From NCBI RefSeq assembly GCF_001981305.1, contig NZ_MSCW01000009.1, forward strand, positions 124,001 to 188,000: a DNA stretch of 64,000 bases. Direction: 5' to 3'. Source of the stretch: Marinobacter lutaoensis. Lineage in GTDB: Bacteria > Pseudomonadota > Gammaproteobacteria > Pseudomonadales > Oleiphilaceae. This document shows positions 1 to 64,000 of the stretch, one piece after another; the first letter of the stretch is position 1; each line of letters begins with the position of its first letter. Position numbers and translations under genes: made by a program. The notes beneath the pieces were generated by a model, which ran no database searches, was not told the origin of the DNA, and worked only from the letters and a program-made list of their open reading frames with translations.

Positions 1-1
1 G

Positions 2-370
2 AATGAAGAATTGCTGTTGGCGGCCAGCTCTCAATCCGCACCACAACTTAATCCTTTTGGGAATGATGAGGAAAACAGCGGTGATAGCCTGGACGAAGTA
101 TTGAATAAGCTGGCTTACAAGGTCACGCCTGATGGTTTTACCAAACTAAAAGCCTCCGATCCGTCGGTGGATGCCTGGATTGAGGACAGCAATCCTGAAT
201 ACCTCTATGTGATGACGGATTATCGATTGGTCGCTCCGGCACCGAGGGCTGGCGGTCGCAGTGTACTCCCTCTGCAGGATGGAGTTCGAATTTACATCAT
301 TCCCCGAATAAATCCGGTGATGGTGCTTGATAGTGATGGCAGCCGGGTGTACCTGACGTTCAAGGAGTAG
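2..370 (+). CDS. IcmK/DotH-like type IVB secretion protein, C-terminal part (partial)
   Basis: The reading frame is open from the first complete codon, so the gene begins before the window and only about 122 C-terminal residues are seen. The segment is rich in short hydrophobic beta-like stretches and ends 3 nt before the next start. No motif identifies it alone. The assignment rests on order: it directly precedes genes resembling IcmE, IcmG, IcmC, IcmD and IcmJ, and in Icm/Dot and IncI transfer loci IcmK/DotH (TraN), an outer-membrane core component, takes this place. Function is therefore inferred from synteny. Confidence 0.55.
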   Translation, partial: NEELLLAASSQSAPQLNPFGNDEENSGDSLDEVLNKLAYKVTPDGFTKLKASDPSVDAWIEDSNPEYLYVMTDYRLVAPAPRAGGRSVLPLQDGVRIYIIPRINPVMVLDSDGSRVYLTFKE

Positions 371-373
371 CGC

Positions 374-1849
374 ATGTCGGAAACAAAGCAATCGGCGTTT
401 CAGTATCTCCGTTCAAAGGAAGGTCGGCCGGCGTTCATTGGTGTTTTGATCAGCGCCGTTTTGGTGCCAGTTATTTTCTTTTATGCCTTCGAATATCTCT
501 ATGGTGATGATGCTCAACCACGCGAAGTAACAGAGGAACAGCGCCAGGCGGCAGGATCATCGGCGGTAAATGCGACAGGAAAAAAAGCGGAAGGCAAGCT
601 GACTTCGCCAGATTTGACGCCAGAAGCCCGTGCCGCCTTGGAAGAATACAACCGCAAGGCGTATGAAGAAGGGCGCATGGGACAGCCTACGCCAGACGAT
701 GTTGTATACATCGATGTGGATGAGAACGGATTGCCTGTTGATCGTCAAAAAGAGTCACAAGCGTCAGACGTGGCTCCTGAACAGAATCCGGAGAGCGAAA
801 ACACCATGCCGGATCTTCCTGGTAATGATAGTGCGAGCGCACTCACCATTGGCAGGCCAGACCCCGGTGTTCGCCGAACCGTGGGTGAAAACGGCATCGA
901 TACCCGGATGGACGGGTTGACCAGAGAGCAACAAGAACAACGTCTGAACATGACCCCTGATCGCCTCAAATTGGCCTTGGCGGAGCATAAAGAATATCGG
1001 ACGCGCCGGATGGATGCAGCGGTGCAACTTATCGACACGATGGGGCAGCCGCCGGCGATAGCGAGTTTGTCTTTTGCACGGGATAAAGGTGAGGGACGGC
1101 TACCCGAACCTGCCCGTGTCGAGCGCGTTGGCGGAAACACAGGAAACGGGGATACCAGATTTGTTGAAAGCGAAAAGTCGGGTTCCCATGGCGGTGTTTG
1201 CACATATCCCCTCGTGAAAGGCGGCGAAATCCGGTACGCAGTGTCCGACATTGCTTTGAACACTGACTTTCAGGGACCGGTGCGTGTCACCTTTCTTGAT
1301 GGAAACCTCGCCCAGTATATCGGGCTCGGGAGCTTTGAACTCAACGAGCTTGGGGCACGCATGAAACTCAAGATTGAACGGATCTTCGACCTTGATGGGA
1401 ATTCATACAACGTCAGCGGCTACGTGCTTGATCCAGAGACAACCCTTTGGGCGCTGGCAAGCGATGTGGATTACCACATCATTTATCGCTACGGAGGCTT
1501 TGGCCTTGGCACCATTATGAGTGCATTCCAGGTGCTTGCAGAAAACCGCGCAACCGTGACCGAGGTCACCAACCCCGACGGCGGTACGGTGACTCAAAAC
1601 CGCGATCCAGATGGCAAACAGATTACCTGGACAATGATTGGCGAGTTCTCGGAACTCTTTGAAGAGGCGTTTCGGGACAACATCAATCGGCCGATTACTG
1701 TGACGCTGGACCCCAATGAAGAAGTGGCGGTCCTGTTTGAGGACACTGTTTGTGAGCTTGAAAGTGCTGCCAAAAAACGGCTCGAAGCTCGGGATTTCAG
1801 GTACTCAAAAGGCATTGGTGACCCGATTTCCTCTTCACGTTTCCAGTAA
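374..1849 (+). CDS. icmE: IcmE/DotG (TraO, VirB10-like) core channel protein of a type IVB secretion system
   Basis: 491 residues. An N-terminal cytoplasmic stretch is followed by one membrane segment at about residues 20-40, a long charged low-complexity region rich in Pro, Glu and Asn, and a C-terminal beta-rich domain from about residue 270 that begins near GGVCTYPLVKGG. This is the layout of DotG/IcmE, the VirB10-like protein that spans the envelope and lines the conjugation channel. The C-terminal VirB10-like domain includes a late AVLFED segment. The gene follows its upstream neighbour by 3 nt and lies in the icmK-E-G-C-D-J order. The middle region shows no clear tandem decapeptide repeats like those of Legionella DotG. 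Confidence 0.72.
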   Translation: MSETKQSAFQYLRSKEGRPAFIGVLISAVLVPVIFFYAFEYLYGDDAQPREVTEEQRQAAGSSAVNATGKKAEGKLTSPDLTPEARAALEEYNRKAYEEGRMGQPTPDDVVYIDVDENGLPVDRQKESQASDVAPEQNPESENTMPDLPGNDSASALTIGRPDPGVRRTVGENGIDTRMDGLTREQQEQRLNMTPDRLKLALAEHKEYRTRRMDAAVQLIDTMGQPPAIASLSFARDKGEGRLPEPARVERVGGNTGNGDTRFVESEKSGSHGGVCTYPLVKGGEIRYAVSDIALNTDFQGPVRVTFLDGNLAQYIGLGSFELNELGARMKLKIERIFDLDGNSYNVSGYVLDPETTLWALASDVDYHIIYRYGGFGLGTIMSAFQVLAENRATVTEVTNPDGGTVTQNRDPDGKQITWTMIGEFSELFEEAFRDNINRPITVTLDPNEEVAVLFEDTVCELESAAKKRLEARDFRYSKGIGDPISSSRFQ

Positions 1850-1930
1850 TGATGGATGAATGAAGCCAGTTCCCCAAACTGAATGGCGTACAGAGTATCC
1901 TATACCGAGTTAGTTAAGGGTAGATGAGTT

Positions 1931-3427
1931 ATGGCCGATAGAGACGACGATTTTCTCGATCATGGCGGTGAGGAATTCAACGCTGAATCCGATGAGTTTT
2001 CTATCCCCGAAGATTCGGATGATTTTCTGAGCGTTAGTCACGACGACCAGGATTTTATTCTGAGTGAAGATGACGTGGTGGATGAATCGTTTGAGGTTGA
2101 AGACCTTTCGCTGGAAACGGGCGGTGCGATCGAAGCTTCAGACTCTGTGCATGAAGAGCATGAGAGCGAAGTCGCCGAACATTATGACGATGACGATGTT
2201 GGCGATACTGATAGCAACGAAGGTCTTGGCTGGAAAGTATACGCGGCAGCCGCTGCTGTAGCGGTTTCGATCATTGGGGGTGCCTCGTACTACGCATTTA
2301 ACCTTATGCCCGGCGGGCAAGCATCGGGTCAAACAGCTAGCGCAAACATGGTGGATATGACGGCAACTCGGGTTGAGCGGCCTCCTGTGCAAAATCAGGC
2401 GCCCGGTGATATGGGATTCAATGGCCAGTCGGCGGCGAATGCACCGGTGCCCGTAACCGCATTTCCAGGAGTTGGCGATAACGCTGATCAGCAAAATCAA
2501 ACAGGTGTGGTCGGGCAGGGCGCCGAATCCATCTCTGTGAATACGTCATCAAACCCGAACAATGCGCAGGCGCCACAGAATCCTGAAATTCATCCGGTTG
2601 GAATCGCCGGTGGTTCAGGTGATTCAGGTATCGGTCAGTATGGCGAGGGCGGAAAGGGAAATGGGTCTATTGAAGTGCCCCCCTTTGTGCTTGATGACTC
2701 TGAAGATGCGGGAGCCGTCATCCAGGCTCCAATCAAGCACGCGAAAGAGCAGGAAGCTCGATACGCAGCCCTGATTGAGGACCAGCGCCGGGCCTTCGCG
2801 CTGCTGATGGAGGCGACCAAAGGGAACGGGCGCCAGATCGAAGAAATGCAGAACAAGTTGGATGCCTACCAATCTGAAACTCGGCGTGACGTGGAAAATC
2901 TTGATCGCCGGGTGAAGAAACTAGAGGAAATGATTAAGCAAGGGCCTGCCGTGACAAAGAAAGGCGAAACAAACAGCTCAGAAACGCAAGGTGTATTTGC
3001 GTCGGTGCCCAAATCTCCCGATGAGATCAAGACACTTCAAAGAACGCTCAACAAGCACGGGTACCGTGCCGGTCCGGTGGACGGGTTGCTGGGCAAGCAG
3101 ACCCGAGCGGCTATCAAGCGTTTGCAGAAAGAACACGGATTGCCTGTAAACGGGTGGCTCAACCCGAAAACGCTGGCTGCACTGGAAAGCCCCAAAGACT
3201 ATAGCGGCACTTACCCCAAAGAAACCGAAAACAGCAGCAAGGCGGCTACTAAGACTACCTGGTTTGTGCGAGGCGTAACGCCAACCAAAGCAGTGGTGTA
3301 TCGCCCCGACGGGTTGTCGTTTGCGGTCAAAGTGGGGTCCGAAATCCCGGGTATGGGGCAGGTCACCAAGCTCGACACTGAAAAAGTGCATGTGGTGACA
3401 GCAAAAGGCGTGATTACGCGCCGATAA
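1931..3427 (+). CDS. icmG: IcmG/DotF (TraP)-like type IVB secretion protein with a peptidoglycan-binding domain
   Basis: 498 residues. The N-terminal 100 residues are strongly acidic. One membrane segment follows at about 102-124 (AAAAAVAVSIIGG), then a Gln/Asn/Gly-rich linker, a coiled coil at about 285-340, and a PG_binding_1-type domain at about 365-425 with LQRTLNKHGY and VDGLLGKQTR signatures. The C-terminal 70 residues look like a small beta domain. DotF/IcmG is a bitopic inner-membrane component of the type IVB channel. The peptidoglycan-binding module is not something I associate with Legionella DotF and may anchor the machine to the wall. It lies between icmE-like and icmC-like genes. 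Confidence 0.65.
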   Translation: MADRDDDFLDHGGEEFNAESDEFSIPEDSDDFLSVSHDDQDFILSEDDVVDESFEVEDLSLETGGAIEASDSVHEEHESEVAEHYDDDDVGDTDSNEGLGWKVYAAAAAVAVSIIGGASYYAFNLMPGGQASGQTASANMVDMTATRVERPPVQNQAPGDMGFNGQSAANAPVPVTAFPGVGDNADQQNQTGVVGQGAESISVNTSSNPNNAQAPQNPEIHPVGIAGGSGDSGIGQYGEGGKGNGSIEVPPFVLDDSEDAGAVIQAPIKHAKEQEARYAALIEDQRRAFALLMEATKGNGRQIEEMQNKLDAYQSETRRDVENLDRRVKKLEEMIKQGPAVTKKGETNSSETQGVFASVPKSPDEIKTLQRTLNKHGYRAGPVDGLLGKQTRAAIKRLQKEHGLPVNGWLNPKTLAALESPKDYSGTYPKETENSSKAATKTTWFVRGVTPTKAVVYRPDGLSFAVKVGSEIPGMGQVTKLDTEKVHVVTAKGVITRR

Positions 3428-3447
3428 CGGATAGCTGAGGCACTGCT

Positions 3448-4056
3448 GTGGGCGAAAATACGGTAGTCAATGCAATCGAGGCGTTTGCAGGAACCTTTAT
3501 CGGGATCTTTCAAAGCCTCGCGCTTGAATTTGGCATCATTAACCAGTTCGTCATCTTTTTCATCCAGATCATGGGCTTTGTGATTTCGATCACCGGAATC
3601 ATGCACTTGATCAAGATGAAAAAACCTGAGTATTCACAGAAATACACAGCGGAAAGTGCAGTCAAACGGCTTGCTGTAGGGCCAATTACGATCCTGATCG
3701 AAGGATTGATGCTGGATTTTTCGGAATCGGTTTTTGGTGATAACTACAGCACAAATGCGATACCCAAAGCGATGACCTATTCCGCACAGATTCAATCGGG
3801 TGGCGATCCAATGGCCGGGCTCCTTCTAGCCATTGTAGCCTTCCTCGTCCTGGTTGGATGGATTGCTGCCGGGCGAGCAATGGCCGCGTTCGCTCGATCG
3901 AGCGACCCCGGGCAAGACGGCTATGCGCTTACTAAAAGCGGATTCAGCCGGCTATTTGCAGCAATCATTCTTTGTTCATTTCAACATGTTATGGATGACC
4001 TGCTTGAAAGTGCTACCGGGACAAAGGGCGCATTTTCAAGTCAGCTGAATCTGTAA
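3448..4056 (+). CDS. icmC: IcmC/DotE-like (TraQ) inner-membrane protein
   Basis: 202 residues, GTG start 20 nt after the previous stop with a GAGG-like ribosome site. Three to four hydrophobic segments are visible: about 20-50, 65-90, 112-135 and 165-180. Legionella IcmC/DotE and IncI TraQ are small polytopic inner-membrane proteins at this position of the locus. The call rests on membrane topology, size and gene order; no catalytic motif is expected. An alternative is a related DotV-like membrane protein. Confidence 0.6.
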   Translation: MGENTVVNAIEAFAGTFIGIFQSLALEFGIINQFVIFFIQIMGFVISITGIMHLIKMKKPEYSQKYTAESAVKRLAVGPITILIEGLMLDFSESVFGDNYSTNAIPKAMTYSAQIQSGGDPMAGLLLAIVAFLVLVGWIAAGRAMAAFARSSDPGQDGYALTKSGFSRLFAAIILCSFQHVMDDLLESATGTKGAFSSQLNL

Positions 4057-4099
4057 CTCCAAAGTGATGGTAAAACCAACGAAAATTTGCAGGTGGAGT

Positions 4100-4492
4100 A
4101 TGAAACGGAAAATGTCGGTAAAACGCAATCACGGCCTGAAAGAGCGCATTTCAATGCGGTGTCTGCAGCTCTATGCGGCGGTCATGTGCACGCTGGTTGT
4201 CCCGGCAACCGCTCACGCAAAGCTGTCGGACTGGGTTAAAAGTGTGGGTGAAGAAATCGCGACTTCCGCCCCAATCCTTGTTCTTATACTTTCAACAGCT
4301 GGTGTGCTTATTGGTGGTGGAAGCTGGCTCAGTATCATCCTCGCGAAAAAGAACAACCGTCCCGTTGAGTGGCAGTGGTGGGGTGTTGGCGGCGGCGCTG
4401 TATTGTTGATCTTCGTGCCATTTGTTATCGCAATTGCCGAATCGTTCTCCGGACAAAGCGCCGAAGCGGCAATGAAATCGGTACTGGGATAA
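4100..4492 (+). CDS. icmD: IcmD/DotP-like (TraR) small membrane protein
   Basis: 130 residues from the ATG at 4100, chosen because it has a GGTGGAG ribosome site; earlier in-frame GTG and ATG codons lack one. A signal-like hydrophobic stretch ending AHA at about 27-41 is followed by two membrane helices at about 57-80 and 95-115. This matches IcmD/DotP, which carries a signal sequence and two helices and is encoded between icmC and icmJ. The stop codon overlaps the start of the next gene (TAATG), suggesting translational coupling. Confidence 0.62.
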   Translation: MKRKMSVKRNHGLKERISMRCLQLYAAVMCTLVVPATAHAKLSDWVKSVGEEIATSAPILVLILSTAGVLIGGGSWLSIILAKKNNRPVEWQWWGVGGGAVLLIFVPFVIAIAESFSGQSAEAAMKSVLG

Positions 4493-5322
4493 TGAAAACT
4501 CCGGCGCTATTTTCTAACCGTTTGGTTGAATCGCTGTTGCCGGAAGTGCTGGGGCGACGCTACCAGAGGATGGCGTTCAAACTGGCTCGTAAAGCCGGTC
4601 ACCGATGTGAGGTGACCGGTTATCCCTACCCCCCCATTCCACCCCGGCCAGGGCAGCCAGAACCTGTGACACCGCTCATGATGGAGCCACGGGATTCGGA
4701 TGCTCGTGGTCGCCCGTTGTCACCAAAAGAGATCCGAGCCCGACTGACTGAAGAAGGCGTGACTCCCACGACGGTGCGGGTGCTATGTCCGCTTGTATTC
4801 TGGTCGAGGCATGTAGACCTGGCAATCAAGTATGGGCGCGGAGAATTGATTTTCGCTCCCTGGATGACCCAGGGCGAGACCATCACTGTATTTCGGACAC
4901 TGATGATTGCAAGTGTCCAGGCTGAGCACGAGCCCGATCATCCGGTCTATGAACAAGCGTCAGAGCTTCTTGATGCCGTTCGAACTCAGATGGGGAACCA
5001 TGGCGTCCTTACGGAGGTTCTGGCGTTACCTGATGACACTAATTGGGATGCAGACGCTTGGCTTAACGCGGTTCGTCAATTGCCCAGTCGGGAGCGGCGC
5101 CTCTATGTTGAGCGTTTCGCCCGGCATTTGCGCTTGTGGCCAAACAAGCAGACCTTCTCGGAACTCGCTGGATATTGGGCAAACAATGCCCATGCTCCGG
5201 AAGCGTCAACAGATCCAGACTCCCGTGACAATCAGCCGACGGGTCGCTGGGTGCGTCGGTATTACCCAATTCTTCAAAACAGCCTGGAACAACCGAAGGG
5301 AAAGGCACCCAACCATCATTGA
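4492..5322 (+). CDS. icmJ: IcmJ/DotN (TraT)-like protein, metal-binding HNH-fold component
   Basis: 276 residues from the ATG overlapping the icmD stop. An N-terminal RKAGHRCEVTGYPYPP region and a later VLCPLVFWSRH region give Cys/His pairs typical of the zinc-binding HNH-like fold of DotN, which in Legionella belongs to the coupling-protein complex that recruits substrates. The C-terminal half is soluble and ends in a Pro-rich tail. It is the last gene of the transfer cluster in this window; the next icmB/dotO-type ATPase gene, expected downstream in canonical loci, is absent here, so the locus has been split. Confidence 0.65.
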   Translation: MKTPALFSNRLVESLLPEVLGRRYQRMAFKLARKAGHRCEVTGYPYPPIPPRPGQPEPVTPLMMEPRDSDARGRPLSPKEIRARLTEEGVTPTTVRVLCPLVFWSRHVDLAIKYGRGELIFAPWMTQGETITVFRTLMIASVQAEHEPDHPVYEQASELLDAVRTQMGNHGVLTEVLALPDDTNWDADAWLNAVRQLPSRERRLYVERFARHLRLWPNKQTFSELAGYWANNAHAPEASTDPDSRDNQPTGRWVRRYYPILQNSLEQPKGKAPNHH

Positions 5323-5508
5323 AAAATCTCCGCCCGGAACGGCGGACTTTCGTGCGCCCGGCCAGTCTGGAAGGCCTTCAGCAAGATGCGGCCCCAGGGT
5401 GCCGCTCGATCAACGTACATCCCCACAAACTACACATCACCCGGTTATCATTGTCTTAGATATTGTCGCATTGGCATCTCTAAACTGAAAAACAACCGGA
5501 GGACTTTG

Positions 5509-7143
5509 ATGGGTGTGAAACGGGTGGCCATGATTATGGCCATGTTTGCCATCCTTGTCGGGTGTGGCAGTGGTGATAGCAAGGAGCCGGATCTTGGTTC
5601 TTCGACGGAAGCGCCTGTGCCGGAACCCGTGCCGGAACCACGGTTATTCAGCAATGGTCAACTGGCTGTCGAACCCACACTGGGAAGTGAAATCCCGGTT
5701 GGGACTTACCAGTACACCTCGATCAACCCTGATGGTGGCGATGAAACCATTGGCATTGCGCTGGTTAGCGATTCCGGCCGGATGGCTTTGGCCCTCACCA
5801 ATCGCTTATCGTTCGCCCGGATTGCACTGGATGAGTCCAATCGGTTCGAGTCCCCGCTGGAAGATACGGACACGGCAATTGCCGAGAGTGGACTGACAAT
5901 CAGCGGGCGCCGCGATAATGGTGTCCCGGAAGGCCAGAATCCTCGTATTTCCGGCACGTTTGTGAACAACGATTCACAGACAATCAGCCGCAATTATAAA
6001 CTCGATCTGCAGGAGCCGGATTCCGATATTTTGGATCTGGATACGCTGGCAGGCACATTCTCAGGAACCGACAAAACCGGAATTGGAACGGTCTTCAGCA
6101 TCGGCTCTGATGGCAGCCTGATCGGCTCTGGGACTGCGGGATGCGATTACGCCGGACAGATTCGGATTCCGGACGCCGGCCGGGATGTGTTTGAGGCATC
6201 CTTCGTAGCCAGCAATTGTGGGCCGACCGACTCCATTCCTGGCGCCTCCCGTGATGGGGCTTACTTCGCGCTGGGACGGCTGAACAATGCGACGAGAAGC
6301 ATCACCCTGTTTGCCACCAACGGAAGCGTAGCGCTGAGGTTCACTGGCAACAGTACCGCCAGCGAGGATCAGGTTGTTGATGAAGAGGTTCCGCCTTATA
6401 CGGCTGATGATTTCGATGTGGAGCCGACAATCGCAGCCAAGCTGGAATCGGGGGTGTATAGCTACGAGGACGTTCCCCTTGATACTGCTCCGGCCGTACT
6501 TGAAAGCGGTTTGCTGTTCGTCAGTGACACGGGCCGACTGGCGTTGGTTACGAACACCCGCCTGGCGGTTGCCCGGATTCGGGTCAACGATGTGGATACG
6601 TTTACGGATGATCTGATTCAGAGCCGGAATCCAGAAAGCACAGAGTCGCCCTCGGAAGCGGCCACGATTTTTGGCACGCCAAATAACAATGGTTCGAGCA
6701 GCAACTTCACGATTGCCGGTTCTTTGTTGAATGCCGAGGAAAAACTGGAAAACCGGTACCGTGCGGAACGTGATACAACCAACGATGCGACCTACAACAG
6801 CTCGCCTTTGACCGTTGCCGGGATCGCGGGCACCTACAGCGGCACCCGGAACCCTGGCGCAATCACCACGACGATTACCATCTCCACGACCGGCGAGGTT
6901 ACCGGCTCGGACACCACAGGCTGCGCCTTCGTCGGGAACACAAACATCAATGATGGCAGAACCGGCATTGTGGAAATGCGGTTGACCGTCAGTAACTGCT
7001 CCGCCAGCACGATAAAGACCGGTGCTGAACGGAACGGAACCTATAACGGTGTTGGCGATGTCGTGCCTGGACTTCCGTCCACCTTGCGATTGGTGCTGGG
7101 CTCAACAACGAATGTTGAGTACCTGGAGTTGACTGAACAGTAA
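5509..7143 (+). CDS. Two-domain repeat lipoprotein of unknown function
   Basis: 544 residues. The ATG at 5509 has a CCGGAGGA ribosome site; earlier in-frame codons would spoil the signal peptide. The N-terminus is a lipoprotein signal with lipobox LVGC at about residues 17-20. After a Pro/Glu spacer come two copies of a module of about 240 residues. Each starts with a Y-x-Y segment, has SDTGR or SDSGR followed by an LA..TNTRL-type line, and later a LAGTFSGT/IAGTYSGT block ending in an Asn-Cys pair (ASNCG, VSNCS). No enzyme motif is seen. It is probably surface- or periplasm-anchored. It may pair with the outer-membrane protein encoded 30 nt downstream. Confidence 0.7.
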   Translation: MGVKRVAMIMAMFAILVGCGSGDSKEPDLGSSTEAPVPEPVPEPRLFSNGQLAVEPTLGSEIPVGTYQYTSINPDGGDETIGIALVSDSGRMALALTNRLSFARIALDESNRFESPLEDTDTAIAESGLTISGRRDNGVPEGQNPRISGTFVNNDSQTISRNYKLDLQEPDSDILDLDTLAGTFSGTDKTGIGTVFSIGSDGSLIGSGTAGCDYAGQIRIPDAGRDVFEASFVASNCGPTDSIPGASRDGAYFALGRLNNATRSITLFATNGSVALRFTGNSTASEDQVVDEEVPPYTADDFDVEPTIAAKLESGVYSYEDVPLDTAPAVLESGLLFVSDTGRLALVTNTRLAVARIRVNDVDTFTDDLIQSRNPESTESPSEAATIFGTPNNNGSSSNFTIAGSLLNAEEKLENRYRAERDTTNDATYNSSPLTVAGIAGTYSGTRNPGAITTTITISTTGEVTGSDTTGCAFVGNTNINDGRTGIVEMRLTVSNCSASTIKTGAERNGTYNGVGDVVPGLPSTLRLVLGSTTNVEYLELTEQ

Positions 7144-7173
7144 TCACGAAGCAAACGAAACGAGGTGCAGATC

Positions 7174-7863
7174 ATGCTGAAAAAGGGAGCAATCACCACA
7201 TCCATCATTATCGCTGGAGCATTGGCGTCCTCGAACGCCGTGGCAGCTGAACCGGTCTTTTATACCGGACTGAATGCTGGCTGGAATGCAACAGAGTTTG
7301 AAGCCATGTACGAGGGAACAATCGGCGGAAACGGCGTCGTGACCAAGGAGACGGTCAGTGGTTCTGGTGCGGCATACAGTGGCGTAGTGGGTGTGAAATT
7401 CCCTATATCCACGGGCTACCTGGGCATGGAAGTGAACATCTCAGATAGCGGGGCAGAGTACGAGGCATCCGAGCATGTCAACGGCACCAAAACGCTTGAT
7501 CAGACCATTTCGAGCGATCTGAGCTATGGCGTTTCCGGTATCCTTGCGTTCAATCTGAATGCACACAGCCAGCTCTATGGCATCGTGGGCTACCAACTGA
7601 CCGATGTCGAGTCCAAGATTGCCTCTCGTGACCTGGGCACAGGCCAGGTAACAACCGATTCCAACAGCGACACCTTTGGCGGGGTACGTGTTGGCATTGG
7701 CCTGGAAACTGCCATTACCAGTAGCGTCAGTGCACGCCTGGAGTGGAAGCATACCCTGTATGACAGTGAAGAATTTGAGGTGGCCACGGCAGATGGCACT
7801 CTCGATGCGGAGCTTGAAGGGAACAGCAACCTGATCACGCTCGGCTTCATTGGTCACTTCTGA
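7174..7863 (+). CDS. Outer-membrane beta-barrel protein
   Basis: 229 residues from the ATG at 7174 (GAGGTG ribosome site). A signal peptide ends near AVAAE. The rest alternates polar and hydrophobic residues in about eight strand-like stretches and ends in Phe (GFIGHF), the usual last residue of Gram-negative barrels. Size and pattern fit OmpA/OmpW/Opa-like small eight-stranded porins. It is co-oriented with the lipoprotein gene and probably co-transcribed. Conjugative elements sometimes carry such proteins for surface or mating functions, but nothing here shows the role. Confidence 0.65.
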   Translation: MLKKGAITTSIIIAGALASSNAVAAEPVFYTGLNAGWNATEFEAMYEGTIGGNGVVTKETVSGSGAAYSGVVGVKFPISTGYLGMEVNISDSGAEYEASEHVNGTKTLDQTISSDLSYGVSGILAFNLNAHSQLYGIVGYQLTDVESKIASRDLGTGQVTTDSNSDTFGGVRVGIGLETAITSSVSARLEWKHTLYDSEEFEVATADGTLDAELEGNSNLITLGFIGHF

Positions 7864-7886
7864 TCGCGTAAACCCGATTGCACAAT

Positions 7887-7912
7887 GCCAGGGGTGCGTT
7901 CGCGCCCCTGGC
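7887..7912. terminator. Hairpin between convergent genes
   Basis: A strong stem of about 11 bp (GCCAGGGGTGC pairing with GCGCCCCTGGC, with one G-T pair) with a short loop. It lies 24 nt after the + strand barrel gene and just before the end of the minus-strand gene. There is no following T run in either direction, so it may act as a weak or Rho-assisted terminator. Confidence 0.55.
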
Positions 7913-7925
7913 GTTCAGACACGAA

Positions 7926-8861
7926 TCACATTCGGAATGCGGGTTCCTGGGAATCGCCCGGGAACAGATGGTCTTCCACCTCCGTTAATAGATCTGTGAC
8001 TCTGCTCACCAGGTACGAATGGAACTTTGGCTGCGCCAACGTGCGCTGGTGGACATTGGCAGGCAAGAATCTCCCCATTTCGTCATGAAACGGTTTGCCG
8101 GCGATGATCTCTGGCAGCCGTGAAATCATGGCATCGAGTTTGCCCGGGTAGTCGTCAATCCGATAATCCATGATCTTGCGCTCGACCAGATCCGCATCTA
8201 GCTCGCAACCTCGTTGATTGGACAGCCAGGCCAGATCCCAAATATCCCGGTTGCGTACATAGCGCTCGGTCGCCGGAAGGGAGATCAGCTTATCCGCCAT
8301 AATCTCGCTAGGGGTCTCAACCATAATCAACAGATCTTCGTAGCCATCGGGCAGGAAGTCGTAGTTGCGCATCAGCGGCCGTGCAGTTTTTGTGTGAGCG
8401 GGGATGTTGGCGACTTCGAGCTTGATCTTTTGCGAGGGCAGGTCAGGACGACCCGGGGCAGTCACGATCTTGATTTGCCATTTGTCGATCTTGAGCTCTG
8501 CATACTCCAGTTCTTTCCTGAGTGATGACGGCTCCTTAACGCTTACCTCTAAGCCGTATCGAGCGGAGAGATAGTCTTCCACGCACTGCTTCATCTCCGT
8601 CAGTTGGCGAGCAGAGAAATCGGCGCCGCCGGCAAAATCCAAATCCTCGCTGAATCGATTTGCGCCGTAGCACAGCCGAAGGGACGTGCCTCCCTGAAAC
8701 ACCAGGTCGTCCAGCAAGCCCTCCCGATCCAGTGCATACAGCAGGTCGTAGTGGATCAACTCTTTCTCAATTACGGGACGCATGTGTTGGAGCGAGTCGT
8801 CCTGCATGGCGCGATCAACCAGTGCGTTGAAATCAGCGGTGTCAATCTTCATGAGCGGCAT
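7926..8861 (-). CDS. AbiEii-type nucleotidyltransferase toxin
   Basis: 311 residues. The nucleotidyltransferase signature is clear near residues 55-80: FQGGTSLRL, then RFSEDLDF, giving the GG-T/S and D-x-D metal-binding residues. Family members form type IV toxin-antitoxin or abortive-infection systems (AbiE), in which the nucleotidyltransferase inhibits growth. The start overlaps the end of the upstream gene by 20 bp, the usual antitoxin-toxin arrangement. Confidence 0.85.
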   Translation of the reverse strand: MPLMKIDTADFNALVDRAMQDDSLQHMRPVIEKELIHYDLLYALDREGLLDDLVFQGGTSLRLCYGANRFSEDLDFAGGADFSARQLTEMKQCVEDYLSARYGLEVSVKEPSSLRKELEYAELKIDKWQIKIVTAPGRPDLPSQKIKLEVANIPAHTKTARPLMRNYDFLPDGYEDLLIMVETPSEIMADKLISLPATERYVRNRDIWDLAWLSNQRGCELDADLVERKIMDYRIDDYPGKLDAMISRLPEIIAGKPFHDEMGRFLPANVHQRTLAQPKFHSYLVSRVTDLLTEVEDHLFPGDSQEPAFRM

Positions 8862-9378
8862 CTTCCATCATTAAGTGAGTGTTGCGGCCAACGCGCTTGA
8901 GATCGCGGATGGCGGCAAGTTTGGTGGCCACCCGCAAGGGGCGGCCCCGGTCTTTCATCGAATTGAGGATCTCCGGCACCGGCCGTTTGGTATGGGTGAA
9001 CTCAATGACGCCATACGGGGTTTGATACGTGCCTTTGCGACCGGTTGTCATAACCGTGAGGTGACCGACGGGGATCTGGGAAATAACCCCATATTCGGAC
9101 AGCGCGGACTCCAGGCTCACGTAGTTGTACTCTCCGCGACGCAGGGTCTTAGCGATCAATTCAAGGGTATCCTGGCCCTTGTTCCTGGACAGAGCGTACA
9201 GGTAGACACCCTTGGTCGGGCGCTCCAGGATACCTCCGTCAACCAACCGCTTCAGCGTGGCGTCACGGCTTCTGGCAGTGTCTTCCGGAAAAACCTTCGC
9301 CATATCCCGGGCGGCAAACACATAGCGTCCGGCTTGGTCGAACATTGCCAGACGCTTGATGGCTTCGCTTTGTTTCAT
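8842..9378 (-). CDS. AbiEi-type antitoxin/transcriptional regulator
   Basis: 178 residues. The N-terminal part is a winged-helix-like region (AMFDQAGRYVFAARDMAKVF ... TLKRLVDGGILERP) followed by an AbiEi C-terminal-type domain. Known AbiEi proteins repress their own operon and neutralise the nucleotidyltransferase toxin. It is first in a two-gene minus-strand operon. Upstream (9415-9505) are two long direct repeats that may be its operators. Confidence 0.8.
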   Translation of the reverse strand: MKQSEAIKRLAMFDQAGRYVFAARDMAKVFPEDTARSRDATLKRLVDGGILERPTKGVYLYALSRNKGQDTLELIAKTLRRGEYNYVSLESALSEYGVISQIPVGHLTVMTTGRKGTYQTPYGVIEFTHTKRPVPEILNSMKDRGRPLRVATKLAAIRDLKRVGRNTHLMMEDAAHED

Positions 9379-9414
9379 GCGCGCTCCAAGAAGTCGTTAA
9401 TGGCATCAAAACGT

Positions 9415-9505
9415 GGTGTTGCTGTCCACATAATAAAGCGTGGGTATCAAAAAGTACATAGTTAAGTGTGGTTACTGTCCACTAGATAGGATGGGTACAA
9501 GCGGA
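9415..9505. promoter_or_regulatory. Two imperfect direct repeats upstream of the AbiE-type operon
   Basis: About 35-bp units starting near 9415 and 9467 share GTG..., CTGTCCAC, ATA and GTGGGTA/ATGGGTA blocks in the same order at about 70 percent identity. They lie 40-130 bp upstream of the AbiEi-like start, where an autoregulatory operator and promoter would sit. The operator role is inferred from the position and from the known autoregulation of AbiEi. Confidence 0.5.
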
Positions 9506-9543
9506 GGCGAGAGAAGGAAGCAGAGCTGTGGGGTCGTAATTAA

Positions 9544-9592
9544 GTCGGTAACAACATAATAACGTTGGTAACTTACTAATAGAGTTGGTAAC
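9544..9592. repeat. Three GT[C/T]GGTAAC repeats with an exact 20-bp period
   Basis: The 9-mer occurs at 9544-9552, 9564-9572 and 9584-9592. The spacing is exactly two helical turns, so bound proteins would sit on one face. The third copy lies within a small palindrome, AGAGTTGGTAACTCT. They are in the 420-bp gap between the AbiE-like operon and the recombinase-like gene. They may be an operator or recombinase/iteron-type binding sites. Confidence 0.55.
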
Positions 9593-9800
9593 TCTTCCCG
9601 CTAGGCTTATCCGCACGCGCAACATAGCTACCCACCCCCAAGATTCCCATGAGTTGAGTGCCGGCATGCTCTGCCTGCTCAATCCCTTGTAAAGCACTCG
9701 CTCGAAATGTCACAAATCATCGTATAGCTTGTGTTCCACACAGAGGGTGGGAGTGCTATTGTGTGTCACATATTCGGTTATAACCTGATTTGAGCGAACA

Positions 9801-10466
9801 ATGCCCATAGAGAGATTGTTTAACGAGAGCGATGTGCAGCGCCTCATCGACATGAATACAGCGCCACCTTTCGGCAAGCGCAATGCCGCATTGATAATGG
9901 GGGCACTGTACTGGGGATTGACGCCCTCGGAGGCCAGCTTGCTACGGCTGGAAGATGTAATGGACCAGTCTGGTGAATTTTTCCGGATCTGGACCCTACC
10001 AGCCAGCACTGCCTACAACGGCGAAGCCAGAGAACTGCATACTGAAGATCACGTATTGCCCTTTTTTGAGCGCTATATGAACTGGAGGTTGGGTGAGGAA
10101 CTATGCTTGAGCAATCAGGCCTGGTACCGGGGATCAGACCCCAAAAGCGCCTTCTTCCTGAATGATCGTGGTGAGCCTTACAAGCTCTCGCCGCGCAAGA
10201 AGGGATCGACTGATTATCAACCAAGGGCAATGTCCGCCAAGCTAAAATCATTTATAGAGAAAGCGGGGATTGAGGGCGCAACTGTCGCCACATACCGTGA
10301 TTCGTGGATTAAAGCCATGTACGACGCAGGCTGCCACCACAAAGACCTAATGAGGGTGTCTGGCATAAAACAGAAAGAGACCATCGACCGGAAGACGCGC
10401 CCGGCGGTCCAAGATTTGGAAAAGGTGTTCCGGGCGGTTTTCAGCCGCGTTCGCGTGACAGAATAG
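9801..10466 (+). CDS. Degenerate tyrosine-recombinase-like protein at the head of the cassette region
   Basis: 221 residues. The fold signature of the phage-integrase catalytic domain is visible: RNAALIMGALYWGLTPSEA corresponds to the conserved G-L-R-x-S-E region, and a late segment with TYRDSWIKAMYDAGC followed by LMRVSGI corresponds to the H-x-x-R/GH region. The first catalytic Arg position is Thr, the His of H-x-x-R is not evident, and no clear nucleophilic Tyr follows. It is therefore probably catalytically dead or very divergent. It could be a DNA-binding accessory or directionality protein for the array that begins 700 bp downstream. No 10-bp array motif is found next to it. Confidence 0.6.
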   Translation: MPIERLFNESDVQRLIDMNTAPPFGKRNAALIMGALYWGLTPSEASLLRLEDVMDQSGEFFRIWTLPASTAYNGEARELHTEDHVLPFFERYMNWRLGEELCLSNQAWYRGSDPKSAFFLNDRGEPYKLSPRKKGSTDYQPRAMSAKLKSFIEKAGIEGATVATYRDSWIKAMYDAGCHHKDLMRVSGIKQKETIDRKTRPAVQDLEKVFRAVFSRVRVTE

Positions 10467-10487
10467 TGTGGTGAGGGAGAAAGGAGC

Positions 10488-10781
10488 ATGGGCAAAGCAA
10501 CTGAAATCTACAACCTGCACAAAGCCGAAATAAAAGCGATTGCCAGTCGTTATCCAGTGGCAAACATTCGGGTGTTCGGATCAGTTGTTCATGGGGATGA
10601 TAACGACGCCAGCGATATTGATTTGCTGGTAGACGCGCTGCCAGAAGCCACCCTTTTCGACCTTGGTGGGCTCCAGGATGAGCTGGAAACCCTGCTAGGC
10701 GTGAAGGTCGACCTTCTGACTCCCGGTGACCTCCCAGGGCGATTCAGAGACACTGTGATCAGCGAGGCCAGGCCAGTATGA
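10488..10781 (+). CDS. mntA: MntA-like minimal nucleotidyltransferase antitoxin
   Basis: 97 residues. The signature VFGSVVHGDDNDASDIDLLVD is split here as GSVVHGD and SDIDLLVD: a GS motif followed ten residues later by D-x-D, as in minimal nucleotidyltransferases. In characterised HepT/MntA modules this protein AMPylates and neutralises the HEPN toxin. It has a GAAAGGAG ribosome site and overlaps the next start by 4 nt (ATGA). Confidence 0.85.
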   Translation: MGKATEIYNLHKAEIKAIASRYPVANIRVFGSVVHGDDNDASDIDLLVDALPEATLFDLGGLQDELETLLGVKVDLLTPGDLPGRFRDTVISEARPV

Positions 10782-11161
10782 AAGAGCTAAGGACCGAAGA
10801 TTACCTTGAGCACATAGTGGATTCCTCCGGGGATATTTTGAGCTTCACCAATGGATTCACCCTGGAGGCATTCAAGGCCGATCTGCGGACCCAGAAAGCC
10901 GTTGTAATGAGCATCATCGAGATTGGCGAAGCGGCTACGAAGATCGCGGCAAGTGATCCGGATTTTGTTGCCCAGAATGATGGCTTGCCCTGGTCGCAAA
11001 TGCGGGGCATGAGGAACAGGATTGCTCACGGTTACTTCGATATCGACCTGGATATCGTCTGGCAGACCGTGGTCAGCGCAATACCTGCGCTGAACCAGCA
11101 GGCCGAAGACCTACTTAACGAATTGCGCGAGGGGTCGGAGCCTGGCCCTTCACCAAACTAA
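10778..11161 (+). CDS. hepT: HepT-like HEPN ribonuclease toxin
   Basis: 127 residues, helical. The HEPN RNase motif R-x4-H-x-Y is present as RNRIAHGY near residue 83-90, so the catalytic Arg, His and the AMPylated Tyr are intact. It overlaps the MntA-like gene. The first array motif lies 4 nt after its stop, so this pair is either the first cassette or an anchor at the edge of the array. Confidence 0.85.
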   Translation: MKELRTEDYLEHIVDSSGDILSFTNGFTLEAFKADLRTQKAVVMSIIEIGEAATKIAASDPDFVAQNDGLPWSQMRGMRNRIAHGYFDIDLDIVWQTVVSAIPALNQQAEDLLNELREGSEPGPSPN

Positions 11162-11192
11162 TTGAATGGAATCCGTACCTAGAGGAATTGAC

Positions 11193-11627
11193 GTGACAAC
11201 CGCAACTAAAAAAGAACTCTTCCCGAGATTAAATAGTTACATGAAACCCATCCGTATTAGCAGACAGATATTGTGGCTGGGCCTATTCGGGTATTTGATG
11301 CTAATCCCCATTCTCGCTGAGCATAATGTCCTGCCACCCTTCTCGTTAACCTCACCCATTTGGCTGGCGGTGATTTTGAGCGTTACGGGTGACCTCGTAG
11401 CGTTGGTTTGGATTGGCAGCAACGGCGTGTATGGCGTGTTGCATGGTCCGCAGCGGGAATACAGGAATGCTTTGCAGCAGCTACCGAAAGCCGATCTTCT
11501 TAAAATGGCTGAACACTACCCGGAACTTTCTGAGTCCGAGCGTAGAAACCTCTGTCAAGTTCTTAACCAGAAGCACCCTGGGTGGACCGAGAAGGTTTCC
11601 GCAGACACACGGCTAGGTTTGTCCTGA
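11193..11627 (+). CDS. Cassette gene: small membrane protein, unknown
   Basis: 144 residues from the GTG at 11193, preferred because AGAGGAA lies upstream; an in-frame ATG at 11166 is inside the array motif. Two hydrophobic segments are seen near residues 25-45 and 57-78, with a soluble C-terminal half (about 85-144) containing a short helical EHYPELSESERR stretch. Not recognised. Confidence 0.6.
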   Translation: MTTATKKELFPRLNSYMKPIRISRQILWLGLFGYLMLIPILAEHNVLPPFSLTSPIWLAVILSVTGDLVALVWIGSNGVYGVLHGPQREYRNALQQLPKADLLKMAEHYPELSESERRNLCQVLNQKHPGWTEKVSADTRLGLS

Positions 11628-11657
11628 CGACGGGAAATGGGAAAACGGAGAAGTTCT

Positions 11658-11918
11658 ATGTCTCGTGACTTCAAAATCATTCTGCTTCTGGCCGTAGCCC
11701 CTCTCCTTGCGTTCTGGGGGTGGCAGATTGGTTTCATTGGATCTCAGCTGGCACTTGGGGGGGCACCTGACCAGTTCGCGCTCCTTCCTGGCCACTGGGG
11801 ATGGCACTTGGCCAGCCTGGTTTTGGTGGCGATAAAGTTCGTGGTCGCTATAGCGCTTCAGCCGCTTATCTGGGTGCAGGAATTTCTCAACAATGACGCC
11901 GGCAAACACCGAAACTGA
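11658..11918 (+). CDS. Cassette gene: two-helix membrane protein, unknown
   Basis: 86 residues from the ATG at 11658 with a GGAGAAG ribosome site. Hydrophobic segments lie near 6-28 and 48-72, separated by a Gly-rich loop. The upstream motif (11638) contains an in-frame ATG that would add seven residues. Not recognised. Confidence 0.6.
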   Translation: MSRDFKIILLLAVAPLLAFWGWQIGFIGSQLALGGAPDQFALLPGHWGWHLASLVLVAIKFVVAIALQPLIWVQEFLNNDAGKHRN

Positions 11919-11972
11919 ATTATTGGAAACCGGCAGAACGCCAATAGACTGGTTGAGGTAAGGGAGAGCGAC

Positions 11973-12281
11973 GTGAAAGACCCTTCGGTTATTTCCTTTC
12001 GAGCTGAGTGTGAGAAGGACTGGCTGGACCTCCAGAATGAATTGGATGCAGCCAGTATTAATTACACTGTGGCGGCTCAGGACGCAGATATGGGGGAGCC
12101 AGAAATTGAATTAGTGCTTGGCGATGGTTTCGGTATCGAGGACGTGTTTATTGCAATGACGAAGGTTCTTGATGGACACGTTATGTGCGATACGGTTCGC
12201 CCAATCCCACTGAGCGAAAACTCACTGATTCGCCGGTACAACTATAAGGAAATGCCCGACAACTGGATGGATGATGAGTAA
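11973..12281 (+). CDS. Cassette gene: small acidic soluble protein, unknown
   Basis: 102 residues, GTG start with GGGAGAG upstream. Strongly acidic and without membrane segments, ending NWMDDE. The first 60 residues look like a small alpha/beta fold. Flanked by motifs at 11923 and 12291. No family recognised. Confidence 0.6.
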   Translation: MKDPSVISFRAECEKDWLDLQNELDAASINYTVAAQDADMGEPEIELVLGDGFGIEDVFIAMTKVLDGHVMCDTVRPIPLSENSLIRRYNYKEMPDNWMDDE

Positions 12282-12315
12282 GGCGACTAATTGGAATCCG
12301 ATTAAGGAGAAATAA

Positions 12316-12648
12316 ATGATTTCAAACCCGAAAACATCAGCCGATTTTGACAAGGAAATCGAGGCAACCCTCAGACGGGATGTAGACTCTGTGGTTATCG
12401 GTGGTGCTTTGCAGCGTCCCGCCAGCGCCTCGTTGATTGAAGACACCGGACATACCGTTCATATCGAAAGCGTTCGGATCACGCTCCCGCTGCTGAAGAT
12501 TCAGCCTGTGCGAAACAGCTCGCCAGCTCGATACGAATACTACCGCAAATTGATTACCAGTCACCCCGGTTCGCAGTTACCGCGTTCAAAGGTCATCCGG
12601 CGTAGAAATTTCGGACACCTGGTCGCAATCAACATGCCGCCTGCTTAG
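12316..12648 (+). CDS. Cassette gene: small soluble protein, unknown
   Basis: 110 residues, ATG with AAGGAGA ribosome site. The N-terminal half is acidic and helical; the C-terminal third is basic (SKVIRRRNFG). The stop is 3 nt before the next motif. Not recognised. Confidence 0.6.
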   Translation: MISNPKTSADFDKEIEATLRRDVDSVVIGGALQRPASASLIEDTGHTVHIESVRITLPLLKIQPVRNSSPARYEYYRKLITSHPGSQLPRSKVIRRRNFGHLVAINMPPA

Positions 12649-12666
12649 TGATGGGAAATCGAAATC

Positions 12667-12867
12667 ATGAACGATGAGATAACGCTGAACGGGCTTCAGG
12701 TAACCCATTTGAACGATGTCACTCAAGGGATGGTCGAGACCTCCCCGAAAATCTGCGGCAACTGGCGAAAATCATGGGTTATGCAACTTCGCCGCAAACC
12801 GGGCAGCTTTACATTACCCCGCGGTTTCCGCCTCAAGAAATCAAAGCCGAAGACTGAATACAGGTAA
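12667..12867 (+). CDS. Cassette gene: 66-residue basic protein, paralogue of the gene at 20533
   Basis: Shares LNDV-QG-VETSP, CGNWRKS-VM-LRR-PG and LPRGFR blocks with the protein at 20533-20733, over about 45 residues at roughly 65 percent identity. The conservation in protein and spacing shows the frame is real. There is no strong ribosome site; the ATG follows the motif by 5 nt. Stop TAA abuts the next motif. Small, basic, possibly nucleic-acid-binding; function unknown. Confidence 0.62.
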   Translation: MNDEITLNGLQVTHLNDVTQGMVETSPKICGNWRKSWVMQLRRKPGSFTLPRGFRLKKSKPKTEYR

Positions 12868-12891
12868 TGGCAAATCGGGGGTTCCGGGGAA

Positions 12892-13182
12892 ATGGTGGAT
12901 TTACTCTTTTTTGTGATGACAGGGCTTATTAAGGCCATGGGTACTATTTTCTTCATGGCCCTGCCTTGGGTTGCGTGGCGCAAGGGATCTGGAATCCGCG
13001 TTCTCGCGTTGACGGTGATCGCTATTAGCGTTGCGGCTTTGCTCTGGTGGCCTTTCGCCTCTGGCGCGGAAGGGTTTGCGCAGATGTTCAGGCAAATGTG
13101 GTGGCTGTCTGTGATCTTCCTCGTTTGTGCCCCTCTGGGAGTGCTGGCGCACTATAGACGCGAAAAGCAGACGATCAACTAA
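12892..13182 (+). CDS. Cassette gene: three-helix membrane protein, unknown
   Basis: 96 residues, ATG after GGGGAA. Three hydrophobic segments near 2-25, 33-55 and 65-85. The preceding motif at 12868 is the variant TGGCAAATCG, the same variant that overlaps the start of the full recombinase at 51627. Not recognised. Confidence 0.6.
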   Translation: MVDLLFFVMTGLIKAMGTIFFMALPWVAWRKGSGIRVLALTVIAISVAALLWWPFASGAEGFAQMFRQMWWLSVIFLVCAPLGVLAHYRREKQTIN

Positions 13183-13211
13183 GTTGGAATTCGATTAACG
13201 GAGCTTGATAC

Positions 13212-13523
13212 ATGAGTGAAATGAGAACGATCATCGGAAGCCTGCAACAGTCTGGCCTGATAGTCCAAGGGCTGACTCTGGATCAGATTGAAGAGCTGCT
13301 GAGCAACGATCAGCGGCCAGCCAAAGAGCAGTTCATTGCATTGATGGCTCAAGGTCGCGCCTATGGAATTTATTTATACCAGGACCAGGCTGGATTTGAT
13401 CGTGATGAGTTCGCCCGGAAGCTGGGGGAAATTGGGTTCGGGAAAGATGAAGCAAAGGCAGTGATCGCGAACTTGCGACCAACGCCAACACCAGAGCTGT
13501 CTGCTCTGGGCGACCGTGACTGA
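13212..13523 (+). CDS. Cassette gene: small soluble helical protein, unknown
   Basis: 103 residues, ATG after ACGGAGC. Predominantly helical, no membrane segment; a region LTLDQIEELLSN resembles an amphipathic helix. The stop is 2 nt before the next motif. Not recognised. Confidence 0.6.
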   Translation: MSEMRTIIGSLQQSGLIVQGLTLDQIEELLSNDQRPAKEQFIALMAQGRAYGIYLYQDQAGFDRDEFARKLGEIGFGKDEAKAVIANLRPTPTPELSALGDRD

Positions 13524-13547
13524 CATTGGAATGCGGAGGAAATCGCG

Positions 13548-13802
13548 GTGATTAAGCCAGACGATAGTGGAGTATCGATAATTTGTGGAAGCCTGCTGTT
13601 TATAGCAGCTCTTGCTTGGGTTCGGATAGATGATGCCGCCCCCTTATGGTTCCTGTTACTGCTGGCATGCGGTGGAACCTTTTTGGTCACCTATCCCCTT
13701 TTTACCCGGAACCTTATCGTAAAGGGTCTGATCGAACAGGGCGAAGATCCACAAGCGGTAAAGCAGCGCTGGAAGATCAACCTCGGTTTTATTCAGATCT
13801 AA
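13548..13802 (+). CDS. Cassette gene: two-helix membrane protein, unknown
   Basis: 84 residues, GTG start with GGAGGAAA upstream. Hydrophobic segments near 10-27 and 32-50, then a charged tail with a short helical EDPQAVKQRW segment. Not recognised. Confidence 0.6.
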   Translation: MIKPDDSGVSIICGSLLFIAALAWVRIDDAAPLWFLLLLACGGTFLVTYPLFTRNLIVKGLIEQGEDPQAVKQRWKINLGFIQI

Positions 13803-13812
13803 CCAACTTTTG

Positions 13813-14397
13813 ATGGGAAACCGCGTAAACGAGGCGGCGCACCTGAAGGTGTCCGATGTGTTCTACCGCGATGGCGGGCTGAAAGAGGTATTTATAATAC
13901 GAGGGGCCACGACTAAGACTGATCAGTACCGTCCCGGCTTTATCCTCGCAAAGCAGCACAGGGAGGCTCTTATAGCGTGGCGGGATCAAAGAGTGGCAGA
14001 GGGTGGATTCACTTCGTCGGATGGCTCCTATGGTGGTCTCGATCCCGATTCCGACCTTATCCTTGGTCGCAGAGGTAAGACCTGGAGGAGGCTAGCTTTC
14101 AACGATAAAAAGTACAAGACCAGTCGTGGAGAGGTAGTGAGCACCAAAGTCTGTGGCTCGCTTGAAAATCTCGTGAGAGAGCTGCTTAAAGGCGCTGGAT
14201 TGAACTACGGTTCGAGCCATTCAGGTCGAAGGACTCTCGCCACCTGGCTTGATCGCAAAGGATATGACCTTGAGCTCATCCAATTGATATTGGGCCACCG
14301 GAATCCTGACATGACACTGGAGTACATCGACCCAGATCTACCGAGAATCAAGGCAGCGTTTCAGAACATTTGGGCTGGTGTTAAGCCTTCTGCATGA
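13813..14397 (+). pseudogene. Tyrosine recombinase catalytic domain, truncated at the array motif
   Basis: About 194 residues carrying a complete catalytic set: first Arg in GNRVNEAAHL, Lys region ATTKTDQYRP, H-x-x-R in SSHSGRRTLATWL, GH in LILGHRNP and the nucleophile in TLEYI. The whole N-terminal core-binding domain, and about 40 residues that even FimB-size recombinases have before the first Arg, are missing. The frame begins exactly in the motif at 13814, whose bases encode G-N-R with the catalytic Arg codon overlapping its end. It has no ribosome site. It looks like the 3' part of a recombinase gene cut at the array site; whether it makes protein is unknown. Confidence 0.7.
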
Positions 14398-14424
14398 CGG
14401 TTTCACAAAATATAACTGCTTACG

Positions 14425-14481
14425 ACTAGACATATATGTCTAGTATGATAGAGTGAGGGCAACTAGACATATATGACTGGT
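14425..14481. promoter_or_regulatory. Pair of CATATATG-centred palindromic operator candidates
   Basis: A perfect 20-bp palindrome at 14425-14444 and a near copy at 14462-14481 whose right arm is imperfect; the first 14 bp are the same. The second overlaps the start of the helix-turn-helix gene at 14473. This is the usual position for autorepression by the encoded protein; the role is inferred. Confidence 0.6.
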
Positions 14482-14646
14482 CGAAAGATGACAGCTTTTC
14501 ATCAGATTGCACGCGAGAAAGGCTGGACGCTCGTTGAAATAGGACAGCGATGGGGAGTAAGCGAACGGCAGATGAGCCGAGTTGCAAACAACCCAAGTCA
14601 GAAAGATCTCGATGCAGTGCGGGGGCTTCCCGCAAAGAACACATAG
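14473..14646 (+). CDS. Cassette gene: 57-residue helix-turn-helix DNA-binding protein
   Basis: ATG at 14473. A helix-turn-helix is visible at about residues 20-40: LVEIGQRWGVSERQMSRV. The rest is a short tail with LDAVRGLP. Two palindromes overlap and precede its start, suggesting it represses itself. The TAG stop is part of the next array motif (TAGGAAAACG). It is the only gene in the array with an obvious own regulatory region. Confidence 0.72.
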   Translation: MTGRKMTAFHQIAREKGWTLVEIGQRWGVSERQMSRVANNPSQKDLDAVRGLPAKNT

Positions 14647-14667
14647 GAAAACGGTTGGAGAGTGGAT

Positions 14668-14808
14668 ATGAACGAAGACTTGCAGGCAACAACAGAAGAT
14701 CTCATGGAGCGTGTTGAACAGATGAAGGCAAAGGAGAAGCGCTTTTTTGCCGGTCTTCTCGTTGCCATACCGTTTGGTGTGATTCTCTATCTCGTGTTGA
14801 TGGCTTAA
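14668..14808 (+). CDS. Cassette gene: 46-residue single-helix membrane peptide
   Basis: ATG at 14668. An acidic/coiled N-terminal half (MNEDLQATTEDLMERVEQM) precedes one membrane helix, FFAGLLVAIPFGVILYLVLMA, ending at the stop. TAA abuts the next motif. Small size and tail-anchored layout resemble regulatory membrane peptides; function unknown. Confidence 0.58.
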   Translation: MNEDLQATTEDLMERVEQMKAKEKRFFAGLLVAIPFGVILYLVLMA

Positions 14809-14830
14809 CTGGAAACCGGGAGTTTCTGTC

Positions 14831-15034
14831 ATGGCAAACTGCCCTATCAACGAGCAAACAGCGGACGGCTCTGTAGTCGGACGGTGTTATTTCCATCTCG
14901 CTGATGGCCACACGTGCCCTCGGCACGGGGATGTCTCTCCGGAGATCGATAAATTCGAGCGGGAAGGAAAGCTGACCCTAGAAAATAATCTCCGCAAGCG
15001 GCGTGGTGAGCCATTGCTGGGAATCAATGAGTGA
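14831..15034 (+). CDS. Cassette gene: 67-residue Cys/His-containing protein, unknown
   Basis: ATG at 14831. The central GRCYFHLADGHTCPRHGD segment has Cys and His residues spaced as in a small metal site, followed by a helical charged tail. TGA directly abuts the next motif. Zinc binding is possible but not shown. Confidence 0.6.
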   Translation: MANCPINEQTADGSVVGRCYFHLADGHTCPRHGDVSPEIDKFEREGKLTLENNLRKRRGEPLLGINE

Positions 15035-15064
15035 TGGGAAATCGAATCATTAAGGAAAATACAA

Positions 15065-15286
15065 ATGGCGATTGATGATCTTGTTGCAGGGGCAGCCGAT
15101 AAAGTTGAGATCATTGAGCACTCTACTGAGGCAGTAAAAGCGTTTACAAGGGATCTTGATACACACGGCAACACAAAGGTGGAGCTGACCCCCGTTCACC
15201 TTGAGGCACTTCAGCAAGGTAAGTGCATCGCGATTTACGATGGTGAATTTTCGACGTTCATAACCGCGCACATTTCAGAAAACTAA
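15065..15286 (+). CDS. Cassette gene: 73-residue acidic protein, unknown
   Basis: ATG at 15065, AAGGAAAA upstream. Soluble alpha/beta-looking, with LHLEALQQGKCIAIYDGEF-like C-terminal strand-helix pattern (VHLEALQQGK then IAIYDGEF). Not recognised. Confidence 0.58.
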   Translation: MAIDDLVAGAADKVEIIEHSTEAVKAFTRDLDTHGNTKVELTPVHLEALQQGKCIAIYDGEFSTFITAHISEN

Positions 15287-15303
15287 GATTGGAAACCGAT
15301 TTT

Positions 15304-15555
15304 ATGACCAACGAGCAGTTTCTATTGATGATGCTGGCCTTCGTCGCTCTCACTGGAGTGGTGCTGGCGATACATACCGCCAGACGGCTCGAAAAAACCA
15401 AGCGCTGTCTGCTTCAAATGAAGCACGACATCAAAAGTCATGCGATGGAAAAGAGAAAATCCCCTGAGCCGAAGGATTTGGTAGTTAGTGTAAATAAAGC
15501 GCTTGTGGCTGCTGGGCATAGCAGGCCTGACGCAACCGAAGGCTCCGCAACATGA
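15304..15555 (+). CDS. Cassette gene: single-pass membrane protein, unknown
   Basis: 83 residues from ATG 15304. One N-terminal membrane helix (about 5-23) and a basic cytoplasmic-type tail with HTARRLEKTKR. An in-frame TTG inside the motif (15289) is a less likely start. Not recognised. Confidence 0.58.
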   Translation: MTNEQFLLMMLAFVALTGVVLAIHTARRLEKTKRCLLQMKHDIKSHAMEKRKSPEPKDLVVSVNKALVAAGHSRPDATEGSAT

Positions 15556-15641
15556 CAATGGGAATTCGGTCAGGGTTGCGGATTTTCCAACCCGTGAGAA
15601 GCTGGAAAGCACGTTGAAACAGATGAATGGAGAGATTGTAG

Positions 15642-15833
15642 ATGGCCGATAAAGCACTGATCGAACAGCTCTGGGAAAGCGATGCAGCTTCAGCTTTGAC
15701 GAATCAGGCGGCACGCGAAATTGAAAAGCTGGAAGCCCAGCTGCAACAGGCTATCAATGAACGTAATGAGGCCTGGTGCCAGCTTGAAGAAGCCGGAATC
15801 AAAATCCGTCCGTACGATGACAGCGCGGCATAG
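15642..15833 (+). CDS. Cassette gene: 63-residue coiled-coil protein
   Basis: ATG at 15642 with GGAGAGA upstream. A helical coiled-coil stretch (REIEKLEAQLQQAINERNEAW) fills the centre. The first 25 coding bases and part of the leader are repeated at 18683, where they are joined to an unrelated tail. TAG abuts the next motif. Function unknown. Confidence 0.6.
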   Translation: MADKALIEQLWESDAASALTNQAAREIEKLEAQLQQAINERNEAWCQLEEAGIKIRPYDDSAA

Positions 15834-15844
15834 TTGGAAAACGC

Positions 15845-16105
15845 ATGACCAAACAGAATGAAAGCTGCAATGATTCCAGACCCAATCCAGTGAAGGCCGT
15901 TGCAGAAATGGAGACCAGTGATTCGGTCTGGAAAGATCGAGCCACTGCGTTCATGGAGACACTCGTTCAGATCGACGACATTTCGTGGGCCGGGATGGCC
16001 AGGCAGACAGATAACAAGGATGCCTTGGACTTTGCTCGGCTCGGCCGCGATGGTCGCCGCAAACAGTTTGAGGCTGCTGCGAAGGCTAAGGCCAACCGGA
16101 AATAG
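15845..16105 (+). CDS. Cassette gene: 86-residue soluble protein, unknown
   Basis: ATG 1 nt after the motif at 15834. Contains an FMETLVQIDDISWAGMARQ helix pair and a lysine-rich tail. It has faint resemblance to the protein at 22245 (FMERY, DDLSF, MGRE). Not recognised. Confidence 0.55.
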   Translation: MTKQNESCNDSRPNPVKAVAEMETSDSVWKDRATAFMETLVQIDDISWAGMARQTDNKDALDFARLGRDGRRKQFEAAAKAKANRK

Positions 16106-16106
16106 G

Positions 16107-16229
16107 ATGGGAAAATGTGACGCGGCGGTGTCAGACAAGATCATTAGCCACGTTGCTCAAACCAAAGACCGTAGCCAATTATTGCGAGAGGATAAGTCAG
16201 GATGCAGGAAAGACTCAAGCCAGAGGTAA
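16107..16229 (+). CDS. Cassette gene: 40-residue basic peptide (tentative)
   Basis: ATG at 16107 inside the motif copy at 16108; stop 4 nt before the next gene. An overlapping GTG frame (16117-16233) of 38 residues ends on the next ATG and is an alternative. Neither has supporting similarity, so coding is uncertain. Confidence 0.3.
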   Translation: MGKCDAAVSDKIISHVAQTKDRSQLLREDKSGCRKDSSQR

Positions 16230-16232
16230 ATG

Positions 16233-16976
16233 ATGAGCGATAAGTCGAATCCGAGAGAAGAGCTTCAGAACACCCTTGCGGACCTCCAAAGTTCCATTGG
16301 AGCAGAGCTTGCCGAACTCCAATCGGGCAATTTGCCGGCAGATCCTTACTCGGATTTCTATGACCAACAAGGAAAGGCGCTCTCTTCAGCTTCAGCACTG
16401 TACTCGCCACTTGCAGCTCACGACATTCAAGTGCTACTTGCAGTGGCCAAACATCGTAAACGTGAGCGCGGGGACAAGCAGGGTTATTCGCCTATACCAG
16501 ATGTCGCAGAGACTGTTGGATTCTCAACCAAAGTGGTAGGAAAGGCGCTCAAGCGCTTCGAGGCAGAACAGCTTGTCATCCTCTCTTCCTGTCGGAACTG
16601 GGTAAAGCTGATCGACTCAGGTCTCAAGGTTGTCGATGACGTGATGCAACCCTGGCGAGAGGTGATCGAATTGCGTCAACAGGTATCAAAGCTCACATCA
16701 GTTCTTGAGGCGTTCCATATTGATGTCGATGCAGCGTGCGAAATGGTCAACACGCCCGAACACTTCTGGCTCCAAAGAGCCGGTTTGTATGGCGCAGCGT
16801 TGATGCAGTCCTTCGGAAAGCTCACCCCGGATATGCACAATGAGGATAGCTCTCCGCTAATGCATAAATGGCTTTGGGAACTACCAGGTTATACCTCGCC
16901 AGAAACAGGGGCAGCCGAGCGGCATCAGCACGATGTAAACGAAAGGCGACTTCAGCCTTTGATCAAATCAGACTGA
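16233..16976 (+). CDS. Cassette gene: 247-residue protein with a winged-helix-like region
   Basis: ATG at 16233 with CAGAGG upstream; the largest cassette gene. The central region (about 65-130) reads as a winged helix: HDIQVLLAVAKHRKR, DVAETVGFSTKVVGKALKRFE, then LVILSS. A coiled coil follows at about 145-165. It resembles MarR/replication-type wHTH proteins in layout, but no family is recognised. The next motif is 2 nt after TGA. Confidence 0.65.
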   Translation: MSDKSNPREELQNTLADLQSSIGAELAELQSGNLPADPYSDFYDQQGKALSSASALYSPLAAHDIQVLLAVAKHRKRERGDKQGYSPIPDVAETVGFSTKVVGKALKRFEAEQLVILSSCRNWVKLIDSGLKVVDDVMQPWREVIELRQQVSKLTSVLEAFHIDVDAACEMVNTPEHFWLQRAGLYGAALMQSFGKLTPDMHNEDSSPLMHKWLWELPGYTSPETGAAERHQHDVNERRLQPLIKSD

Positions 16977-17003
16977 TATGGGAAAACGGGAGGGAAGGTA
17001 TGC

Positions 17004-17081
17004 ATGACGACAAAAGGTAGCGCTGATTCTATGAGGAACGCCCATGATCCCAATAAACCGTATTTTCCTTACTCAGATTGA
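17004..17081 (+). CDS. Cassette gene: 25-residue peptide (tentative)
   Basis: ATG at 17004 with AGGGAAGG upstream, ending 8 nt before the next start. MTTKGSADSMRNAHDP then a short aromatic tail. The good ribosome site is the only support. Confidence 0.3.
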   Translation: MTTKGSADSMRNAHDPNKPYFPYSD

Positions 17082-17089
17082 GAGCGGAG

Positions 17090-17437
17090 ATGAGTGGTAT
17101 GCCACATAGCGAAGAACTACAAAGCAACATAGATGAGGTACTTCAAAATCAGGACTTTAAAACGGGAGCAGCGGAAGCTTTCGAACGGCTAGGACTCTCC
17201 AGTCTGGAGGATGTTCTTGGGCATGGGTTCCCATCGAATGCCGTATTTCTGGAGCATTCTCTTCAATTGGTAGGAGTGCTAGTTAAAGGGTTTGTCAATG
17301 GAGACAGTCGAATCGACTCGTTTCTCCATGATGCAATTAACGCTACGAACAGCGATTCGATGATTGCCCATTCACGGAGTTACCTAAAAATGCTGGTGCT
17401 ACCAACTAAAAAGAAAGGAGAAGACCATGGAATTTGA
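17090..17437 (+). CDS. Cassette gene: 115-residue helical protein, unknown
   Basis: ATG at 17090 after GAGCGGAG; a second ATG lies 9 nt on. Mostly helical, no membrane segment. It overlaps the next frame by 4 nt. No array motif separates it from the next gene except a doubtful one, ATGGAATTTG, at 17427. Confidence 0.55.
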   Translation: MSGMPHSEELQSNIDEVLQNQDFKTGAAEAFERLGLSSLEDVLGHGFPSNAVFLEHSLQLVGVLVKGFVNGDSRIDSFLHDAINATNSDSMIAHSRSYLKMLVLPTKKKGEDHGI

Positions 17438-17715
17438 TATCAACTATTGAGTTTCAAGCGAACGACCAACACGAAAAAGATCGGGCAGAACGCATCAATC
17501 GTGAGGTTGGACGAATACTGATGCAGGTTGCTGATCGCACTAACGGCTATCTGGTTTGGTGCGACAAACCTCAATACGACAAACCTAGCGAATCCTGCGT
17601 TTTTAAACCCACACTTCTGATTCCTTTTGGTTACGCGAAATCAGTAGCAGGAAGGGATTACAAGCGATGGAAAGAACATCTTAACGGTTTGCTCGAAGCT
17701 GCATCTGAAGACTAA
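17434..17715 (+). CDS. Cassette gene: about 93-residue protein, start unclear
   Basis: The frame opens at a TTG (17434). A better start signal, AAAGGAG plus ATG at 17427, reads a different frame that stops after seven codons, so either a small frameshift has occurred or translation couples from the upstream gene. The protein has an alpha/beta look with Cys and Trp residues (YLVWCDKPQYDKP). TAA abuts the next motif. Confidence 0.5.
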   Translation: MISTIEFQANDQHEKDRAERINREVGRILMQVADRTNGYLVWCDKPQYDKPSESCVFKPTLLIPFGYAKSVAGRDYKRWKEHLNGLLEAASED

Positions 17716-17781
17716 TGGGAATCCGCCAGACAAATATTTGGCTTTGGGCGTAAGGTACAGCATTTAAATAAGGACCAACCG

Positions 17782-18003
17782 ATGGCTCTAAAAAAAAAGT
17801 GGTATGTCAGGTTTATCCCTGGTGGTACCCGTGAATCCACTAAGGTCGTCACCAGTGAGCGCAGCCCAATGATTCGCTCTTTCGCACTTGACAATATTTC
17901 AGGCATAGAACAGAGCGGCTGGAGAGGATGGGTTGAAGACGAGGCTGGCCATCGAATTTATGAAACGGCTGCTGAAAAACGATCCAAAGACAAATTTGCT
18001 TGA
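17782..18003 (+). CDS. Cassette gene: 73-residue basic protein, unknown
   Basis: ATG at 17782, AAGGA upstream. Starts MALKKKWYVRFIPGG, a strand-turn pattern like small beta-rich domains. TGA abuts the next motif. Not recognised. Confidence 0.58.
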   Translation: MALKKKWYVRFIPGGTRESTKVVTSERSPMIRSFALDNISGIEQSGWRGWVEDEAGHRIYETAAEKRSKDKFA

Positions 18004-18025
18004 TTGGAAACCGAGAGGTCGAACG

Positions 18026-18211
18026 ATGCATCACTCTTTGAAGAGTTCAATCCAGGGCGGCACGACCTGGCGACACAAGAAAACAGGCAAAGAAGTTTTT
18101 GTCCTGGAGACTCCCGACTCGAAATATGCTCGGGTTACGTTACGCCACGGTAGTGGCCGTGAGACTCGAAAAGAGCAGCACTACTTTCTTTACGAATACG
18201 AGCCAACGTAA
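18026..18211 (+). CDS. Cassette gene: 61-residue basic beta-rich protein, unknown
   Basis: ATG at 18026, GAGAGG upstream. Contains TWRHKKTGKEVFVLE and ARVTLRHGSGRET, a likely small barrel. TAA abuts the next motif (18212). Not recognised. Confidence 0.58.
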   Translation: MHHSLKSSIQGGTTWRHKKTGKEVFVLETPDSKYARVTLRHGSGRETRKEQHYFLYEYEPT

Positions 18212-18232
18212 TGGGACTCCGGGGGATCGACA

Positions 18233-18664
18233 ATGTTTTTAACAGATCGTGTTTCTGACCTCGAAAATCAGGTGCAGCTCTCCTGTGAATATCCCGGCCA
18301 GACACTGATGGTCGCTCTAGCGATCATACTAAACTACGACAACATGCAGAGCGCTCAGGACAAAGGCGCCGAATATTCGAACGCACTTGAGTGCAACATG
18401 GTGCCTGGCGCTGGTGATGCAGTCTGCATCGCACTTCATGAATTGGAAAAAGGTGTCAGCAAGGATTTAGACGCGAATCAGATGATCGCACAGTTGCATG
18501 CGCGCTGGAGCGAGTACGCTGGTCATCAGAAAAGCTACAAAGATCGTGTTGAATCGGGGATAAAGAAGGCAATGCCATTCGAGGCGGAGTTCAGATCGCG
18601 ATGGGATCTGTGGAAGTCTCGCTCCCAGTTGGGTATGAGCGCGGCTGGCAAAGTCTTCAGCTAA
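18233..18664 (+). CDS. Cassette gene: 143-residue helical protein, unknown
   Basis: ATG at 18233 after GGGGGAT. A moderately hydrophobic helix near 25-35 (TLMVALAIILNY) is probably buried, not membrane. Otherwise soluble and helical. The following motif at 18669 is decayed (ATGGAGATATCG). Not recognised. Confidence 0.58.
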   Translation: MFLTDRVSDLENQVQLSCEYPGQTLMVALAIILNYDNMQSAQDKGAEYSNALECNMVPGAGDAVCIALHELEKGVSKDLDANQMIAQLHARWSEYAGHQKSYKDRVESGIKKAMPFEAEFRSRWDLWKSRSQLGMSAAGKVFS

Positions 18665-18682
18665 ACAATGGAGATATCGAAG

Positions 18683-18781
18683 ATGGCCGATAAAGCACTG
18701 ATCGAACGATGGGGCTGGATCTGGCACGATCGGAAGACGGTTCAAATGGGCTCCACAGCGCAACTCTGCCCACGGCGTTAG
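18683..18781 (+). pseudogene. Chimeric remnant sharing its 5' end with the gene at 15642
   Basis: The first eight codons (MADKALIE) and part of the leader match the cassette at 15642 nearly exactly; the sequence then changes completely and stops after 32 codons. It is most simply read as a recombinant or deletion product between cassettes. The next 190 bp (18782-18972) contain no convincing gene. Confidence 0.5.
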
Positions 18782-18972
18782 GGTTGCTGAAATTACGCTC
18801 AAGAAAGCCTTTGCGGGGCTCAGAATCGGTGAGACAGCCGCATTCGGGACTCTTTTGCTGAGTTAGGTGCCACATAGGCGAGGCCCGGAGCCAGAGCATT
18901 AATGAAATCAGTGCCAATCGGGTGTCACTCACTCACGCACGCTCAGGAACAACTTGTGAGAACAGCATAGCT

Positions 18973-19104
18973 ATGTATATCTGCTTTTTTGAAGGTGAAT
19001 CAATGGGGCGGCGGTTTGACGATCCTGCCGAGATGGGGGCTGCGGTCGCTGAATTTCTGCACTCGAATCCGGGTAAGCACGTAAAAACTGAACTTTACAT
19101 CTGA
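18973..19104 (+). CDS. Cassette gene: 43-residue peptide, unknown
   Basis: ATG at 18973; a second ATG at 19003 follows GAAGGTGAA and may be the real start. Sequence MGRRFDDPAEMGAAVAEFL suggests a short helix. TGA abuts the next motif. Not recognised. Confidence 0.45.
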   Translation: MYICFFEGESMGRRFDDPAEMGAAVAEFLHSNPGKHVKTELYI

Positions 19105-19118
19105 TTGGAATTCGGATT

Positions 19119-19325
19119 ATGGACAAATTGAACGAAATCGCGCTTGCCCACTATGGCAAATTACTGGTCTTCGGTGGCGGCCTGGTGATGATGCCCTCTC
19201 TTTTCGAGCTGCAAAATGGATCACCAGTCGCACCTGAACCCTGGATCGGCATGATCTGGCTGACGGGTTGTACCATTTGCGGAACCGGCATCGTCTTCTG
19301 GAAGAAGTCTGTTTCTGGTTATTAA
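19119..19325 (+). CDS. Cassette gene: 68-residue two-helix membrane protein
   Basis: ATG at 19119, 4 nt after the motif at 19105. Hydrophobic segments near 15-28 and 45-62. Same length as the following cassette protein but not similar in sequence. Not recognised. Confidence 0.55.
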   Translation: MDKLNEIALAHYGKLLVFGGGLVMMPSLFELQNGSPVAPEPWIGMIWLTGCTICGTGIVFWKKSVSGY

Positions 19326-19345
19326 CAGCATTGGAATTCGAACTG

Positions 19346-19552
19346 ATGCGCGTTAACCAAGCTACCAAAAAACTGCTGATCGCCTTATTGCTTGTTATCA
19401 CTGGCATTGCAGTCGCATTGTATGGTGGCTGGAGGATGGATAAAGCAGTAATGGCAACACGCCACTTACCAACAGTTGGGATCGGCCTTTGTATTGTGAC
19501 GGCCGGGACAGTTGCGTTTTTTCGGTCACTTAGTGGCCAAGGGAAAAACTAA
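19346..19552 (+). CDS. Cassette gene: 68-residue two-helix membrane protein
   Basis: ATG at 19346, 5 nt after the motif at 19331. Hydrophobic segments near 9-27 and 45-60. No clear ribosome site, so the motif-to-start interval is very short. Not recognised. Confidence 0.55.
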   Translation: MRVNQATKKLLIALLLVITGIAVALYGGWRMDKAVMATRHLPTVGIGLCIVTAGTVAFFRSLSGQGKN

Positions 19553-19559
19553 CAAAGAA

Positions 19560-19665
19560 TTGGAATTCGGCAAACTTCGAGCATCACGACAACACCTAAC
19601 ATGGGAAATCGACAATGAAATCCCGAAAGAACAGGCAATGGCCTGACAAACGTAATGGGAATTCG
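19560..19665 (+). repeat. Three array motifs 42 and 54 bp apart (micro-cassettes)
   Basis: Full motif copies start at 19560, 19602 and 19656. The first interval has no open frame; the second holds part of a 21-codon frame (19615-19680) that runs through the third motif. These may be empty or collapsed cassettes, or the minimal unit the system can leave behind. A similar 50-bp unit exists in the second array (52234-52293). Confidence 0.65.
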
Positions 19666-19667
19666 GT

Positions 19668-19859
19668 ATGGCCGAACTAAGCAATGATGAAGCTGCCTTT
19701 CTAAAGGGTGTGTTGTTTGCTCTGTCGCAAATAGATCCTCGCTCTACTGAATACCGTGCAATTGTGCTTCAGGCCGGAGGGTTCGACTTACTGCGATCAG
19801 TCGCTGAAGAATACGATAGCGAGCACCTGGAGCGTGCCATCGAGGATGAACGGAAATAG
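19668..19859 (+). CDS. Cassette gene: 63-residue helical protein, unknown
   Basis: ATG at 19668, 2 nt after the motif. Helical with SNDEAAFLKGVLFALSQI and an acidic C-terminus. TAG abuts the next, variant, motif CTGGAGGCCG. Not recognised. Confidence 0.55.
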   Translation: MAELSNDEAAFLKGVLFALSQIDPRSTEYRAIVLQAGGFDLLRSVAEEYDSEHLERAIEDERK

Positions 19860-19871
19860 CTGGAGGCCGAT

Positions 19872-20261
19872 ATGACAGTTAGATCTGACACGAACACACC
19901 GCCACCACATCCTCTGTTTTTCGTGGGAATGCTGGCAATCCCGTTGAGTTTTATCTGGGGACCGATATTGATCCTGGCACCCTGCTGTTTGGGATGGTGG
20001 GCGCTCAAAATTGAAAAACCGAGACTGCTATCACGTCATGAAGCTGAGGTTGAGGGAGAGAGTATTGACCTGGGGAAGCACAAATATCCGTTGTCTGACT
20101 GTTCAATGACAAAGCCACGATTCTTCCCGTTCCAATATGGACTGCCTCAAGTGAGGCAGTTGGCAACCCTACAGCACATGGACAGCGGGACAACCCAGCA
20201 GTTCTGGATCATCACCAGACCATTTGGACGAACCACACTGCACCCAATCACTGAAGATTAA
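19872..20261 (+). CDS. Cassette gene: 129-residue membrane protein whose 3' end recurs in the second array
   Basis: ATG at 19872 after CTGGAGG. One long hydrophobic region near 15-42, then a soluble part ending GTTQQFWIITRPFGRTT...ITED. The last 24 residues, the stop and the downstream motif occur again, nearly identical, on the minus strand at 49920-49992, joined to different upstream sequence. This shows that the arrays exchange material. Function unknown. Confidence 0.62.
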   Translation: MTVRSDTNTPPPHPLFFVGMLAIPLSFIWGPILILAPCCLGWWALKIEKPRLLSRHEAEVEGESIDLGKHKYPLSDCSMTKPRFFPFQYGLPQVRQLATLQHMDSGTTQQFWIITRPFGRTTLHPITED

Positions 20262-20287
20262 GATGGGAATCCGCTATGGAGGAAAAG

Positions 20288-20503
20288 ATGCAAGAAAAGC
20301 AGGTTACCAATCCCGGATCTTTGGTGGTTGCGAAAGCACTATCTCTTATATCTGTTGTGGTCGCCTGCTTGTCAGGGCTTCACCAAATATTTGAGTGGAC
20401 CTTTTTCGATGCTGAGATTGTGGACCAGGTGTTCGGGGCCAGCCTTGTCCTAATGCTGATTGCCATGGCATTTAATGGTCATGCATATCACCAGGATGAT
20501 TAA
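20288..20503 (+). CDS. Cassette gene: 71-residue two-helix membrane protein
   Basis: ATG at 20288 with an ideal GGAGG 5 nt upstream; an earlier in-frame ATG (20276) overlaps that site. Two hydrophobic segments near 12-32 and 45-62. Not recognised. Confidence 0.58.
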   Translation: MQEKQVTNPGSLVVAKALSLISVVVACLSGLHQIFEWTFFDAEIVDQVFGASLVLMLIAMAFNGHAYHQDD

Positions 20504-20532
20504 CAAACATTGGAAACCGGAAACCCGAGATT

Positions 20533-20733
20533 ATGAGCAGGACGATTGATTTGAAACACATGCAGCGGCGTCAGCTTAACGATGTGGCTCAAGGGCCTGT
20601 TGAGACCTCACCGAATGTTTGTGGCAACTGGCGAAAATCTTACGTGATGCGTTTGAGACGTATGCCTGGCAAGTCGAGATTGCCTCGCGGTTTTCGAAAC
20701 CCTGTTTCAAGACCAACAGCCGAATTCGTCTAA
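20533..20733 (+). CDS. Cassette gene: 66-residue basic protein, paralogue of the gene at 12667
   Basis: Shares the VETSP, CGNWRKS and LPRGFR blocks with 12667-12867 and has the same length. The matching part spans the middle of both proteins; N- and C-termini differ. Two copies in one array, 8 kb apart, argue for cassette duplication followed by divergence. Function unknown. Confidence 0.62.
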   Translation: MSRTIDLKHMQRRQLNDVAQGPVETSPNVCGNWRKSYVMRLRRMPGKSRLPRGFRNPVSRPTAEFV

Positions 20734-20762
20734 GCAGAGACGATAACGGGCAACGCGGACGG

Positions 20763-21026
20763 TTGGTTCCTGACGATTTCTCGTGGCCATCGCCCCCCGA
20801 TAGCTCGTGGCAGTGGGTTGTCTGTGTTTACCCCGATGGCCTGTGTGATGTCGACCTTGTTCATCCGGTCAGTCGCAGATTTTGGTCAGAGGATAATGGT
20901 TTTATCGATCTACCCGACCTGGACCATTGGTGGTTCGAGAATATGGGCTTCACGATCATGAGAATGAGTCCGGCGATGAAAGTGCGTGAGGACCAGTCTA
21001 ACCCCCATCTATCATCGGTGAAGTAG
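20763..21026 (+). CDS. Cassette gene: about 87-residue Trp-rich protein, start uncertain
   Basis: The frame is open upstream into the previous gene; TTG at 20763 is the nearest plausible start and has no good ribosome site. The sequence is protein-like, with DSSWQWVVCVYPDG and PDLDHWWFENMGF. Its 5' end may have been lost when it was joined to the preceding cassette, as no motif separates them. Unknown. Confidence 0.45.
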   Translation: MVPDDFSWPSPPDSSWQWVVCVYPDGLCDVDLVHPVSRRFWSEDNGFIDLPDLDHWWFENMGFTIMRMSPAMKVREDQSNPHLSSVK

Positions 21027-21057
21027 CGAGAACATGGGAAAACGGGGAGGCTTAATA

Positions 21058-21543
21058 ATGGATCAACTAAAGAATCAGGGTAACGATCAACAGATATACC
21101 GCGTAGTCACTTGGTGGCTTATTGGTCTTGCATGTTTTGGCTTTGGTGGCGGAGTGGTAGCACCTTTGACCACCGAAGACCTGATGCTCGATATCGGTTA
21201 CGGAATCCTAGTGGCGAGGATAGTGCATGGTTTTATCCTGGGAACAATCCTCGGCGTTTCGATCTCGGCCCTATTGCTTGGGTTTAGCGCCCTCTGGGTT
21301 AGCGTTAAGCGCTACAACCCCGGCGCCGCCTCTTTCGGTGCAATGCTTATTGGGGGTGCCTTGATGCTTGGATTTGAGCGGCTTTTAGAGCCCGCACCAA
21401 ACACTGTCGCTGATGCGTTTGAACAGATGGGCCATGATATTGCTGCACTGCCAGTTCACACATTAGCGCTGGTACTCGCTGCCCTTGCCGTTGAGGGCCT
21501 GGCCTTCGCATGGCATAGGTACCGGCATCACGAACAGCAATAG
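21058..21543 (+). CDS. Cassette gene: 161-residue polytopic membrane protein, unknown
   Basis: ATG at 21058 with GGGGAGG upstream; the ATG in the motif at 21034 is less likely. About four hydrophobic segments: near 18-40, 52-76, 82-100 and 130-150. Not recognised. Confidence 0.6.
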   Translation: MDQLKNQGNDQQIYRVVTWWLIGLACFGFGGGVVAPLTTEDLMLDIGYGILVARIVHGFILGTILGVSISALLLGFSALWVSVKRYNPGAASFGAMLIGGALMLGFERLLEPAPNTVADAFEQMGHDIAALPVHTLALVLAALAVEGLAFAWHRYRHHEQQ

Positions 21544-21596
21544 TCCGCGCTCATCACAGAGCAGCCTAATATTGGGAATCGGGGCGTGGACAGACG

Positions 21597-22001
21597 ATGG
21601 GTGAATCAATGACTTCGATTACTGGAACAATCAACCCGGATCTTTACGCTGCTTGGCGACCGGGGCTGAGAGTTGTGGCACTTCTTGTTCTGGCTGGCGC
21701 TGGGCTGGTCATCGTTTCGGGGACGGGGAGCTTTGTGTTGCTGGTGATGCCTTGGCAGGCCCGACAGTCGGTGGAAAATCGCATCGAAATTACGATTCGA
21801 AGCAACGAGCTCGAAGCCATTGGGCGCGGTCGTAATTCTGAGGTTTCGCAGCGTCAGTGCGCGAGTAACGACAAGCTGTTCAGCAGTGATTTAAATCTGG
21901 TTGAAAATCCTCTTCACTTGAGAGAAGAGGTGGAAACATTGCTGTATTCGCTGGAGCTTCGATTCAAGCCTTTGGCTGAGCCATCGACCAACCATTACTG
22001 A
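21597..22001 (+). CDS. Cassette gene: 134-residue single-pass membrane protein
   Basis: ATG at 21597 or 21609. One membrane region near 25-50 followed by a soluble domain with a paired helix (LREEVETLLYSLELRF). The preceding motif (21573) is 29 nt after the previous stop and lacks the final C. Not recognised. Confidence 0.58.
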   Translation: MGESMTSITGTINPDLYAAWRPGLRVVALLVLAGAGLVIVSGTGSFVLLVMPWQARQSVENRIEITIRSNELEAIGRGRNSEVSQRQCASNDKLFSSDLNLVENPLHLREEVETLLYSLELRFKPLAEPSTNHY

Positions 22002-22018
22002 ATATTGGAAACCGGTTT

Positions 22019-22231
22019 ATGTTGGAAAGAATTACTAAACGTGGTCTCTGGATCATCATCGCAGTTCTTTTGGCCGCGCAGGCTCTGGATCTGCTCGCTT
22101 CAGGTATGAATTATTTCGTGGGTGATAGCGAGGCCAGTTTTATTCCGTTGCTGTTATCCCCGCTGGCTCTGGCAGCGTCGTGTGTCTGGATGGTAGCTGC
22201 GCTTCGCCGGAAAGAACCGTTCATCAAATGA
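22019..22231 (+). CDS. Cassette gene: 70-residue two-helix membrane protein
   Basis: ATG 4 nt after the motif at 22005. Hydrophobic segments near 10-30 and 42-62, basic C-terminus. TGA abuts the next motif. Not recognised. Confidence 0.57.
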   Translation: MLERITKRGLWIIIAVLLAAQALDLLASGMNYFVGDSEASFIPLLLSPLALAASCVWMVAALRRKEPFIK

Positions 22232-22244
22232 TTGGAAATCGACT

Positions 22245-22589
22245 ATGAAACCTTCTTGCGAGTTATCAGGCGAACAAATCGCCTCCCGATTGGTAGGGCT
22301 GATGCGAAGCAGCAACGACTCCAGTCCGTTCATGGAGCGCTATGCCGACTGTTTAGAGAAAGCGGCAGAGCTGGATGATCTTTCGTTTGTGCGAATGGGT
22401 CGGGAAGCAGAAGCTTTTGAAGAAGGTTTCAGGCATTTCGTTGCAGGGTTCCCTGGTGCACCGGCAGTGACCGTTCCGGAGGGCGAGCTTTTCGATATGG
22501 GTGTCTTCCTGGCGCGTGTCAATCGGGAGCTGCGAAAAGCACTTTTGAAGGGCTGGGCCGCTGCGATCAGGGCGAAGGCTCATCAGTAA
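22245..22589 (+). CDS. Cassette gene: 114-residue helical soluble protein
   Basis: ATG 3 nt after the motif at 22232. Helical, with FMERYADCLEKAAELDDLSF and a lysine/alanine-rich end. Slight resemblance to the protein at 15845. Not recognised. Confidence 0.58.
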   Translation: MKPSCELSGEQIASRLVGLMRSSNDSSPFMERYADCLEKAAELDDLSFVRMGREAEAFEEGFRHFVAGFPGAPAVTVPEGELFDMGVFLARVNRELRKALLKGWAAAIRAKAHQ

Positions 22590-22616
22590 CAACATGGGAA
22601 TCCGACCGAGGTAACT

Positions 22617-22952
22617 ATGACAGATAAATTCCGCGGAGATTTAGAGAATGACGATTCCGGAGAGATTGAGCAACTGCGCTCCCAGGCAGCCGAGCTTGAA
22701 AATAAGTCAACTACCGCCCGCGCCCGCATGTTCTGGGCTTTGAATGTCGCTCTCCTTTCACTGATCGGCCAAGGTCTGACCGGCAACTGGGAAACGCTTG
22801 CAGCGAGCACTGTATTGCTATTCCTGATGGGAATTGGCACTGACTATTACACTGAGAAACGACTCTGGAGCTTTTCTTTCTTTAGGGATTCGGTGAATTG
22901 CTTGGTGAGTGGCTGGAAGGCCCGACTGCGCCCAAAGTCAGCCACTGAGTGA
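22617..22952 (+). CDS. Cassette gene: 111-residue two-helix membrane protein
   Basis: ATG after GAGGTAAC. A coiled-coil-like N-terminus (EIEQLRSQAAELENKS) is followed by hydrophobic segments near 40-58 and 60-78. TGA abuts the next motif. Not recognised. Confidence 0.6.
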   Translation: MTDKFRGDLENDDSGEIEQLRSQAAELENKSTTARARMFWALNVALLSLIGQGLTGNWETLAASTVLLFLMGIGTDYYTEKRLWSFSFFRDSVNCLVSGWKARLRPKSATE

Positions 22953-22968
22953 TGGGAATCCGACTTTT

Positions 22969-23148
22969 ATGTCTAATCCGAGAGTTCTAGCGATAGGTTT
23001 TGCGATTCTCGGCCTCCTACTGGCTTACGCCGGATACAGCGGGGCGAGCGAGCATTACGGAAATTTTGAAGCCCTCTTGTTGGCGTGCCCTGGCCTGGGG
23101 ATGACCTTGGCAGGCATTGGTGTCTACGTCATCAAGGCAGGCGGGTAG
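22969..23148 (+). CDS. Last cassette gene: 59-residue two-helix membrane protein
   Basis: ATG 6 nt after the final motif (22953). Two hydrophobic segments near 5-24 and 36-56. No motif follows its stop, so the array ends here. Not recognised. Confidence 0.58.
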   Translation: MSNPRVLAIGFAILGLLLAYAGYSGASEHYGNFEALLLACPGLGMTLAGIGVYVIKAGG

Positions 23149-23230
23149 ATTTTTACGACCCCACAAGAGCGGGTCCAAGGGTAGAGAGACAACATCTTTG
23201 GCATCTTCCCGGCCCTAAAGAGCGGTTAAA

Positions 23231-23779
23231 TCATTCTGCGGCCTCTTGATCGCTTTCGGCGCGCTCAACCAGATCGACGACCTCGATGCACTGGGCCATG
23301 GGCAACCAAAGAGTGAGGGAGTCGTTACTGTCAGCGTCGAGCGGAACAAACCCCATCTTTTCGTAGAAACGTTTTGCGTTGTCGTTCTTTGCGTCAACAA
23401 CACATCCCACACCTCCTACCGACAGGGAAGCAGCTACAATCTGACAGAGCGCACTTATGACAAGGAACTTGCCAACACCTTGCCCCTGGACCGACAAAGA
23501 CACGCCAAGCCTTGCCAGCCTGATTGCTGGCGGACACTCCCCCAGGCGCTTACCGATCGAATGGCCTTGCGGAAACTCCATGCTGCAGGGGACTAGGGTG
23601 TAGAACCCCAAAATCTCGGAGGGATTGTTCTCGCGATCAACAAGGACATAGGTGCGGGCGGTCAATCTTTGATGCTTTTGCCGGGCGACGCTGGTAAGAA
23701 ATGTATTCAAAGCGGGATCGCCGCAATCGAACTTGCGGCGATTATGGCGTTTTTCTAGTTCTTGAATCTCCAAATCCAT
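23231..23779 (-). CDS. TacT-like GNAT acetyltransferase toxin
   Basis: 182 residues from the ATG at 23779. GNAT features: FTSVARQK-like N-terminus of TacT toxins (LNTFLTSVARQKH), LGRLGVS-type strand as LARLGVSLSVQGQGVGKFL with the acetyl-CoA-binding Q-G-x-G-x-G region, and a late NDNAKRFYEKMGF motif. Characterised TacT proteins acetylate aminoacyl-tRNA. It overlaps the antitoxin gene by 38 bp. Confidence 0.87.
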   Translation of the reverse strand: MDLEIQELEKRHNRRKFDCGDPALNTFLTSVARQKHQRLTARTYVLVDRENNPSEILGFYTLVPCSMEFPQGHSIGKRLGECPPAIRLARLGVSLSVQGQGVGKFLVISALCQIVAASLSVGGVGCVVDAKNDNAKRFYEKMGFVPLDADSNDSLTLWLPMAQCIEVVDLVERAESDQEAAE

Positions 23780-24062
23780 TAGCAAAACTCCGATATTGAA
23801 GCGCGGCCGCTCGAAGCGAAGGGCTCAATGGCTGAGGATTGTCCAGCATGTCCAACATGCGGTTGGCCGCCTCTTGGCTTACTACCACTTGCGCCGCCCG
23901 CTTTTCCACCTTGCGCGCCTCTTTGGTCGCAGCATACAGCAGAAACTGGTTGACACTTCGCCCTGACAGCTCTGCAGCTCGCGCAATAAGTTTATGGGAA
24001 TCCTCGTCGGGCCTGACAACCAGGCGAGGGTCTTTTGCTGTTTTTACTGATGTAGTTTTCAT
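23742..24062 (-). CDS. TacA-like (DUF1778) ribbon-helix-helix antitoxin
   Basis: 106 residues. RLVVRPDEDSHKLIARAAELSGRS is split here as RLVVRPDEDSHK and AAELSGRSVNQFL: a ribbon-helix-helix DNA-binding start. The C-terminal region with LDMLDNPQPLSP is the usual toxin-binding tail of DUF1778 antitoxins. First gene of the minus-strand pair and likely autorepressor. Confidence 0.87.
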   Translation of the reverse strand: MKTTSVKTAKDPRLVVRPDEDSHKLIARAAELSGRSVNQFLLYAATKEARKVEKRAAQVVVSQEAANRMLDMLDNPQPLSPSLRAAALQYRSFANGFGDSRTRKTP

Positions 24063-24213
24063 AATCTCCTGCGGGTCTGGATCGAACAGGGTAGAAATCC
24101 AGGCACCCTCCTAACTTGAGAAACATTGGATGGCCAGAGTTTTCCGGAGTACCGGCGCTGACCTCATCTTGATTCTTCTATCGGACATCCGGATTGCAGC
24201 ATTCCCTATCCGT

Positions 24214-24269
24214 GGTGCCATTCTGGCACCTGGCTATGGGCGTGTCAATTTTGGTGCCAAACTGGCACC
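24214..24269. promoter_or_regulatory. Two GGTGCCA-N3-TGGCACC palindromes
   Basis: Inverted repeats at 24214-24230 (spacer TTC) and 24253-24269 (spacer AAC), 39 bp apart, in the 357-bp gap between the topoisomerase end and the TacA-like start. They look like operator sites of a dimeric regulator, for instance upstream of the toxin-antitoxin operon (about 150 bp away). The remaining gap holds nothing convincing. Confidence 0.55.
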
Positions 24270-24419
24270 AAAGCTATCAGGCAGAGGAGATTCGACATCC
24301 TGATGGTGCGCGACCGAACGGAGCGCACCCATGCCCAGCCTGCCTCGCAGGCGGGGCATCGAGAGCATTGCTCCCATCACGCCGGCGCAACGCGCAGGCG
24401 CCTAAAAGCACCGCGCTCG

Positions 24420-26624
24420 TTAGCTTGCACGCTTGCGAGCGGTCCTCTTCGGCGAAGGAGGGGCAGGCTTGCCATCAAGGTCATCGAGAAACTTCGAACC
24501 ACACTTCGGCGAACGCGCCTCATGCACCCATAGTGGCTGCCCCGTCTTGCGGTTTTTCACCAGCTTGACGGTGCCACCACAACCTTCGCATTTAGCAGTC
24601 ACTTTCGGCTCGGGCATTCCGGGGGAGCCATCATTGTCGGGGAAAAAAGTAATGCCACAGCTCGTCGCATGTTCGCGATTTTTGTGAGCCCAGTACGGGC
24701 CTTTGTCTTTGGAGCGGGAGTAACGACGTACCAGTAGCTCGTTGCAGTTGGGGCAGGGCGAAGTCACTTCCGGTGGCGGAAGAACGGGCGCATCCTTGTC
24801 ATCGTTCAGGTACTGTACACAACCGTCGGCATCATGCGGGTCGCGATGCACCCAATAGGCGGAGGGTGACTTTGAGCCTTTGCCCTTTGATGCACGAAAC
24901 TTCTGTATCACGGGCTTTTGACAACCTGGGCATCGACCTGTGAGCGCAAGTGATTCGGCAACAAGGCGGTTCTCAATGTCGTCCAGCAACTGATCCTGAA
25001 CCGGTTTGACAAGATTCATATACGACATCTTTCCTTGGGAAATCTTGTCAAGCGAGGCTTCGATGGCGCGCGTATAGGTATAGGATAAAAAGCTGAACTC
25101 GCGCAGTGCGTCCACAATGTAATACCCGTGTTTCCCTGGAACAAAATTAGGAGACTTGGCGCGACTTTCAGCGAGCGGCTGGATGTAGCCCCGGCCTTTG
25201 ATGTTCTCCATGATGGTGGCGTATGTGGAAGGCCGGCCAATACCTTTCGCCTCCATCGCTTTTATCAAGGATTGCTCGTTGTATCTGGGGGGTGGCTCGG
25301 TAGTTTTTTGCGACTCGGTTACTGACCCATCGAATATCGCTCCTTTGTCCAATTTCGGTAGCGGGTTGTCTTTGGTCGATGGCTTTTCCAGCGTTGCATA
25401 CGCCCGCCAGCCTTCTTCCTGAACGACTTTGCCTTTTGTGTGGTATTGAGGATGGCGCGGTTTGCTCTCTACATCCGGGATGGTGCGCTCGGAGACGAAC
25501 ACATACTCGGTGACGGAATCCACGCCATTAGGCATGACAGAGAGCATAGCCCTTTCCCGTATCAGCCGATAAAGCGACTTCTCTGCGTCGGTTTGGCCCA
25601 GCGCTTCCTGCTCAATATGAGTGGGGCGAATCGCCTCATGGGCTTCTTGGGCATCCGACTTACCTTTGAAGGTCGCCACTTTGTCCGCTACCGGCAGTTG
25701 GTTCTGCCGGAGGTATGCCTGAATCTTTTGAATGCCTTCTTCGGACAGGTTTGGGGAATCGGTTCGATGGTATGTAATGGCGCCTTGTTCAAACAGAGAT
25801 TGCGCCAGGGACATGACCTCTTTGGCAGAAAAACCGAAAATCTTGCCCGCGGCATTTTGAAGCTCGACGGTCGTGAACGGAGGTTTTGGTTTAACCGCTG
25901 ATGGTTTGACCTCAGCTTTGACGAGTTTCACTTTTTGAGGGCCAAGGAAAGGCTTTGCATCGGAGGCCAGCCACAGGCGTTCTCCCTCTTTGAGAAACGG
26001 TCTTTGGTCAAGGGTTGCGGTGAATTGCGGGTGTCCGGCGAGCCTAAGATTGCACACGAAGTAATCACGCGGCGTAAAGTTTTTAATCTCACGCTCGCGA
26101 TCGACAACGAATCGAACGGCTACGGATTGCACCCGCCCGGCACTAAGATTGACGTTTGCTTTTTGAGATAGCGCCGGGGATACCTGATAACCAATCAGGC
26201 GATCAAGCACCCGGCGAGCCTCTTGGGCTGCGACCAGATGCAGATTAATTCTCCCTGGATTGGCAAGAGCTTTTTTGATTGCCGGGGCTGTAATTTCGTG
26301 ATAACTCACCCGCTTTACGGTATCCGGAAGATTCAGCGTTTTCTGCAAATGCCATGCAATAGCCTCTCCCTCACGATCCGGGTCCGTAGCAAGTACCACT
26401 TCATCCGATTGCTTGGCAAGACGCTTGAGGTTCGTCACAACATCCTGTTTGCCTGGCGAAATCTCATACGACGGCCGCAAGGTCACCAGGTCAACGCCAA
26501 GCTCCTTGACCGGAAGATCCCGCATATGGCCAACACTGGCCGCCACCCGATACGACGGGCCGAGAATTTCCTGAATTTTCTTTGCTTTTGCAGGTGATTC
26601 AACGATTACCAAAGTCTGACCCAT
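24420..26624 (-). CDS. topA: DNA topoisomerase I (type IA)
   Basis: 734 residues from the ATG at 26624, chosen for its GGAGG site and the family-typical MGQTLVIVESPAKAKKI start. Motifs present: SVGHMRDLP, TDPDREGEAIAWHL (acidic Mg site), the active-site tyrosine in ITYHRTDSP, and EAHEAIRPT. Three C-terminal zinc-finger-like units follow (CPGC, CPNC and CEGC groups). It relaxes negatively supercoiled DNA. Conjugative elements with type IVb pilus genes often carry their own copy; it is next to the pil operon and divergent from it. Confidence 0.93.
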   Translation of the reverse strand: MGQTLVIVESPAKAKKIQEILGPSYRVAASVGHMRDLPVKELGVDLVTLRPSYEISPGKQDVVTNLKRLAKQSDEVVLATDPDREGEAIAWHLQKTLNLPDTVKRVSYHEITAPAIKKALANPGRINLHLVAAQEARRVLDRLIGYQVSPALSQKANVNLSAGRVQSVAVRFVVDREREIKNFTPRDYFVCNLRLAGHPQFTATLDQRPFLKEGERLWLASDAKPFLGPQKVKLVKAEVKPSAVKPKPPFTTVELQNAAGKIFGFSAKEVMSLAQSLFEQGAITYHRTDSPNLSEEGIQKIQAYLRQNQLPVADKVATFKGKSDAQEAHEAIRPTHIEQEALGQTDAEKSLYRLIRERAMLSVMPNGVDSVTEYVFVSERTIPDVESKPRHPQYHTKGKVVQEEGWRAYATLEKPSTKDNPLPKLDKGAIFDGSVTESQKTTEPPPRYNEQSLIKAMEAKGIGRPSTYATIMENIKGRGYIQPLAESRAKSPNFVPGKHGYYIVDALREFSFLSYTYTRAIEASLDKISQGKMSYMNLVKPVQDQLLDDIENRLVAESLALTGRCPGCQKPVIQKFRASKGKGSKSPSAYWVHRDPHDADGCVQYLNDDKDAPVLPPPEVTSPCPNCNELLVRRYSRSKDKGPYWAHKNREHATSCGITFFPDNDGSPGMPEPKVTAKCEGCGGTVKLVKNRKTGQPLWVHEARSPKCGSKFLDDLDGKPAPPSPKRTARKRAS

Positions 26625-26730
26625 ATCAGCAACCTCCGAATAAACGCGGTTCCCCAAAACAGCACAGGGGCTAGTGTAGAATGACCCAAACCATTGGGGT
26701 CAGTTTAACTGAGCAAAGTGAGCTTCATGT

Positions 26731-27600
26731 ATGAAAGCGGTAAAACGACTGGGATTAATCAGTGCATCAGCGGCATCGCTCATGATGGCAATCGCGCCCA
26801 CTCATGCAGCGCTCGAAATCAAGAAGAGCAAAGGGCCGGACCCGGCAAAGCAAGAGGCGGTCTTCGACACGTCCGAGTTTTCGACCTGGGTCGATAACAC
26901 CTACAAAAGCGTCGTCACTTATGGGGTAGTCCCCAACCTGCAAAAAAGCCCTACCTATGGGGATGTGATGCCCCTTTCGGATGCGCTGAAAATCCTTGCT
27001 CCGGATAACTGGAAAGTATTTCGAGCTCGGGATCTGGATCTGGAAGGCAAATCGGTAGTCAGCTGGGATCTAAAAGAGGCAACCTGGGTCGATGCGTTGG
27101 CGAATCTGGGTGAGCGGCATGGCTTCCAGTTTCACATTGATTTCAACCGGAAAGAGATTTTCGTTAAGAACGGCCGGAAGCTGATCTTCGATCGCCCGGT
27201 TCAGCTGGGTATTGAGGAAACCTATCCATCTGCAACCGCCGGGCGTGTGTTCGACAAGGATGTGAATCTTGCCGAGGTTGATAATCGCGAAATCGTATCC
27301 GCCAAGAGTTTTGTTGACCTCAATGATGACAACCCGGATGAGAGCGTTTTCACCCTGAAAAAAGGGGAAAGCGCCCGAAAAGTTATGGAAGACCTGGCTC
27401 TGATTTTTGGATATGAGGACTTCTATTGGTTGATCGACGATCAGGAAGTTGACCAGACCCGCACATTTGTTGGTGATGCCACCCAAATTATGGGTCAGGT
27501 TGTCACTCAGTTCTATGGCCGCCTGTGCTTGTACGAAGTGGACAAAGTGGCCGCTGTTTTCCCGAAGAATATGGAGTGTCCCACTGATGAGCAAAAGTAA
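26731..27600 (+). CDS. PilL/TcpQ-like pilus periplasmic protein (N-terminal type)
   Basis: 289 residues. A signal peptide ends near THAAL. The body has two repeat-like secretin-associated segments (VVSWDLKEATWVDALANLGE, and ESARKVMEDLALIFGY). It precedes a TcpQ-domain gene and the PilN secretin, the place of PilL in IncI-like thin-pilus operons. The role is probably assisting secretin assembly. Split from its TcpQ part into a separate gene. Confidence 0.6.
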   Translation: MKAVKRLGLISASAASLMMAIAPTHAALEIKKSKGPDPAKQEAVFDTSEFSTWVDNTYKSVVTYGVVPNLQKSPTYGDVMPLSDALKILAPDNWKVFRARDLDLEGKSVVSWDLKEATWVDALANLGERHGFQFHIDFNRKEIFVKNGRKLIFDRPVQLGIEETYPSATAGRVFDKDVNLAEVDNREIVSAKSFVDLNDDNPDESVFTLKKGESARKVMEDLALIFGYEDFYWLIDDQEVDQTRTFVGDATQIMGQVVTQFYGRLCLYEVDKVAAVFPKNMECPTDEQK

Positions 27601-28030
27601 GCGCTTTATGGCAATTGCCGTTGGCTTGATGGCGTGTGTTCCGGGAACCGGTATTCATGCGGATTCACTGGATAAGCCGGCGGTGGAGAAGATCGAGGCC
27701 CCGTTTCCAGTTGAGTTCACCAGTGCCGGGAACCTGTTTGAAGAAGCACCTATGGCGCGGTTCGATGAGCCGATGAGGTACGAAATCAAAAAGGGCGAAA
27801 AGCTCCGTGAAGCCATGACTCGCTGGACGAAGAAAGCGGGATACGAACTGGTCTGGCAGCCCGGCCCCGAGGACGGGGATATCGTGTTCGCAGCCAGCAT
27901 GAGTTTCACGGACAGCTTTGAGAAGGCAGCAGATGCATTCTTCGAAATTGTCCGCACACAGACCAAGTTCGATGGAAAACTCCACAGTAATAAGGTGTTG
28001 CGCGTCTTCGTTGCGAATGCCAAGAAATAG
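27587..28030 (+). CDS. TcpQ-domain pilus assembly protein
   Basis: 147 residues from the ATG at 27587, overlapping the previous gene by 14 bp. Signal peptide to about residue 25, then a TcpQ C-terminal-type domain: YEIKKGEKLREAMTRWTKKA, GYELVWQPG and a final LRVFVANAKK. TcpQ domains bind and localise type IVb secretins, fitting the secretin gene next to it. Confidence 0.72.
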   Translation: MSKSKRFMAIAVGLMACVPGTGIHADSLDKPAVEKIEAPFPVEFTSAGNLFEEAPMARFDEPMRYEIKKGEKLREAMTRWTKKAGYELVWQPGPEDGDIVFAASMSFTDSFEKAADAFFEIVRTQTKFDGKLHSNKVLRVFVANAKK

Positions 28031-28046
28031 TAGGTGGTGAACCTCC

Positions 28047-29681
28047 ATGAAGAAACTACTCCTAGCAACTGCAACAAGCGTTTTTCTGGCCGGTTGTGCC
28101 GCCTGGTTTCCAGAAACCAAGGCAGATCGGGAACCCCATTACCCTACGGTGGCTGACCTTCAAAGTCGGCTCGTCGCCCTTGAGCAACAAGCTGCCAGGG
28201 AGGCGAGTTTCAAATCCGATCAGCCTTGGTTGGTCAAACAGGAGGTGAAGGAATATCCGCGGTATCCGTACCTTGATGACCAGCAGATTACGATCAGCCA
28301 GTTTGGGAAAACACTACCTGAAATGGTTGGACGGTTGGCGGAACAGCTGAACGTCAATATCCATTTGGCGGCCGATCTCTATATGGATAAAGGTGAAGAC
28401 AGCCGACGCAGTGACGCGGAACGAATGGACAATCGTAGTAGTAGAACAGGTCAGCCAGCTTCCATTGAGCAGCCGAAAATCGTGGATACCGCCAGTGTAA
28501 TGACGCTGTTCGGCGGGGCTTTCGGTGGTGATGGTGAGCGCTTTGGCAACCCGTTGAAGACGCGAATCAGCGTGGTCAGTCAAGGCGGTAGTGCCTCGGC
28601 ATTGCTGGATAACATTGCGGCCCAGCTTGGGATCAGTTGGCGCTACGATGAAACCCGAAATCAGGTGACGTTCTACCGGCTGGCCCAAGAGACTTTCCAG
28701 GTCTTTTTCCCGGGCGTTGCGGACGCCGCAGTCGAATTGGGGCGTAGTGGGGATCGTGATGCGGTCATTCGCCAGCAAGCATCTTTCGAGAACGAAAGCG
28801 GCTCCTGGGATGAAATTGCTGAAGGAGTACAAGCGTTGTTGTCACCGCTGGGCAAGGCAACCCTCGTGAAAGGAACGGGAAGCCTCGTGGTGATCGATAC
28901 ACCGGAAATCCTGGAATCCGTCTCGGAATATGTAAAGAGCATCAACGACATCTATGGTCGGCAGGTCTATCTGCAGATCCGAACCGCCAGTGCCACGGTT
29001 GAGAGCACCAACGATTTCAATATCACCTGGAACAACATATTGAACACGGTCAACAACGGCCAATTCCAGATTGGAACAAACAGTGCCGAAGTGGCTACTC
29101 AAGCGTTGCCAAATGTATTTAATGTCATCCGCACAAGCACAGGGGCCAATCTTGCACTGGAACTGCTCGCCACAGAATTTGAAAGCACTGAGATTAACGA
29201 GCAGGCGGTGACTACGCTGAGCAATCAGCCTACCAGCCTGAAAGTCCTGACAGAAACCGGATATATCAGCGGTATTTCGCAGCAGGATTCTACTACCAGC
29301 TCGGATAACGTGGTGTCAGATGTACAGACGGATACGGTGAACATCGGCTTCGATGCAACGCTGGTTCCCCGTGTGGTTTCGGACTCCCGGTTGCAGCTTC
29401 AGGTGGCCTTAGAGCTGTCCAGCAATCTCACTTTGGTGAACTTCGACTCAACTATCGTGCAGACGCCGACCCGAGATCGAAATTCGGTGGTTCAGAGGGC
29501 ATGGCTGAGAAATGGCGAAACCTGGGTGATCGCTGCGTTCTCCAGTGAGAAGCAATCCAACCAGGAAAGCGGTACGGGTTCTGCGAAGTTGTGGGGTCTT
29601 GGTGGTGGAACTAGCAAGAGTAAGTCCAAGCAAGTGCTGTTGGTAATGATCACCCCGCACATTCAGGACGGAGTGTTCTAA
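28047..29681 (+). CDS. pilN: PilN, type IVb pilus secretin lipoprotein
   Basis: 544 residues. Lipobox LAGC at about 14-17. N-domain in the middle (LLDNIAAQLGISWRYD), and a C-terminal secretin barrel domain from about residue 300, with VPRVVSDSRLQLQVALELS and a final KQVLLVMITPHIQ. PilN forms the outer-membrane ring through which the thin pilus passes. The stop overlaps the pilO start (TAATG). Confidence 0.88.
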   Translation: MKKLLLATATSVFLAGCAAWFPETKADREPHYPTVADLQSRLVALEQQAAREASFKSDQPWLVKQEVKEYPRYPYLDDQQITISQFGKTLPEMVGRLAEQLNVNIHLAADLYMDKGEDSRRSDAERMDNRSSRTGQPASIEQPKIVDTASVMTLFGGAFGGDGERFGNPLKTRISVVSQGGSASALLDNIAAQLGISWRYDETRNQVTFYRLAQETFQVFFPGVADAAVELGRSGDRDAVIRQQASFENESGSWDEIAEGVQALLSPLGKATLVKGTGSLVVIDTPEILESVSEYVKSINDIYGRQVYLQIRTASATVESTNDFNITWNNILNTVNNGQFQIGTNSAEVATQALPNVFNVIRTSTGANLALELLATEFESTEINEQAVTTLSNQPTSLKVLTETGYISGISQQDSTTSSDNVVSDVQTDTVNIGFDATLVPRVVSDSRLQLQVALELSSNLTLVNFDSTIVQTPTRDRNSVVQRAWLRNGETWVIAAFSSEKQSNQESGTGSAKLWGLGGGTSKSKSKQVLLVMITPHIQDGVF

Positions 29682-31045
29682 TGAGGCTGATTCAATTCGA
29701 GGATCAACCGGGTTTTGCGAAGAACGTGGCTGTTGGCCTGGAATGGATGACGACCAACACCAAAGAGTTTAAGAACATCCGAAAGGCGCTGGGCTCCCAA
29801 AACAAAGAGTGGTTGACGCTTGCCAGTAGCAATCCCAGCACCAAGGAAATGCTGAATTACGGTGTAGTGGACCGAGGTGCGCTGCCACAAGGTAGCTGCG
29901 TATCGCTGGCGGCCTGGCTTGCCTTGTCGTTTCGGCAAGGCGCCATATTGGCGGTTGAAGAGGTTGAGGACAAGCAGGAAGGCCTTTCCAAATATTGGAT
30001 GTGCCTGATAAACGACGGTCAGGTGCTGGCGGGTACCGACATTCTTGAGGATGACTGGGATACCGTTGAAGAGTTTGCACTGGGCAGCGTTGAGGCACTT
30101 GGCGATGAGCAGCTCGGTTATGTGGGAAATGCCGCCAATCGGTTGAGCTTTGTAAGTGCGGAGGCGGAGCACCCGAATCTTGCGGATGTCCTGGATCGGG
30201 CTGCCTTTCGAAAAGCGCGATTTCGAGGCGGTGAAAATAGTGGAGCCAGAAATAGGGTTGCGTTTTTCGGTTTGATTGTGTTGGTCGTTGGCAGCGTTGG
30301 CTGGTACGGGATGAATGCTTATCTGGATGCCAAAAACATTGAGAGTCAGCAGCAACGAAATCGTGAAAATCAAATCGAGCGGGCACGCGAAGAGTATCAA
30401 AACATTCTCAATGACCTGGGCGGAATGGCGCAGGCAGGACCGACGATCCGGACAATGTGGAAATCGGTGCTGTTTCCGACAGAAACCCGAATTGGCGGAT
30501 GGGAGTTGGAGGCTATCGAATGTGCTGAGAAGGACTGCCAGATTCAGTACAAAAACACTGATCTGACTCTGCCTGAAAAGCTCCAAACACGTTTGGATGG
30601 ATTCTGCGATTCGCTGACGATCGATGCGGAAGGCATCGTTGGAATTTGCGCCAAAGGATATGAGGATACACCGATCGCACATCTCGGCGAACTCCCTATT
30701 GTCACCGATGAACAAATTATTGACGTGCTACTGACGAAGGCTGATCTGGATCGCCTTCTAGCGGGATTTATGACCTTAGCGCGGATGGCTCAGGGCAGTG
30801 CGTATGCCATCAATTCGGCGGTCGAGTATCCATTTCGAGGCAGTCGTTGGTTGCCGGATGCACGGGTGTTTCGTCAGGGGGAGTGGTCGCTGGTTGTCCC
30901 GGTTAAATACATTGATTCCATCGGCATTCTGTTTGATCAATTCCGCGGAGTTGCCGTATCGACGCTATCACTGAATTGGAATTCGCGAATGGTGGAACTT
31001 CGTGGCATCTACGTGACAGGTGAGGAAATCAGCAATGAAGGGTAA
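29681..31045 (+). CDS. pilO: PilO, type IVb pilus accessory protein
   Basis: 454 residues. The N-terminal about 195 residues are cytoplasmic and resemble the actin-like-fold part of PilO2/TcpD-type proteins; one membrane segment at about 197-218 (VAFFGLIVLVVGSVGW), then a coiled coil and a periplasmic domain with a Cys pair region (CAEKDCQIQY). Position between secretin and PilP matches IncI and PAPI-1-like operons. Confidence 0.78.
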   Translation: MRLIQFEDQPGFAKNVAVGLEWMTTNTKEFKNIRKALGSQNKEWLTLASSNPSTKEMLNYGVVDRGALPQGSCVSLAAWLALSFRQGAILAVEEVEDKQEGLSKYWMCLINDGQVLAGTDILEDDWDTVEEFALGSVEALGDEQLGYVGNAANRLSFVSAEAEHPNLADVLDRAAFRKARFRGGENSGARNRVAFFGLIVLVVGSVGWYGMNAYLDAKNIESQQQRNRENQIERAREEYQNILNDLGGMAQAGPTIRTMWKSVLFPTETRIGGWELEAIECAEKDCQIQYKNTDLTLPEKLQTRLDGFCDSLTIDAEGIVGICAKGYEDTPIAHLGELPIVTDEQIIDVLLTKADLDRLLAGFMTLARMAQGSAYAINSAVEYPFRGSRWLPDARVFRQGEWSLVVPVKYIDSIGILFDQFRGVAVSTLSLNWNSRMVELRGIYVTGEEISNEG

Positions 31046-31673
31046 GCAAGTAATGATAAACGCCGGGCGCTTTGGAACGTACTGGGCTGGTGTGGCAATG
31101 GTGTTCGTGATGTCCAGTAGCGCCGTGCTGGCGGACACTATTGGTGAAGAAATACAGCGTCAAAAGCGGCTGGCGGAGCTGGATCACACCATTAATGTCA
31201 ACGAACGATTGCTGGAAATCAAGAAGCAAGAAAGCGAATTTCGCGCGCTGAGACAAGAAGAGCGTAAACCAGCACAGGCAAGTAACACCGAGGGCAATTG
31301 GGCACCGAATGCACCAGGGCGCAATGGCAATGTTCAGGTTCAGTATTTTGGGCAACAGCCTATGGAGAACGCAGGTGGCATTCAGCGCCGACAGCTGAAT
31401 CCTGACGGAACACTTGCCGAAGAGATCAAAACACCTGAGCAGATTCAGCGAGAAAAGGCGCTGGAAGTATTGGAAATGGCATCAGTGCGGGAAGCGTTTC
31501 CCGTTAAAGGTGAAGACGGATTGGTAGCAATTGTGGAACTCAGCGATCGGGTTGTTGAAGTCCGCAAGGGAAATCAAATTGGTGGCTGGGTAGTGACCAA
31601 CGTCGCGCTCGACCGAGTGGAATTTAGTCACTCCGATATTGGTGAAACCAAGACAATTTATCGGGCTCGTTAA
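31035..31673 (+). CDS. pilP: PilP, type IV pilus biogenesis protein
   Basis: 212 residues from the ATG at 31035 (overlapping pilO by 11 bp). Signal segment with VFVMSSSAVLAD, a coiled coil at about 40-80, a Gln/Asn linker, and a C-terminal beta domain (VAIVELSDRVVEVRKGNQIGGW) typical of PilP, which links inner-membrane components to the secretin. Confidence 0.8.
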   Translation: MKGKQVMINAGRFGTYWAGVAMVFVMSSSAVLADTIGEEIQRQKRLAELDHTINVNERLLEIKKQESEFRALRQEERKPAQASNTEGNWAPNAPGRNGNVQVQYFGQQPMENAGGIQRRQLNPDGTLAEEIKTPEQIQREKALEVLEMASVREAFPVKGEDGLVAIVELSDRVVEVRKGNQIGGWVVTNVALDRVEFSHSDIGETKTIYRAR

Positions 31674-31691
31674 ACGGTGTGAGGAAGGATT

Positions 31692-33563
31692 ATGGCAATC
31701 ACCAACCGTAAACCTCTGGGCGCCGTACTCGTTGAAAAAGGACTGATCAGCCGAAAGACGCTTGAACAGGCGCTGAAAAAACAGAAGGATCTGGCGGCTG
31801 AAGGTAAGCCTGTCCAGCTCGGAAAGTTGCTTGTGATGGCCAGAAAAGTAACCGAGCAGGACATCGAAGACGCTCTGAACGATCAGAAAAGAATCCGGGC
31901 TTATGTTCTCCAGAGTCGTTCAGATGTGGAAGAGCTGTATGGTCAACTGATCGTTCAAAAGTCCAGCGGTCCCAATCAGCCCTATTTTGTCGATGAAGGC
32001 TATCAGAGTCAGATTGCGGTAGCCCAAAATGGGAAAGGGCATCCATTTATTCTGGTCACCGAAGAATTCGGTGCAAACTACAAAAACGTGGTGATGGATG
32101 TTCGAGCCCGGGTACTGAAAGCCTACACCACCGATACAGGAAAGCCCATTGCACCAAAACTCATCCAGGTGACACCGGATTTGTTGGAACTGTATCGGGC
32201 ACCTGATGATTCTAAGAAAAGCTCAGGCCCGCAGACTGAGTACGAAAAAGAGTTCGAACACCTGATCAAAGAAGCCTACAAGGCTGGAGCCAGTGACCTG
32301 CATTTCTTCCGGGAGCCTGACGTTTGCACGGTACGTCTGCGTGTTCATGGCGCGATGCGAACGTATGCCGAATGGAATGGAGAGAAAGCAGATAAAGTGC
32401 TTCAGGTTGGGTTTCAGACCGAAGGCAGTGGATCAAAGTACGCCGGATGGGATAAGAAGATTCGTCAACGGGTGCGGATCAAAATCAAGTTCAACCAGCA
32501 CATCACTCTGACCTGCCGGTATGAGCACGCACCGGGCGACGACGGCGCTTTTCATGCCTGTATCCGGATTCAGGCAAATGACAAACGTGAAGTCCGGCAG
32601 CTTATTGACCTGACCGAATGCGGTTTGACGCAAGCACAAGCGGATGCCCTGGAAGCGGCAGTCTCCGAGCCATCGGGCATGGTGATCCTGTCTGGCCCGA
32701 CAGGATCAGGTAAATCCACCACACTTGCGGCTTTGGTCAAGTACATCAACCGGAACAACGATGTCAACGTCCTTACGGTCGAATCGCCAATTGAACGGGA
32801 GCTCCCTGCGTTTCAGACCAGTGTGTCAGATGATGAAGACGGTAACCGGAATGAGTTTGCCAGCGCCATCAAATCGATGCTGCGCCGCGATCCTGATGTG
32901 TGCATGGTAGGGGAAATTCGTGACGAAATGTCAGCTGCTGCCGCTGCGTCGGGTGTTCAAACCGGGCACACACTTCTGACCACCGTTCACGCTCAATCCG
33001 CCATTGAGATCGTGGAGCGCCTGACCAGCCCTGCTATGAAAATTCCTGTCGAAACGGTCAGCTCACCATCGTTCTTGAACGCTTTGGTGTTCCAGATGCT
33101 CCTGCCGGTCCTGGATGACAAATCCAAGATTCGCCTGACCCCTGAAAATATTGACCAGTTCATGGATCAGAAGCAGAAAGCACGGTTCTTGAAGTTGTTC
33201 CCCGATTATGAGCACAAGAGGATTTGCGTAGCGGGAAGCTCGGAAGAGCACCCAGAAGGACTCGCTGGAATGACGCTCTGTGCAGAAGTGGTCATTCCGG
33301 ACGATACGATGCGAGAGCACTTCCGAGCAAAGGATCTGACGGCTGCGCTCAGATATTGGCGAGCCAAGGGGGTCGCCGAACCAAACGACCTGCAGAAACG
33401 CCTTAACGGTTTTACGGCGGCAGATCATGCAATTTCGAAAGTGGAAGCAGGGATGATTGATCCACGAGACCTTGAAGCCTATTTCGGTCACCTGGATCGC
33501 CTTGCACAAAAGCGGGAAGAAGTCGGGAATTGGGAAACAAACACCAACATGGAGGCTGCCTAA
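31692..33563 (+). CDS. pilQ: PilQ, pilus assembly ATPase (GspE family)
   Basis: 623 residues. N-terminal MshEN/GspE-N-like regions (GAVLVEKGLI, GKLLVMARKVTEQDI), Walker A GPTGSGKSTT at about 335-344, Asp box and Walker B DPDVCMVGEIRD, then a His box (TTVHAQSA). It powers pilus extension and/or retraction. The tetracysteine zinc motif of many GspE proteins is not present. pilR starts immediately after the stop. Confidence 0.9.
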   Translation: MAITNRKPLGAVLVEKGLISRKTLEQALKKQKDLAAEGKPVQLGKLLVMARKVTEQDIEDALNDQKRIRAYVLQSRSDVEELYGQLIVQKSSGPNQPYFVDEGYQSQIAVAQNGKGHPFILVTEEFGANYKNVVMDVRARVLKAYTTDTGKPIAPKLIQVTPDLLELYRAPDDSKKSSGPQTEYEKEFEHLIKEAYKAGASDLHFFREPDVCTVRLRVHGAMRTYAEWNGEKADKVLQVGFQTEGSGSKYAGWDKKIRQRVRIKIKFNQHITLTCRYEHAPGDDGAFHACIRIQANDKREVRQLIDLTECGLTQAQADALEAAVSEPSGMVILSGPTGSGKSTTLAALVKYINRNNDVNVLTVESPIERELPAFQTSVSDDEDGNRNEFASAIKSMLRRDPDVCMVGEIRDEMSAAAAASGVQTGHTLLTTVHAQSAIEIVERLTSPAMKIPVETVSSPSFLNALVFQMLLPVLDDKSKIRLTPENIDQFMDQKQKARFLKLFPDYEHKRICVAGSSEEHPEGLAGMTLCAEVVIPDDTMREHFRAKDLTAALRYWRAKGVAEPNDLQKRLNGFTAADHAISKVEAGMIDPRDLEAYFGHLDRLAQKREEVGNWETNTNMEAA

Positions 33564-34685
33564 ATGCAGGGTGTCGATGATTTGAATGTGCTTGGGCGGC
33601 TGATTAACCGGGTTAATGGAGATGGAAGAAAACTCGGTGCACAGGAACGGATCGATTTCTATGGATTCCTGCGCGCACTGGTTGAAAACGGAAAAGACAT
33701 CCAAGGTGCCTGCGGAGATGTAGCGCGCTCCTTAGAGCGTCAGGCCAGCGAGACCTTATTGGGTGCAGGCCAGCTAAAGCGAGCGGCACAGCTCTATCGA
33801 TATATTGAGGCGGAACAAAAGCTGGGTAATGCGCTCCATGTCTCATTGGCAGGCCGGGTACCTGATACGGAGGTCATGATGCTCTTGGCCGGCGCGGAAG
33901 GGGACATCACCAAGGGGCTGAAGTCCGCGCAGGTTGCAGCGCGTCGTAGCAACGAAATCAAGAAGGCCATTGCAAAGGCTATTTCCTATCCGGCGTTCCT
34001 GAGTCTTGGCGTGGTCGCGGCAATGGACTGGATTGGCAGCAACCTGATGCAAACACTGACGCTGCTAAAACCCCTATCGCAGTGGACCGGTATGGAAGCG
34101 GCGGTGTATTGGGTAACGACAAACGTCGCGACGTGGGCACCGTTGGCGCTTGTGTGCCTGCTTGTGCTTGTCGGGGTGTCGGGCTTAATTCACATGAAGT
34201 TCATTGGGCCTGGGCGTGAGGCGATTGCGGGCATCCCCCCGCTCAACATTTTTCGGCGTTTAACGGCGACTACCTTCCTAAGCACACTGTCATCCCTCGT
34301 ATTGGCCGGAACGACGTTCCAGAATGGCCTGACTTTGATGCGCCGGTATACCAGAAGCGAATATCTCAGATATTACCTGGACGAAGCGATTCGGCGCATG
34401 AAATCCGGCCTGGCATCAGAAGGTGCAGGTAAAGCGATTGCCTCTAAGTTATTCACCCCGTGGATCATGGTCAAACTGGACATCTATTCCCGCGGCACAA
34501 CCGAAGAGTTTACGCGGCACATGGATGAAATTGCGGAAGATGCCCAGAACGAAGCGGTAGAGTCGCTGCAAAAACTCAGCCGTGCGTTGAACATCCTGTG
34601 TCTGGCTGTGATTGCCGGTACGGTCATGGTGACCGTTGTCACGCTCTTTGGTGTTATTGGATCAATTCGCTCGGGCCTCGGTTAG
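33564..34685 (+). CDS. pilR: PilR, inner-membrane platform protein (GspF/TcpE family)
   Basis: 373 residues. Two GspF-type cytoplasmic domains, the first with GDITKGLKSAQVAARRSNEIKKAI-like helices, and about three membrane segments near 145-165, 185-208 and 340-365. It forms the platform that couples the ATPase to pilin polymerisation. Start is adjacent to the pilQ stop, so the genes are coupled. Confidence 0.87.
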   Translation: MQGVDDLNVLGRLINRVNGDGRKLGAQERIDFYGFLRALVENGKDIQGACGDVARSLERQASETLLGAGQLKRAAQLYRYIEAEQKLGNALHVSLAGRVPDTEVMMLLAGAEGDITKGLKSAQVAARRSNEIKKAIAKAISYPAFLSLGVVAAMDWIGSNLMQTLTLLKPLSQWTGMEAAVYWVTTNVATWAPLALVCLLVLVGVSGLIHMKFIGPGREAIAGIPPLNIFRRLTATTFLSTLSSLVLAGTTFQNGLTLMRRYTRSEYLRYYLDEAIRRMKSGLASEGAGKAIASKLFTPWIMVKLDIYSRGTTEEFTRHMDEIAEDAQNEAVESLQKLSRALNILCLAVIAGTVMVTVVTLFGVIGSIRSGLG

Positions 34686-34889
34686 CGTTGCAAAAACGCG
34701 ACAATCGAACATGAATTGCGGGCAAACGTATGGAGGCAGTTTCCCACATTAGGTAGTGTAGAACGGTATCATGTGAATACCTTCCTCTGCGTCACAGGGG
34801 GAGTAATAAAGCAGCCTTTATCGACCAGATTCGATGACTGATGAAGGCGTATGCTCAGGAATAGGTATTCACGAGGAGAAATACTGAAA

Positions 34890-35435
34890 ATGAAACACAC
34901 AATCTATGGTGGCCGGGTAAAAGGTTTTACCTTGATCGAAGCCCTGCTTGTGCTCGGGATCTTCGCAGTGGCCATCGCGTTTCTTGCGCCGATTGCAATC
35001 AGTGAAAGTGCGTCTCAGCGTGCCAAGAGCGAAGGTCAGATCATCGCAGCGATCGGTAAGAAGATCCAGTCAATCTATGATCGACCTGCATCCTATGCAG
35101 GGCTCACTACTACGCGCGCTAACCAGCTCAATGTATTCCCCGAAAGCATGGGTGATCCGGCAGTCAACTCCTTTGGCGCGCAAGTAGCCGTACAGACTCC
35201 ACCTGACAATCCCAAGACTCCGACGGCAAACGGTGCGCGTCAATTTCAGATCGACTGGCCTGGCGTTACGGCAGATGTGTGTTCGGAACTTGCGAGCGAC
35301 CCCCTTGGCGCGATTGGTGTCGATGTCGATGGGGTGGAAGTCTACAACCGTGGGGTAAGCGATGTTGATATTGGCGCGATCGCCGCGAATTGCGAAGACG
35401 GCGTAACGGTTTCATTTATTTTCGGTAAGAACTGA
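34890..35435 (+). CDS. pilS: PilS-like major prepilin
   Basis: 181 residues from the ATG at 34890 (GAGGAGAAA site). Class III leader then KG/FTLIEALLVLGIF: cleavage after Gly leaves Phe first and Glu at +5, as in type IV pilins. The hydrophobic helix is followed by a globular head with a Cys pair (VCSELA, ANCEDG). A 204-bp gap upstream probably carries its promoter. No prepilin peptidase (PilU) or PilT gene is present in the window. Confidence 0.85.
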   Translation: MKHTIYGGRVKGFTLIEALLVLGIFAVAIAFLAPIAISESASQRAKSEGQIIAAIGKKIQSIYDRPASYAGLTTTRANQLNVFPESMGDPAVNSFGAQVAVQTPPDNPKTPTANGARQFQIDWPGVTADVCSELASDPLGAIGVDVDGVEVYNRGVSDVDIGAIAANCEDGVTVSFIFGKN

Positions 35436-35451
35436 CGCCGGTGCAGGAGGT

Positions 35452-35473
35452 GCCGGCCGTTTCTCAGGCCGGC
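35452..35473 (+). terminator. Perfect 7-bp stem hairpin between pilS and pilV
   Basis: GCCGGCC and GGCCGGC separated by an 8-nt loop, 17 nt after the pilS stop and 30 nt before the chosen pilV start. No T run follows. It could attenuate transcription or protect the pilS message, giving more major pilin than minor pilin; role inferred. Confidence 0.5.
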
Positions 35474-35503
35474 AATCCGATTGACATCGAGACGGCAATA
35501 AGC

Positions 35504-36643
35504 ATGAGACACGCAAAGGGAAGAATCAGAGGCTTACGGCACCAGAGTGGTTTCACTCTCGTCGAGGCCATTTTTGCGTCGGTTATTGCGTTAGGCGTAA
35601 TTGTTGCACTGACCACCGTTATGCAGGAGGCGAGCGATGCCCGAGAGCAGTCGAAAAGAGGCGCATGGCTGGCCCAGTACATTAACGGTGTGGCTGCATT
35701 TATGGCAGCGCAGGGCGCTGTCGCACCAGCAAATCTGACCCGAAACGGAACCGATTGGCTCAAGTCTGTTGATTGTGGTGGGTTGCAACCTGCAGACAAT
35801 TACTTCCTTCCTTGTGAAATTCCCAATGACTTCAACGGTATCTATGGTCTTGGTCAGCCCCAAGTGGTGTTTGACTGGTCTGAACCGAGAGTGCCGGAAG
35901 CAGCCATATCATTCGGAGTGGTCCTCTCTGATGATGGCAACCCAGACCCATATACTGCGTCGGTATTGGCGCAGGAGATCAATGCCCGACTGAATCTGGA
36001 CGGGTATCAGTTTGCGGAAGCGTTCATCGTTGATCCGGCAGTGGTCAATGGCGCCGCTGTGGCCGCCGAACTTCAACAAGCCAACCTGCGCGCTTTTGTC
36101 GATCTTGCCATTGAGAGCACGACGTTCGTTCGCATTGATGGCAACAGCATTATGCGCGGCGCCCTGATTAGTGAAAACGACAGCTGGGCGATGATTACCA
36201 GGGATGAAAACGGCGTGGAGAACGCTGAACCGGTGGAGCCCACGGCATCACTAAACGTCAACGATACCTATATCCGATCAGTGGACGCCTGGGCTTCGGA
36301 AACCCACGAGCTGGCGGAAGAAGCGTACCGGGTGGCGATTCGGGCACCGCTGTTTGTCTCCAATGTGCGTTCGGGCACGACCATTAGCAAACCGACTTGT
36401 CCGTCCCCTCTGGTGGAACGAGTGTCTGCGGTTCCTGCCGGGTTCGTAGGCGGGCCTGCGCCAAATGATCCGAGATACATTGCCGGCGCAAGAACACGAG
36501 TTGTTGATAACGGGGCGACCTACTCGATTTTCCTGGACTTGCTATATGACGGCGAATCCGACTTCCAAACCGTACCAGCCCCTCCGGACCCGGCCAGCAA
36601 CATGGGGTTGGTAAACGTGACGATCAAGTGCTCAGACCCTTGA
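35504..36643 (+). CDS. pilV: PilV-like minor pilin/adhesin
   Basis: 379 residues from ATG 35504; an in-frame GTG at 35441 would lengthen the leader and read through the hairpin. Prepilin site QSG/FTLVEAIFAS, hydrophobic helix, then a long C-terminal region of about 340 residues. IncI PilV proteins are tip adhesins with C-termini switched by a shufflon. No shufflon-type inverted repeats or Rci recombinase are seen next to it here. Confidence 0.78.
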   Translation: MRHAKGRIRGLRHQSGFTLVEAIFASVIALGVIVALTTVMQEASDAREQSKRGAWLAQYINGVAAFMAAQGAVAPANLTRNGTDWLKSVDCGGLQPADNYFLPCEIPNDFNGIYGLGQPQVVFDWSEPRVPEAAISFGVVLSDDGNPDPYTASVLAQEINARLNLDGYQFAEAFIVDPAVVNGAAVAAELQQANLRAFVDLAIESTTFVRIDGNSIMRGALISENDSWAMITRDENGVENAEPVEPTASLNVNDTYIRSVDAWASETHELAEEAYRVAIRAPLFVSNVRSGTTISKPTCPSPLVERVSAVPAGFVGGPAPNDPRYIAGARTRVVDNGATYSIFLDLLYDGESDFQTVPAPPDPASNMGLVNVTIKCSDP

Positions 36644-36702
36644 TTGGGGCTGGGCACATTTGGTTTGAGAAATGTGCAGATGAGACAAGTCGGAGGCCAG
36701 AG

Positions 36703-37149
36703 ATGACCTGCAAACTTCGCAAGATAGCGGCAGCGGCTTTAATGGCGGCGCTCTGTTCGAATTCGGCAGTTGCCGATGAAGAAGCGGCTCAGAAGTTCAT
36801 TACTCAGTATGAAAGGGGACAATCTGTCAATGGGCCAGTTGTTAATGTGAGCCGGCAGCCGCTTTGGAACGATGAGGATATGGTCGGGGCAGGTATCGCC
36901 GAACAGGTGACAGGAGCCATGCCGATTGAGGTGAGCCACACCGAAATCGGGGGGGCAAATATTGTAGCCGCAAGCGGTCTCAAAACAGTAATGGAGCGGT
37001 TAAAGGAAGAAGCCGAATTCCGCGAATTGCTTGAGCGCGTGCAGAATGAAGGCGCCCTTGGGGATGTGGACTATGGGCACAAGGGGCATCTGAAGGATCT
37101 GCAAGAACGAGCTGCACAGCTTGAATTGTTGTTGATTTCGGAACAGTGA
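36703..37149 (+). CDS. Exported 148-residue protein, first of a related trio
   Basis: ATG at 36703 with GGAGGC upstream. Signal peptide ends SAVADE. The mature part includes LKTVMERLKEEAEFRELLE, which resembles segments in the next two proteins (LEAFVERLREAPEFQAFES at 38540, LQSTWEGIKGSPQYQNI at 37163). Follows pilV, so likely a pilus-associated or surface-exposed protein. No recognised family. Confidence 0.62.
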   Translation: MTCKLRKIAAAALMAALCSNSAVADEEAAQKFITQYERGQSVNGPVVNVSRQPLWNDEDMVGAGIAEQVTGAMPIEVSHTEIGGANIVAASGLKTVMERLKEEAEFRELLERVQNEGALGDVDYGHKGHLKDLQERAAQLELLLISEQ

Positions 37150-37162
37150 ACAGGAAGAAGCC

Positions 37163-38491
37163 ATGAAATACGGGAACCTCGTTATTGCTTGCCTGGCGGT
37201 CGTTGGGATTGCGTCAGTGCTGAGCCCGGCAACGAAAGCCGAAGATCAAACAACGGCAACGCGAACGAAACCCTGGGAAGTTGTTGACCTTTCCCAGGGC
37301 TCAGTCGGCGGAACCGGCCTCCTCAAGGAACAGAGCGTCGGCACAATCGATGGTGGTTCCCTTCAATCAACCTGGGAGGGGATTAAAGGAAGTCCCCAAT
37401 ATCAGAACATCAAGGCGTTGGTTGAGAACAATGAGCAGATCCTGATGACCATGGAGAGCCGGATTTCTGCGCTTGAGAACCAGCCCCCGAGAAATACGGA
37501 AGTCTGGGTCGAAGAGCCTCCTACGATTACTGGGGGGGGAACATCATCAAATATGGAAAGGACTATCTGGGAGCCTCCGTTTACGGATCAAACCAGTGAT
37601 TTTACCCAAACTGCACTTATTACTGAATCACGTTCCAATCCGGTTGAGATTTATGAATACAACACACTGACTGGCGAGCGGCGCCTGAAGGATTCGTACA
37701 CGGAAGAAAAAGTTGTTGAATACACTGTGGTACGAGATGTGTCAGTACAAGTACAAGAAGAGGAAGTAACTGAGCAGAAGGAAGTCACTACATATTTAGG
37801 CACATATACGACAGATGTGCCAGTTAAAGAAAACTGCACTTACGACCCTCCGCGATCTACTGTGGATGAAGATAAGTTCTACGTGGCGCAAGAAACCTGT
37901 GATTATTTGACAAAAGTAACAGTTATTGCCAAGGCGGAAGATAAAGATTATACCGAAGAGTGTACCAGCCCCCTTGGAATATGTATCAACCCATGGGTTG
38001 AAATCGGCAGAAAAGAGAGCACAGTCTGGCAGAAAAAGACTGCGTCGGCATACGTACAGGGAACAAGATCTCTTGAGCCTGAATGTAGATTGAGCTACGG
38101 GAAAGACACAGCGATATGGGCCATTGAATTCCAGCCATACCAGCCGGATATTATTATGGGAATCAACCCAGCGAGGTGGCATAGCGTAATCAAGTGGCAA
38201 GCGCATTATGATACGTATTATCCGGATACAGCAAATTATGATTACACGGTACGTTCGCAAGATTACTTTGGAAAAAAATATGACATAGTTGGTGGCTATC
38301 AGTATTTTACGACGTCACCAGGGCCTGTTCCAACTAAAGAAAACCCGCATATAGCAGCAGATGGTACTCGTTACTGGGCGAAAGGTGATCCTGTCATATG
38401 GGAGCGTGTCGAATGTAATGGACCGCCTAATGGTACCCAGTATTGCGGAGCTGCGACTACGGTGTACTACGAAGTTTGTCGCCAGAAATAA
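37163..38491 (+). CDS. Exported 442-residue protein, second of a related trio
   Basis: Signal peptide ends near TKAED. An N-terminal module (about 40-105) has a Gln-rich helix pair like its neighbours. From about residue 160 the composition changes: many Tyr, Thr, Glu, and Cys pairs (CTYDPP, CDYLTK, CTSPLGIC), and the DNA becomes visibly A+T-richer than the pil genes. The fold is unknown; probably a secreted or tip-attached variable protein. Confidence 0.62.
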   Translation: MKYGNLVIACLAVVGIASVLSPATKAEDQTTATRTKPWEVVDLSQGSVGGTGLLKEQSVGTIDGGSLQSTWEGIKGSPQYQNIKALVENNEQILMTMESRISALENQPPRNTEVWVEEPPTITGGGTSSNMERTIWEPPFTDQTSDFTQTALITESRSNPVEIYEYNTLTGERRLKDSYTEEKVVEYTVVRDVSVQVQEEEVTEQKEVTTYLGTYTTDVPVKENCTYDPPRSTVDEDKFYVAQETCDYLTKVTVIAKAEDKDYTEECTSPLGICINPWVEIGRKESTVWQKKTASAYVQGTRSLEPECRLSYGKDTAIWAIEFQPYQPDIIMGINPARWHSVIKWQAHYDTYYPDTANYDYTVRSQDYFGKKYDIVGGYQYFTTSPGPVPTKENPHIAADGTRYWAKGDPVIWERVECNGPPNGTQYCGAATTVYYEVCRQK

Positions 38492-38539
38492 TAAGCTTTA
38501 AAAATTGTTTATTGGATTATAAATCAGTTGGCATTGGAC

Positions 38540-40003
38540 ATGAAAACGAATAAAAGGGCACTAAGTATTTCAGGGGCATTCCTGTTGTTGCTGAGTATGC
38601 CCACATTGGCATTGCCAGAAGATGATCGATTTTTGACCAGTTATGATAAGCGAGTTGAAGAGCTGGGACAGCGTATCAAAATCTGGAACTCGCCTAGAGT
38701 TCAAAGCGATACTGTTCGGTCAATCCAAGGGCTGGAGAAAGACCAAGGCTCCGTAGGATTGGCGCTGGAAGGGACCTCTTTGGAAGCGTTCGTCGAGCGG
38801 CTCCGGGAGGCTCCCGAGTTCCAGGCGTTTGAGAGCCAGGTTGGAACAACCAGCCAGGGACTGTCCTCATTGGATAATCTGGTCACCACTCTCGAAAATT
38901 CGAGCGTTTGGGAATTGATGGAGCCGGTTTTTGGTGAATGGGTGGTAACATCAACCTCCGGGAGCGCAGAGTGGTCGCCACCCTCATCAGTTGCACTACC
39001 CAACAAAATAACCGTGCAGACCAAGGACGGTACGGCAACCAAAGAGCGAATGGTCGAGATATACGAAAAGAACAAGAAGACAGGTGAGAAGCGATTGGTT
39101 GAAAGTTATGTCCAGTCAGCCACTCAGTATGAGTTTGATCGCAGAAGTATTACGGCCGGTATAAACCCTGATAATCCAGAACAGCCTATTGATTCAAACG
39201 GCTGGACAAACTGGGAAATGATTGGCGAACCTTATGATTATAAAGAGCTTTTACCAAAGAGATCCGATATATGGTCTGGAATGCCATTCAATCAAATTCA
39301 GCCTTACAAAGTAAAGGAGGAAGCGTACAAATTTATTTATAAAGATGTTCCTGATGGCGATTATCAATTTATTGAGACAGCAACTCAATCGCAGGTCAAA
39401 GAATTATACGAATCAGTTCGCCTAACAGGCACAAAACCTCTGCCTGGTAATGGATGCTATTATGACCCAGAATTAGGTAAAAACACCTATAAAGTATGGG
39501 CGAAAAGTAGAGGCTTTGGGGCCGAATACATTGAAACGATTGTAAAAGATAATCCTAGATTTGTAGCGAAAACTTTTTACTCAACGAATAACAGCTCTGG
39601 CAATAACCACATCATTACGGACTTCTATTTTGATGGAGTCCCTATCCATGAAACGCCAGAAGACAGCGGCTGCAGTATCGTATGCCTATATTCGATTGAG
39701 GAGTTAAACCCAATGAAAACCTGGTATGGCGCGACGGATAAGGGGATTTCCGGCCAGCCTGATCCGGAGAACATTCTTCCGTTAAGAACAGCTCGAAATG
39801 GAAGTGGTAGTGGTAGCAGCAATATGGTAGATACCAATGTTGTATTGGTAGGTGACCTGCCATTTATTTGGGATGGGGGCCGTAAAGAGTTCTATTTGGG
39901 CCGAAAAATGAAAGAGGATGTAGTGACAAAGGAATCCTGGTCTGGCGGCTCAACATGGAAAGAATATACACGGGAGTATGAAGTCTGCATGAGAAATCGT
40001 TGA
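38540..40003 (+). CDS. Exported 487-residue protein, third of a related trio
   Basis: ATG at 38540 chosen so that a signal peptide ends TLALPE. N-terminal helical module, then a KITVQTKDGTATKERMVEIYEKN segment similar to the matching region of its upstream neighbour (both have VEIYE-N...TGE-RL), and an A+T-rich C-terminal half with Cys pairs ending in VCMRNR (neighbour ends VCRQK). A strong terminator follows. Probably a diverged duplicate of the preceding gene. Confidence 0.62.
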   Translation: MKTNKRALSISGAFLLLLSMPTLALPEDDRFLTSYDKRVEELGQRIKIWNSPRVQSDTVRSIQGLEKDQGSVGLALEGTSLEAFVERLREAPEFQAFESQVGTTSQGLSSLDNLVTTLENSSVWELMEPVFGEWVVTSTSGSAEWSPPSSVALPNKITVQTKDGTATKERMVEIYEKNKKTGEKRLVESYVQSATQYEFDRRSITAGINPDNPEQPIDSNGWTNWEMIGEPYDYKELLPKRSDIWSGMPFNQIQPYKVKEEAYKFIYKDVPDGDYQFIETATQSQVKELYESVRLTGTKPLPGNGCYYDPELGKNTYKVWAKSRGFGAEYIETIVKDNPRFVAKTFYSTNNSSGNNHIITDFYFDGVPIHETPEDSGCSIVCLYSIEELNPMKTWYGATDKGISGQPDPENILPLRTARNGSGSGSSNMVDTNVVLVGDLPFIWDGGRKEFYLGRKMKEDVVTKESWSGGSTWKEYTREYEVCMRNR

Positions 40004-40033
40004 TCTTAGCTAGAATTCAAAGCACAGAAAACG

Positions 40034-40062
40034 AAAAGCCAACCTGACGGTTGGCTTTTTTT
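40034..40062 (+). terminator. Rho-independent terminator after the pil/exported-protein operon
   Basis: AAAAGCCAACC and GGTTGGCTTTT form an 11-bp stem with a 4-nt loop, followed by a run of T. It ends the long + strand unit. Confidence 0.85.
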
Positions 40063-40128
40063 GTGGATTTACAGATACGTTGTGATAGCATTCGATATAC
40101 CCGTTTTCCGCAAAGAGGGAATGCAAAG

Positions 40129-40491
40129 ATGGCAAAGATCAACGATTATTATCAGAAGAAACAGCTGATGGAGCAGTTGGCTGCCGAGTTGGAGAAGCTC
40201 GAACAGGACCAGGCACTCAAACAAGACCTTGAATTCGAGAACAAAGTTCTCGATCTGATGAAAGAGTATGACAAAGAGGCCGGCGATGTCGTACAGATCC
40301 TAGCGGCCATCGATCCGTCAATTGGCGTACAGCATGGAGCGGGTTCCGGGCGCCCTAAGCGCCCAATGAAAACCTATCGCAACCCCCATACCGGTGAAGT
40401 CGTGAAAACCCGGGGGGGTAACCATAAGACGCTGAATGAATGGCGCAAGCAATACGGGAAAGAGGTGGTTCAGGGTTGGCTGGAAGGCTAA
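40129..40491 (+). CDS. MvaT-family H-NS-like nucleoid protein
   Basis: 120 residues from ATG 40129 with AGAGGGA upstream. The N-terminal coiled coil (QKKQLMEQLAAELEKLEQD) is for oligomerisation; the C-terminal DNA-binding part has YRNPHTGEVVKTRGGNHKTL, the MvaT signature loop that binds A+T-rich minor grooves. MvaT proteins silence foreign DNA in pseudomonads, and plasmid versions (such as Pmr of pCAR1) reduce plasmid cost. Here it sits beside the A+T-rich exported-protein genes. Confidence 0.88.
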   Translation: MAKINDYYQKKQLMEQLAAELEKLEQDQALKQDLEFENKVLDLMKEYDKEAGDVVQILAAIDPSIGVQHGAGSGRPKRPMKTYRNPHTGEVVKTRGGNHKTLNEWRKQYGKEVVQGWLEG

Positions 40492-40513
40492 CCAAACGGA
40501 TCACGCTCAAGAA

Positions 40514-40538
40514 CACAGCCGGATGTTCCGGCTGTGTG
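40514..40538. terminator. Bidirectional hairpin between convergent genes
   Basis: ACACAGCCGG and CCGGCTGTGT form a 10-bp stem with a 5-nt loop between the MvaT-like gene end and the end of the minus-strand gene at 40543. No long T run; still the natural stop point for both. Confidence 0.6.
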
Positions 40539-40542
40539 AGAC

Positions 40543-41145
40543 TCAGATTTGCACTTCCACATCAAGACCTGGGCCTACCGTAACGGAATCCAGGTCGATC
40601 GCATCCAGGTTGAATACGGTCATGAATTTGGCCGCGCCAACCGTCGTGGACACGTCATATGCGATGGCTACGACATCCTTATAGGGTTCCAGCTCAACCA
40701 GCTTGTCGAGATAGTGCATGTTGTCAGATGGTTGGCGAGGAAACTTCTCCGGCGGAAGGCCATCCTCAGCTAGCCATCGGTTCCAGTGTTTGTTCACGTC
40801 GTCCATGAGCTCAGCTGATGCCCGGGCGGGAAGGTTGAGAAAGCGACTCTCCTTGAGGTCCGCCAATTTCAATTTATTGGGATTCCACTTCCCGATGCCG
40901 ACTTTAAAGGAAACGATGGCAAGCGAATCTTGCTTCGTCATGCTCTGCATGGTCGCCCGGAGCACGTTTGCAGAACCACGGTGACCATACATAACCGTTA
41001 TGCCTTTTTCCGGCAGCTTCAAATCGGGTTTTTGACAGAAATCCGGGTCGCCAAGGACAAGAGGATCAGGGACCTTCCCCCGAAAACGGTGAACGCTTAT
41101 AGCGCCAATCTGACTGCTATGGAGATCGTTTGTAGGCGTAGACAC
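40543..41145 (-). CDS. 200-residue protein of unknown function
   Basis: Soluble, no membrane segment or signal. Alternating strands and helices; MYGHRGSANVLRATMQSM and VVAIAYDVSTTVGAAKFM are the most conserved-looking stretches, but no family comes to mind. It is a single minus-strand gene between the MvaT-like gene and the divergently transcribed 41472 operon. The C-terminus is acidic and hydrophobic (GPGLDVEVQI). Confidence 0.55.
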   Translation of the reverse strand: MSTPTNDLHSSQIGAISVHRFRGKVPDPLVLGDPDFCQKPDLKLPEKGITVMYGHRGSANVLRATMQSMTKQDSLAIVSFKVGIGKWNPNKLKLADLKESRFLNLPARASAELMDDVNKHWNRWLAEDGLPPEKFPRQPSDNMHYLDKLVELEPYKDVVAIAYDVSTTVGAAKFMTVFNLDAIDLDSVTVGPGLDVEVQI

Positions 41146-41471
41146 AGAATCACGGTACTCCGCTTTTGTATAGGCTCAAAACAGGGTTGCCTAAATTATA
41201 AGGCAGAACCAGCGCGTTCGTTGATAGCTCTCCTTGCGCGAGCGCCTGCATTTAATGGACTTCCCATATTGAACCACAAACAACGGTCCAGAGAAACGAA
41301 AGTATTACCCCGCACGAAACTGGATTCAGGAGCGAGGCGTCAAACTTTCCTCATCGGGTATAGAGATATAAACTATAGTGACAGAGAGAAATTTTGTGAC
41401 CAGCCAGTGGCACAAAGGTGTTGGGTCAATACGCTCATATTGGCGAGAAAAGTTTGCATAGGTATCAGAAT
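41146..41471. other. Intergenic region between divergent genes
   Basis: No convincing gene in 326 bp. It separates a minus-strand and a plus-strand gene and should hold both promoters. Short dyads are visible (TTGCCT...AGGCAG near 41189-41205; TATAG repeats near 41358-41378), too weak to call operators. Confidence 0.4.
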
Positions 41472-42944
41472 ATGACTCGGAAGGGCAGGAAAGTAGCAGT
41501 AAAAAAACGTCGCTTCAATGGCGATGTGAAAGACCCCAAGACGCCGATTGACGGGACATCGATTGGGGTACTCCAAGAGTTTTTGGCCGCACAGTCTCCG
41601 CTGAGCAATGCAGAAGCCCGGGCCATGGCGCTGACCAATATGGATGTAGCTTTTCTGCTCAACATCCAGGCCCAACAACTGCCAGGCCTGCGCAATGCGC
41701 CTTCGTCGCTGCATGTTACCGACCGACGCATTAACCGCAAGGTGCCAGCAGAGAAAGCGGACCGGAAGCAGGGACAAAGCCTCAAGTGCATTCGCCCATA
41801 CCATGCCATCTTGATCCGTTTGTTTCTCAGGCATCCTGAATACGCCTCAATTATTCCGCCGCGTCCCGCGGATCAGGAAATTTATGAGTTGATTCAACCT
41901 TTTATGCGAATGCCGGAACACCCGCTGAATCCGCCAGAAAAGGACACGGCTCGCTGGTTTGCGTTGTACTTTGGTCGCTCAGTAGCCACGTCGTACAAAA
42001 TGCTCAGGTCGAAATCCATGGCCAGCCAGAGAGAAAACAGTCGGCCGGTGGTTCAGATTCAAACATTGATCGCTTTACGGTTTGCCAAAGAGTTCCGGGA
42101 ATTGTACGAGCATTATTGGCAGACCCACATTCCGGATAGCAAAAGAAACCGGTCGATGTACCGCCCTCAGGCGTGGTCATGGGATGTGTTGCTTGAGCGA
42201 GACAGCCTCACGTCATGGATGAACCAGAAACTCTATATCCAGTTTGTTACAGAGCTTTATGAGCGCTGGTTGGCGTGGTGGGATTACAAATTCATGCAAA
42301 CTCTAGAACTGGAAGCGATCTCCCGAAGTACCACGCTACAGGAGGTCATGAATGCCGGCAATTGGGCGGCAAAAGGGCCGGCAAGCCCGCCACAATCGCA
42401 GCAGGCGGTTCCAATCACCGGGGCGCCGGGCGGCCTGCTTGCGAATTTTCGAGCGCTGACAGGGCTGTCCAGCTCGGAGATGGTGTGGGTTCTCGGGATT
42501 TCACCGAAAACCTATTTCAGATTTCGCAAGCAGCACGATACGCATATTGACCCATCTGTGAGCATCCTGGTGCGCCACTTTTACCTGAACCCGGAAGACC
42601 TGGAACTGTTTGTTCCATCGATCCCAAAGGGCGACGAGTTGTACCAGATTATGACTGAAATTGACCCGACACTTGAGCGAAAACACCTGGGGGTGTTTTT
42701 CGGGTGCGGCACGATCGCCGGATACAACATGAGCCGGCCGGACGCGCATGTGCCGAATTTCGCCCGGAGGGCAGCATCACTGATTGTTCGCTATCGAAAA
42801 GAGTCCGACCAGATCTACTGGGACATCCGAGATGCGGTCGAACGTGAGGCCAAGTCCCGGAACATTAAGTTGGATCAGCTCTGGAAAAATGGATCATGGA
42901 ACGAAAACGCTGATCAGGATGAGCAGGAGATGGAGGACAGCTGA
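41472..42944 (+). CDS. 490-residue protein with a helix-turn-helix-like segment, unknown
   Basis: ATG at 41472 (weak AGGT site; TTG at 41418 is an alternative). Very basic N-terminus (TRKGRKVAVKKRRF), long helical body, and near residues 325-350 a helix-turn-helix-like LTGLSSSEMVWVLGISPKTYFRF. The late part has a second similar HTH-like unit (HLGVFFGCGTIAGYNMS). No catalytic motif. It overlaps the Tus-like gene by one base (TGATG). A DNA-binding or replication-related role is possible. Confidence 0.55.
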   Translation: MTRKGRKVAVKKRRFNGDVKDPKTPIDGTSIGVLQEFLAAQSPLSNAEARAMALTNMDVAFLLNIQAQQLPGLRNAPSSLHVTDRRINRKVPAEKADRKQGQSLKCIRPYHAILIRLFLRHPEYASIIPPRPADQEIYELIQPFMRMPEHPLNPPEKDTARWFALYFGRSVATSYKMLRSKSMASQRENSRPVVQIQTLIALRFAKEFRELYEHYWQTHIPDSKRNRSMYRPQAWSWDVLLERDSLTSWMNQKLYIQFVTELYERWLAWWDYKFMQTLELEAISRSTTLQEVMNAGNWAAKGPASPPQSQQAVPITGAPGGLLANFRALTGLSSSEMVWVLGISPKTYFRFRKQHDTHIDPSVSILVRHFYLNPEDLELFVPSIPKGDELYQIMTEIDPTLERKHLGVFFGCGTIAGYNMSRPDAHVPNFARRAASLIVRYRKESDQIYWDIRDAVEREAKSRNIKLDQLWKNGSWNENADQDEQEMEDS

Positions 42945-44080
42945 TGATCCAGCACCTGAATATCGACGATGAACTCGAAGAAATCATTATCCCGAAAAGC
43001 TGGGAAACCATTGGTGCGGCCAGTCAGCTTGCGCTTCTGGATACCGAAGCGGATACGCCCGACCTTACTGAGGCTGACCGGGAGCAGCTATGCCAGGGTG
43101 TGCTTGGGGATCTCAGGCGCACGTTCCGGGAAATCTGTGAACAAGCGACGCGGGTACGCGAGCGCGTTATGGCCGATGGCCTGAAAGGCTATCCGGCCAT
43201 CATGGCTCGGCCGCTTGCGGACGATGAAAACTCCGCCAGAGCGATAGCGACGGCGGCGTTACAGGATTTCTTCTTCCATGACGGTCAGGACGTAAAGGAA
43301 ACGACGGTATACACCGGTGCAATTGCCTGCTCCCGAGAAACGCTCGGCGCCTTGCTCGAACTGAATCGCCGGAAGGACTGCTTTAAAAAGGGAATGAAGC
43401 GCCTTCGAGTGTTGTTGACGGATCATCAGGCTCGGACAGAGATGGAGAAGATCTATAGCGCTTTGTTGCCAGAGGCTCCAGTCAATGTTTCGCGAAAAGA
43501 GGCGGGGGCTATGGTTCGCAACTGCATACACCGGAGATTAAATATCCGGCAGCTCGAACGAGCAGTGCCGGTGGTACCTGTATGCCCCGACCGGATTCGC
43601 TGGAAGCATACGATTGTGCCTTCGACGCTGAGAATCAGCCGTCACGCTCTTATCGAAGTCCTCGAATCGCGTCAAAACACGGACATTCAGGCGCGATTTG
43701 ACCTTGAAACGGTTGCCGGATGCGCTGACCCTGAATTTCAATGGAAGAAAGGGGAGAATGAAGACTGTCGGATAGCAGTGTACTGCCGCTCTGCGGTAGC
43801 GGATAACGACGAAAAATGGGACATCAAGAATCTTAGTTTTAAGGGCCGTGTTCCGGTGTTTTATCTGGCACCAGCTTTGGCGATGTACATCCCGAAGCCC
43901 AAGCCGAGAAAGAACGCTTCGGCAAAGAACCGAAAACCAGAACTGGTCTTCCAGCATGATTTGGATCAACGCCATGAAAGAACCGGGACAACCTTGAAAG
44001 AGAGCTTCTTGATGTCGATGGATGTCCGCCGGTATCGAAAATATGCCGAGTCGGCAGGTGCGTCAGTAGTGCAACGATAA
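42944..44080 (+). CDS. Tus-like DNA replication terminus site-binding protein
   Basis: 378 residues. The central part follows the Tus pattern I recall from Escherichia coli: a LQDFFFHD helix, YTGAIACSRETLGALLELNRRKD (matching the Tus PGVLCYQ...LVSHIQHINKLK region), then IHRRLNIRQLERAV, VPVCPDRIRWKHTIVPSTLR (Tus: LHDPATLRFGWANKHI) and ISRHALIEVLE. Tus bound to Ter sites blocks replication forks in one direction. A copy on a plasmid or element would direct termination of its own replication. No Ter site was identified in the window. The assignment is by eye and moderate. Confidence 0.55.
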   Translation: MIQHLNIDDELEEIIIPKSWETIGAASQLALLDTEADTPDLTEADREQLCQGVLGDLRRTFREICEQATRVRERVMADGLKGYPAIMARPLADDENSARAIATAALQDFFFHDGQDVKETTVYTGAIACSRETLGALLELNRRKDCFKKGMKRLRVLLTDHQARTEMEKIYSALLPEAPVNVSRKEAGAMVRNCIHRRLNIRQLERAVPVVPVCPDRIRWKHTIVPSTLRISRHALIEVLESRQNTDIQARFDLETVAGCADPEFQWKKGENEDCRIAVYCRSAVADNDEKWDIKNLSFKGRVPVFYLAPALAMYIPKPKPRKNASAKNRKPELVFQHDLDQRHERTGTTLKESFLMSMDVRRYRKYAESAGASVVQR

Positions 44081-44092
44081 GGCGCCTATCAC

Positions 44093-45325
44093 TGAAAAAG
44101 TGCGTCAAGTGTGCGTTCTATCTGCCCGCCTTCAGAATGTGTGTGTCCGGCAAGTATTGGTCGAGCCGAATCAATCATGTCGCCCAGGGCTTGTTCCCAG
44201 TTTGCTGCATTCAACGGATCGAGGGTGCCAGAGAAGATGCCGTAGTAGTCGAGCACCAGACGATACGCCTTCAGCTCGTTATAGGGGCGCTTCACCCGGG
44301 CGGGGCGATGGTCTGCAGCGGGGTGTGGTCGCGCAGGCTCTTGTCGGGATAGAACGGAACGCCTGCAGGATGGGGCGTTGAAGCCGATCAGTAGCATGTC
44401 GAAGACCACTAGCAGCTCCACCTTGCGCAGCGCCTTGTCCTGATGTTCCGGTAGTTCGGACTGGACCGGGATCAGAAACTCGTTGAGCAGCTTTTTGTGC
44501 TTTGCCTCGCCGAAGTAGAGCGCCTTCACCGCGTCCAGGTCGGTCGTCCTTGGGCGCTTCGGAGATCACCGCCATCACGGTCTCGTCCCCCTGCCGCGCT
44601 CGCAGGGCCTCGGTGTAGAGCTGCACCGTCTCCTTGTCCTTGCAGACCAGTATCGCCTTGAAGCCGTTGGGTCGCACGTGCTCGTTGAAGTGGGCTACCA
44701 CATCGTCGGCGATCTGCTCGATGTGCTTGGGCAGTTTCAGCAGTACATCCAGGGTGGGGACTGGCTCACCAGCTTGTTCTGTTCCGCGTCGTCCAGGCGG
44801 CCGAATTCCCGCTTGAAGGCGAGATCCAGTTTCTTACCGTACAGTTGCCAGTCGGTCACCCGTGGCTGCCATTGGATCGGCTTGACGGTGCCGTGGTCCT
44901 TCTCGATAAGGGTGCCGGCAAGAGCAAGGACGGCCATGCCGTCCGCGCTATCCATCCCCGCCCTGAACGGCGGGGCTTTCTGCACCACCCGGCAAAGCCA
45001 AACAGCGAGGCCCCGTCCACCGCCACCCGTATATAGGTGCCCAGCTTCCGCTCCTGGGTGTGGTGCGCCTCGTCGGCCATGACGATGACGTTTGGGCGCT
45101 GTTTGGTGATGTGCTTGGGCATCCCCTCGAACAGGTGCTCGGTGGTGAAGATCACCCCGTGATAATCGCCAGCGAGCTTCGCTTCCAGATCCTTTTTGCT
45201 GGCCGCCAGATGCACATTTTCAGTGCCGGTGGCCATCAGTTCGCGGTCTATCTGGTCGCCGAGCTGTTCCCGGTCTACCAGCAGGATCACCGTGGGCTGG
45301 TTGAGCTTCGGGTCCTCCCACAGGC
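44093..45325 (-). pseudogene. hsdR: Remnant of type I restriction subunit HsdR
   Basis: On the minus strand, several frames together give an HsdR helicase half: VILLVDREQLGDQIDREL, VIVMADEAHHTQ (DEAH box), SLFGFAGW, VAHFNEHVRPNGFKAILVC, then FDMLLIGFNAP and a C-terminal NELKAYRLVLDYYG region. At least three frameshifts break it, and the N-terminal nuclease domain is missing. Base composition is richer in G+C than the neighbours. Non-functional. Confidence 0.8.
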
Positions 45326-46084
45326 TGGCAGGATCATGTTGATGCGTGAGATGTTGTAGGTGGCGACGTTGGACTCCTGCCCGTGCAGGAACAGCTGGCG
45401 CACGTCGCCGCCGTGGAGCAACAGGCCGCCAGAGCAGCTGGCCCAGTCGCAGATGCTCATACCCTCTTTCGGCTCCACAGCGTCTTGGACATGAGAAAGC
45501 CTACCTCGGCCGGGTGTAGAGTTCGCCGTTCGACTTGCCCGCCTTGCTGGCAAAGTTGCGAATCAGGTATTCGTAGGCGTTGCCGAACAGGTCGTCGGAG
45601 ACGTGGGCGTGGTCGAAGGTCTGGTTGCCGAAATGGTTGATCAGGTTGACCGACTTGTCGTGGGGAAGTTCGTCCTGCTTGTTGAAATCGATCTTGTTGG
45701 TGACGATGCCGTCGAAATTGTTCTGCCGGTGGGCATTGGCCCGCTCGATGGCGAGCATGGCGTCGTTCAGTGCCTGACCGAGTTGGCCTTTGGCGTTGCG
45801 GGCGACCTTGTTCCAGACGGCGGGCTCCGGCACCACGAAATGGTGCAGCTTTTCATCACGGGCCAGTTGCAGCGTCTGCTCCTGCTCCACGCCCGCCTTG
45901 ATGAGGATATCGGCCTGGGTCCGAACCTGTTCCTAATAGAAGTCGTTGATGCGCTTGTAGAACAGCAGGGCAAACACATAGCCGCGGAACTCGGAGTGGT
46001 CGGCATTGCCACGCAGGATGTCGGCGGCCTTGTCGAGATAACTTTCCAACTCGCCCTGGGTCATGCGCCGGGGGGCGCACCATG
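45325..46084 (-). pseudogene. hsdM: Remnant of type I methyltransferase HsdM fused to the HsdR remnant
   Basis: Frames recover an HsdM N-terminal part: [44 protein letters not shown], then CSGGLLLHGGD (motif I) and ESNVATYNISRINMIL. At that point the sequence joins HsdR. The catalytic NPPF region, HsdS and the HsdR nuclease part are deleted. Frameshifts and an in-frame stop occur near 45935. Non-functional. Confidence 0.78.
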
Positions 46085-46139
46085 ATGGACGCTTCGAGCG
46101 TGGTGAGAAGTGCGGTCAGATTAATGAATGCTCCATTCC

Positions 46140-46412
46140 TTATTGTTTGCCGCCGGGGCTGGTGTTGCCGGGCTCCGCCGCGCTGCCCAATTCAACCCGC
46201 GCATCCACCTGGCTTTTCTTGAATTTCCAGAGGCGGCTAATGCGGTGCGCGGGTACGTGTTGAGTGAAGAGGATGGCGTTGTGCAGTGTTAAAACAAGGC
46301 CTCGAATCTGGTGCAGGTCGTGATGCGCAAAGGACGAGGGTATGTCGGTCTCGGAGTGCTTTTTCTGAGAGGCTTGAATGACACGAGCAATATCCAGTGC
46401 AACGGATAGCAT
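46140..46412 (-). CDS. Possible 90-residue gene, unknown
   Basis: Minus-strand frame starting MLSVALDIARVIQASQKKH. It has a protein-like helical composition and a basic centre. Just upstream is TTGGAAACTCGG, resembling the array motif with one extra base. No ribosome site or known family; it may be a stray cassette. Confidence 0.35.
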   Translation of the reverse strand: MLSVALDIARVIQASQKKHSETDIPSSFAHHDLHQIRGLVLTLHNAILFTQHVPAHRISRLWKFKKSQVDARVELGSAAEPGNTSPGGKQ

Positions 46413-46513
46413 CCGAGTTTCCAAAAAGAATCACAAAAAGCTCCGCTCATTGAACCGACCAGATTGGTTTCACACAATACCCCTTATAAAGCGCGAGTTT
46501 TCGAAGGTGGGCA

Positions 46514-48316
46514 ATGACTCCTGAACAACAGCAAGCCGGCTACCAAACTATTGAAGCGCAGATTCCTGCATTTCAGTGCAAGCGGGTATCGGAAAAAGCC
46601 AAAGAGCTTTCAGCAAAGGCCCAGAAGATTGGTATGCCACCGTTCACCCTGCAATTTGGGAAGAGAGTAAATAAGCGCGTTGCCATTGGTGGTGATCACG
46701 GTGAGTCTTTATGGCTTGAAGTAGTGTCGGTCAAGCTGATTGCTGGACAGCCGAAGTTAAACGGCTGGCGAGTGGTTGCACGAATTGAGCACGATGAGGC
46801 GGGAAATCTGGTTCACCTGTATGGCCAGGGTAATTATCAGGTTGCGAGTACGAAGGACTTATTGTCGGAGCTTTCGATCTGTGCGCCCAAATGTGAGCAC
46901 TGCAATTATAACCGACAGCGGAAAACGACGTTTTTGCTGGAAAATCGTGAAGCCCAAAAAGTACAGCAAGTGGGTAGCTCGTGCCTGCAGGATTTCACTG
47001 GGCACGAGAACCCGGAGACAGTGCTTGCGATGAACGACGCGATTAACTCCTTCATCGAAGGAGTTATTAATCCTGATGATGCCTTTTATGCGGACGCTAA
47101 GAATTATGATTTGGTTCCAATGGAGTTCATTTTGAGGCTGACATCAGCGATTGTGAGGGTTACCGGAGGCTGGATACCAAAAGATAACAGACAAGGCATT
47201 CCCAATCCCAATGCGACAATCTTTAGCGTCTATGATGCTCTCAAGAGACCCACTTTAGGCGATCGAGTGAGGATTTCGGACGAGGATTTTGAGAACGCCG
47301 AATTGATTATGGCCTGGTTGACCCATGAAAAGTTCGATCATCGAGGCGAGGAATACCGAGCGAATCTGTCACAGCTTGCAAAAAGAGGATACATACCCCG
47401 CAAGTATATTGGCCTGGCGGCAAGCGCGGTTGCCGCATTTCAACGGGAACTCAGTCAAGCCACATGCAAGGCCAAAGCGAAAATACGATCGCCTAAAGCG
47501 CCAATGTTCATTGGTCAAAAGGATGAGCGAATAGAGCGAAGCGTTACGTTAATTCGGAAGGTGCCCATTGATGGGCAGTTCGGTTTCTCTGTTCTTCACA
47601 TTTTTGAAGATAACGAAACAGGCTCAAAACTCACATGGTTTAATTCCGGCTCCGAGAAGTTCAAAGAAGGCCTTACATACACGATTGCGGGTCGCGTGAA
47701 GGAGCATAGAACCCGGGACGGGGAAAAAGAAACCGTTTTGACGAGAGTAAGTTGTCCGGATCTAAAACTCCACAAGACAATGCACCCTAACATGGACGTT
47801 GCCGCGTTCGTGAAAAAGCTGAAAAAGATTGAGGACGTAAATGCGCGGGACCATCACAATGAAACGCTTCTGCATGAAGCCAGCGCACTGCATGAGCGAT
47901 ATGGGGACTTTGGCGATATTATCCGAGAACTGTTGCGCCGCGGCGCGGACCCGAGCTTCCGAAGCACTTGTGATAACTGCTGCGCGTTTGACTATTGGGT
48001 TACCCTTGGCGATGACGAGTTAATAACAACCGGGCTTGAAAAATGGCCTGAACTTACCGCAGATTGGGGAGACAGCGATCTTAGCAGTTTGGGTTTCCAA
48101 GATCGGGAGTGGGTGCCGGCATTCAGATCGGCTCGCAATAAAGCGATCGCCCAAATAAAACAGCGTGAGCAGGAAGAGCGGAGAAATGCTTTAGCTCGTG
48201 TACTCGGGGAAAACCACGATGAGACAGAGTGTGAGGCAGATGTTTTAGGGGCGGAGCTTGATGATGATGATCTAACTCAGGCTGATAGTGATAGTGAAGT
48301 GCTGCGGATCGCATAG
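46514..48316 (+). CDS. 600-residue protein with zinc-ribbon and ankyrin-like repeats
   Basis: An N-terminal domain precedes a zinc-ribbon-like segment near residues 128-160: C-x2-KC-x2-C then a basic RQRKTTF stretch and VGSSCLQDF, a layout common in phage and plasmid proteins of unknown role. A central helical domain and a beta-rich part (TYTIAGRVKEHRTRDG) follow. Near 435-485 are ankyrin-like turns (DHHNETLLHEA, LLRRGADPSF). The C-terminus is acidic. It is a single + strand gene between accessory remnants. Possibly nucleic-acid-binding. Confidence 0.6.
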   Translation: MTPEQQQAGYQTIEAQIPAFQCKRVSEKAKELSAKAQKIGMPPFTLQFGKRVNKRVAIGGDHGESLWLEVVSVKLIAGQPKLNGWRVVARIEHDEAGNLVHLYGQGNYQVASTKDLLSELSICAPKCEHCNYNRQRKTTFLLENREAQKVQQVGSSCLQDFTGHENPETVLAMNDAINSFIEGVINPDDAFYADAKNYDLVPMEFILRLTSAIVRVTGGWIPKDNRQGIPNPNATIFSVYDALKRPTLGDRVRISDEDFENAELIMAWLTHEKFDHRGEEYRANLSQLAKRGYIPRKYIGLAASAVAAFQRELSQATCKAKAKIRSPKAPMFIGQKDERIERSVTLIRKVPIDGQFGFSVLHIFEDNETGSKLTWFNSGSEKFKEGLTYTIAGRVKEHRTRDGEKETVLTRVSCPDLKLHKTMHPNMDVAAFVKKLKKIEDVNARDHHNETLLHEASALHERYGDFGDIIRELLRRGADPSFRSTCDNCCAFDYWVTLGDDELITTGLEKWPELTADWGDSDLSSLGFQDREWVPAFRSARNKAIAQIKQREQEERRNALARVLGENHDETECEADVLGAELDDDDLTQADSDSEVLRIA

Positions 48317-48353
48317 AGCGTTCCCGCAGCGCAGTTCATTGACGAGGTGTGCA

Positions 48354-49115
48354 TCAGGCAAGCCCAGGGCCAGGTTCAGGATCATTATGAAGGGCGTCGA
48401 TTAAACCTGGTGCACAATTTCCCGTTGATAAACGTTGCAGGGTGGTAAGAAGCTGAACTTGCACATCGGAGTCGATATGAAGATTGCAGAAGCATTTCTG
48501 GCGATATGAATCATCCTGCAGAAGTTGCCGAGCAGCGGAAGCAAGATCCTGAATAACGACCTCGCCGTAAGCGGAACACGCTTTCCTTGCGGACTCTATC
48601 GGTATTTCGCCCCAGGCCCCAATCATTCGGCACAAGTCGAGTATATCGCGGCTCAGAACAGACCGATCAGCCCAGCGATCCGAGTTGGCTAGCAGCTTCT
48701 CAGCATATGCGTCAATCCGGGATATTGTTGGCACACCGTGGAGCAGATCTATCGACGCATCCAGTGAAATCCGGTCTTCGCGGACAATTTCAAATTTGAT
48801 CGGAACGCCATCAACGTCCAGGACGCTGCGGATGCCGTAACGGTCGGCCCGAACTTCCCGAAGCTGGGGGACTGATTTGTTGAATAGGGGCGACAGGCCT
48901 GTTGTCGAAAACTGACCTACTACGCTGCGCAGCTTCCGGTAACCTTCATGACTTGAGCAAATAAAACCTATGTCTGTACTCAGCCGAAACTCATCAAGCT
49001 GCAGGGCTATCGCGGTGCCTCCCCCAAACAGACATTGAGTATCTTGAAGAAGACGGCTGTTCATTGACTCAAGTACGCGAGCAATACGTTGGTGGTGCTG
49101 ACGCTTGCTATCCAT
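48354..49115 (-). CDS. AbiEii-like nucleotidyltransferase with altered metal site
   Basis: 253 residues. LFGGGTAIALQLDEFRLSTDIGF matches the family core, quoted here as FGGGTAIAL and RLSTDIGF. The usual D-x-D is D-I-G, so one metal-binding Asp is missing. The rest follows the AbiEii pattern. It overlaps the small upstream gene by 8 bp. It may be an inactive or altered toxin. Confidence 0.68.
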   Translation of the reverse strand: MDSKRQHHQRIARVLESMNSRLLQDTQCLFGGGTAIALQLDEFRLSTDIGFICSSHEGYRKLRSVVGQFSTTGLSPLFNKSVPQLREVRADRYGIRSVLDVDGVPIKFEIVREDRISLDASIDLLHGVPTISRIDAYAEKLLANSDRWADRSVLSRDILDLCRMIGAWGEIPIESARKACSAYGEVVIQDLASAARQLLQDDSYRQKCFCNLHIDSDVQVQLLTTLQRLSTGNCAPGLIDALHNDPEPGPGLA

Positions 49116-49320
49116 TGATTACTCCTGAGCCAAACTGATTTTTCAGACGCTCAATGAGCCGCGCTTCTTGCTCAGTAAGTCGGCTCGTGTCGATGTACCG
49201 CCAGTTTCGTTCGTACAGTGCAAATGCTTCTTGCTCGGTAATGGCAACGGATGGATTGCTATGCCAGCAAATGAGGCGTAGCTCGGGATAATGCTCTGGG
49301 ACGACTAGATTGTGTTCCAT
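49108..49320 (-). CDS. Small partner of the nucleotidyltransferase gene
   Basis: 70 residues from the ATG at 49320 (GTG at 49326 also possible) after GGGGAG. Acidic and aromatic, with a helical end ARLIERLKNQFG. It overlaps the AbiEii-like gene, so the two form an operon; it may be the antitoxin. No family recognised. Confidence 0.5.
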   Translation of the reverse strand: MEHNLVVPEHYPELRLICWHSNPSVAITEQEAFALYERNWRYIDTSRLTEQEARLIERLKNQFGSGVING

Positions 49321-49399
49321 GCGCACCGCTCCCCATATCTCACCAAGCGTCTCACAAGATATTCAGTTGGCGCCTCGTCGTTTTACCCATGCTGTTGAT

Positions 49400-49597
49400 C
49401 TAATTAATGGCTTCGCTGCCGGGTTTCAGGCGTAAGGTCATGTGTAACAGCGCTGCAATGTATCCCACTGTTAGACCAATTATAGCCCCATCAACATGCG
49501 CTGCATAGAAGGATTCAAATGGCACTGATTCAACACCCCAATTCCATCCGAATTTAAGACTGAGAATCGCTGCCATTGCGAAACCCAGGCCCACCAT
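49400..49597 (-). CDS. Cassette-like gene: 65-residue two-helix membrane protein
   Basis: Start ATG at 49597 is one option; TTG at 49612 is another, both just after a terminator. Hydrophobic segments near 1-13 and 40-58. Its stop lies within the lower 27-bp repeat. Not recognised. Confidence 0.45.
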   Translation of the reverse strand: MVGLGFAMAAILSLKFGWNWGVESVPFESFYAAHVDGAIIGLTVGYIAALLHMTLRLKPGSEAIN

Positions 49598-49626
49598 TAC
49601 AATTACAAACAAGATTTTCAGGCAGG

Positions 49627-49658
49627 CACAAAAAAAACCGCCCTCAGTGGGCGGTTTT
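49627..49658 (-). terminator. Rho-independent terminator on the minus strand
   Basis: AAAACCGCCCA and TGGGCGGTTTT-type stem (634-658 on the window scale 49634-49658) with a T run in the minus direction. The stop codon of the 53-residue gene lies inside the hairpin. Confidence 0.8.
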
Positions 49659-49805
49659 GTCCGATTTATGCTTGCTGGGCAAGAATTTTTCATCCAGCAT
49701 CCTGAAAAACCTGTCAGCCTTTTCTGTTGTTGACCACCAAAACAAGGCCAGCGTGGTTACACCAATCGTCGTGCCGATTATCGCAACATACTCGATAGGT
49801 GTCAT
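49644..49805 (-). CDS. Cassette gene: 53-residue single-helix membrane protein
   Basis: ATG at 49805 with an excellent GGAGGA site. A membrane helix at about 3-24 is followed by a charged tail (EKADRFFRMLDEKFL). The array motif TGGGAATCCG lies about 100 bp upstream (49908-49917). It is tightly followed by a terminator. Not recognised. Confidence 0.65.
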   Translation of the reverse strand: MTPIEYVAIIGTTIGVTTLALFWWSTTEKADRFFRMLDEKFLPSKHKSDKTAH

Positions 49806-49919
49806 GTTAATCCTCCTTACGGGATTCCTCATGGGGTTCAGTGTACATGAAAACCGCTGACTGGGCCACGTAGAGCATATTTTCACTGTTTAAATGCCGC
49901 CGATCTCCGGATTCCCATC

Positions 49920-50035
49920 CTAGTCTTCAGTGATTGAGTGCAGCGTGGTTCGTCCAACTGGTCTGGTGATGATCCAGAACTGCTGGGTTGTCCCAATGTT
50001 GCCAGGGCCGCAGGGGAGAGCAGTAAAGGGATGGC
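49920..50035 (-). pseudogene. 3' fragment of the cassette gene seen at 19872-20261
   Basis: Reads GTTQQFWIITRPVGRTT...SITED stop, differing from the other copy at two residues over 24, and is followed by the same motif. Upstream of this block the sequence is different (PFTALPCGPGN) and soon meets a stop, so only the end of the gene is present. Confidence 0.72.
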
Positions 50036-50039
50036 TGAT

Positions 50040-50315
50040 TTAAAGACATTGTAGTACGTCCCGGATGTGCTGCAAATTGTCTTTAATCCACTTTTTATTA
50101 ATCGGACCCCAGTTCAGGATCTTGTATTTTCCTGTTTTCTTTGGCCCCACAAATTCACAACGGATACCAAGTTCACTGAGCGCCAAAATTGTCTCTTGGG
50201 CGGTGCGACGCGGCATACCAGTCGCTCTCACGATTGCAGGAACTGTATTGACTCCCGATTCGATGAGGTACGCAATGTAGAGGCGACGGTAAAAGCTGGA
50301 CTTAGTTTTACTCAT
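50040..50315 (-). CDS. Winged-helix DNA-binding protein, 91 residues
   Basis: ATG at 50315. A winged-helix reading is clear: VPAIVRATGMPRRTAQETILALSELGI, then a wing with KKTGKYKILNWG. It starts inside one of the 27-bp repeats, 50 bp after the recombinase stop and in the same direction, so it may be co-transcribed and regulate the recombinase or act with it. Family exact identity unknown. Confidence 0.68.
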   Translation of the reverse strand: MSKTKSSFYRRLYIAYLIESGVNTVPAIVRATGMPRRTAQETILALSELGIRCEFVGPKKTGKYKILNWGPINKKWIKDNLQHIRDVLQCL

Positions 50316-50364
50316 GCTGTTGATCCAATTATATGCCTGGGAGTTCCTGGTAAGCGCACCATGG

Positions 50365-51627
50365 TTAAACACTACGATTGCGACCAGCTGACCGACGCCG
50401 AACCTGGTCCGCGTTGATGTAAATTTGTTCCGTGAAGGCTGCACTGGCATGGCCAAGCTCTTCGGAAATATGTCGGATATCCGCACCGGCTTCAATCGCC
50501 TGACTGGCCCCAGTGTGTCGAAGATAATGGGTTTCCGAGGCAATCGCCTCCAATTGGGCGGCCTCATCTGAAAAACCGTCATCCTTCATCTTCTGGACTG
50601 CCAGCATAATACCTTCTTCGCAAATCCGTTGAATCTGACGAGCACCCAGACCACCACCACGGGCGGACGGAAGGATGGCCCTGGGTTCATTGGGCAAGGG
50701 AAGGGGAGAGTCGCACCCCAAATAGGCCCGCCAACGTTTGAGATAGGGTAGGTAGGCATCAGGACAGGTGATGGTGCGACCTTTATCTCCCTTGCCGAAC
50801 ACGTAATAAGTCCAGAAGGCTTCGCTGCCAATGACCTGTTTTTGAAAATCAGAGAATGCCGGTATCCGAAGCTCGCCGTCTATCTTCCGAACGGAAAGTT
50901 CGCTGATCCGCAAAAATAGGGTTTTCATGGTAACGATGACAAACAGGTGCCGCTCGTATTTTGGGTCCTGGTCCGCCGCCTGCTCGATAGTCTCCCTTAT
51001 AAACGACCATTGCCAGTCTGTGTATCTACGCACCGAGACTTCTTGGCGTTCCAGCAAGGCATTGGATTTCGCCTTCATGTCTCGACGACGAACCTCTAAG
51101 AAAGGGTCTTCAGCCATAATCCGCCGCTGACGGAGAAACCGAAAATACGAGGAGAGGACAGTCCGAGATGATTTCAGGCTGGCTGGGCTGGCGGTGTACC
51201 GCTTGCCCTTGGAGCGTTGACTGGTGAAGGGGCGCCATCGGGGATTGATAACCCGCTGTCCTTGTTCGTCAAGGAACCCCGAATGAATATTGGGAGCCAC
51301 CCAGGCGGCTGGCGGGTTCTTGAGAAACTTGAAGTAACCGGATACCACCTCGGCGTCCACCTGATCGAGCGTCCGGCCGGCCACGACCCAGAGATAGTTC
51401 AGAAACCGCTGAACCTCGCTTCGGAAACGGTTGTACGATCCCGGGACACCGGAATAATCAGCGACAAAATTGAGGCTGGCGGTCAGATCTCGAAGTGCAA
51501 GCGCTGAATCAACAGACAGGGTTTGGATCTTGCTTCGTACAGCCGGGTATCCATCATTTGCAATTTGTTCGTCGAGCGTACTCGCAGTATCGATCAGCGG
51601 AAATCCTGGAAATGTGCGATTTGCCAT
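50365..51627 (-). CDS. Full-length tyrosine recombinase, candidate cassette integrase
   Basis: 420 residues. N-terminal core-binding domain (about 60-190), catalytic domain with first Arg in LFLRISELSVR, Lys region VFGKGDKGRT, H-x-x-R in ETHYLRHTGAS, GH in SEELGHASAAF and the nucleophile Tyr in TEQIYINAD. All catalytic residues are present. The start codon lies within an array-motif variant (TGGCAAATCG). It is the only intact recombinase in the window and sits inside the second array, so it is the best candidate for moving cassettes. It is not an integron IntI by length, and the IntI-specific extra domain is not evident. Confidence 0.85.
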   Translation of the reverse strand: MANRTFPGFPLIDTASTLDEQIANDGYPAVRSKIQTLSVDSALALRDLTASLNFVADYSGVPGSYNRFRSEVQRFLNYLWVVAGRTLDQVDAEVVSGYFKFLKNPPAAWVAPNIHSGFLDEQGQRVINPRWRPFTSQRSKGKRYTASPASLKSSRTVLSSYFRFLRQRRIMAEDPFLEVRRRDMKAKSNALLERQEVSVRRYTDWQWSFIRETIEQAADQDPKYERHLFVIVTMKTLFLRISELSVRKIDGELRIPAFSDFQKQVIGSEAFWTYYVFGKGDKGRTITCPDAYLPYLKRWRAYLGCDSPLPLPNEPRAILPSARGGGLGARQIQRICEEGIMLAVQKMKDDGFSDEAAQLEAIASETHYLRHTGASQAIEAGADIRHISEELGHASAAFTEQIYINADQVRRRSAGRNRSV

Positions 51628-51729
51628 ATGTGTTACTGAGCTTCTGATTTCTAATCAGATGTAGGGTTGGCGACTAGGAGCAGAAGGCAGAGCAAGAGAC
51701 CATTTACATGAATGGCTGGTTTTCCGCCA

Positions 51730-51885
51730 TCATTTAAGAGCAACCATCACGCTGGCAGACACAGCCCCGGGGATTGTTACTGCCCAAATTTGGGGTGCGC
51801 CAATTGAGTATAACAACGCTCCAGTCAGTGTTCCTGCGAGTAGGGCAAAGAAGACTCTTTGCCCAGGGCTGAGTTGAATATTCAT
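51730..51885 (-). CDS. Cassette gene: 51-residue two-helix membrane protein
   Basis: ATG at 51885, directly after the motif at 51893-51902 and GGAG. Sequence MNIQLSPGQRVFFALL, then two short hydrophobic segments and a VMVALK end. Not recognised. Confidence 0.55.
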   Translation of the reverse strand: MNIQLSPGQRVFFALLAGTLTGALLYSIGAPQIWAVTIPGAVSASVMVALK

Positions 51886-51903
51886 CTGACTCCGAATTCC
51901 CAT

Positions 51904-51975
51904 TTAGTTTTTGAATCGCTGAGCGGTTCCGGTGAGGGCGTCCCAGGCAAGCCAAACGACGAACACGACTGTCAA
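51904..51975 (-). CDS. Cassette gene: 23-residue hydrophobic peptide (tentative)
   Basis: TTG start at 51975 after GGGAGAAA; TVVFVVWLAWDALTG is a short membrane-type helix. TAA is 1 nt before the next motif, as in other cassettes. An overlapping frame (51979) reads through the motif. Coding is plausible but unproven. Confidence 0.35.
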   Translation of the reverse strand: MTVVFVVWLAWDALTGTAQRFKN

Positions 51976-52018
51976 GCATCTCTATTTCTCCCGAATTCCA
52001 TACTGTTACTGGAAGGTT

Positions 52019-52231
52019 TCATTGTTCGATGAACGGTTCTTTCCGCCGATAATGACCAACGTCATTCCGTTCAAGAGCACCAAGTTGAACCAGGCGCTTA
52101 CACACGGGAGACGCGCTGGACGAGTGATGCCCGTTACCCCAGACCGAGCGTCCAATTTCGGTTGGACTGGTCCAGCCTTTTCCCTTCAGGAACGCAAGAA
52201 CCTGTTTTTGGCGGTCTGTGAGCTTCTTCAT
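52019..52231 (-). CDS. Cassette gene: 70-residue winged-helix protein
   Basis: ATG at 52231. MKKLTDRQKQVLAFLKGKG then PTEIGRSVWG and SPVCKRLVQLGALERN make a compact MarR/LexA-like winged helix. The start overlaps the stop of a 17-codon frame. Probably a small regulator. Confidence 0.65.
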   Translation of the reverse strand: MKKLTDRQKQVLAFLKGKGWTSPTEIGRSVWGNGHHSSSASPVCKRLVQLGALERNDVGHYRRKEPFIEQ

Positions 52232-52281
52232 TCCGATCTCCCATCCTCACTCGAATATTGCTTCTCATCTGCGTCGTACAT
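52228..52281 (-). CDS. 17-codon leader frame in a micro-cassette (tentative)
   Basis: ATG at 52281 lies just after one motif and the frame runs through the next (52234-52243), ending in an ATGA overlap with the winged-helix gene. It may only couple translation to that gene. Confidence 0.3.
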   Translation of the reverse strand: MYDADEKQYSSEDGRSE

Positions 52282-52300
52282 GTCGATTTCCCATGGAACT

Positions 52301-52612
52301 CTATTGAACGCTGGACTCAAAAATGGTTTTTGAAACGAAGGTGTCAGCGTCCTCAAAAGGGACCCCAATAGACCCCAGAAACCACATCAAACGACGCTTG
52401 TTCACATCGACATCCAACTTGAACAGTATTCCCTTTTTATGCGCGTTTTTGACCCAGAAGCAGACCAGATCTGAGTCCGCTGGCATGCGCTCCTTATCGT
52501 GAACTGAGTGCTCAACATCCTTATAGGCAAACTCGACTGCGTTTTCGTGGTTGGGGTGGACACCGCACTCAGCGAGCCCCTCATACAACCCCTCATACAA
52601 TCTGTGACTCAT
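52301..52612 (-). CDS. Cassette gene: 103-residue soluble protein, unknown
   Basis: ATG at 52612, 3 nt after the motif at 52616-52625. Duplicated opening (YEGLYEGL), acidic, with an alpha/beta pattern (ILFKLDVDVNKRRLMWFLG). Stop TAG lies 7 nt before the next motif. It is the first gene of the second array. Not recognised. Confidence 0.58.
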   Translation of the reverse strand: MSHRLYEGLYEGLAECGVHPNHENAVEFAYKDVEHSVHDKERMPADSDLVCFWVKNAHKKGILFKLDVDVNKRRLMWFLGSIGVPFEDADTFVSKTIFESSVQ

Positions 52613-52731
52613 ATCCGATTTCCCATAAAGTCATTCAAAGTGGTGAGACAAAGAAGGCAAAAAGTGGGGCCAGTGGGGCAATAACTACGGGCCACACCTC
52701 CCATGACAGATGATGCCTCCGAACTCGCCCA

Positions 52732-52759
52732 ATGTCAAATACTGCTAAGTATTTGACAT
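52732..52759. promoter_or_regulatory. 12-bp inverted repeat upstream of the 52828 gene
   Basis: ATGTCAAATACT and AGTATTTGACAT separated by 4 nt. The right arm contains TTGACA, a -35-like element, so this may be an operator over a promoter for the + strand gene. Confidence 0.5.
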
Positions 52760-52827
52760 GTGATAGTGGGCTGAGTTTAATGACATTTGAGGAAACTTTC
52801 ACTCACCATGGCATTATGAGGAACGCT

Positions 52828-53130
52828 ATGCCTGAAAATCAGACTATCTCCGGAGATACTGAACAATTCCCCACTATCAGCGAATGCGTCAAAGTCACTC
52901 ATTATGAGAATGGACGAACTGCTGGTGTAAAACCATTTTTGTTCACCTGGGCGATCATCGCTGATTTCACGCCATCGGGATACAAAGAACGCTGGTGCTA
53001 CCATTCATTGACAGATGCGCTGGCTGCTCTCAACGACTGGGATGGCAACGGCGAGCCGGACGGCTGGCATCGACATGTCAATACCGGCCGACGCCGGGAC
53101 GAACATGGAAACGACATCGGGGTTTGGTAA
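52828..53130 (+). CDS. 100-residue protein of unknown function
   Basis: ATG at 52828 (52816 also possible); further in-frame ATGs upstream are less likely because they lie near the inverted repeat. Trp/Tyr-rich: WAIIADFTPSGYKERWCYHS, then ALAALNDWDGNGEPDGWHRH and an Arg-rich end. I have a sense that such short proteins occur on other plasmids, but cannot name a family. Confidence 0.55.
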   Translation: MPENQTISGDTEQFPTISECVKVTHYENGRTAGVKPFLFTWAIIADFTPSGYKERWCYHSLTDALAALNDWDGNGEPDGWHRHVNTGRRRDEHGNDIGVW

Positions 53131-53389
53131 ACACGAATGCCGGACATGATTTGGCTCAAGGTGGCATGGATGCCCGGCACAAGTGACCATTGATGCGGGA
53201 CCGAATGGCAGCCAAGCTCGCAGCTCAGAGGATGTTTATAGAAACCGAGCTTCCAGTGATCCGCCAGCGGGGCCAGGCCGCCCTATTTCGCCTGCCGCCG
53301 GTAGCCCTCAATGATACGGGTCAGTCTTCCGTGGTCGCTCGCTTCCTGCTTGGTCTTTAGGGTATTCGTATTTGATGGTTGATCAGGGT

Positions 53390-53566
53390 TTAAATCAGAC
53401 CCCGCTCGATCATGTCCGTCAGGGTTGATATATCTACCCCATAGTTTTTCACCTCCTGTGTTGATTCCTCCGCAGTATCAGCAGGCGCTCGGGTGAACAT
53501 CTTGTAGTACACCGCTCCTTCCAGTTCTGGTTCGGGCCGTCTTCTCTTGAACTTGGGGCGCTTCAT
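53390..53566 (-). CDS. 58-residue protein, unknown
   Basis: ATG at 53566 overlapping the end of the transposase fragment. Basic start (KRPKFKRRRPEPE) and acidic helical end (GVDISTLTDMIERGL). It does not look like the missing transposase C-terminus. Likely a remnant or small regulator. Confidence 0.4.
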   Translation of the reverse strand: MKRPKFKRRRPEPELEGAVYYKMFTRAPADTAEESTQEVKNYGVDISTLTDMIERGLI

Positions 53567-54204
53567 TTCGGTTTTGAATGCTCCCAGGGCTTCCACATAT
53601 CCATCGCCACATAATGCACTTGGTCAAGCCCCTTGAGCTGGCTCAGGTAGCGTGTGACCGTAGGCTTATTTCTGTCTTTCAGAATCTCAACAATGGTGTT
53701 GTTCTGGATGTTGCTGATTACACAGCGAGGCTTGATCAGGTGGATCTCATCAATGCCCATCCACTGGGGGATTTCAAATCGGACGGTCTTTTCCAGCGCA
53801 TTGATGTAGTCACGGAAGATCGAGCGGACCGTACCTTCAACAATGCCAACTTCATCTGCAATGCTTGTGAAAGTGCGAGTAATAGCCTGCTTGCCGATCC
53901 ACTCAACCAAGCGCTTGGTCATTTTGCGCTTTTCGTCTATGTCCGGCAGTGGCGCGTAAAACGTCTTATTGCAGCTCTGGCACTGGTAGCGGCGAGTATC
54001 AACATAGACACCCACGCGCTTGCCGTGCATGGGAAGGTCGCGGATTAATTGTTCTCTGCGACCAAAACCACGAATATTGGTAGAGTGACAGTGGACACAC
54101 GCGATGGGTAGAGCCTTTACGGCAGCAGTAACATGGTAGTCATGTTCATTTTCATCGATATGAGTTACTTCATACGTCGAGAGATTCAGAATGTTTGCAG
54201 GCAT
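53563..54204 (-). pseudogene. ISL3-family transposase, C-terminally truncated
   Basis: 213 residues remain. N-terminal zinc-binding C-x2-C groups (CVHCHS, CQSCNKTF), a helix-turn-helix, then the first catalytic Asp in WMGIDEIHL and a second in YVAMDMWKPW. The C-terminal region with the final Glu is lost and inverted repeats were not found. It is a relic of an insertion sequence next to the restriction system. Confidence 0.75.
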
Positions 54205-54208
54205 CCAG

Positions 54209-55183
54209 CTACTCTTTTCTCTCGTGAGGACCTAAGAAACGATCACCATTGAAGTGGATCATGTGATCGGGGTTTTCCGCGATCCAGACCTCTGTTTCCC
54301 AGGCAATATCCGCTGCATGCCTACGGAATTCTGCAGTGTTCGGAAAGGCGGTCACATAGACCCGGCCAACCTTACAGGTTTTCAATGCTTGTTCCAGTTC
54401 GATCCAGCGCTTAGGAGATACTGGGCCGTGACTGGTGACCGCTTCTATCAGGAATAGCCATTCCCGCTTTTCGTCGTACACCACCACATCAGGCAGCTTG
54501 TCATGGGACATAGGCGGGACGCCTAGGGCTTCCAGTTGAGCTGCCTCTAGTACCAAGAGCTTGCCGCCCTCGTTCCGGCTGCTGGCTGTGTCACCGATAT
54601 ACAGCACGACGCCGGATTTCCCAATGAAGCGTGGACAGAACTCATGCACTATGTCGGCGTGTAGCTGGTTGTGCTTGCCGGGTGACAGCTTGATTTCTTG
54701 GCCTCCTGGCAGGCGAACGGGGATTTTTTCCATATCGAGCTTTCGCTGGTAGAGTTCCTGGAGGTTGTGCAAGTCCTCCTTGTATTCTTCGATCTTCTGT
54801 TGCCAGGCTCCGTTCGGGTATTCTCTTAGAACATCAATGATAGGCTGATTAAGAGAATAGTTATTGTCCTTGCTGTTAGTGGGCCGGGACGGATCGTCCC
54901 GGTTACGATCGACAATTCGGGCCTGCTCGAACTGGTGTAGCGTCTGGCGTCGTATGGTTTCCCTAGAATTGGGCTTGTAGTCCTGGCCATAGTGTTCTCG
55001 AATGAACTGCATAATTTCCACGGTTGGCAGCATAGGTGCCTGTGCGTCCTTCCACTCGTCTTGTGGCCGGATATTGGCGAGTGCCAGGAAAACCCAGCCC
55101 GAACGCTGATTGTATTGCTTTTTCGGCATTCCCAATGCCTTAAGCAACTCTTGTGCTTCTTTCAGTTTTTGTTCTTTGCTCAT
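54209..55183 (-). CDS. BsuBI/PstI-family type II restriction endonuclease
   Basis: 324 residues. N-terminal winged-helix-type domain and C-terminal nuclease domain with [28 protein letters not shown]: the PD...(D/E)xE-type core typical of PstI and BsuBI, which cut CTGCAG. Overlaps the methyltransferase gene by 4 bp, giving one operon. Exact specificity is inferred from family only. Confidence 0.85.
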
Positions 55184-56745
55184 GCGACAGCTGTTTCCTT
55201 CACTTTCAAATAAAAATTGACAATGTTGTCAGTATGCTGTTGACCTGTTTCCGCTCCTTCCTTGAAGGCAGCCCCTATTTGGCGAATCACTTCCCTAGTC
55301 GGAAGCTTTAACAGCCTGATTTCCGTTGCGTTGACCTGCGTGTTTCCAGAAATGCAGCGGAAGTACTTATCCATAAGCGTGGAATTGAACAAGGCGGCTA
55401 GGCCGTAGGCCTCCACTAGGTCTAATTCACCATCTGCCATGCCTATGTAGTTCAGGTGGTTTTCCAAGGCTATCAGCTTGCCTTTGATGGCCCGCGGATC
55501 GTGAACCCCAGCCACCAAGCGGCGTTTTTCATCTTTCGAGCTAAACCGCTTCAGAAGCACATAGGGCTGATTGTCCGAGGTGTGCTTGTCGTGGCCGTCG
55601 AGTAACTTGAAACGGGCGTCTTTCTTGTTGCTTCCGGTCCACACGGTCTTGAAGGCTTTGACGTTGTGCATGCGGAGAAGGGGCACACTATCTGCCTTGT
55701 GGTTCGGTGTGGTGATGTATTCCCTGGTGCGATGCTCGACCACCGGGCCGGTAGAGATGAAGTAACCGTTTTCCTGGAAGCTGGAGGGCCATTCTTCTAC
55801 AGTCTGCAGAATGGCGGCATCTTCGGCGGATTCAGGAATGCGGATAATTTCATGCTCGTTGGTGGTATCGATCAGCAGCTTGGCCGGGTAGCATTGGGTT
55901 TCCACCTGGTTCAGATCCTCGTAGCCGGTGGAGGTGCATACCTCGATGCGCGCCGTCTGGCGGCGCTTGGTGTAGCTGCAAATGACGTTTTCCTGCAGTA
56001 CCGACAGCTCTTTGAAGAGCTTATCCCGCGAGCGAAAGGTATGTAGCTTGTCCAGGCTCATGGTCTGGTTCAGGTAGTGGCGAAAGCCCTTAAAGTAGAG
56101 GCCATTGGTAAAGCTGCGCGGTACGATAGCCACCATCTGGCCCTTTGGGGCTAGACAGGCGGTCACCACGGCCATGAATGAGGCGTAGATATTGGGGTTG
56201 CCCTTGAACAGGTCTGCAGTTGCTCCAGCGTAGGGTGAGGTTTTTGAGTTGTACTTGAAGTAAGGCGGATTGATCGAGGACACATGAAATGGGGCCTCGG
56301 TCCTGTCCGGCCTGGACAGCACAAAATCCTCGTTGCGGATCTCAAAGGTGAACTGGCCGCCCTGTTTTCGGAACTGCTGGGTGACCTGCTTCATGTTCAC
56401 TTCCAGATGCTTGATGGCATCGCCGTCGATCTCATAGAGAACCGCATGCACCTGGTTGTTGCCAATTTTCAGGCAGCGAAGCGCTGCCGAGATTGTGAGA
56501 ATCCCGGCTCCAGCCCCGGCATCTAGGATGCGGACTACCGGCGCATCAATCGGCCTGATCATGGAAGCCATGTAATCGGCCACAGGGGCACCAGTGAAAT
56601 ATTGCCCCAAACTTTTGCGCTCGATTTCAGGCTTATTGCTTAAGTAACTGGATTGGGCTAGTGCTGCAGCTTCTATCATCCCTACGATCTCATCAATCAT
56701 CAAATGCGACTTACCATAGCCGCAACAGCAACCCATATCAACCAT
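55180..56745 (-). CDS. N6-adenine DNA methyltransferase of the PstI/BsuBI type
   Basis: 521 residues. SAM motif I as [14 protein letters not shown], catalytic motif [10 protein letters not shown], and a long C-terminal specificity region. Start uncertain: ATG 56745 or ATG 56700 (MIDEIVGM), the latter fitting the family better. It protects the host from the partner endonuclease, which is encoded downstream in the same operon. Confidence 0.87.
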
Positions 56746-56849
56746 GTATTACGATTTAATTTGGATTGGAACGCAGCCAATTATAGACGGGAATCACTCA
56801 CATAATACGAATACCCGGTCTTTATAACGGCAAGTGTTTCCCGATAGAT

Positions 56850-56993
56850 ATGACCGAGCTGCGGAGGTTGGATCGCGCGTTGCTGGTAGATTGCCTGGCG
56901 GTATTGGAGATGGGTCACCAACCTGAAATGGAAATTCACCTGTATGTCGCCAATGGCGAAGCTCTATTTGAAGAAATGGCTGACAGACTTTAA
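56850..56993 (+). CDS. 47-residue protein, unknown
   Basis: ATG at 56850, reading TELRRLDRALLVDCLAVLE and a helical end with FEEMADRL. Sense and composition look like a genuine small protein. It is in the gap between two minus-strand operons. No family recognised. Confidence 0.45.
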   Translation: MTELRRLDRALLVDCLAVLEMGHQPEMEIHLYVANGEALFEEMADRL

Positions 56994-57008
56994 GGATGAC
57001 TCACTCAT

Positions 57009-57734
57009 TTAACATGGCCCAAACATAGAAAGTGTGTCTTCATCATTCTGATCATCTAACCAGCCCTCGATGATACTGAGATCATCAAATAGCCGGCCGT
57101 TAAGTATGGGGTCGCCATCATACGCGCTGGCATAGCGTTCCATTAGGTGGGTTGGATCGCTAAAGAACTCTTCAAGCTGCGCTATCAGTTCCGGGGGGAG
57201 ATCTGCTGAATACCGACTCGCAATGAATGCCAGGTCATGCAGATCGCGAGCCGCTGTTCGGTAAGGCATGGTTGGGTCTTCTCGTGCCGCCAATAGCTTC
57301 AGGTGCGCGATTTGGCTGATGGAGTACATCTGTATGCCGTTGATCACGCATATGCTGGCTGGGTCAGGCGTGGTCCGCGAAGAAATCTCAATTTTGATGG
57401 GGATCAGTGGTTCACCCTCGCCGGTTGCGAACATCGGCCGGCAGCGGTGGGTTGTTCCAGTTTTCTTGGGCTCGTTGAAGTCTGAGAGGCTAACCTTAAT
57501 TCCCTTTCCGGCCAGCTTTTTGATGGCGCTGTTGCAGATCCTCTCTATGTTTAGGTGCCCCTGCAATTCAGTTGTAAGATCGAAATCCAGATCTTCGCTG
57601 AACCGTTGCAAATCGTATCCTAGAAGCAGTGCAGTCCCCCCTTTCAAGACTAGGGGCTTGCCTTCGTCATGGATGACCTCGCAGATCGCCTCCATGATTT
57701 GTCGATGAGTTTGTTGTTGTTTTGTTAGGTTCAC
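57009..57734 (-). CDS. AbiEii-like nucleotidyltransferase toxin
   Basis: 241 residues with intact core: LKGGTALLL and RFSEDLDF, giving GG-T and D-x-D. Overlaps the antitoxin stop by 4 bp. Third nucleotidyltransferase gene of this family in the window. Confidence 0.85.
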   Translation of the reverse strand: MNLTKQQQTHRQIMEAICEVIHDEGKPLVLKGGTALLLGYDLQRFSEDLDFDLTTELQGHLNIERICNSAIKKLAGKGIKVSLSDFNEPKKTGTTHRCRPMFATGEGEPLIPIKIEISSRTTPDPASICVINGIQMYSISQIAHLKLLAAREDPTMPYRTAARDLHDLAFIASRYSADLPPELIAQLEEFFSDPTHLMERYASAYDGDPILNGRLFDDLSIIEGWLDDQNDEDTLSMFGPC

Positions 57735-58426
57735 TGGTGACCTCCATTCAGCCAGTCCTCAATGCCTTCTCGGGCTGCGTCTGATAGGAAGGGCTCACAT
57801 TGCGCTAGCCATTCCCTCACTTGTCCCAGGTTAACCACATCATCAATATCGGTAACCTGCACATTAGGCACTCTGCACCGGCGGATCTCGCAGCTGTCTA
57901 TCAGCAGGTCGAATACCGCGCGTTCTGGATTGGCCGCCCAGATACACGGCGCAATCACGCCATACTGTGCAATGGTTGCGGTGGCATTCCATAGGCCCGC
58001 CACACCGAGTAGTGCGCCTGTATGTGCTGTGTGCTTCCCGGCAATCCGCCAGCTTGAAGGGTTGCTCAAGCCGCTTGTGTACCAGAGTGCTGGCGGTCGG
58101 CCATCAGCCGGTGGTAGGCATAGTGCTGTCATGCCAGACAAATAGTATTTCGGTGTCCCAAGGGCTTCATCGCTGGTATCACGACCAAAAACATCGAACA
58201 TCCATTCGAGGCCTAGCTCGCAAGCAACGGTTTTGTATCTGCCAAAGGCTACCGCTCCGTCGCCTTGCTCAATTTTGATAATCGTGCGGAGTGATAGCCC
58301 GGTTGCTTCTGCAAGTTTTTCGCCAGACAGTCCTGCAGCCTTCCTCGCGTAACGAATGGCGAGGCCGATGGGTGCCCGAGGTTCTTGTGATGGTCTATGG
58401 GTCATTGGTGTGTCAATTGCCAGCAT
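57731..58426 (-). CDS. XRE-family antitoxin of the nucleotidyltransferase pair
   Basis: 231 residues. HTH near residues 25-50 (LAEATGLSLRTIIKIEQGDG). The C-terminal part is a non-DNA-binding domain. ATG with AGGAGG upstream. Two palindromes lie 38 bp beyond its start, suitable for autoregulation. Confidence 0.8.
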   Translation of the reverse strand: MLAIDTPMTHRPSQEPRAPIGLAIRYARKAAGLSGEKLAEATGLSLRTIIKIEQGDGAVAFGRYKTVACELGLEWMFDVFGRDTSDEALGTPKYYLSGMTALCLPPADGRPPALWYTSGLSNPSSWRIAGKHTAHTGALLGVAGLWNATATIAQYGVIAPCIWAANPERAVFDLLIDSCEIRRCRVPNVQVTDIDDVVNLGQVREWLAQCEPFLSDAAREGIEDWLNGGHQ

Positions 58427-58463
58427 TGTGGGTTGTCCTCCTGGTGCCCACTTTCATTTCATT

Positions 58464-58496
58464 GTGCATTATATTGCACGGTGCACCTTAATGCAC
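58464..58496. promoter_or_regulatory. Two adjacent GTGCA-N6-TGCAC palindromes
   Basis: 58464-58479 (spacer TTATAT) and 58481-58496 (spacer CCTTAA), one base apart. Classical paired operators for a dimeric XRE repressor, just upstream of the antitoxin gene. The remaining 300 bp up to the 58800 gene hold a short tandem repeat (CTATCGGGTC twice) and no evident gene. Confidence 0.68.
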
Positions 58497-58799
58497 TGAG
58501 GCGTATATCCATGGCAATCGTCATCAGGCATCTGGCAGGGCTATCGGGTCCTATCGGGTCAAAGGTGCTCGTGCCGCCTGCCAGGAATGGCTTCACATGG
58601 CCCGGCTGACAATTGTGACCGGGTAACACATCCTCACCCAAGCATCGTTTGCGCGCCGGGCTCCGCACTATTTGAGGATTGCGCGTTTGGAGCTGAGCGC
58701 CCTACTATATCGAAGAATGGTTTAAGATACCCTCTGCGAAGTTTACGAACAGTCTGTTTGTGCTGGTTGGCCGCCAGCCCGTCAAAGAAGGTTGCTACC

Positions 58800-60290
58800 A
58801 TGAATCATGCACTCGATATGAACAAAGACTTCTGGAATCACGGAACCCCGGTGCACATCACGAAATTGGAAGTGCTACCTCCGAGGGTTAAAGCGATGGA
58901 TCAGCCTGTGGGCAAGTTCGTAACCGCAGGGCAACTGTTTACTGCCGTTGCGGTGATGAATACGCACCAAGGTGGCCGAGTGGAAGTCAGCGTGACCGGT
59001 TATCTTCGTGCGACTCTGGAGATTTCGAATCCTCGTGGTTGGCAGCCTTCGGATTGTTACGCACCGCGCAAGCACAATGGCGACATTCCAGCGATTCGCT
59101 TGCTGGGTTATCCGCGCAATCTGTGCTCGGAGTCTGGCAAACCAATCACACCCCTTGAACTGAGCCAACTGATTGCTCAACAGCTCAATGATGACAATGG
59201 CTGGCGGGAACATATCTGCACCCATGTCCCACCGATTACTTCCGAGTTGATTCGGGAGGAGCTGGGGCTTGTGGTGCCACCAGTGGAACTGACGGAAGTC
59301 GCCGCATCATCTGGTGCTTCAGAGAATGGCAGCTCACCAGCGTCCAACGGTGAAATGGAAACGGCTGCGCCGGCGCCCCTGGATGACAACGAGGATGAGT
59401 TTCACGTTGACGAACGGGATCTCGAAGAGATTGCAACCGAACTGGATCAGAACGGCACAGTGGAATCCATGGCGAATACAATCACCGAGACGACCGATGG
59501 TGATTTGACCCTGGCCGACCTCGATGAAGACGATGAAGACTTGGCATCGTTGATCGATGAGTGGGAAGACGAGGATTTGCAGCTGGAAAGTCGTACTTCC
59601 GATTCTGGGAAATCAGAAGACTTTGCAGCGTCGGGCGAGGCATTGGATGCCAATGCGCAAGTAGAGAAACCCAAGCGGCGCGGGTTTCTCCAAGCGATTA
59701 CATCAATCGGCCGGAAGGCTGTTTCAGAACAGGCCAACGAAGAGTTCCTGCCGGAGCCTGTTGAGACATCCACCGCGGGTGAAGAACACGAGACTGGGCG
59801 CGATCAGGAGCACAGGCTGGCGGATGACCGGGTGACTGAGGCTAAAGAGCCGCAAACAGTGAATCCAGAACAAAGCCGGATGCAGGCGGTGATCAACGCA
59901 ACCGATACGGTTGCCGGCGAACAGCCCAAAACGACGCCGGCCCCGGTGACCGGAAACGCAGGATCGCGTGGCCACGACGAATCGGGTGACGAGAAGAAAA
60001 AACGCGCGGTTCGTGAAATCGAACTGTTCCATTCCGAAGGGTTCGATGTTGCGTTTTTCGGACTGGAGCATGGCGAGGCCGAGCTGGCGGACAAGTCACG
60101 GGGCCAACGGGCGAAACTGTACACGACCCGGGGCGGTCGAATTGTGCTGCACATCGATGAGCATCTGGTAGAGGATTTCGCGAACACCGGTGACGAGGTA
60201 AAGCAAGTATTCGACCGCATGGGCTATGGCAAGGACGCCAAAAAAGCCTATCGAAGCGCGGAAATCAACTGTGTAAGGTGGTTGGATTGA
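58800..60290 (+). CDS. 496-residue protein with acidic linker, helicase partner
   Basis: ATG at 58800 (open frame extends upstream without a clear start). Residues 1-165 form a basic/hydrophobic globular domain (VSVTGYLRATLEIS); the middle (about 170-420) is long, acidic and Ser/Asp/Glu-rich, likely disordered; a C-terminal globular domain has FDVAFFGLEHGEAEL and VLHIDEHLVEDF. No catalytic motif. It is separated from the helicase gene by 1 nt, so the two products probably work together. Confidence 0.6.
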   Translation: MNHALDMNKDFWNHGTPVHITKLEVLPPRVKAMDQPVGKFVTAGQLFTAVAVMNTHQGGRVEVSVTGYLRATLEISNPRGWQPSDCYAPRKHNGDIPAIRLLGYPRNLCSESGKPITPLELSQLIAQQLNDDNGWREHICTHVPPITSELIREELGLVVPPVELTEVAASSGASENGSSPASNGEMETAAPAPLDDNEDEFHVDERDLEEIATELDQNGTVESMANTITETTDGDLTLADLDEDDEDLASLIDEWEDEDLQLESRTSDSGKSEDFAASGEALDANAQVEKPKRRGFLQAITSIGRKAVSEQANEEFLPEPVETSTAGEEHETGRDQEHRLADDRVTEAKEPQTVNPEQSRMQAVINATDTVAGEQPKTTPAPVTGNAGSRGHDESGDEKKKRAVREIELFHSEGFDVAFFGLEHGEAELADKSRGQRAKLYTTRGGRIVLHIDEHLVEDFANTGDEVKQVFDRMGYGKDAKKAYRSAEINCVRWLD

Positions 60291-60291
60291 C

Positions 60292-63200
60292 GTGTCTCAG
60301 CGCCTGTCAGACAAAATTGCTCGTTACTATTCGTTTTGCCTGACGGACGCGCAGGCGGGACGGGCGGCGATCACCAAGTCGGCCTGGACCCGCCTCCCCT
60401 ATCGACGTTTGAGTCATACAGCGTTCGACGGTGACCGGGTTGAACGTACTCAGCAATCCGCACAACAAGACGGGCTGGCGTCTTTAAGCAGGGATGACAT
60501 TGAAGCCTGGTGTGACCCAGGTCATGACTGGGTTCCGCTGGTCTGGCACCCCTTCCTTTTTGAGCGCACATCGGCGGTTCGCCACGGAATTCAAACCTAT
60601 CAATGGGCGCCCGATTTCCTGGCGCCTCTATCAATCCTGCTCTATGCGCATCGAACTGGGCGACTGATGGTGGTCGGCAGGCCCCGGTTTAGCCGGGAGT
60701 GTTTGGAGCCGGCTGCGCAAGGCTCATTGATTCTCGGATCGGTTTTGGAAGCCGATCAGTTCTACGATGCGAACCCATTTGATGATTGCCTGCCACCAAT
60801 ACATCCAGAGGCGGACGAGCTGGACAGCAATCACACGGGGCACCCAGATCAGGAAGTATCGCTTTCTGAAGCCTTTGATTACGCGCAGCGACTATTTGAT
60901 GCGGTGTGCCAAGCCGACCCGGAACAACCCATCCCCGGGGTCCGGTTCACCCGTCGCAGCTACGGCGTCGTACTGCCGGCTCGTCAGGGCATTGGTGCGA
61001 TTGAATCGTTGCTGCGAACCTATGACGCGATCGAGACACTGCAGCCAAAGTTGCCGTGCTTTGAAGGGCTCGTAGAACCGATGCTTGCCCCGCAGAAAGT
61101 TGAACCTGAGCCAATAGCTAAGCGGTTGAAACCGATGGTCCGGTGGGGAACGCTGGCGCCGACGCGCGAGCTAAGTGAGGATCAGGTTCAGGCAATCGGG
61201 GCGGCATTGATGTTGGCTCGGGGTGACCGTTTGGCGATTCACGGCCCGCCGGGAACCGGGAAGACGGCCATGTTGACGGAGTTAGTGGCATCCGAGGTGG
61301 TGCTGTCTGTGTTGCAAGGGCGCCCTGCTCCGAAAATCGTAATCGCGAGCACCAACAATCAGGCGCTTCGAAACGCCTTAGATGCGTTTCGCCTGCAACA
61401 AAGATCCCACCATCCGCTGAGCCATGAGGAAGCGCTGTTGACCCGGCGATGGATCGACGACTGGCCCACCTTGGGGTTTTATAACGCATCACGAGCAGCA
61501 GAGGCGGATGCAAAAGAGCGCGGCCTGATGACGCTGGAGGACATGGAGCGAATTGAGCGGAACGCCGACATTCAGACGCTTTCCATGGCATTCGTACAGA
61601 ACACACGGGCAATCACCCGAACAGGCGCAATCGCGTCGATTGCGTCTGCTACTGACGCCTTGAGGGCGCACCTCAAGGCGGAAGCACGAGAACAAAACTG
61701 GGCGCGGAGCCTGCCCGCACAGCTCCGGAAGGCTGCAAGAGACGGCAATGCACGACAGCTGCTTGCCGCGTTCAAAGAACATGAGAAGCTCTGGCGGCGA
61801 AAAGGCTGGTTGAAATCACCCGCAGAGTGCGCGGTATGGGACAAAGTGCGTCAAGGTCTGGAGCGCTTGGTCGAGGCACAGAAGTCAGTCCGTCAGCTCA
61901 AGAGCAAAGTTGTGGAGATTTCGCGCCGACTCAATCAGGCATGGTCAGAAGACTGGGTGTTGAAGGCGGTGGCAAGGATGCGAGCGCAGAAAATGCTACC
62001 GAACACCGTTGGTAGACGGCTCGCCAAAGTTCAGATGCCATCAGATGGTGATGTGCCTGTCTATGCCGAATTGGAGTTGCGGCGTGTGAACAACCTGCTC
62101 CGCGAAGCGAAGGCGATAGCCCGAGCACAAGCTGAGGTGTTGTGCAGTAAGACGCTGGCGGATGAGTGGTTCAAGAGCAATGAGGCGGTGTTGCACGCCA
62201 AGGCGAGGCATCGGTGGTTTTGGCTGGCAATTCATGTGCGCGAGGGGGAATGGCTGAATTGCATGGCAACCACGCTCCGGGCTGGGCAAAAGGACGGCAG
62301 AACACTCGAAAAAGTTCGAGCGATGCTTGATCGGCGTTACCTTCTGGCGCCAGTTATGGTCAGCACGTTACACCGCCTGCCAAAGATACTGAGTTTTTGG
62401 GACATTCAGCGTCAGGCTGAAATGCCTTTGTTCGAACAGGCCGACCTGTTGATTGTGGACGAAGCCGGCCAGTGTGCGCCGGATGTTGCGGCAGCGTCGG
62501 TCAGCCTTACCAAATGTCTGGTAGCTGTTGGGGATCGCGCTCAGCTTGAGCCGGTTTGGTCGTTGGAGCAACGGGAAGACTTGGGGAACCGGGTTGCTGC
62601 GGAGTTGATCGAGCCTGCCAACCTGGACGGCCTAGAATCGGAACGGCTGAGTCGTAGTGGTGGAGACACCAGCAGTGGTTCGTTACTGCATCTTTGCCAG
62701 TCATCCTCCCGCTTCACAAGCAGCGATAGAGAGCATGTGGGAGTCTGGTTAACAAAACATCGCCGGTGCTTGCCTCAGATATTCGAGTTTTGCAATCAGC
62801 TCGCCTATCAAGGGCGTCTTGAAAGCGTGCGCGAGCAAGATACGTCCATTTGCCCTTTGCCGGTAGTGGGATACCTTGATGTGCCTGGCAATGACCAACA
62901 GTTCTTTGGTTCGAGGGTCAATGAGTTCGAGGCGGTTCTGGTCGCAAGGTTTGTCAGTAAGCACAAAGCGGTGCTTCAAAGCGCCTACGACCGGCCGCTT
63001 GGGGAGATTGTCGCCATCGTGACGCCATTTCGGGCGCAGGCGGAAAAAATAGACGGAGCCCTGCGGCAAATGCTCGGTAAACATCATGGGATAACGGTAG
63101 GCACCGTGCATTCGCTTCAGGGCGCGGAGCGACCGGTCGTTCTCTTGAGCCTGACCTATACGGCGATCCCTTGCGGTCGTCATTATTTCTGGGATCACAA

Positions 63201-63885
63201 CACGTCAATGTTGAATGTCGCTGTGTCCCGGGCACAGGATTCGATCGTCGTGGTGGGTGACCTGGACACCCTTAATCATTCGGAGCTACCTGGCCGGTTG
63301 CTTGGCAAGCATCTCCGCACGGTCGGTGAGCGTCTTGAGTGGCCAGAACCACCTGAGTCCGGTGGTGCCCTTGAGTCATGGCGTTCAGCCTTGCAGGTAG
63401 CCTTTGGCAAAGACACGCAGTACAAGATCAGTACCGAAGATAACGTGGCACTCCTGGCCCTGGGCGAACCCGAATTGGGGGAAGTTATCTTGGTGACGAG
63501 CGATCTTGAGCGGGAAGGACTCAAGAAGATCGGAAATGCCATGATCCGGGCGAAGCGGAGTGGTATGTCTGTCACCTGGCTTGTGAATTACGAGTATCTT
63601 TTGGAGCACCCTGATTCAGCAGTAATCTTCAAGGCCATTGAGACGATTCGCAATAACGGAGTAAATGTCCAGTATATTGGTCCCACCTTCGGCAATGTGA
63701 TTGTGCTGCCCTTTGCCGATGTCGCATTATGGGCGGAACGTAGCTGGATGAGCGCCGAACCTCCAGTCAGAATCATCGCGATTGAGAATGGCGCTCGGGC
63801 CATGCTGGCGCGCCTTCGTACCTTGTATGACTTACAGGGCCGCAAGGCAGAGAAGTCAGAACGTCAGGTTGCAGAAACAGATTGA
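60292..63885 (+). CDS. Large superfamily-1 (UPF1/AAA_11-AAA_12) DNA/RNA helicase
   Basis: 1197 residues, GTG start 1 nt after the previous stop. Walker A GPPGTGKTAML at about 320, Walker B DEAGQC, motif III VGDRAQLEPVWS, motif V VGTVHSLQGAERPVV and motif VI LNVAVSRAQDSIVV. A long insertion rich in helices separates Walker A and B. The C-terminal 170 residues form an extra domain (LVNYEYLLEHPDS, IIAIENGARAML) that could be PLD-like, but no HKD motif is seen. Such two-gene helicase modules occur in defence islands and mobile elements; the role is open. Confidence 0.8.
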   Translation: MSQRLSDKIARYYSFCLTDAQAGRAAITKSAWTRLPYRRLSHTAFDGDRVERTQQSAQQDGLASLSRDDIEAWCDPGHDWVPLVWHPFLFERTSAVRHGIQTYQWAPDFLAPLSILLYAHRTGRLMVVGRPRFSRECLEPAAQGSLILGSVLEADQFYDANPFDDCLPPIHPEADELDSNHTGHPDQEVSLSEAFDYAQRLFDAVCQADPEQPIPGVRFTRRSYGVVLPARQGIGAIESLLRTYDAIETLQPKLPCFEGLVEPMLAPQKVEPEPIAKRLKPMVRWGTLAPTRELSEDQVQAIGAALMLARGDRLAIHGPPGTGKTAMLTELVASEVVLSVLQGRPAPKIVIASTNNQALRNALDAFRLQQRSHHPLSHEEALLTRRWIDDWPTLGFYNASRAAEADAKERGLMTLEDMERIERNADIQTLSMAFVQNTRAITRTGAIASIASATDALRAHLKAEAREQNWARSLPAQLRKAARDGNARQLLAAFKEHEKLWRRKGWLKSPAECAVWDKVRQGLERLVEAQKSVRQLKSKVVEISRRLNQAWSEDWVLKAVARMRAQKMLPNTVGRRLAKVQMPSDGDVPVYAELELRRVNNLLREAKAIARAQAEVLCSKTLADEWFKSNEAVLHAKARHRWFWLAIHVREGEWLNCMATTLRAGQKDGRTLEKVRAMLDRRYLLAPVMVSTLHRLPKILSFWDIQRQAEMPLFEQADLLIVDEAGQCAPDVAAASVSLTKCLVAVGDRAQLEPVWSLEQREDLGNRVAAELIEPANLDGLESERLSRSGGDTSSGSLLHLCQSSSRFTSSDREHVGVWLTKHRRCLPQIFEFCNQLAYQGRLESVREQDTSICPLPVVGYLDVPGNDQQFFGSRVNEFEAVLVARFVSKHKAVLQSAYDRPLGEIVAIVTPFRAQAEKIDGALRQMLGKHHGITVGTVHSLQGAERPVVLLSLTYTAIPCGRHYFWDHNTSMLNVAVSRAQDSIVVVGDLDTLNHSELPGRLLGKHLRTVGERLEWPEPPESGGALESWRSALQVAFGKDTQYKISTEDNVALLALGEPELGEVILVTSDLEREGLKKIGNAMIRAKRSGMSVTWLVNYEYLLEHPDSAVIFKAIETIRNNGVNVQYIGPTFGNVIVLPFADVALWAERSWMSAEPPVRIIAIENGARAMLARLRTLYDLQGRKAEKSERQVAETD

Positions 63886-64000
63886 TGCAGCCGCGAAGTT
63901 AGGCGCTTGTCGAGATCTTCAACCCAGCTTGTCAGTTCGTATTCCCACAGGTCCGGAGCAAATACTTCTTGCGTGTATCCTAGTTTCTCCAGTGAACGAT
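63864..64000 (-). CDS. C-terminal end of a minus-strand gene (partial)
   Basis: Open from the right edge of the window, 44 residues ending at 63864: LEKLGYTQEVFAPDLWEYEL and WVEDLDKRLTSRL. It overlaps the helicase 3' end by 22 bp, convergently. Protein-like, no family recognised. Confidence 0.45.
   Translation of the reverse strand, partial: RSLEKLGYTQEVFAPDLWEYELTSWVEDLDKRLTSRLHQSVSAT

Follow-up and report, generated by a model that had tools for sequence, protein, structure and literature searches.

What organizes a run of tiny genes that, in a plasmid-like replicon of Marinobacter lutaoensis, follow one another on a single strand and are separated by a 10-bp motif, T[G/T]GGAA[A/T]NCG? In the 64,000-nucleotide stretch analyzed here (the window), about 34 such genes stand in one run. 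The original prediction, which described an integron-like array of about 40 tiny genes, was right about the same-strand array and too high in its count. The features of this region are the following:

9801-10466, forward strand: IntC, 221 aa, a small tyrosine recombinase relative at the array head (weak Phage_integrase match)
10488-11161, forward strand: toxin-antitoxin pair, MntA-like (10488-10781) and HepT-like (10778-11161), separating IntC from the first unit
11166-23148, forward strand: small-gene array of about 34 units (ORF list and sequence; weak Pfam matches in 2 of 19 proteins)
11638-22962, forward strand: span of the 27 exact motif copies (motif search)
Exact motifs 1-9, forward strand, starting at 11638, 11923, 12291, 12652, 13184, 13526, 13814, 15035 and 15289
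Exact motifs 10-18, forward strand, starting at 15559, 15672, 15834, 16979, 17716, 18004, 19105, 19331 and 19560
Exact motifs 19-27, forward strand, starting at 19602, 19656, 20264, 20510, 21035, 22005, 22232, 22595 and 22953
13814-14397, forward strand: IntB remnant, keeping the C-terminal portion of a small tyrosine recombinase and beginning at a motif copy (Phage_integrase match)
19560-19611, forward strand: ORF-less or decayed unit, a pair of motif copies at a 42-nt spacing that enclose no ORF

Between 11160 and 23150, the forward strand holds 27 exact motif copies and the reverse strand none. The whole window has 33 exact copies on both strands against 3.5 expected, a number reached in none of 100 shuffles. 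Allowing up to one mismatch gave 40 forward-strand matches in 10800-23300. Seven one-mismatch copies lie, by reading, at gene boundaries (11166, 12868, 14644, 14809, 16108, 18212 and 21573) and, together with the exact ones, bring the array to about 34 copies, in agreement with the 35 or so first proposed. The gene products are largely unfamiliar: 17 of 19 window proteins had no Pfam match and two had weak, sub-threshold ones (a tiny HTH protein, and 8xMP for 22617-22952), while the MntA-like and HepT-like proteins scored 37 and 39 bits in NCBIfam, below the curated cut-off of 60.

The motif keeps close to stop codons. Counting ORFs of at least 40 codons, 25 of the 27 exact copies begin within 0-10 nt of the preceding stop, a distance for which 7.4% of positions qualify (p = 1.7e-26); the motif is thus not equally common within genes, and the claim that most copies lie 0-11 nt past a stop holds. 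The two exceptions are 15672, within a gene, and 19602, preceded by a 42-nt ORF-less stretch. Direct abutment of stop and motif, put at ten or more cases, was found for 8 of the 27 exact copies, and reaches 11 only if the one-mismatch copies at 12868, 14809 and 18212 are added by eye. With its single orientation and its place after a stop and before a start, the motif could also be read as a signal for expression within a long operon, serving ribosome binding, mRNA processing or a regulator, exchange at it being incidental. In the Pseudomonas plasmids described below, indeed, the motif directly precedes the start codon, where its GGAA could aid ribosome binding. In the window, however, it holds its distance to the stop and not to the start (where a start was found, for 25 of the 27 exact copies, it lies 1-75 nt away), and several units carry a separate AGGAG-like sequence further downstream. 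Since this explanation also accounts neither for the conservation of the CG nor for an exchange point that is fixed (see below), we consider it improbable.

Is the array an ordinary or decayed integron with degenerate attC sites? The logic is the same, with one-gene units in a single orientation and a recombinase-type gene at the head. The window and its relatives share with integrons small, same-strand, mostly unfamiliar genes in interchangeable units, a recombination site right after each stop codon, and a tyrosine-recombinase-type gene heading many arrays. In contrast to integrons, the site here is 8-10 bp long and unfolded, and the head genes are not integron integrases, are co-oriented with the units and are in some cases truncated or degenerate. 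No attC-like fold was found at 28 motif sites of the window (mean z -0.06, 3 of 28 below -2) and no opposite-strand motif in the array, which bears out the predicted absence of attC-like folds; among Pseudomonas units, 5 of 36 have hairpins below z -2. Rfam gave no match across 9000-25000. Against the integron integrase model TIGR02249 (cut-off 265), IntB proteins scored 27.7 and 25.9 bits and IntA, a further recombinase of the window, 27.4; the window IntB remnant was unlisted and IntC had no match. An integron origin is, in our estimation, very remote.

To see how the units behave in relatives, we compared the window with other Marinobacter sequences. Four units recur elsewhere:

11638-11932, forward strand: unit in common with pSMR5, 81% identical over 296 columns, homologous from one motif to the next, the neighbours differing on either side
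15052-15297, forward strand: unit in common with contig C46 of genome G102, 83% identical, the window side ending in the motif
19872-20274, forward strand: unit in common with genome G093, 81% identical, ending in the motif
22233-22597, forward strand: unit in common with pMAQU01, 82% identical, with motifs at both window ends

Within contig C46, units 97.7-100% identical are repeated among differing neighbours, with joints within the motif; some of the repeat pairs belong to tandem repeats or lie within homologous genes of the ordinary kind. Across six Marinobacter stretches (blocks under 100 bp and ends at stretch edges omitted), 28 of 50 homology-block ends coincided with a motif in at least one sequence (9.7% expected) and 17 in both (0.2% expected), the other 22 lying away from the motif in both; in a further set, 54 of 68 ends were at no motif in either sequence. 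Forward motif counts in 124 genomes of the genus single out only G000 (34) and G102 (46), all others having at most 24 per strand.

Similar arrays occur on Pseudomonas plasmids, with the motif in the form (A)GGAAWNCG. There, whole units bounded by the motif distinguish sister plasmids that are about 99% identical. In otherwise 99.2-99.3% identical sequence, pSE5419-1 and pPA7790 differ by about 1.9 kb, gained or lost with both ends exactly at motifs; between loci L128 and L130 one unit was replaced, its 842-bp copy in L129 being 99.5% identical; and in four sister plasmids the site is empty, with a single motif copy in it. Of the 38 block ends at seven P. aeruginosa and P. paraeruginosa loci, 27 fell within a motif on both sides of the comparison (0.7% expected) and 10 on neither, these counts and those of joints below omitting blocks under 120 bp or 93% identity and stretch-edge ends. 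Relatives therefore do differ by whole motif-bounded units that are interchangeable and carry one gene (C46, the pSE5419-1/pPA7790 pair and the seven loci), and these differences, together with the motif at stops, support the gene-cassette reading of the original prediction. As units at least 99% identical occupy different surroundings on different plasmids, the system appears to be recent.

The letters at the joints point to where exchange occurs. The variable letter N follows the left unit in 11 of 16 left-shared joints vs. 4 of 17 right-shared ones (p 0.015), and in Pseudomonas the last G follows the right unit in 12 of 12 vs. 5 of 10 (p 0.01), p-values that are indicative only, because the joints share sequences. 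Joints thus do not fall anywhere in the boundary: on these small numbers, they lie between N and the final G. Since these letters track the left or right unit, the exchange point is best placed at GGAAWN^CG, and from the joints in other plasmids the motifs of the window would exchange at the same step. Motif joints, recent gain, loss and replacement of whole units, and this apparent exchange position all emerge from comparison of related sequences.

We think it probable that the array consists of mobile gene cassettes exchanged by conservative site-specific recombination between motifs at GGAAWN^CG. A unit would start with the CG of a motif and end with the GGAAWN past the stop of its small gene (usually one gene per unit, in rare cases two or none), and recombination between two motifs would insert, remove or swap whole units; with exchange at this point, any unit could therefore follow any other, in one orientation. 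A dedicated recombinase presumably acts at the motif, the units may pass through a free form, and they are likely to be read from a promoter at the array head.

Which enzyme might do this? Many arrays are headed by small tyrosine recombinase relatives, IntB or IntC, which share the orientation of the units; in several arrays they are truncated or degenerate. The two are related (hhalign E 7e-7), and on pSMR5 a protein 84.6% identical to IntC heads a second motif array. Around 26 IntB loci, the same strand shows a modest enrichment of motifs, 65 downstream vs. 34 upstream. As to a primary, attI-like site beside the recombinase gene, the homology of compared pairs extends no further than the stop codon of IntB or IntC, and in genome G028 a motif copy overlaps the IntC stop. 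The catalytic R, K, H, R, H and Y of IntB are present in six aligned Pseudomonas sequences. Against such an enzyme, the window IntB is truncated, without the first 40 or so aa of its relatives, and IntC is without catalytic residues, the catalytic Arg I, both His and the Tyr being absent, by eye, from three copies inspected. The records behind L128, L129 and L130, which hold the freshest exchanges, encode an IntC-type protein and no full IntB; a 429-aa recombinase is common to all three. Genome G072 has two IntC genes without a motif array. An AlphaFold model of IntB (pLDDT 52.8) was too poor for use. Strong conservation around the motif was limited to about 11 positions in 40 aligned sites, hand-chosen from the matches with up to one mismatch, omitting one-mismatch matches inside genes. 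Neither a second arm nor an inverted repeat turned up at the motif, a short site by the standards of tyrosine recombinases. The array enzyme would, in our view, belong to the small (about 220 aa) IntB/IntC group, acting in cis or in trans.

The larger recombinase of the window lies in a second motif group:

49908-52625, reverse strand: smaller second motif group, with four exact copies (ends at 52625, 52293, 51902 and 49917) and one-mismatch copies interspersed
50365-51627, reverse strand: IntA, 420-aa tyrosine recombinase, inside this group

Relatives of IntA occur in 41 of the 124 genus genomes. As a candidate array enzyme it was rejected: 15 loci outside the window, taken from the stronger matches, hold two motif copies in total within 1.5 kb, and the Phage_integrase match of pSE5419-1 is IntB only. 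The four exact reverse-strand copies here and IntC at 9801-10466 all lie beyond the interval first described. The last 87 bp of unit 19872-20274 recur at 49908-49994.

Array plasmids pPA7790 and pHN148-P2 have no Phage_integrase or tyrosine recombinase match, which favours another explanation, in which the motif is a short conserved boundary and RecA or phage-like Bet/Exo exchange occurs at microhomology, selection keeping genes intact. In phages, where likewise a short gene-boundary motif joins unrelated modules, general recombination at conserved short boundaries is the mechanism proposed for module exchange (PMC3029335), and the Aeromonas plasmid pHX3 encodes Bet and an exonuclease of the lambda type close to a run of small genes. 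The joints described here, however, share only 8-10 bp and use the single step GGAAWN^CG without spreading; unlike the phage boundaries, they show one fixed step and the same motif core across several plasmid-host genera, and microhomology would not explain why the same letters, including CG, stay constant across genera. We regard this explanation as unlikely. Phage records gave no match to 15200-23100, and 2 of 50,697 matched one stretch of a P. siliginis array.

Other plasmid systems offer partial parallels. The pdif modules of Acinetobacter are discrete plasmid gene modules bounded by XerC/XerD sites of about 28 bp with two arms; the arrays resemble them in having plasmid gene modules delimited by a recombination site, and differ in that the site is about 10 bp, with conservation confined to about 11 positions and no two XerC/XerD arms. 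The integron-like elements in Pseudomonas rulB (9.4 and 16.2 kb) share plasmids, tyrosine recombinases and variable cargo genes with our arrays; they are inserted whole, with a 3-bp GAT repeat and, in contrast to the case here, no motif array in the part of the account available (PMC4542609). A search of the open-licence literature (subscription papers and preprints being outside it) found no description of such a system.

On balance, we lean towards a non-integron gene-capture platform that stockpiles small genes and trades them as cassettes via a linear site of 8-10 bp, TDGGAAWN^CG, with a minimal tyrosine recombinase or another enzyme at work; it would be widespread on Marinobacter and Pseudomonas plasmids and is seen in Stenotrophomonas. 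A like motif was noticed, by eye only, in Aeromonas and Microbulbifer, where the platform may perhaps occur too. If an enzyme does use so short and unfolded a site, this would be a gene-shuffling system distinct from integrons. It would then help to explain the origin of many small unfamiliar genes on conjugative plasmids and provide a simple rule to delimit them, and whether cassette stockpiling arose more than once would become testable.

The array and its motif are certainly real. Exact copies of T[G/T]GGAA[A/T]NCG occur 33 times in the window against 3.5 expected, and the 27 that lie between 11160 and 23150 are all on the + strand. When these 27 copies were placed against open reading frames of at least 40 codons, 25 started 0-10 nt past a stop codon, compared to 7.4% of positions (p = 1.7e-26), bearing out the proposed enrichment at gene boundaries; eight directly abut the stop codon. 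The next start, found for 25 of the 27, lies anywhere from 1 to 75 nt away. The motif thus tracks where one gene ends, not where the following one starts, which argues against a ribosome-binding site. The 40 hand-chosen sites share about 11 strongly conserved positions, A-T-K-G-G-A-A-W-N-C-G. Folding of 28 sites revealed no structure (mean z -0.06), in keeping with the earlier remark that long hairpins of the attC type are absent. The features in and around the array, and a second motif group, are as follows:

9801-10466, IntC, a 221-aa tyrosine-recombinase relative, upstream of the units
10488-11161, MntA/HepT-like pair (matches below cut-off), upstream of the units
13814-14397, IntB remnant, a second small recombinase within the array, whose surviving part begins at a motif
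49908-52625, - strand, smaller motif group around the recombinase IntA, from the motif search

The window is part of a 194-kb contig. Among plasmids it matches pMAQU01 and pSMR5 most closely, which suggests that the contig is plasmid-like and comes from a Marinobacter. As several arrays show, a toxin-antitoxin pair often separates the units from the recombinase heading the array. The window has an MntA/HepT-like pair there, pMAQU01 and pSMR5 a MazEF-type one, and P. antarctica, pQBR55 and pHN148-P2 a MazE/ChpB one; in P. donghaensis a RelE-type gene takes this position. Ahead of a 57-aa helix-turn-helix-like protein lies a perfect palindrome of 20 bp (14425-14444); the whole stretch (14425-14646) is 72-74% identical to sequences of Aeromonas pHX3 and Vibrio pFE10, there too upstream of small-gene runs, and may be an element that controls them. 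Elsewhere, the window carries the front part alone of an ISL3-type transposase, cut short (53563-54204, -), a BsuBI/PstI-type endonuclease adjoining an N6-adenine methylase as a restriction-modification pair (54209-56745, -), and a stretch (57009-58498) with 94% identity to a part of pMAQU01 whose annotated genes are an AbiEii/AbiGii-type toxin gene and a helix-turn-helix gene.

Judging by comparison with relatives, whole units are very probably exchanged at the motif. The motif arrays of pMAQU01 and pSMR5 follow an IntB remnant and the MazEF-type pair. A second pSMR5 array, in a locus of 6.5 kb with 11 exact motifs, has IntC at its head, the protein being 84.6% identical to that of the window. 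The unit at 11638-11932 has an 81% match in pSMR5, from motif to motif, with differing neighbours, and further window units have counterparts in pMAQU01 or in two Marinobacter genomes, G093 and G102. Contig C46 of G102 has 41 motifs on the + strand (11-letter form, at most one mismatch), 17 of them exact, against nine and none, respectively, on the other; its duplicated units, some 97.7-100% identical and others less alike, stand beside different neighbours, with their joints inside the motif. Six Marinobacter stretches, both motif groups of the window included, gave 50 homology-block ends, of which 28 coincide with a motif in one or both sequences (9.7% expected) and 17 in both (0.2% expected). 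Across 124 genomes of the genus, only G000 and G102 stand out by motif count.

Small-gene runs also occur on plasmids of several Pseudomonas species and Stenotrophomonas. Many of them have IntB or a remnant of it at the head, and (A)GGAAWNCG or a close variant stands ahead of many start codons. In a P. aeruginosa plasmid family of about 50 kb, the array's place is empty in four records, with one motif copy within GGCAAGGAATCG; one record has an IntB remnant, a MazE/ChpB pair and two more genes, followed by the last unit. Six small genes without IntB are present in pPA7790 and four others, and pSE5419-1 has IntB and more units. The difference of about 1.9 kb between pSE5419-1 and pPA7790 lies exactly between two motifs, the compared blocks being 99.2-99.3% identical. 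One replaced unit separates plasmid loci L128 and L130 (99.8-99.9% identical); the unit in question, 842 bp in L128, has 99.5% identity to one in L129. Relatives thus differ by whole motif-bounded units in these two pairs and in C46, as the original prediction required. Seven P. aeruginosa or P. paraeruginosa loci gave 38 block ends when an identity of 93% or more was asked for; 28 coincide with a motif in one or both sequences (16% expected) and 27 in both (0.7% expected), the loci being related and the ends not fully independent. The signal is weaker in nine loci of lower identity (14/68 in either sequence vs. 6.7% expected; 7/68 in both vs. 0.1%), where many ends are those of IntB itself.

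By eye, a like motif is present in Aeromonas pHX3 and Microbulbifer pTHAF38_a; the latter has a small-gene run (14668-18292 of its locus) with TAGGTGGGAATATG-like sequences ahead of starts, an IntB-like remnant upstream and an IntC relative inside. The Pseudomonas arrays have short blocks, GGAAAACGCTGCACACCACCGG...GGGCCTTTNGCAGTA, that are repeated both inside one array and from one array to another (5366-5409, 5975-6017, 9228-9294 and 17097-17161 of L040); these may be ORF-less units or a shared terminator. In Vibrio pFE10 a roughly 30-bp repeat, AAATCAAGGCAATACCGCCGCTACTTTGGAGA, is found ahead of three different genes (before 19257, 20092 and 21778 of L024). Runs of a 104-bp repeat lie beside the array in P. 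aeruginosa plasmids (L039, 6159 to 8070; L102; L103), their copy number varying between sisters.

The main rival is an exchange at short boundary sequences like the one that PMC3029335 proposes for phages. The position of the joints bears on this. At left-shared joints, 11 of 16 pairs have the same letter at the variable position N; at right-shared ones 4 of 17 do, the level of random pairs (27%; left vs. right p = 0.015). The final G in Pseudomonas agrees in 12/12 right-shared vs. 5/10 left-shared joints (p = 0.01); joint pairs share sequences, making both p-values indicative only. Since N follows the left side and G the right, the exchange point is placed between N and that G, at GGAAWN^CG, to within the C. 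General recombination over short identity would not be expected to keep to one fixed point, whereas a site-specific recombinase would, and a dedicated recombinase of the latter kind probably acts here.

The IntB/IntC group is a tentative assignment for that enzyme; these small recombinases are the best candidates, no more. Pseudomonas IntB (223-226 aa in two full copies) has no separate N-terminal domain, and six aligned sequences, including the window remnant, keep R, K, H, R, H and Y, the catalytic residues of the family. In IntC, Arg I, the two His and the Tyr are lost (three copies by eye: window, pSMR5 and pF011). Exchanges are freshest in L128, L129 and L130, whose records encode an IntC-type protein and a common 429-aa recombinase but no full IntB, and neither pPA7790 nor pHN148-P2 has a Phage_integrase match. 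Around 26 IntB loci on genome contigs, GGAAWNCG occurs downstream (up to 8 kb) 65 times on the IntB strand and 29 on the other, and upstream 34 and 16 times, respectively; three control patterns gave 22, 28 and 29 downstream on the IntB strand. One genome (G028) has a short motif array with IntC, one motif overlapping the IntC stop, and the two IntC genes of another (G072) are without a motif array.

Searches of an open-licence library turned up no account of such a system. In the way it works, the array resembles the cassette array of an integron. We do not file it as one, because neither a match to the integrase model nor a fold at the sites was found here.
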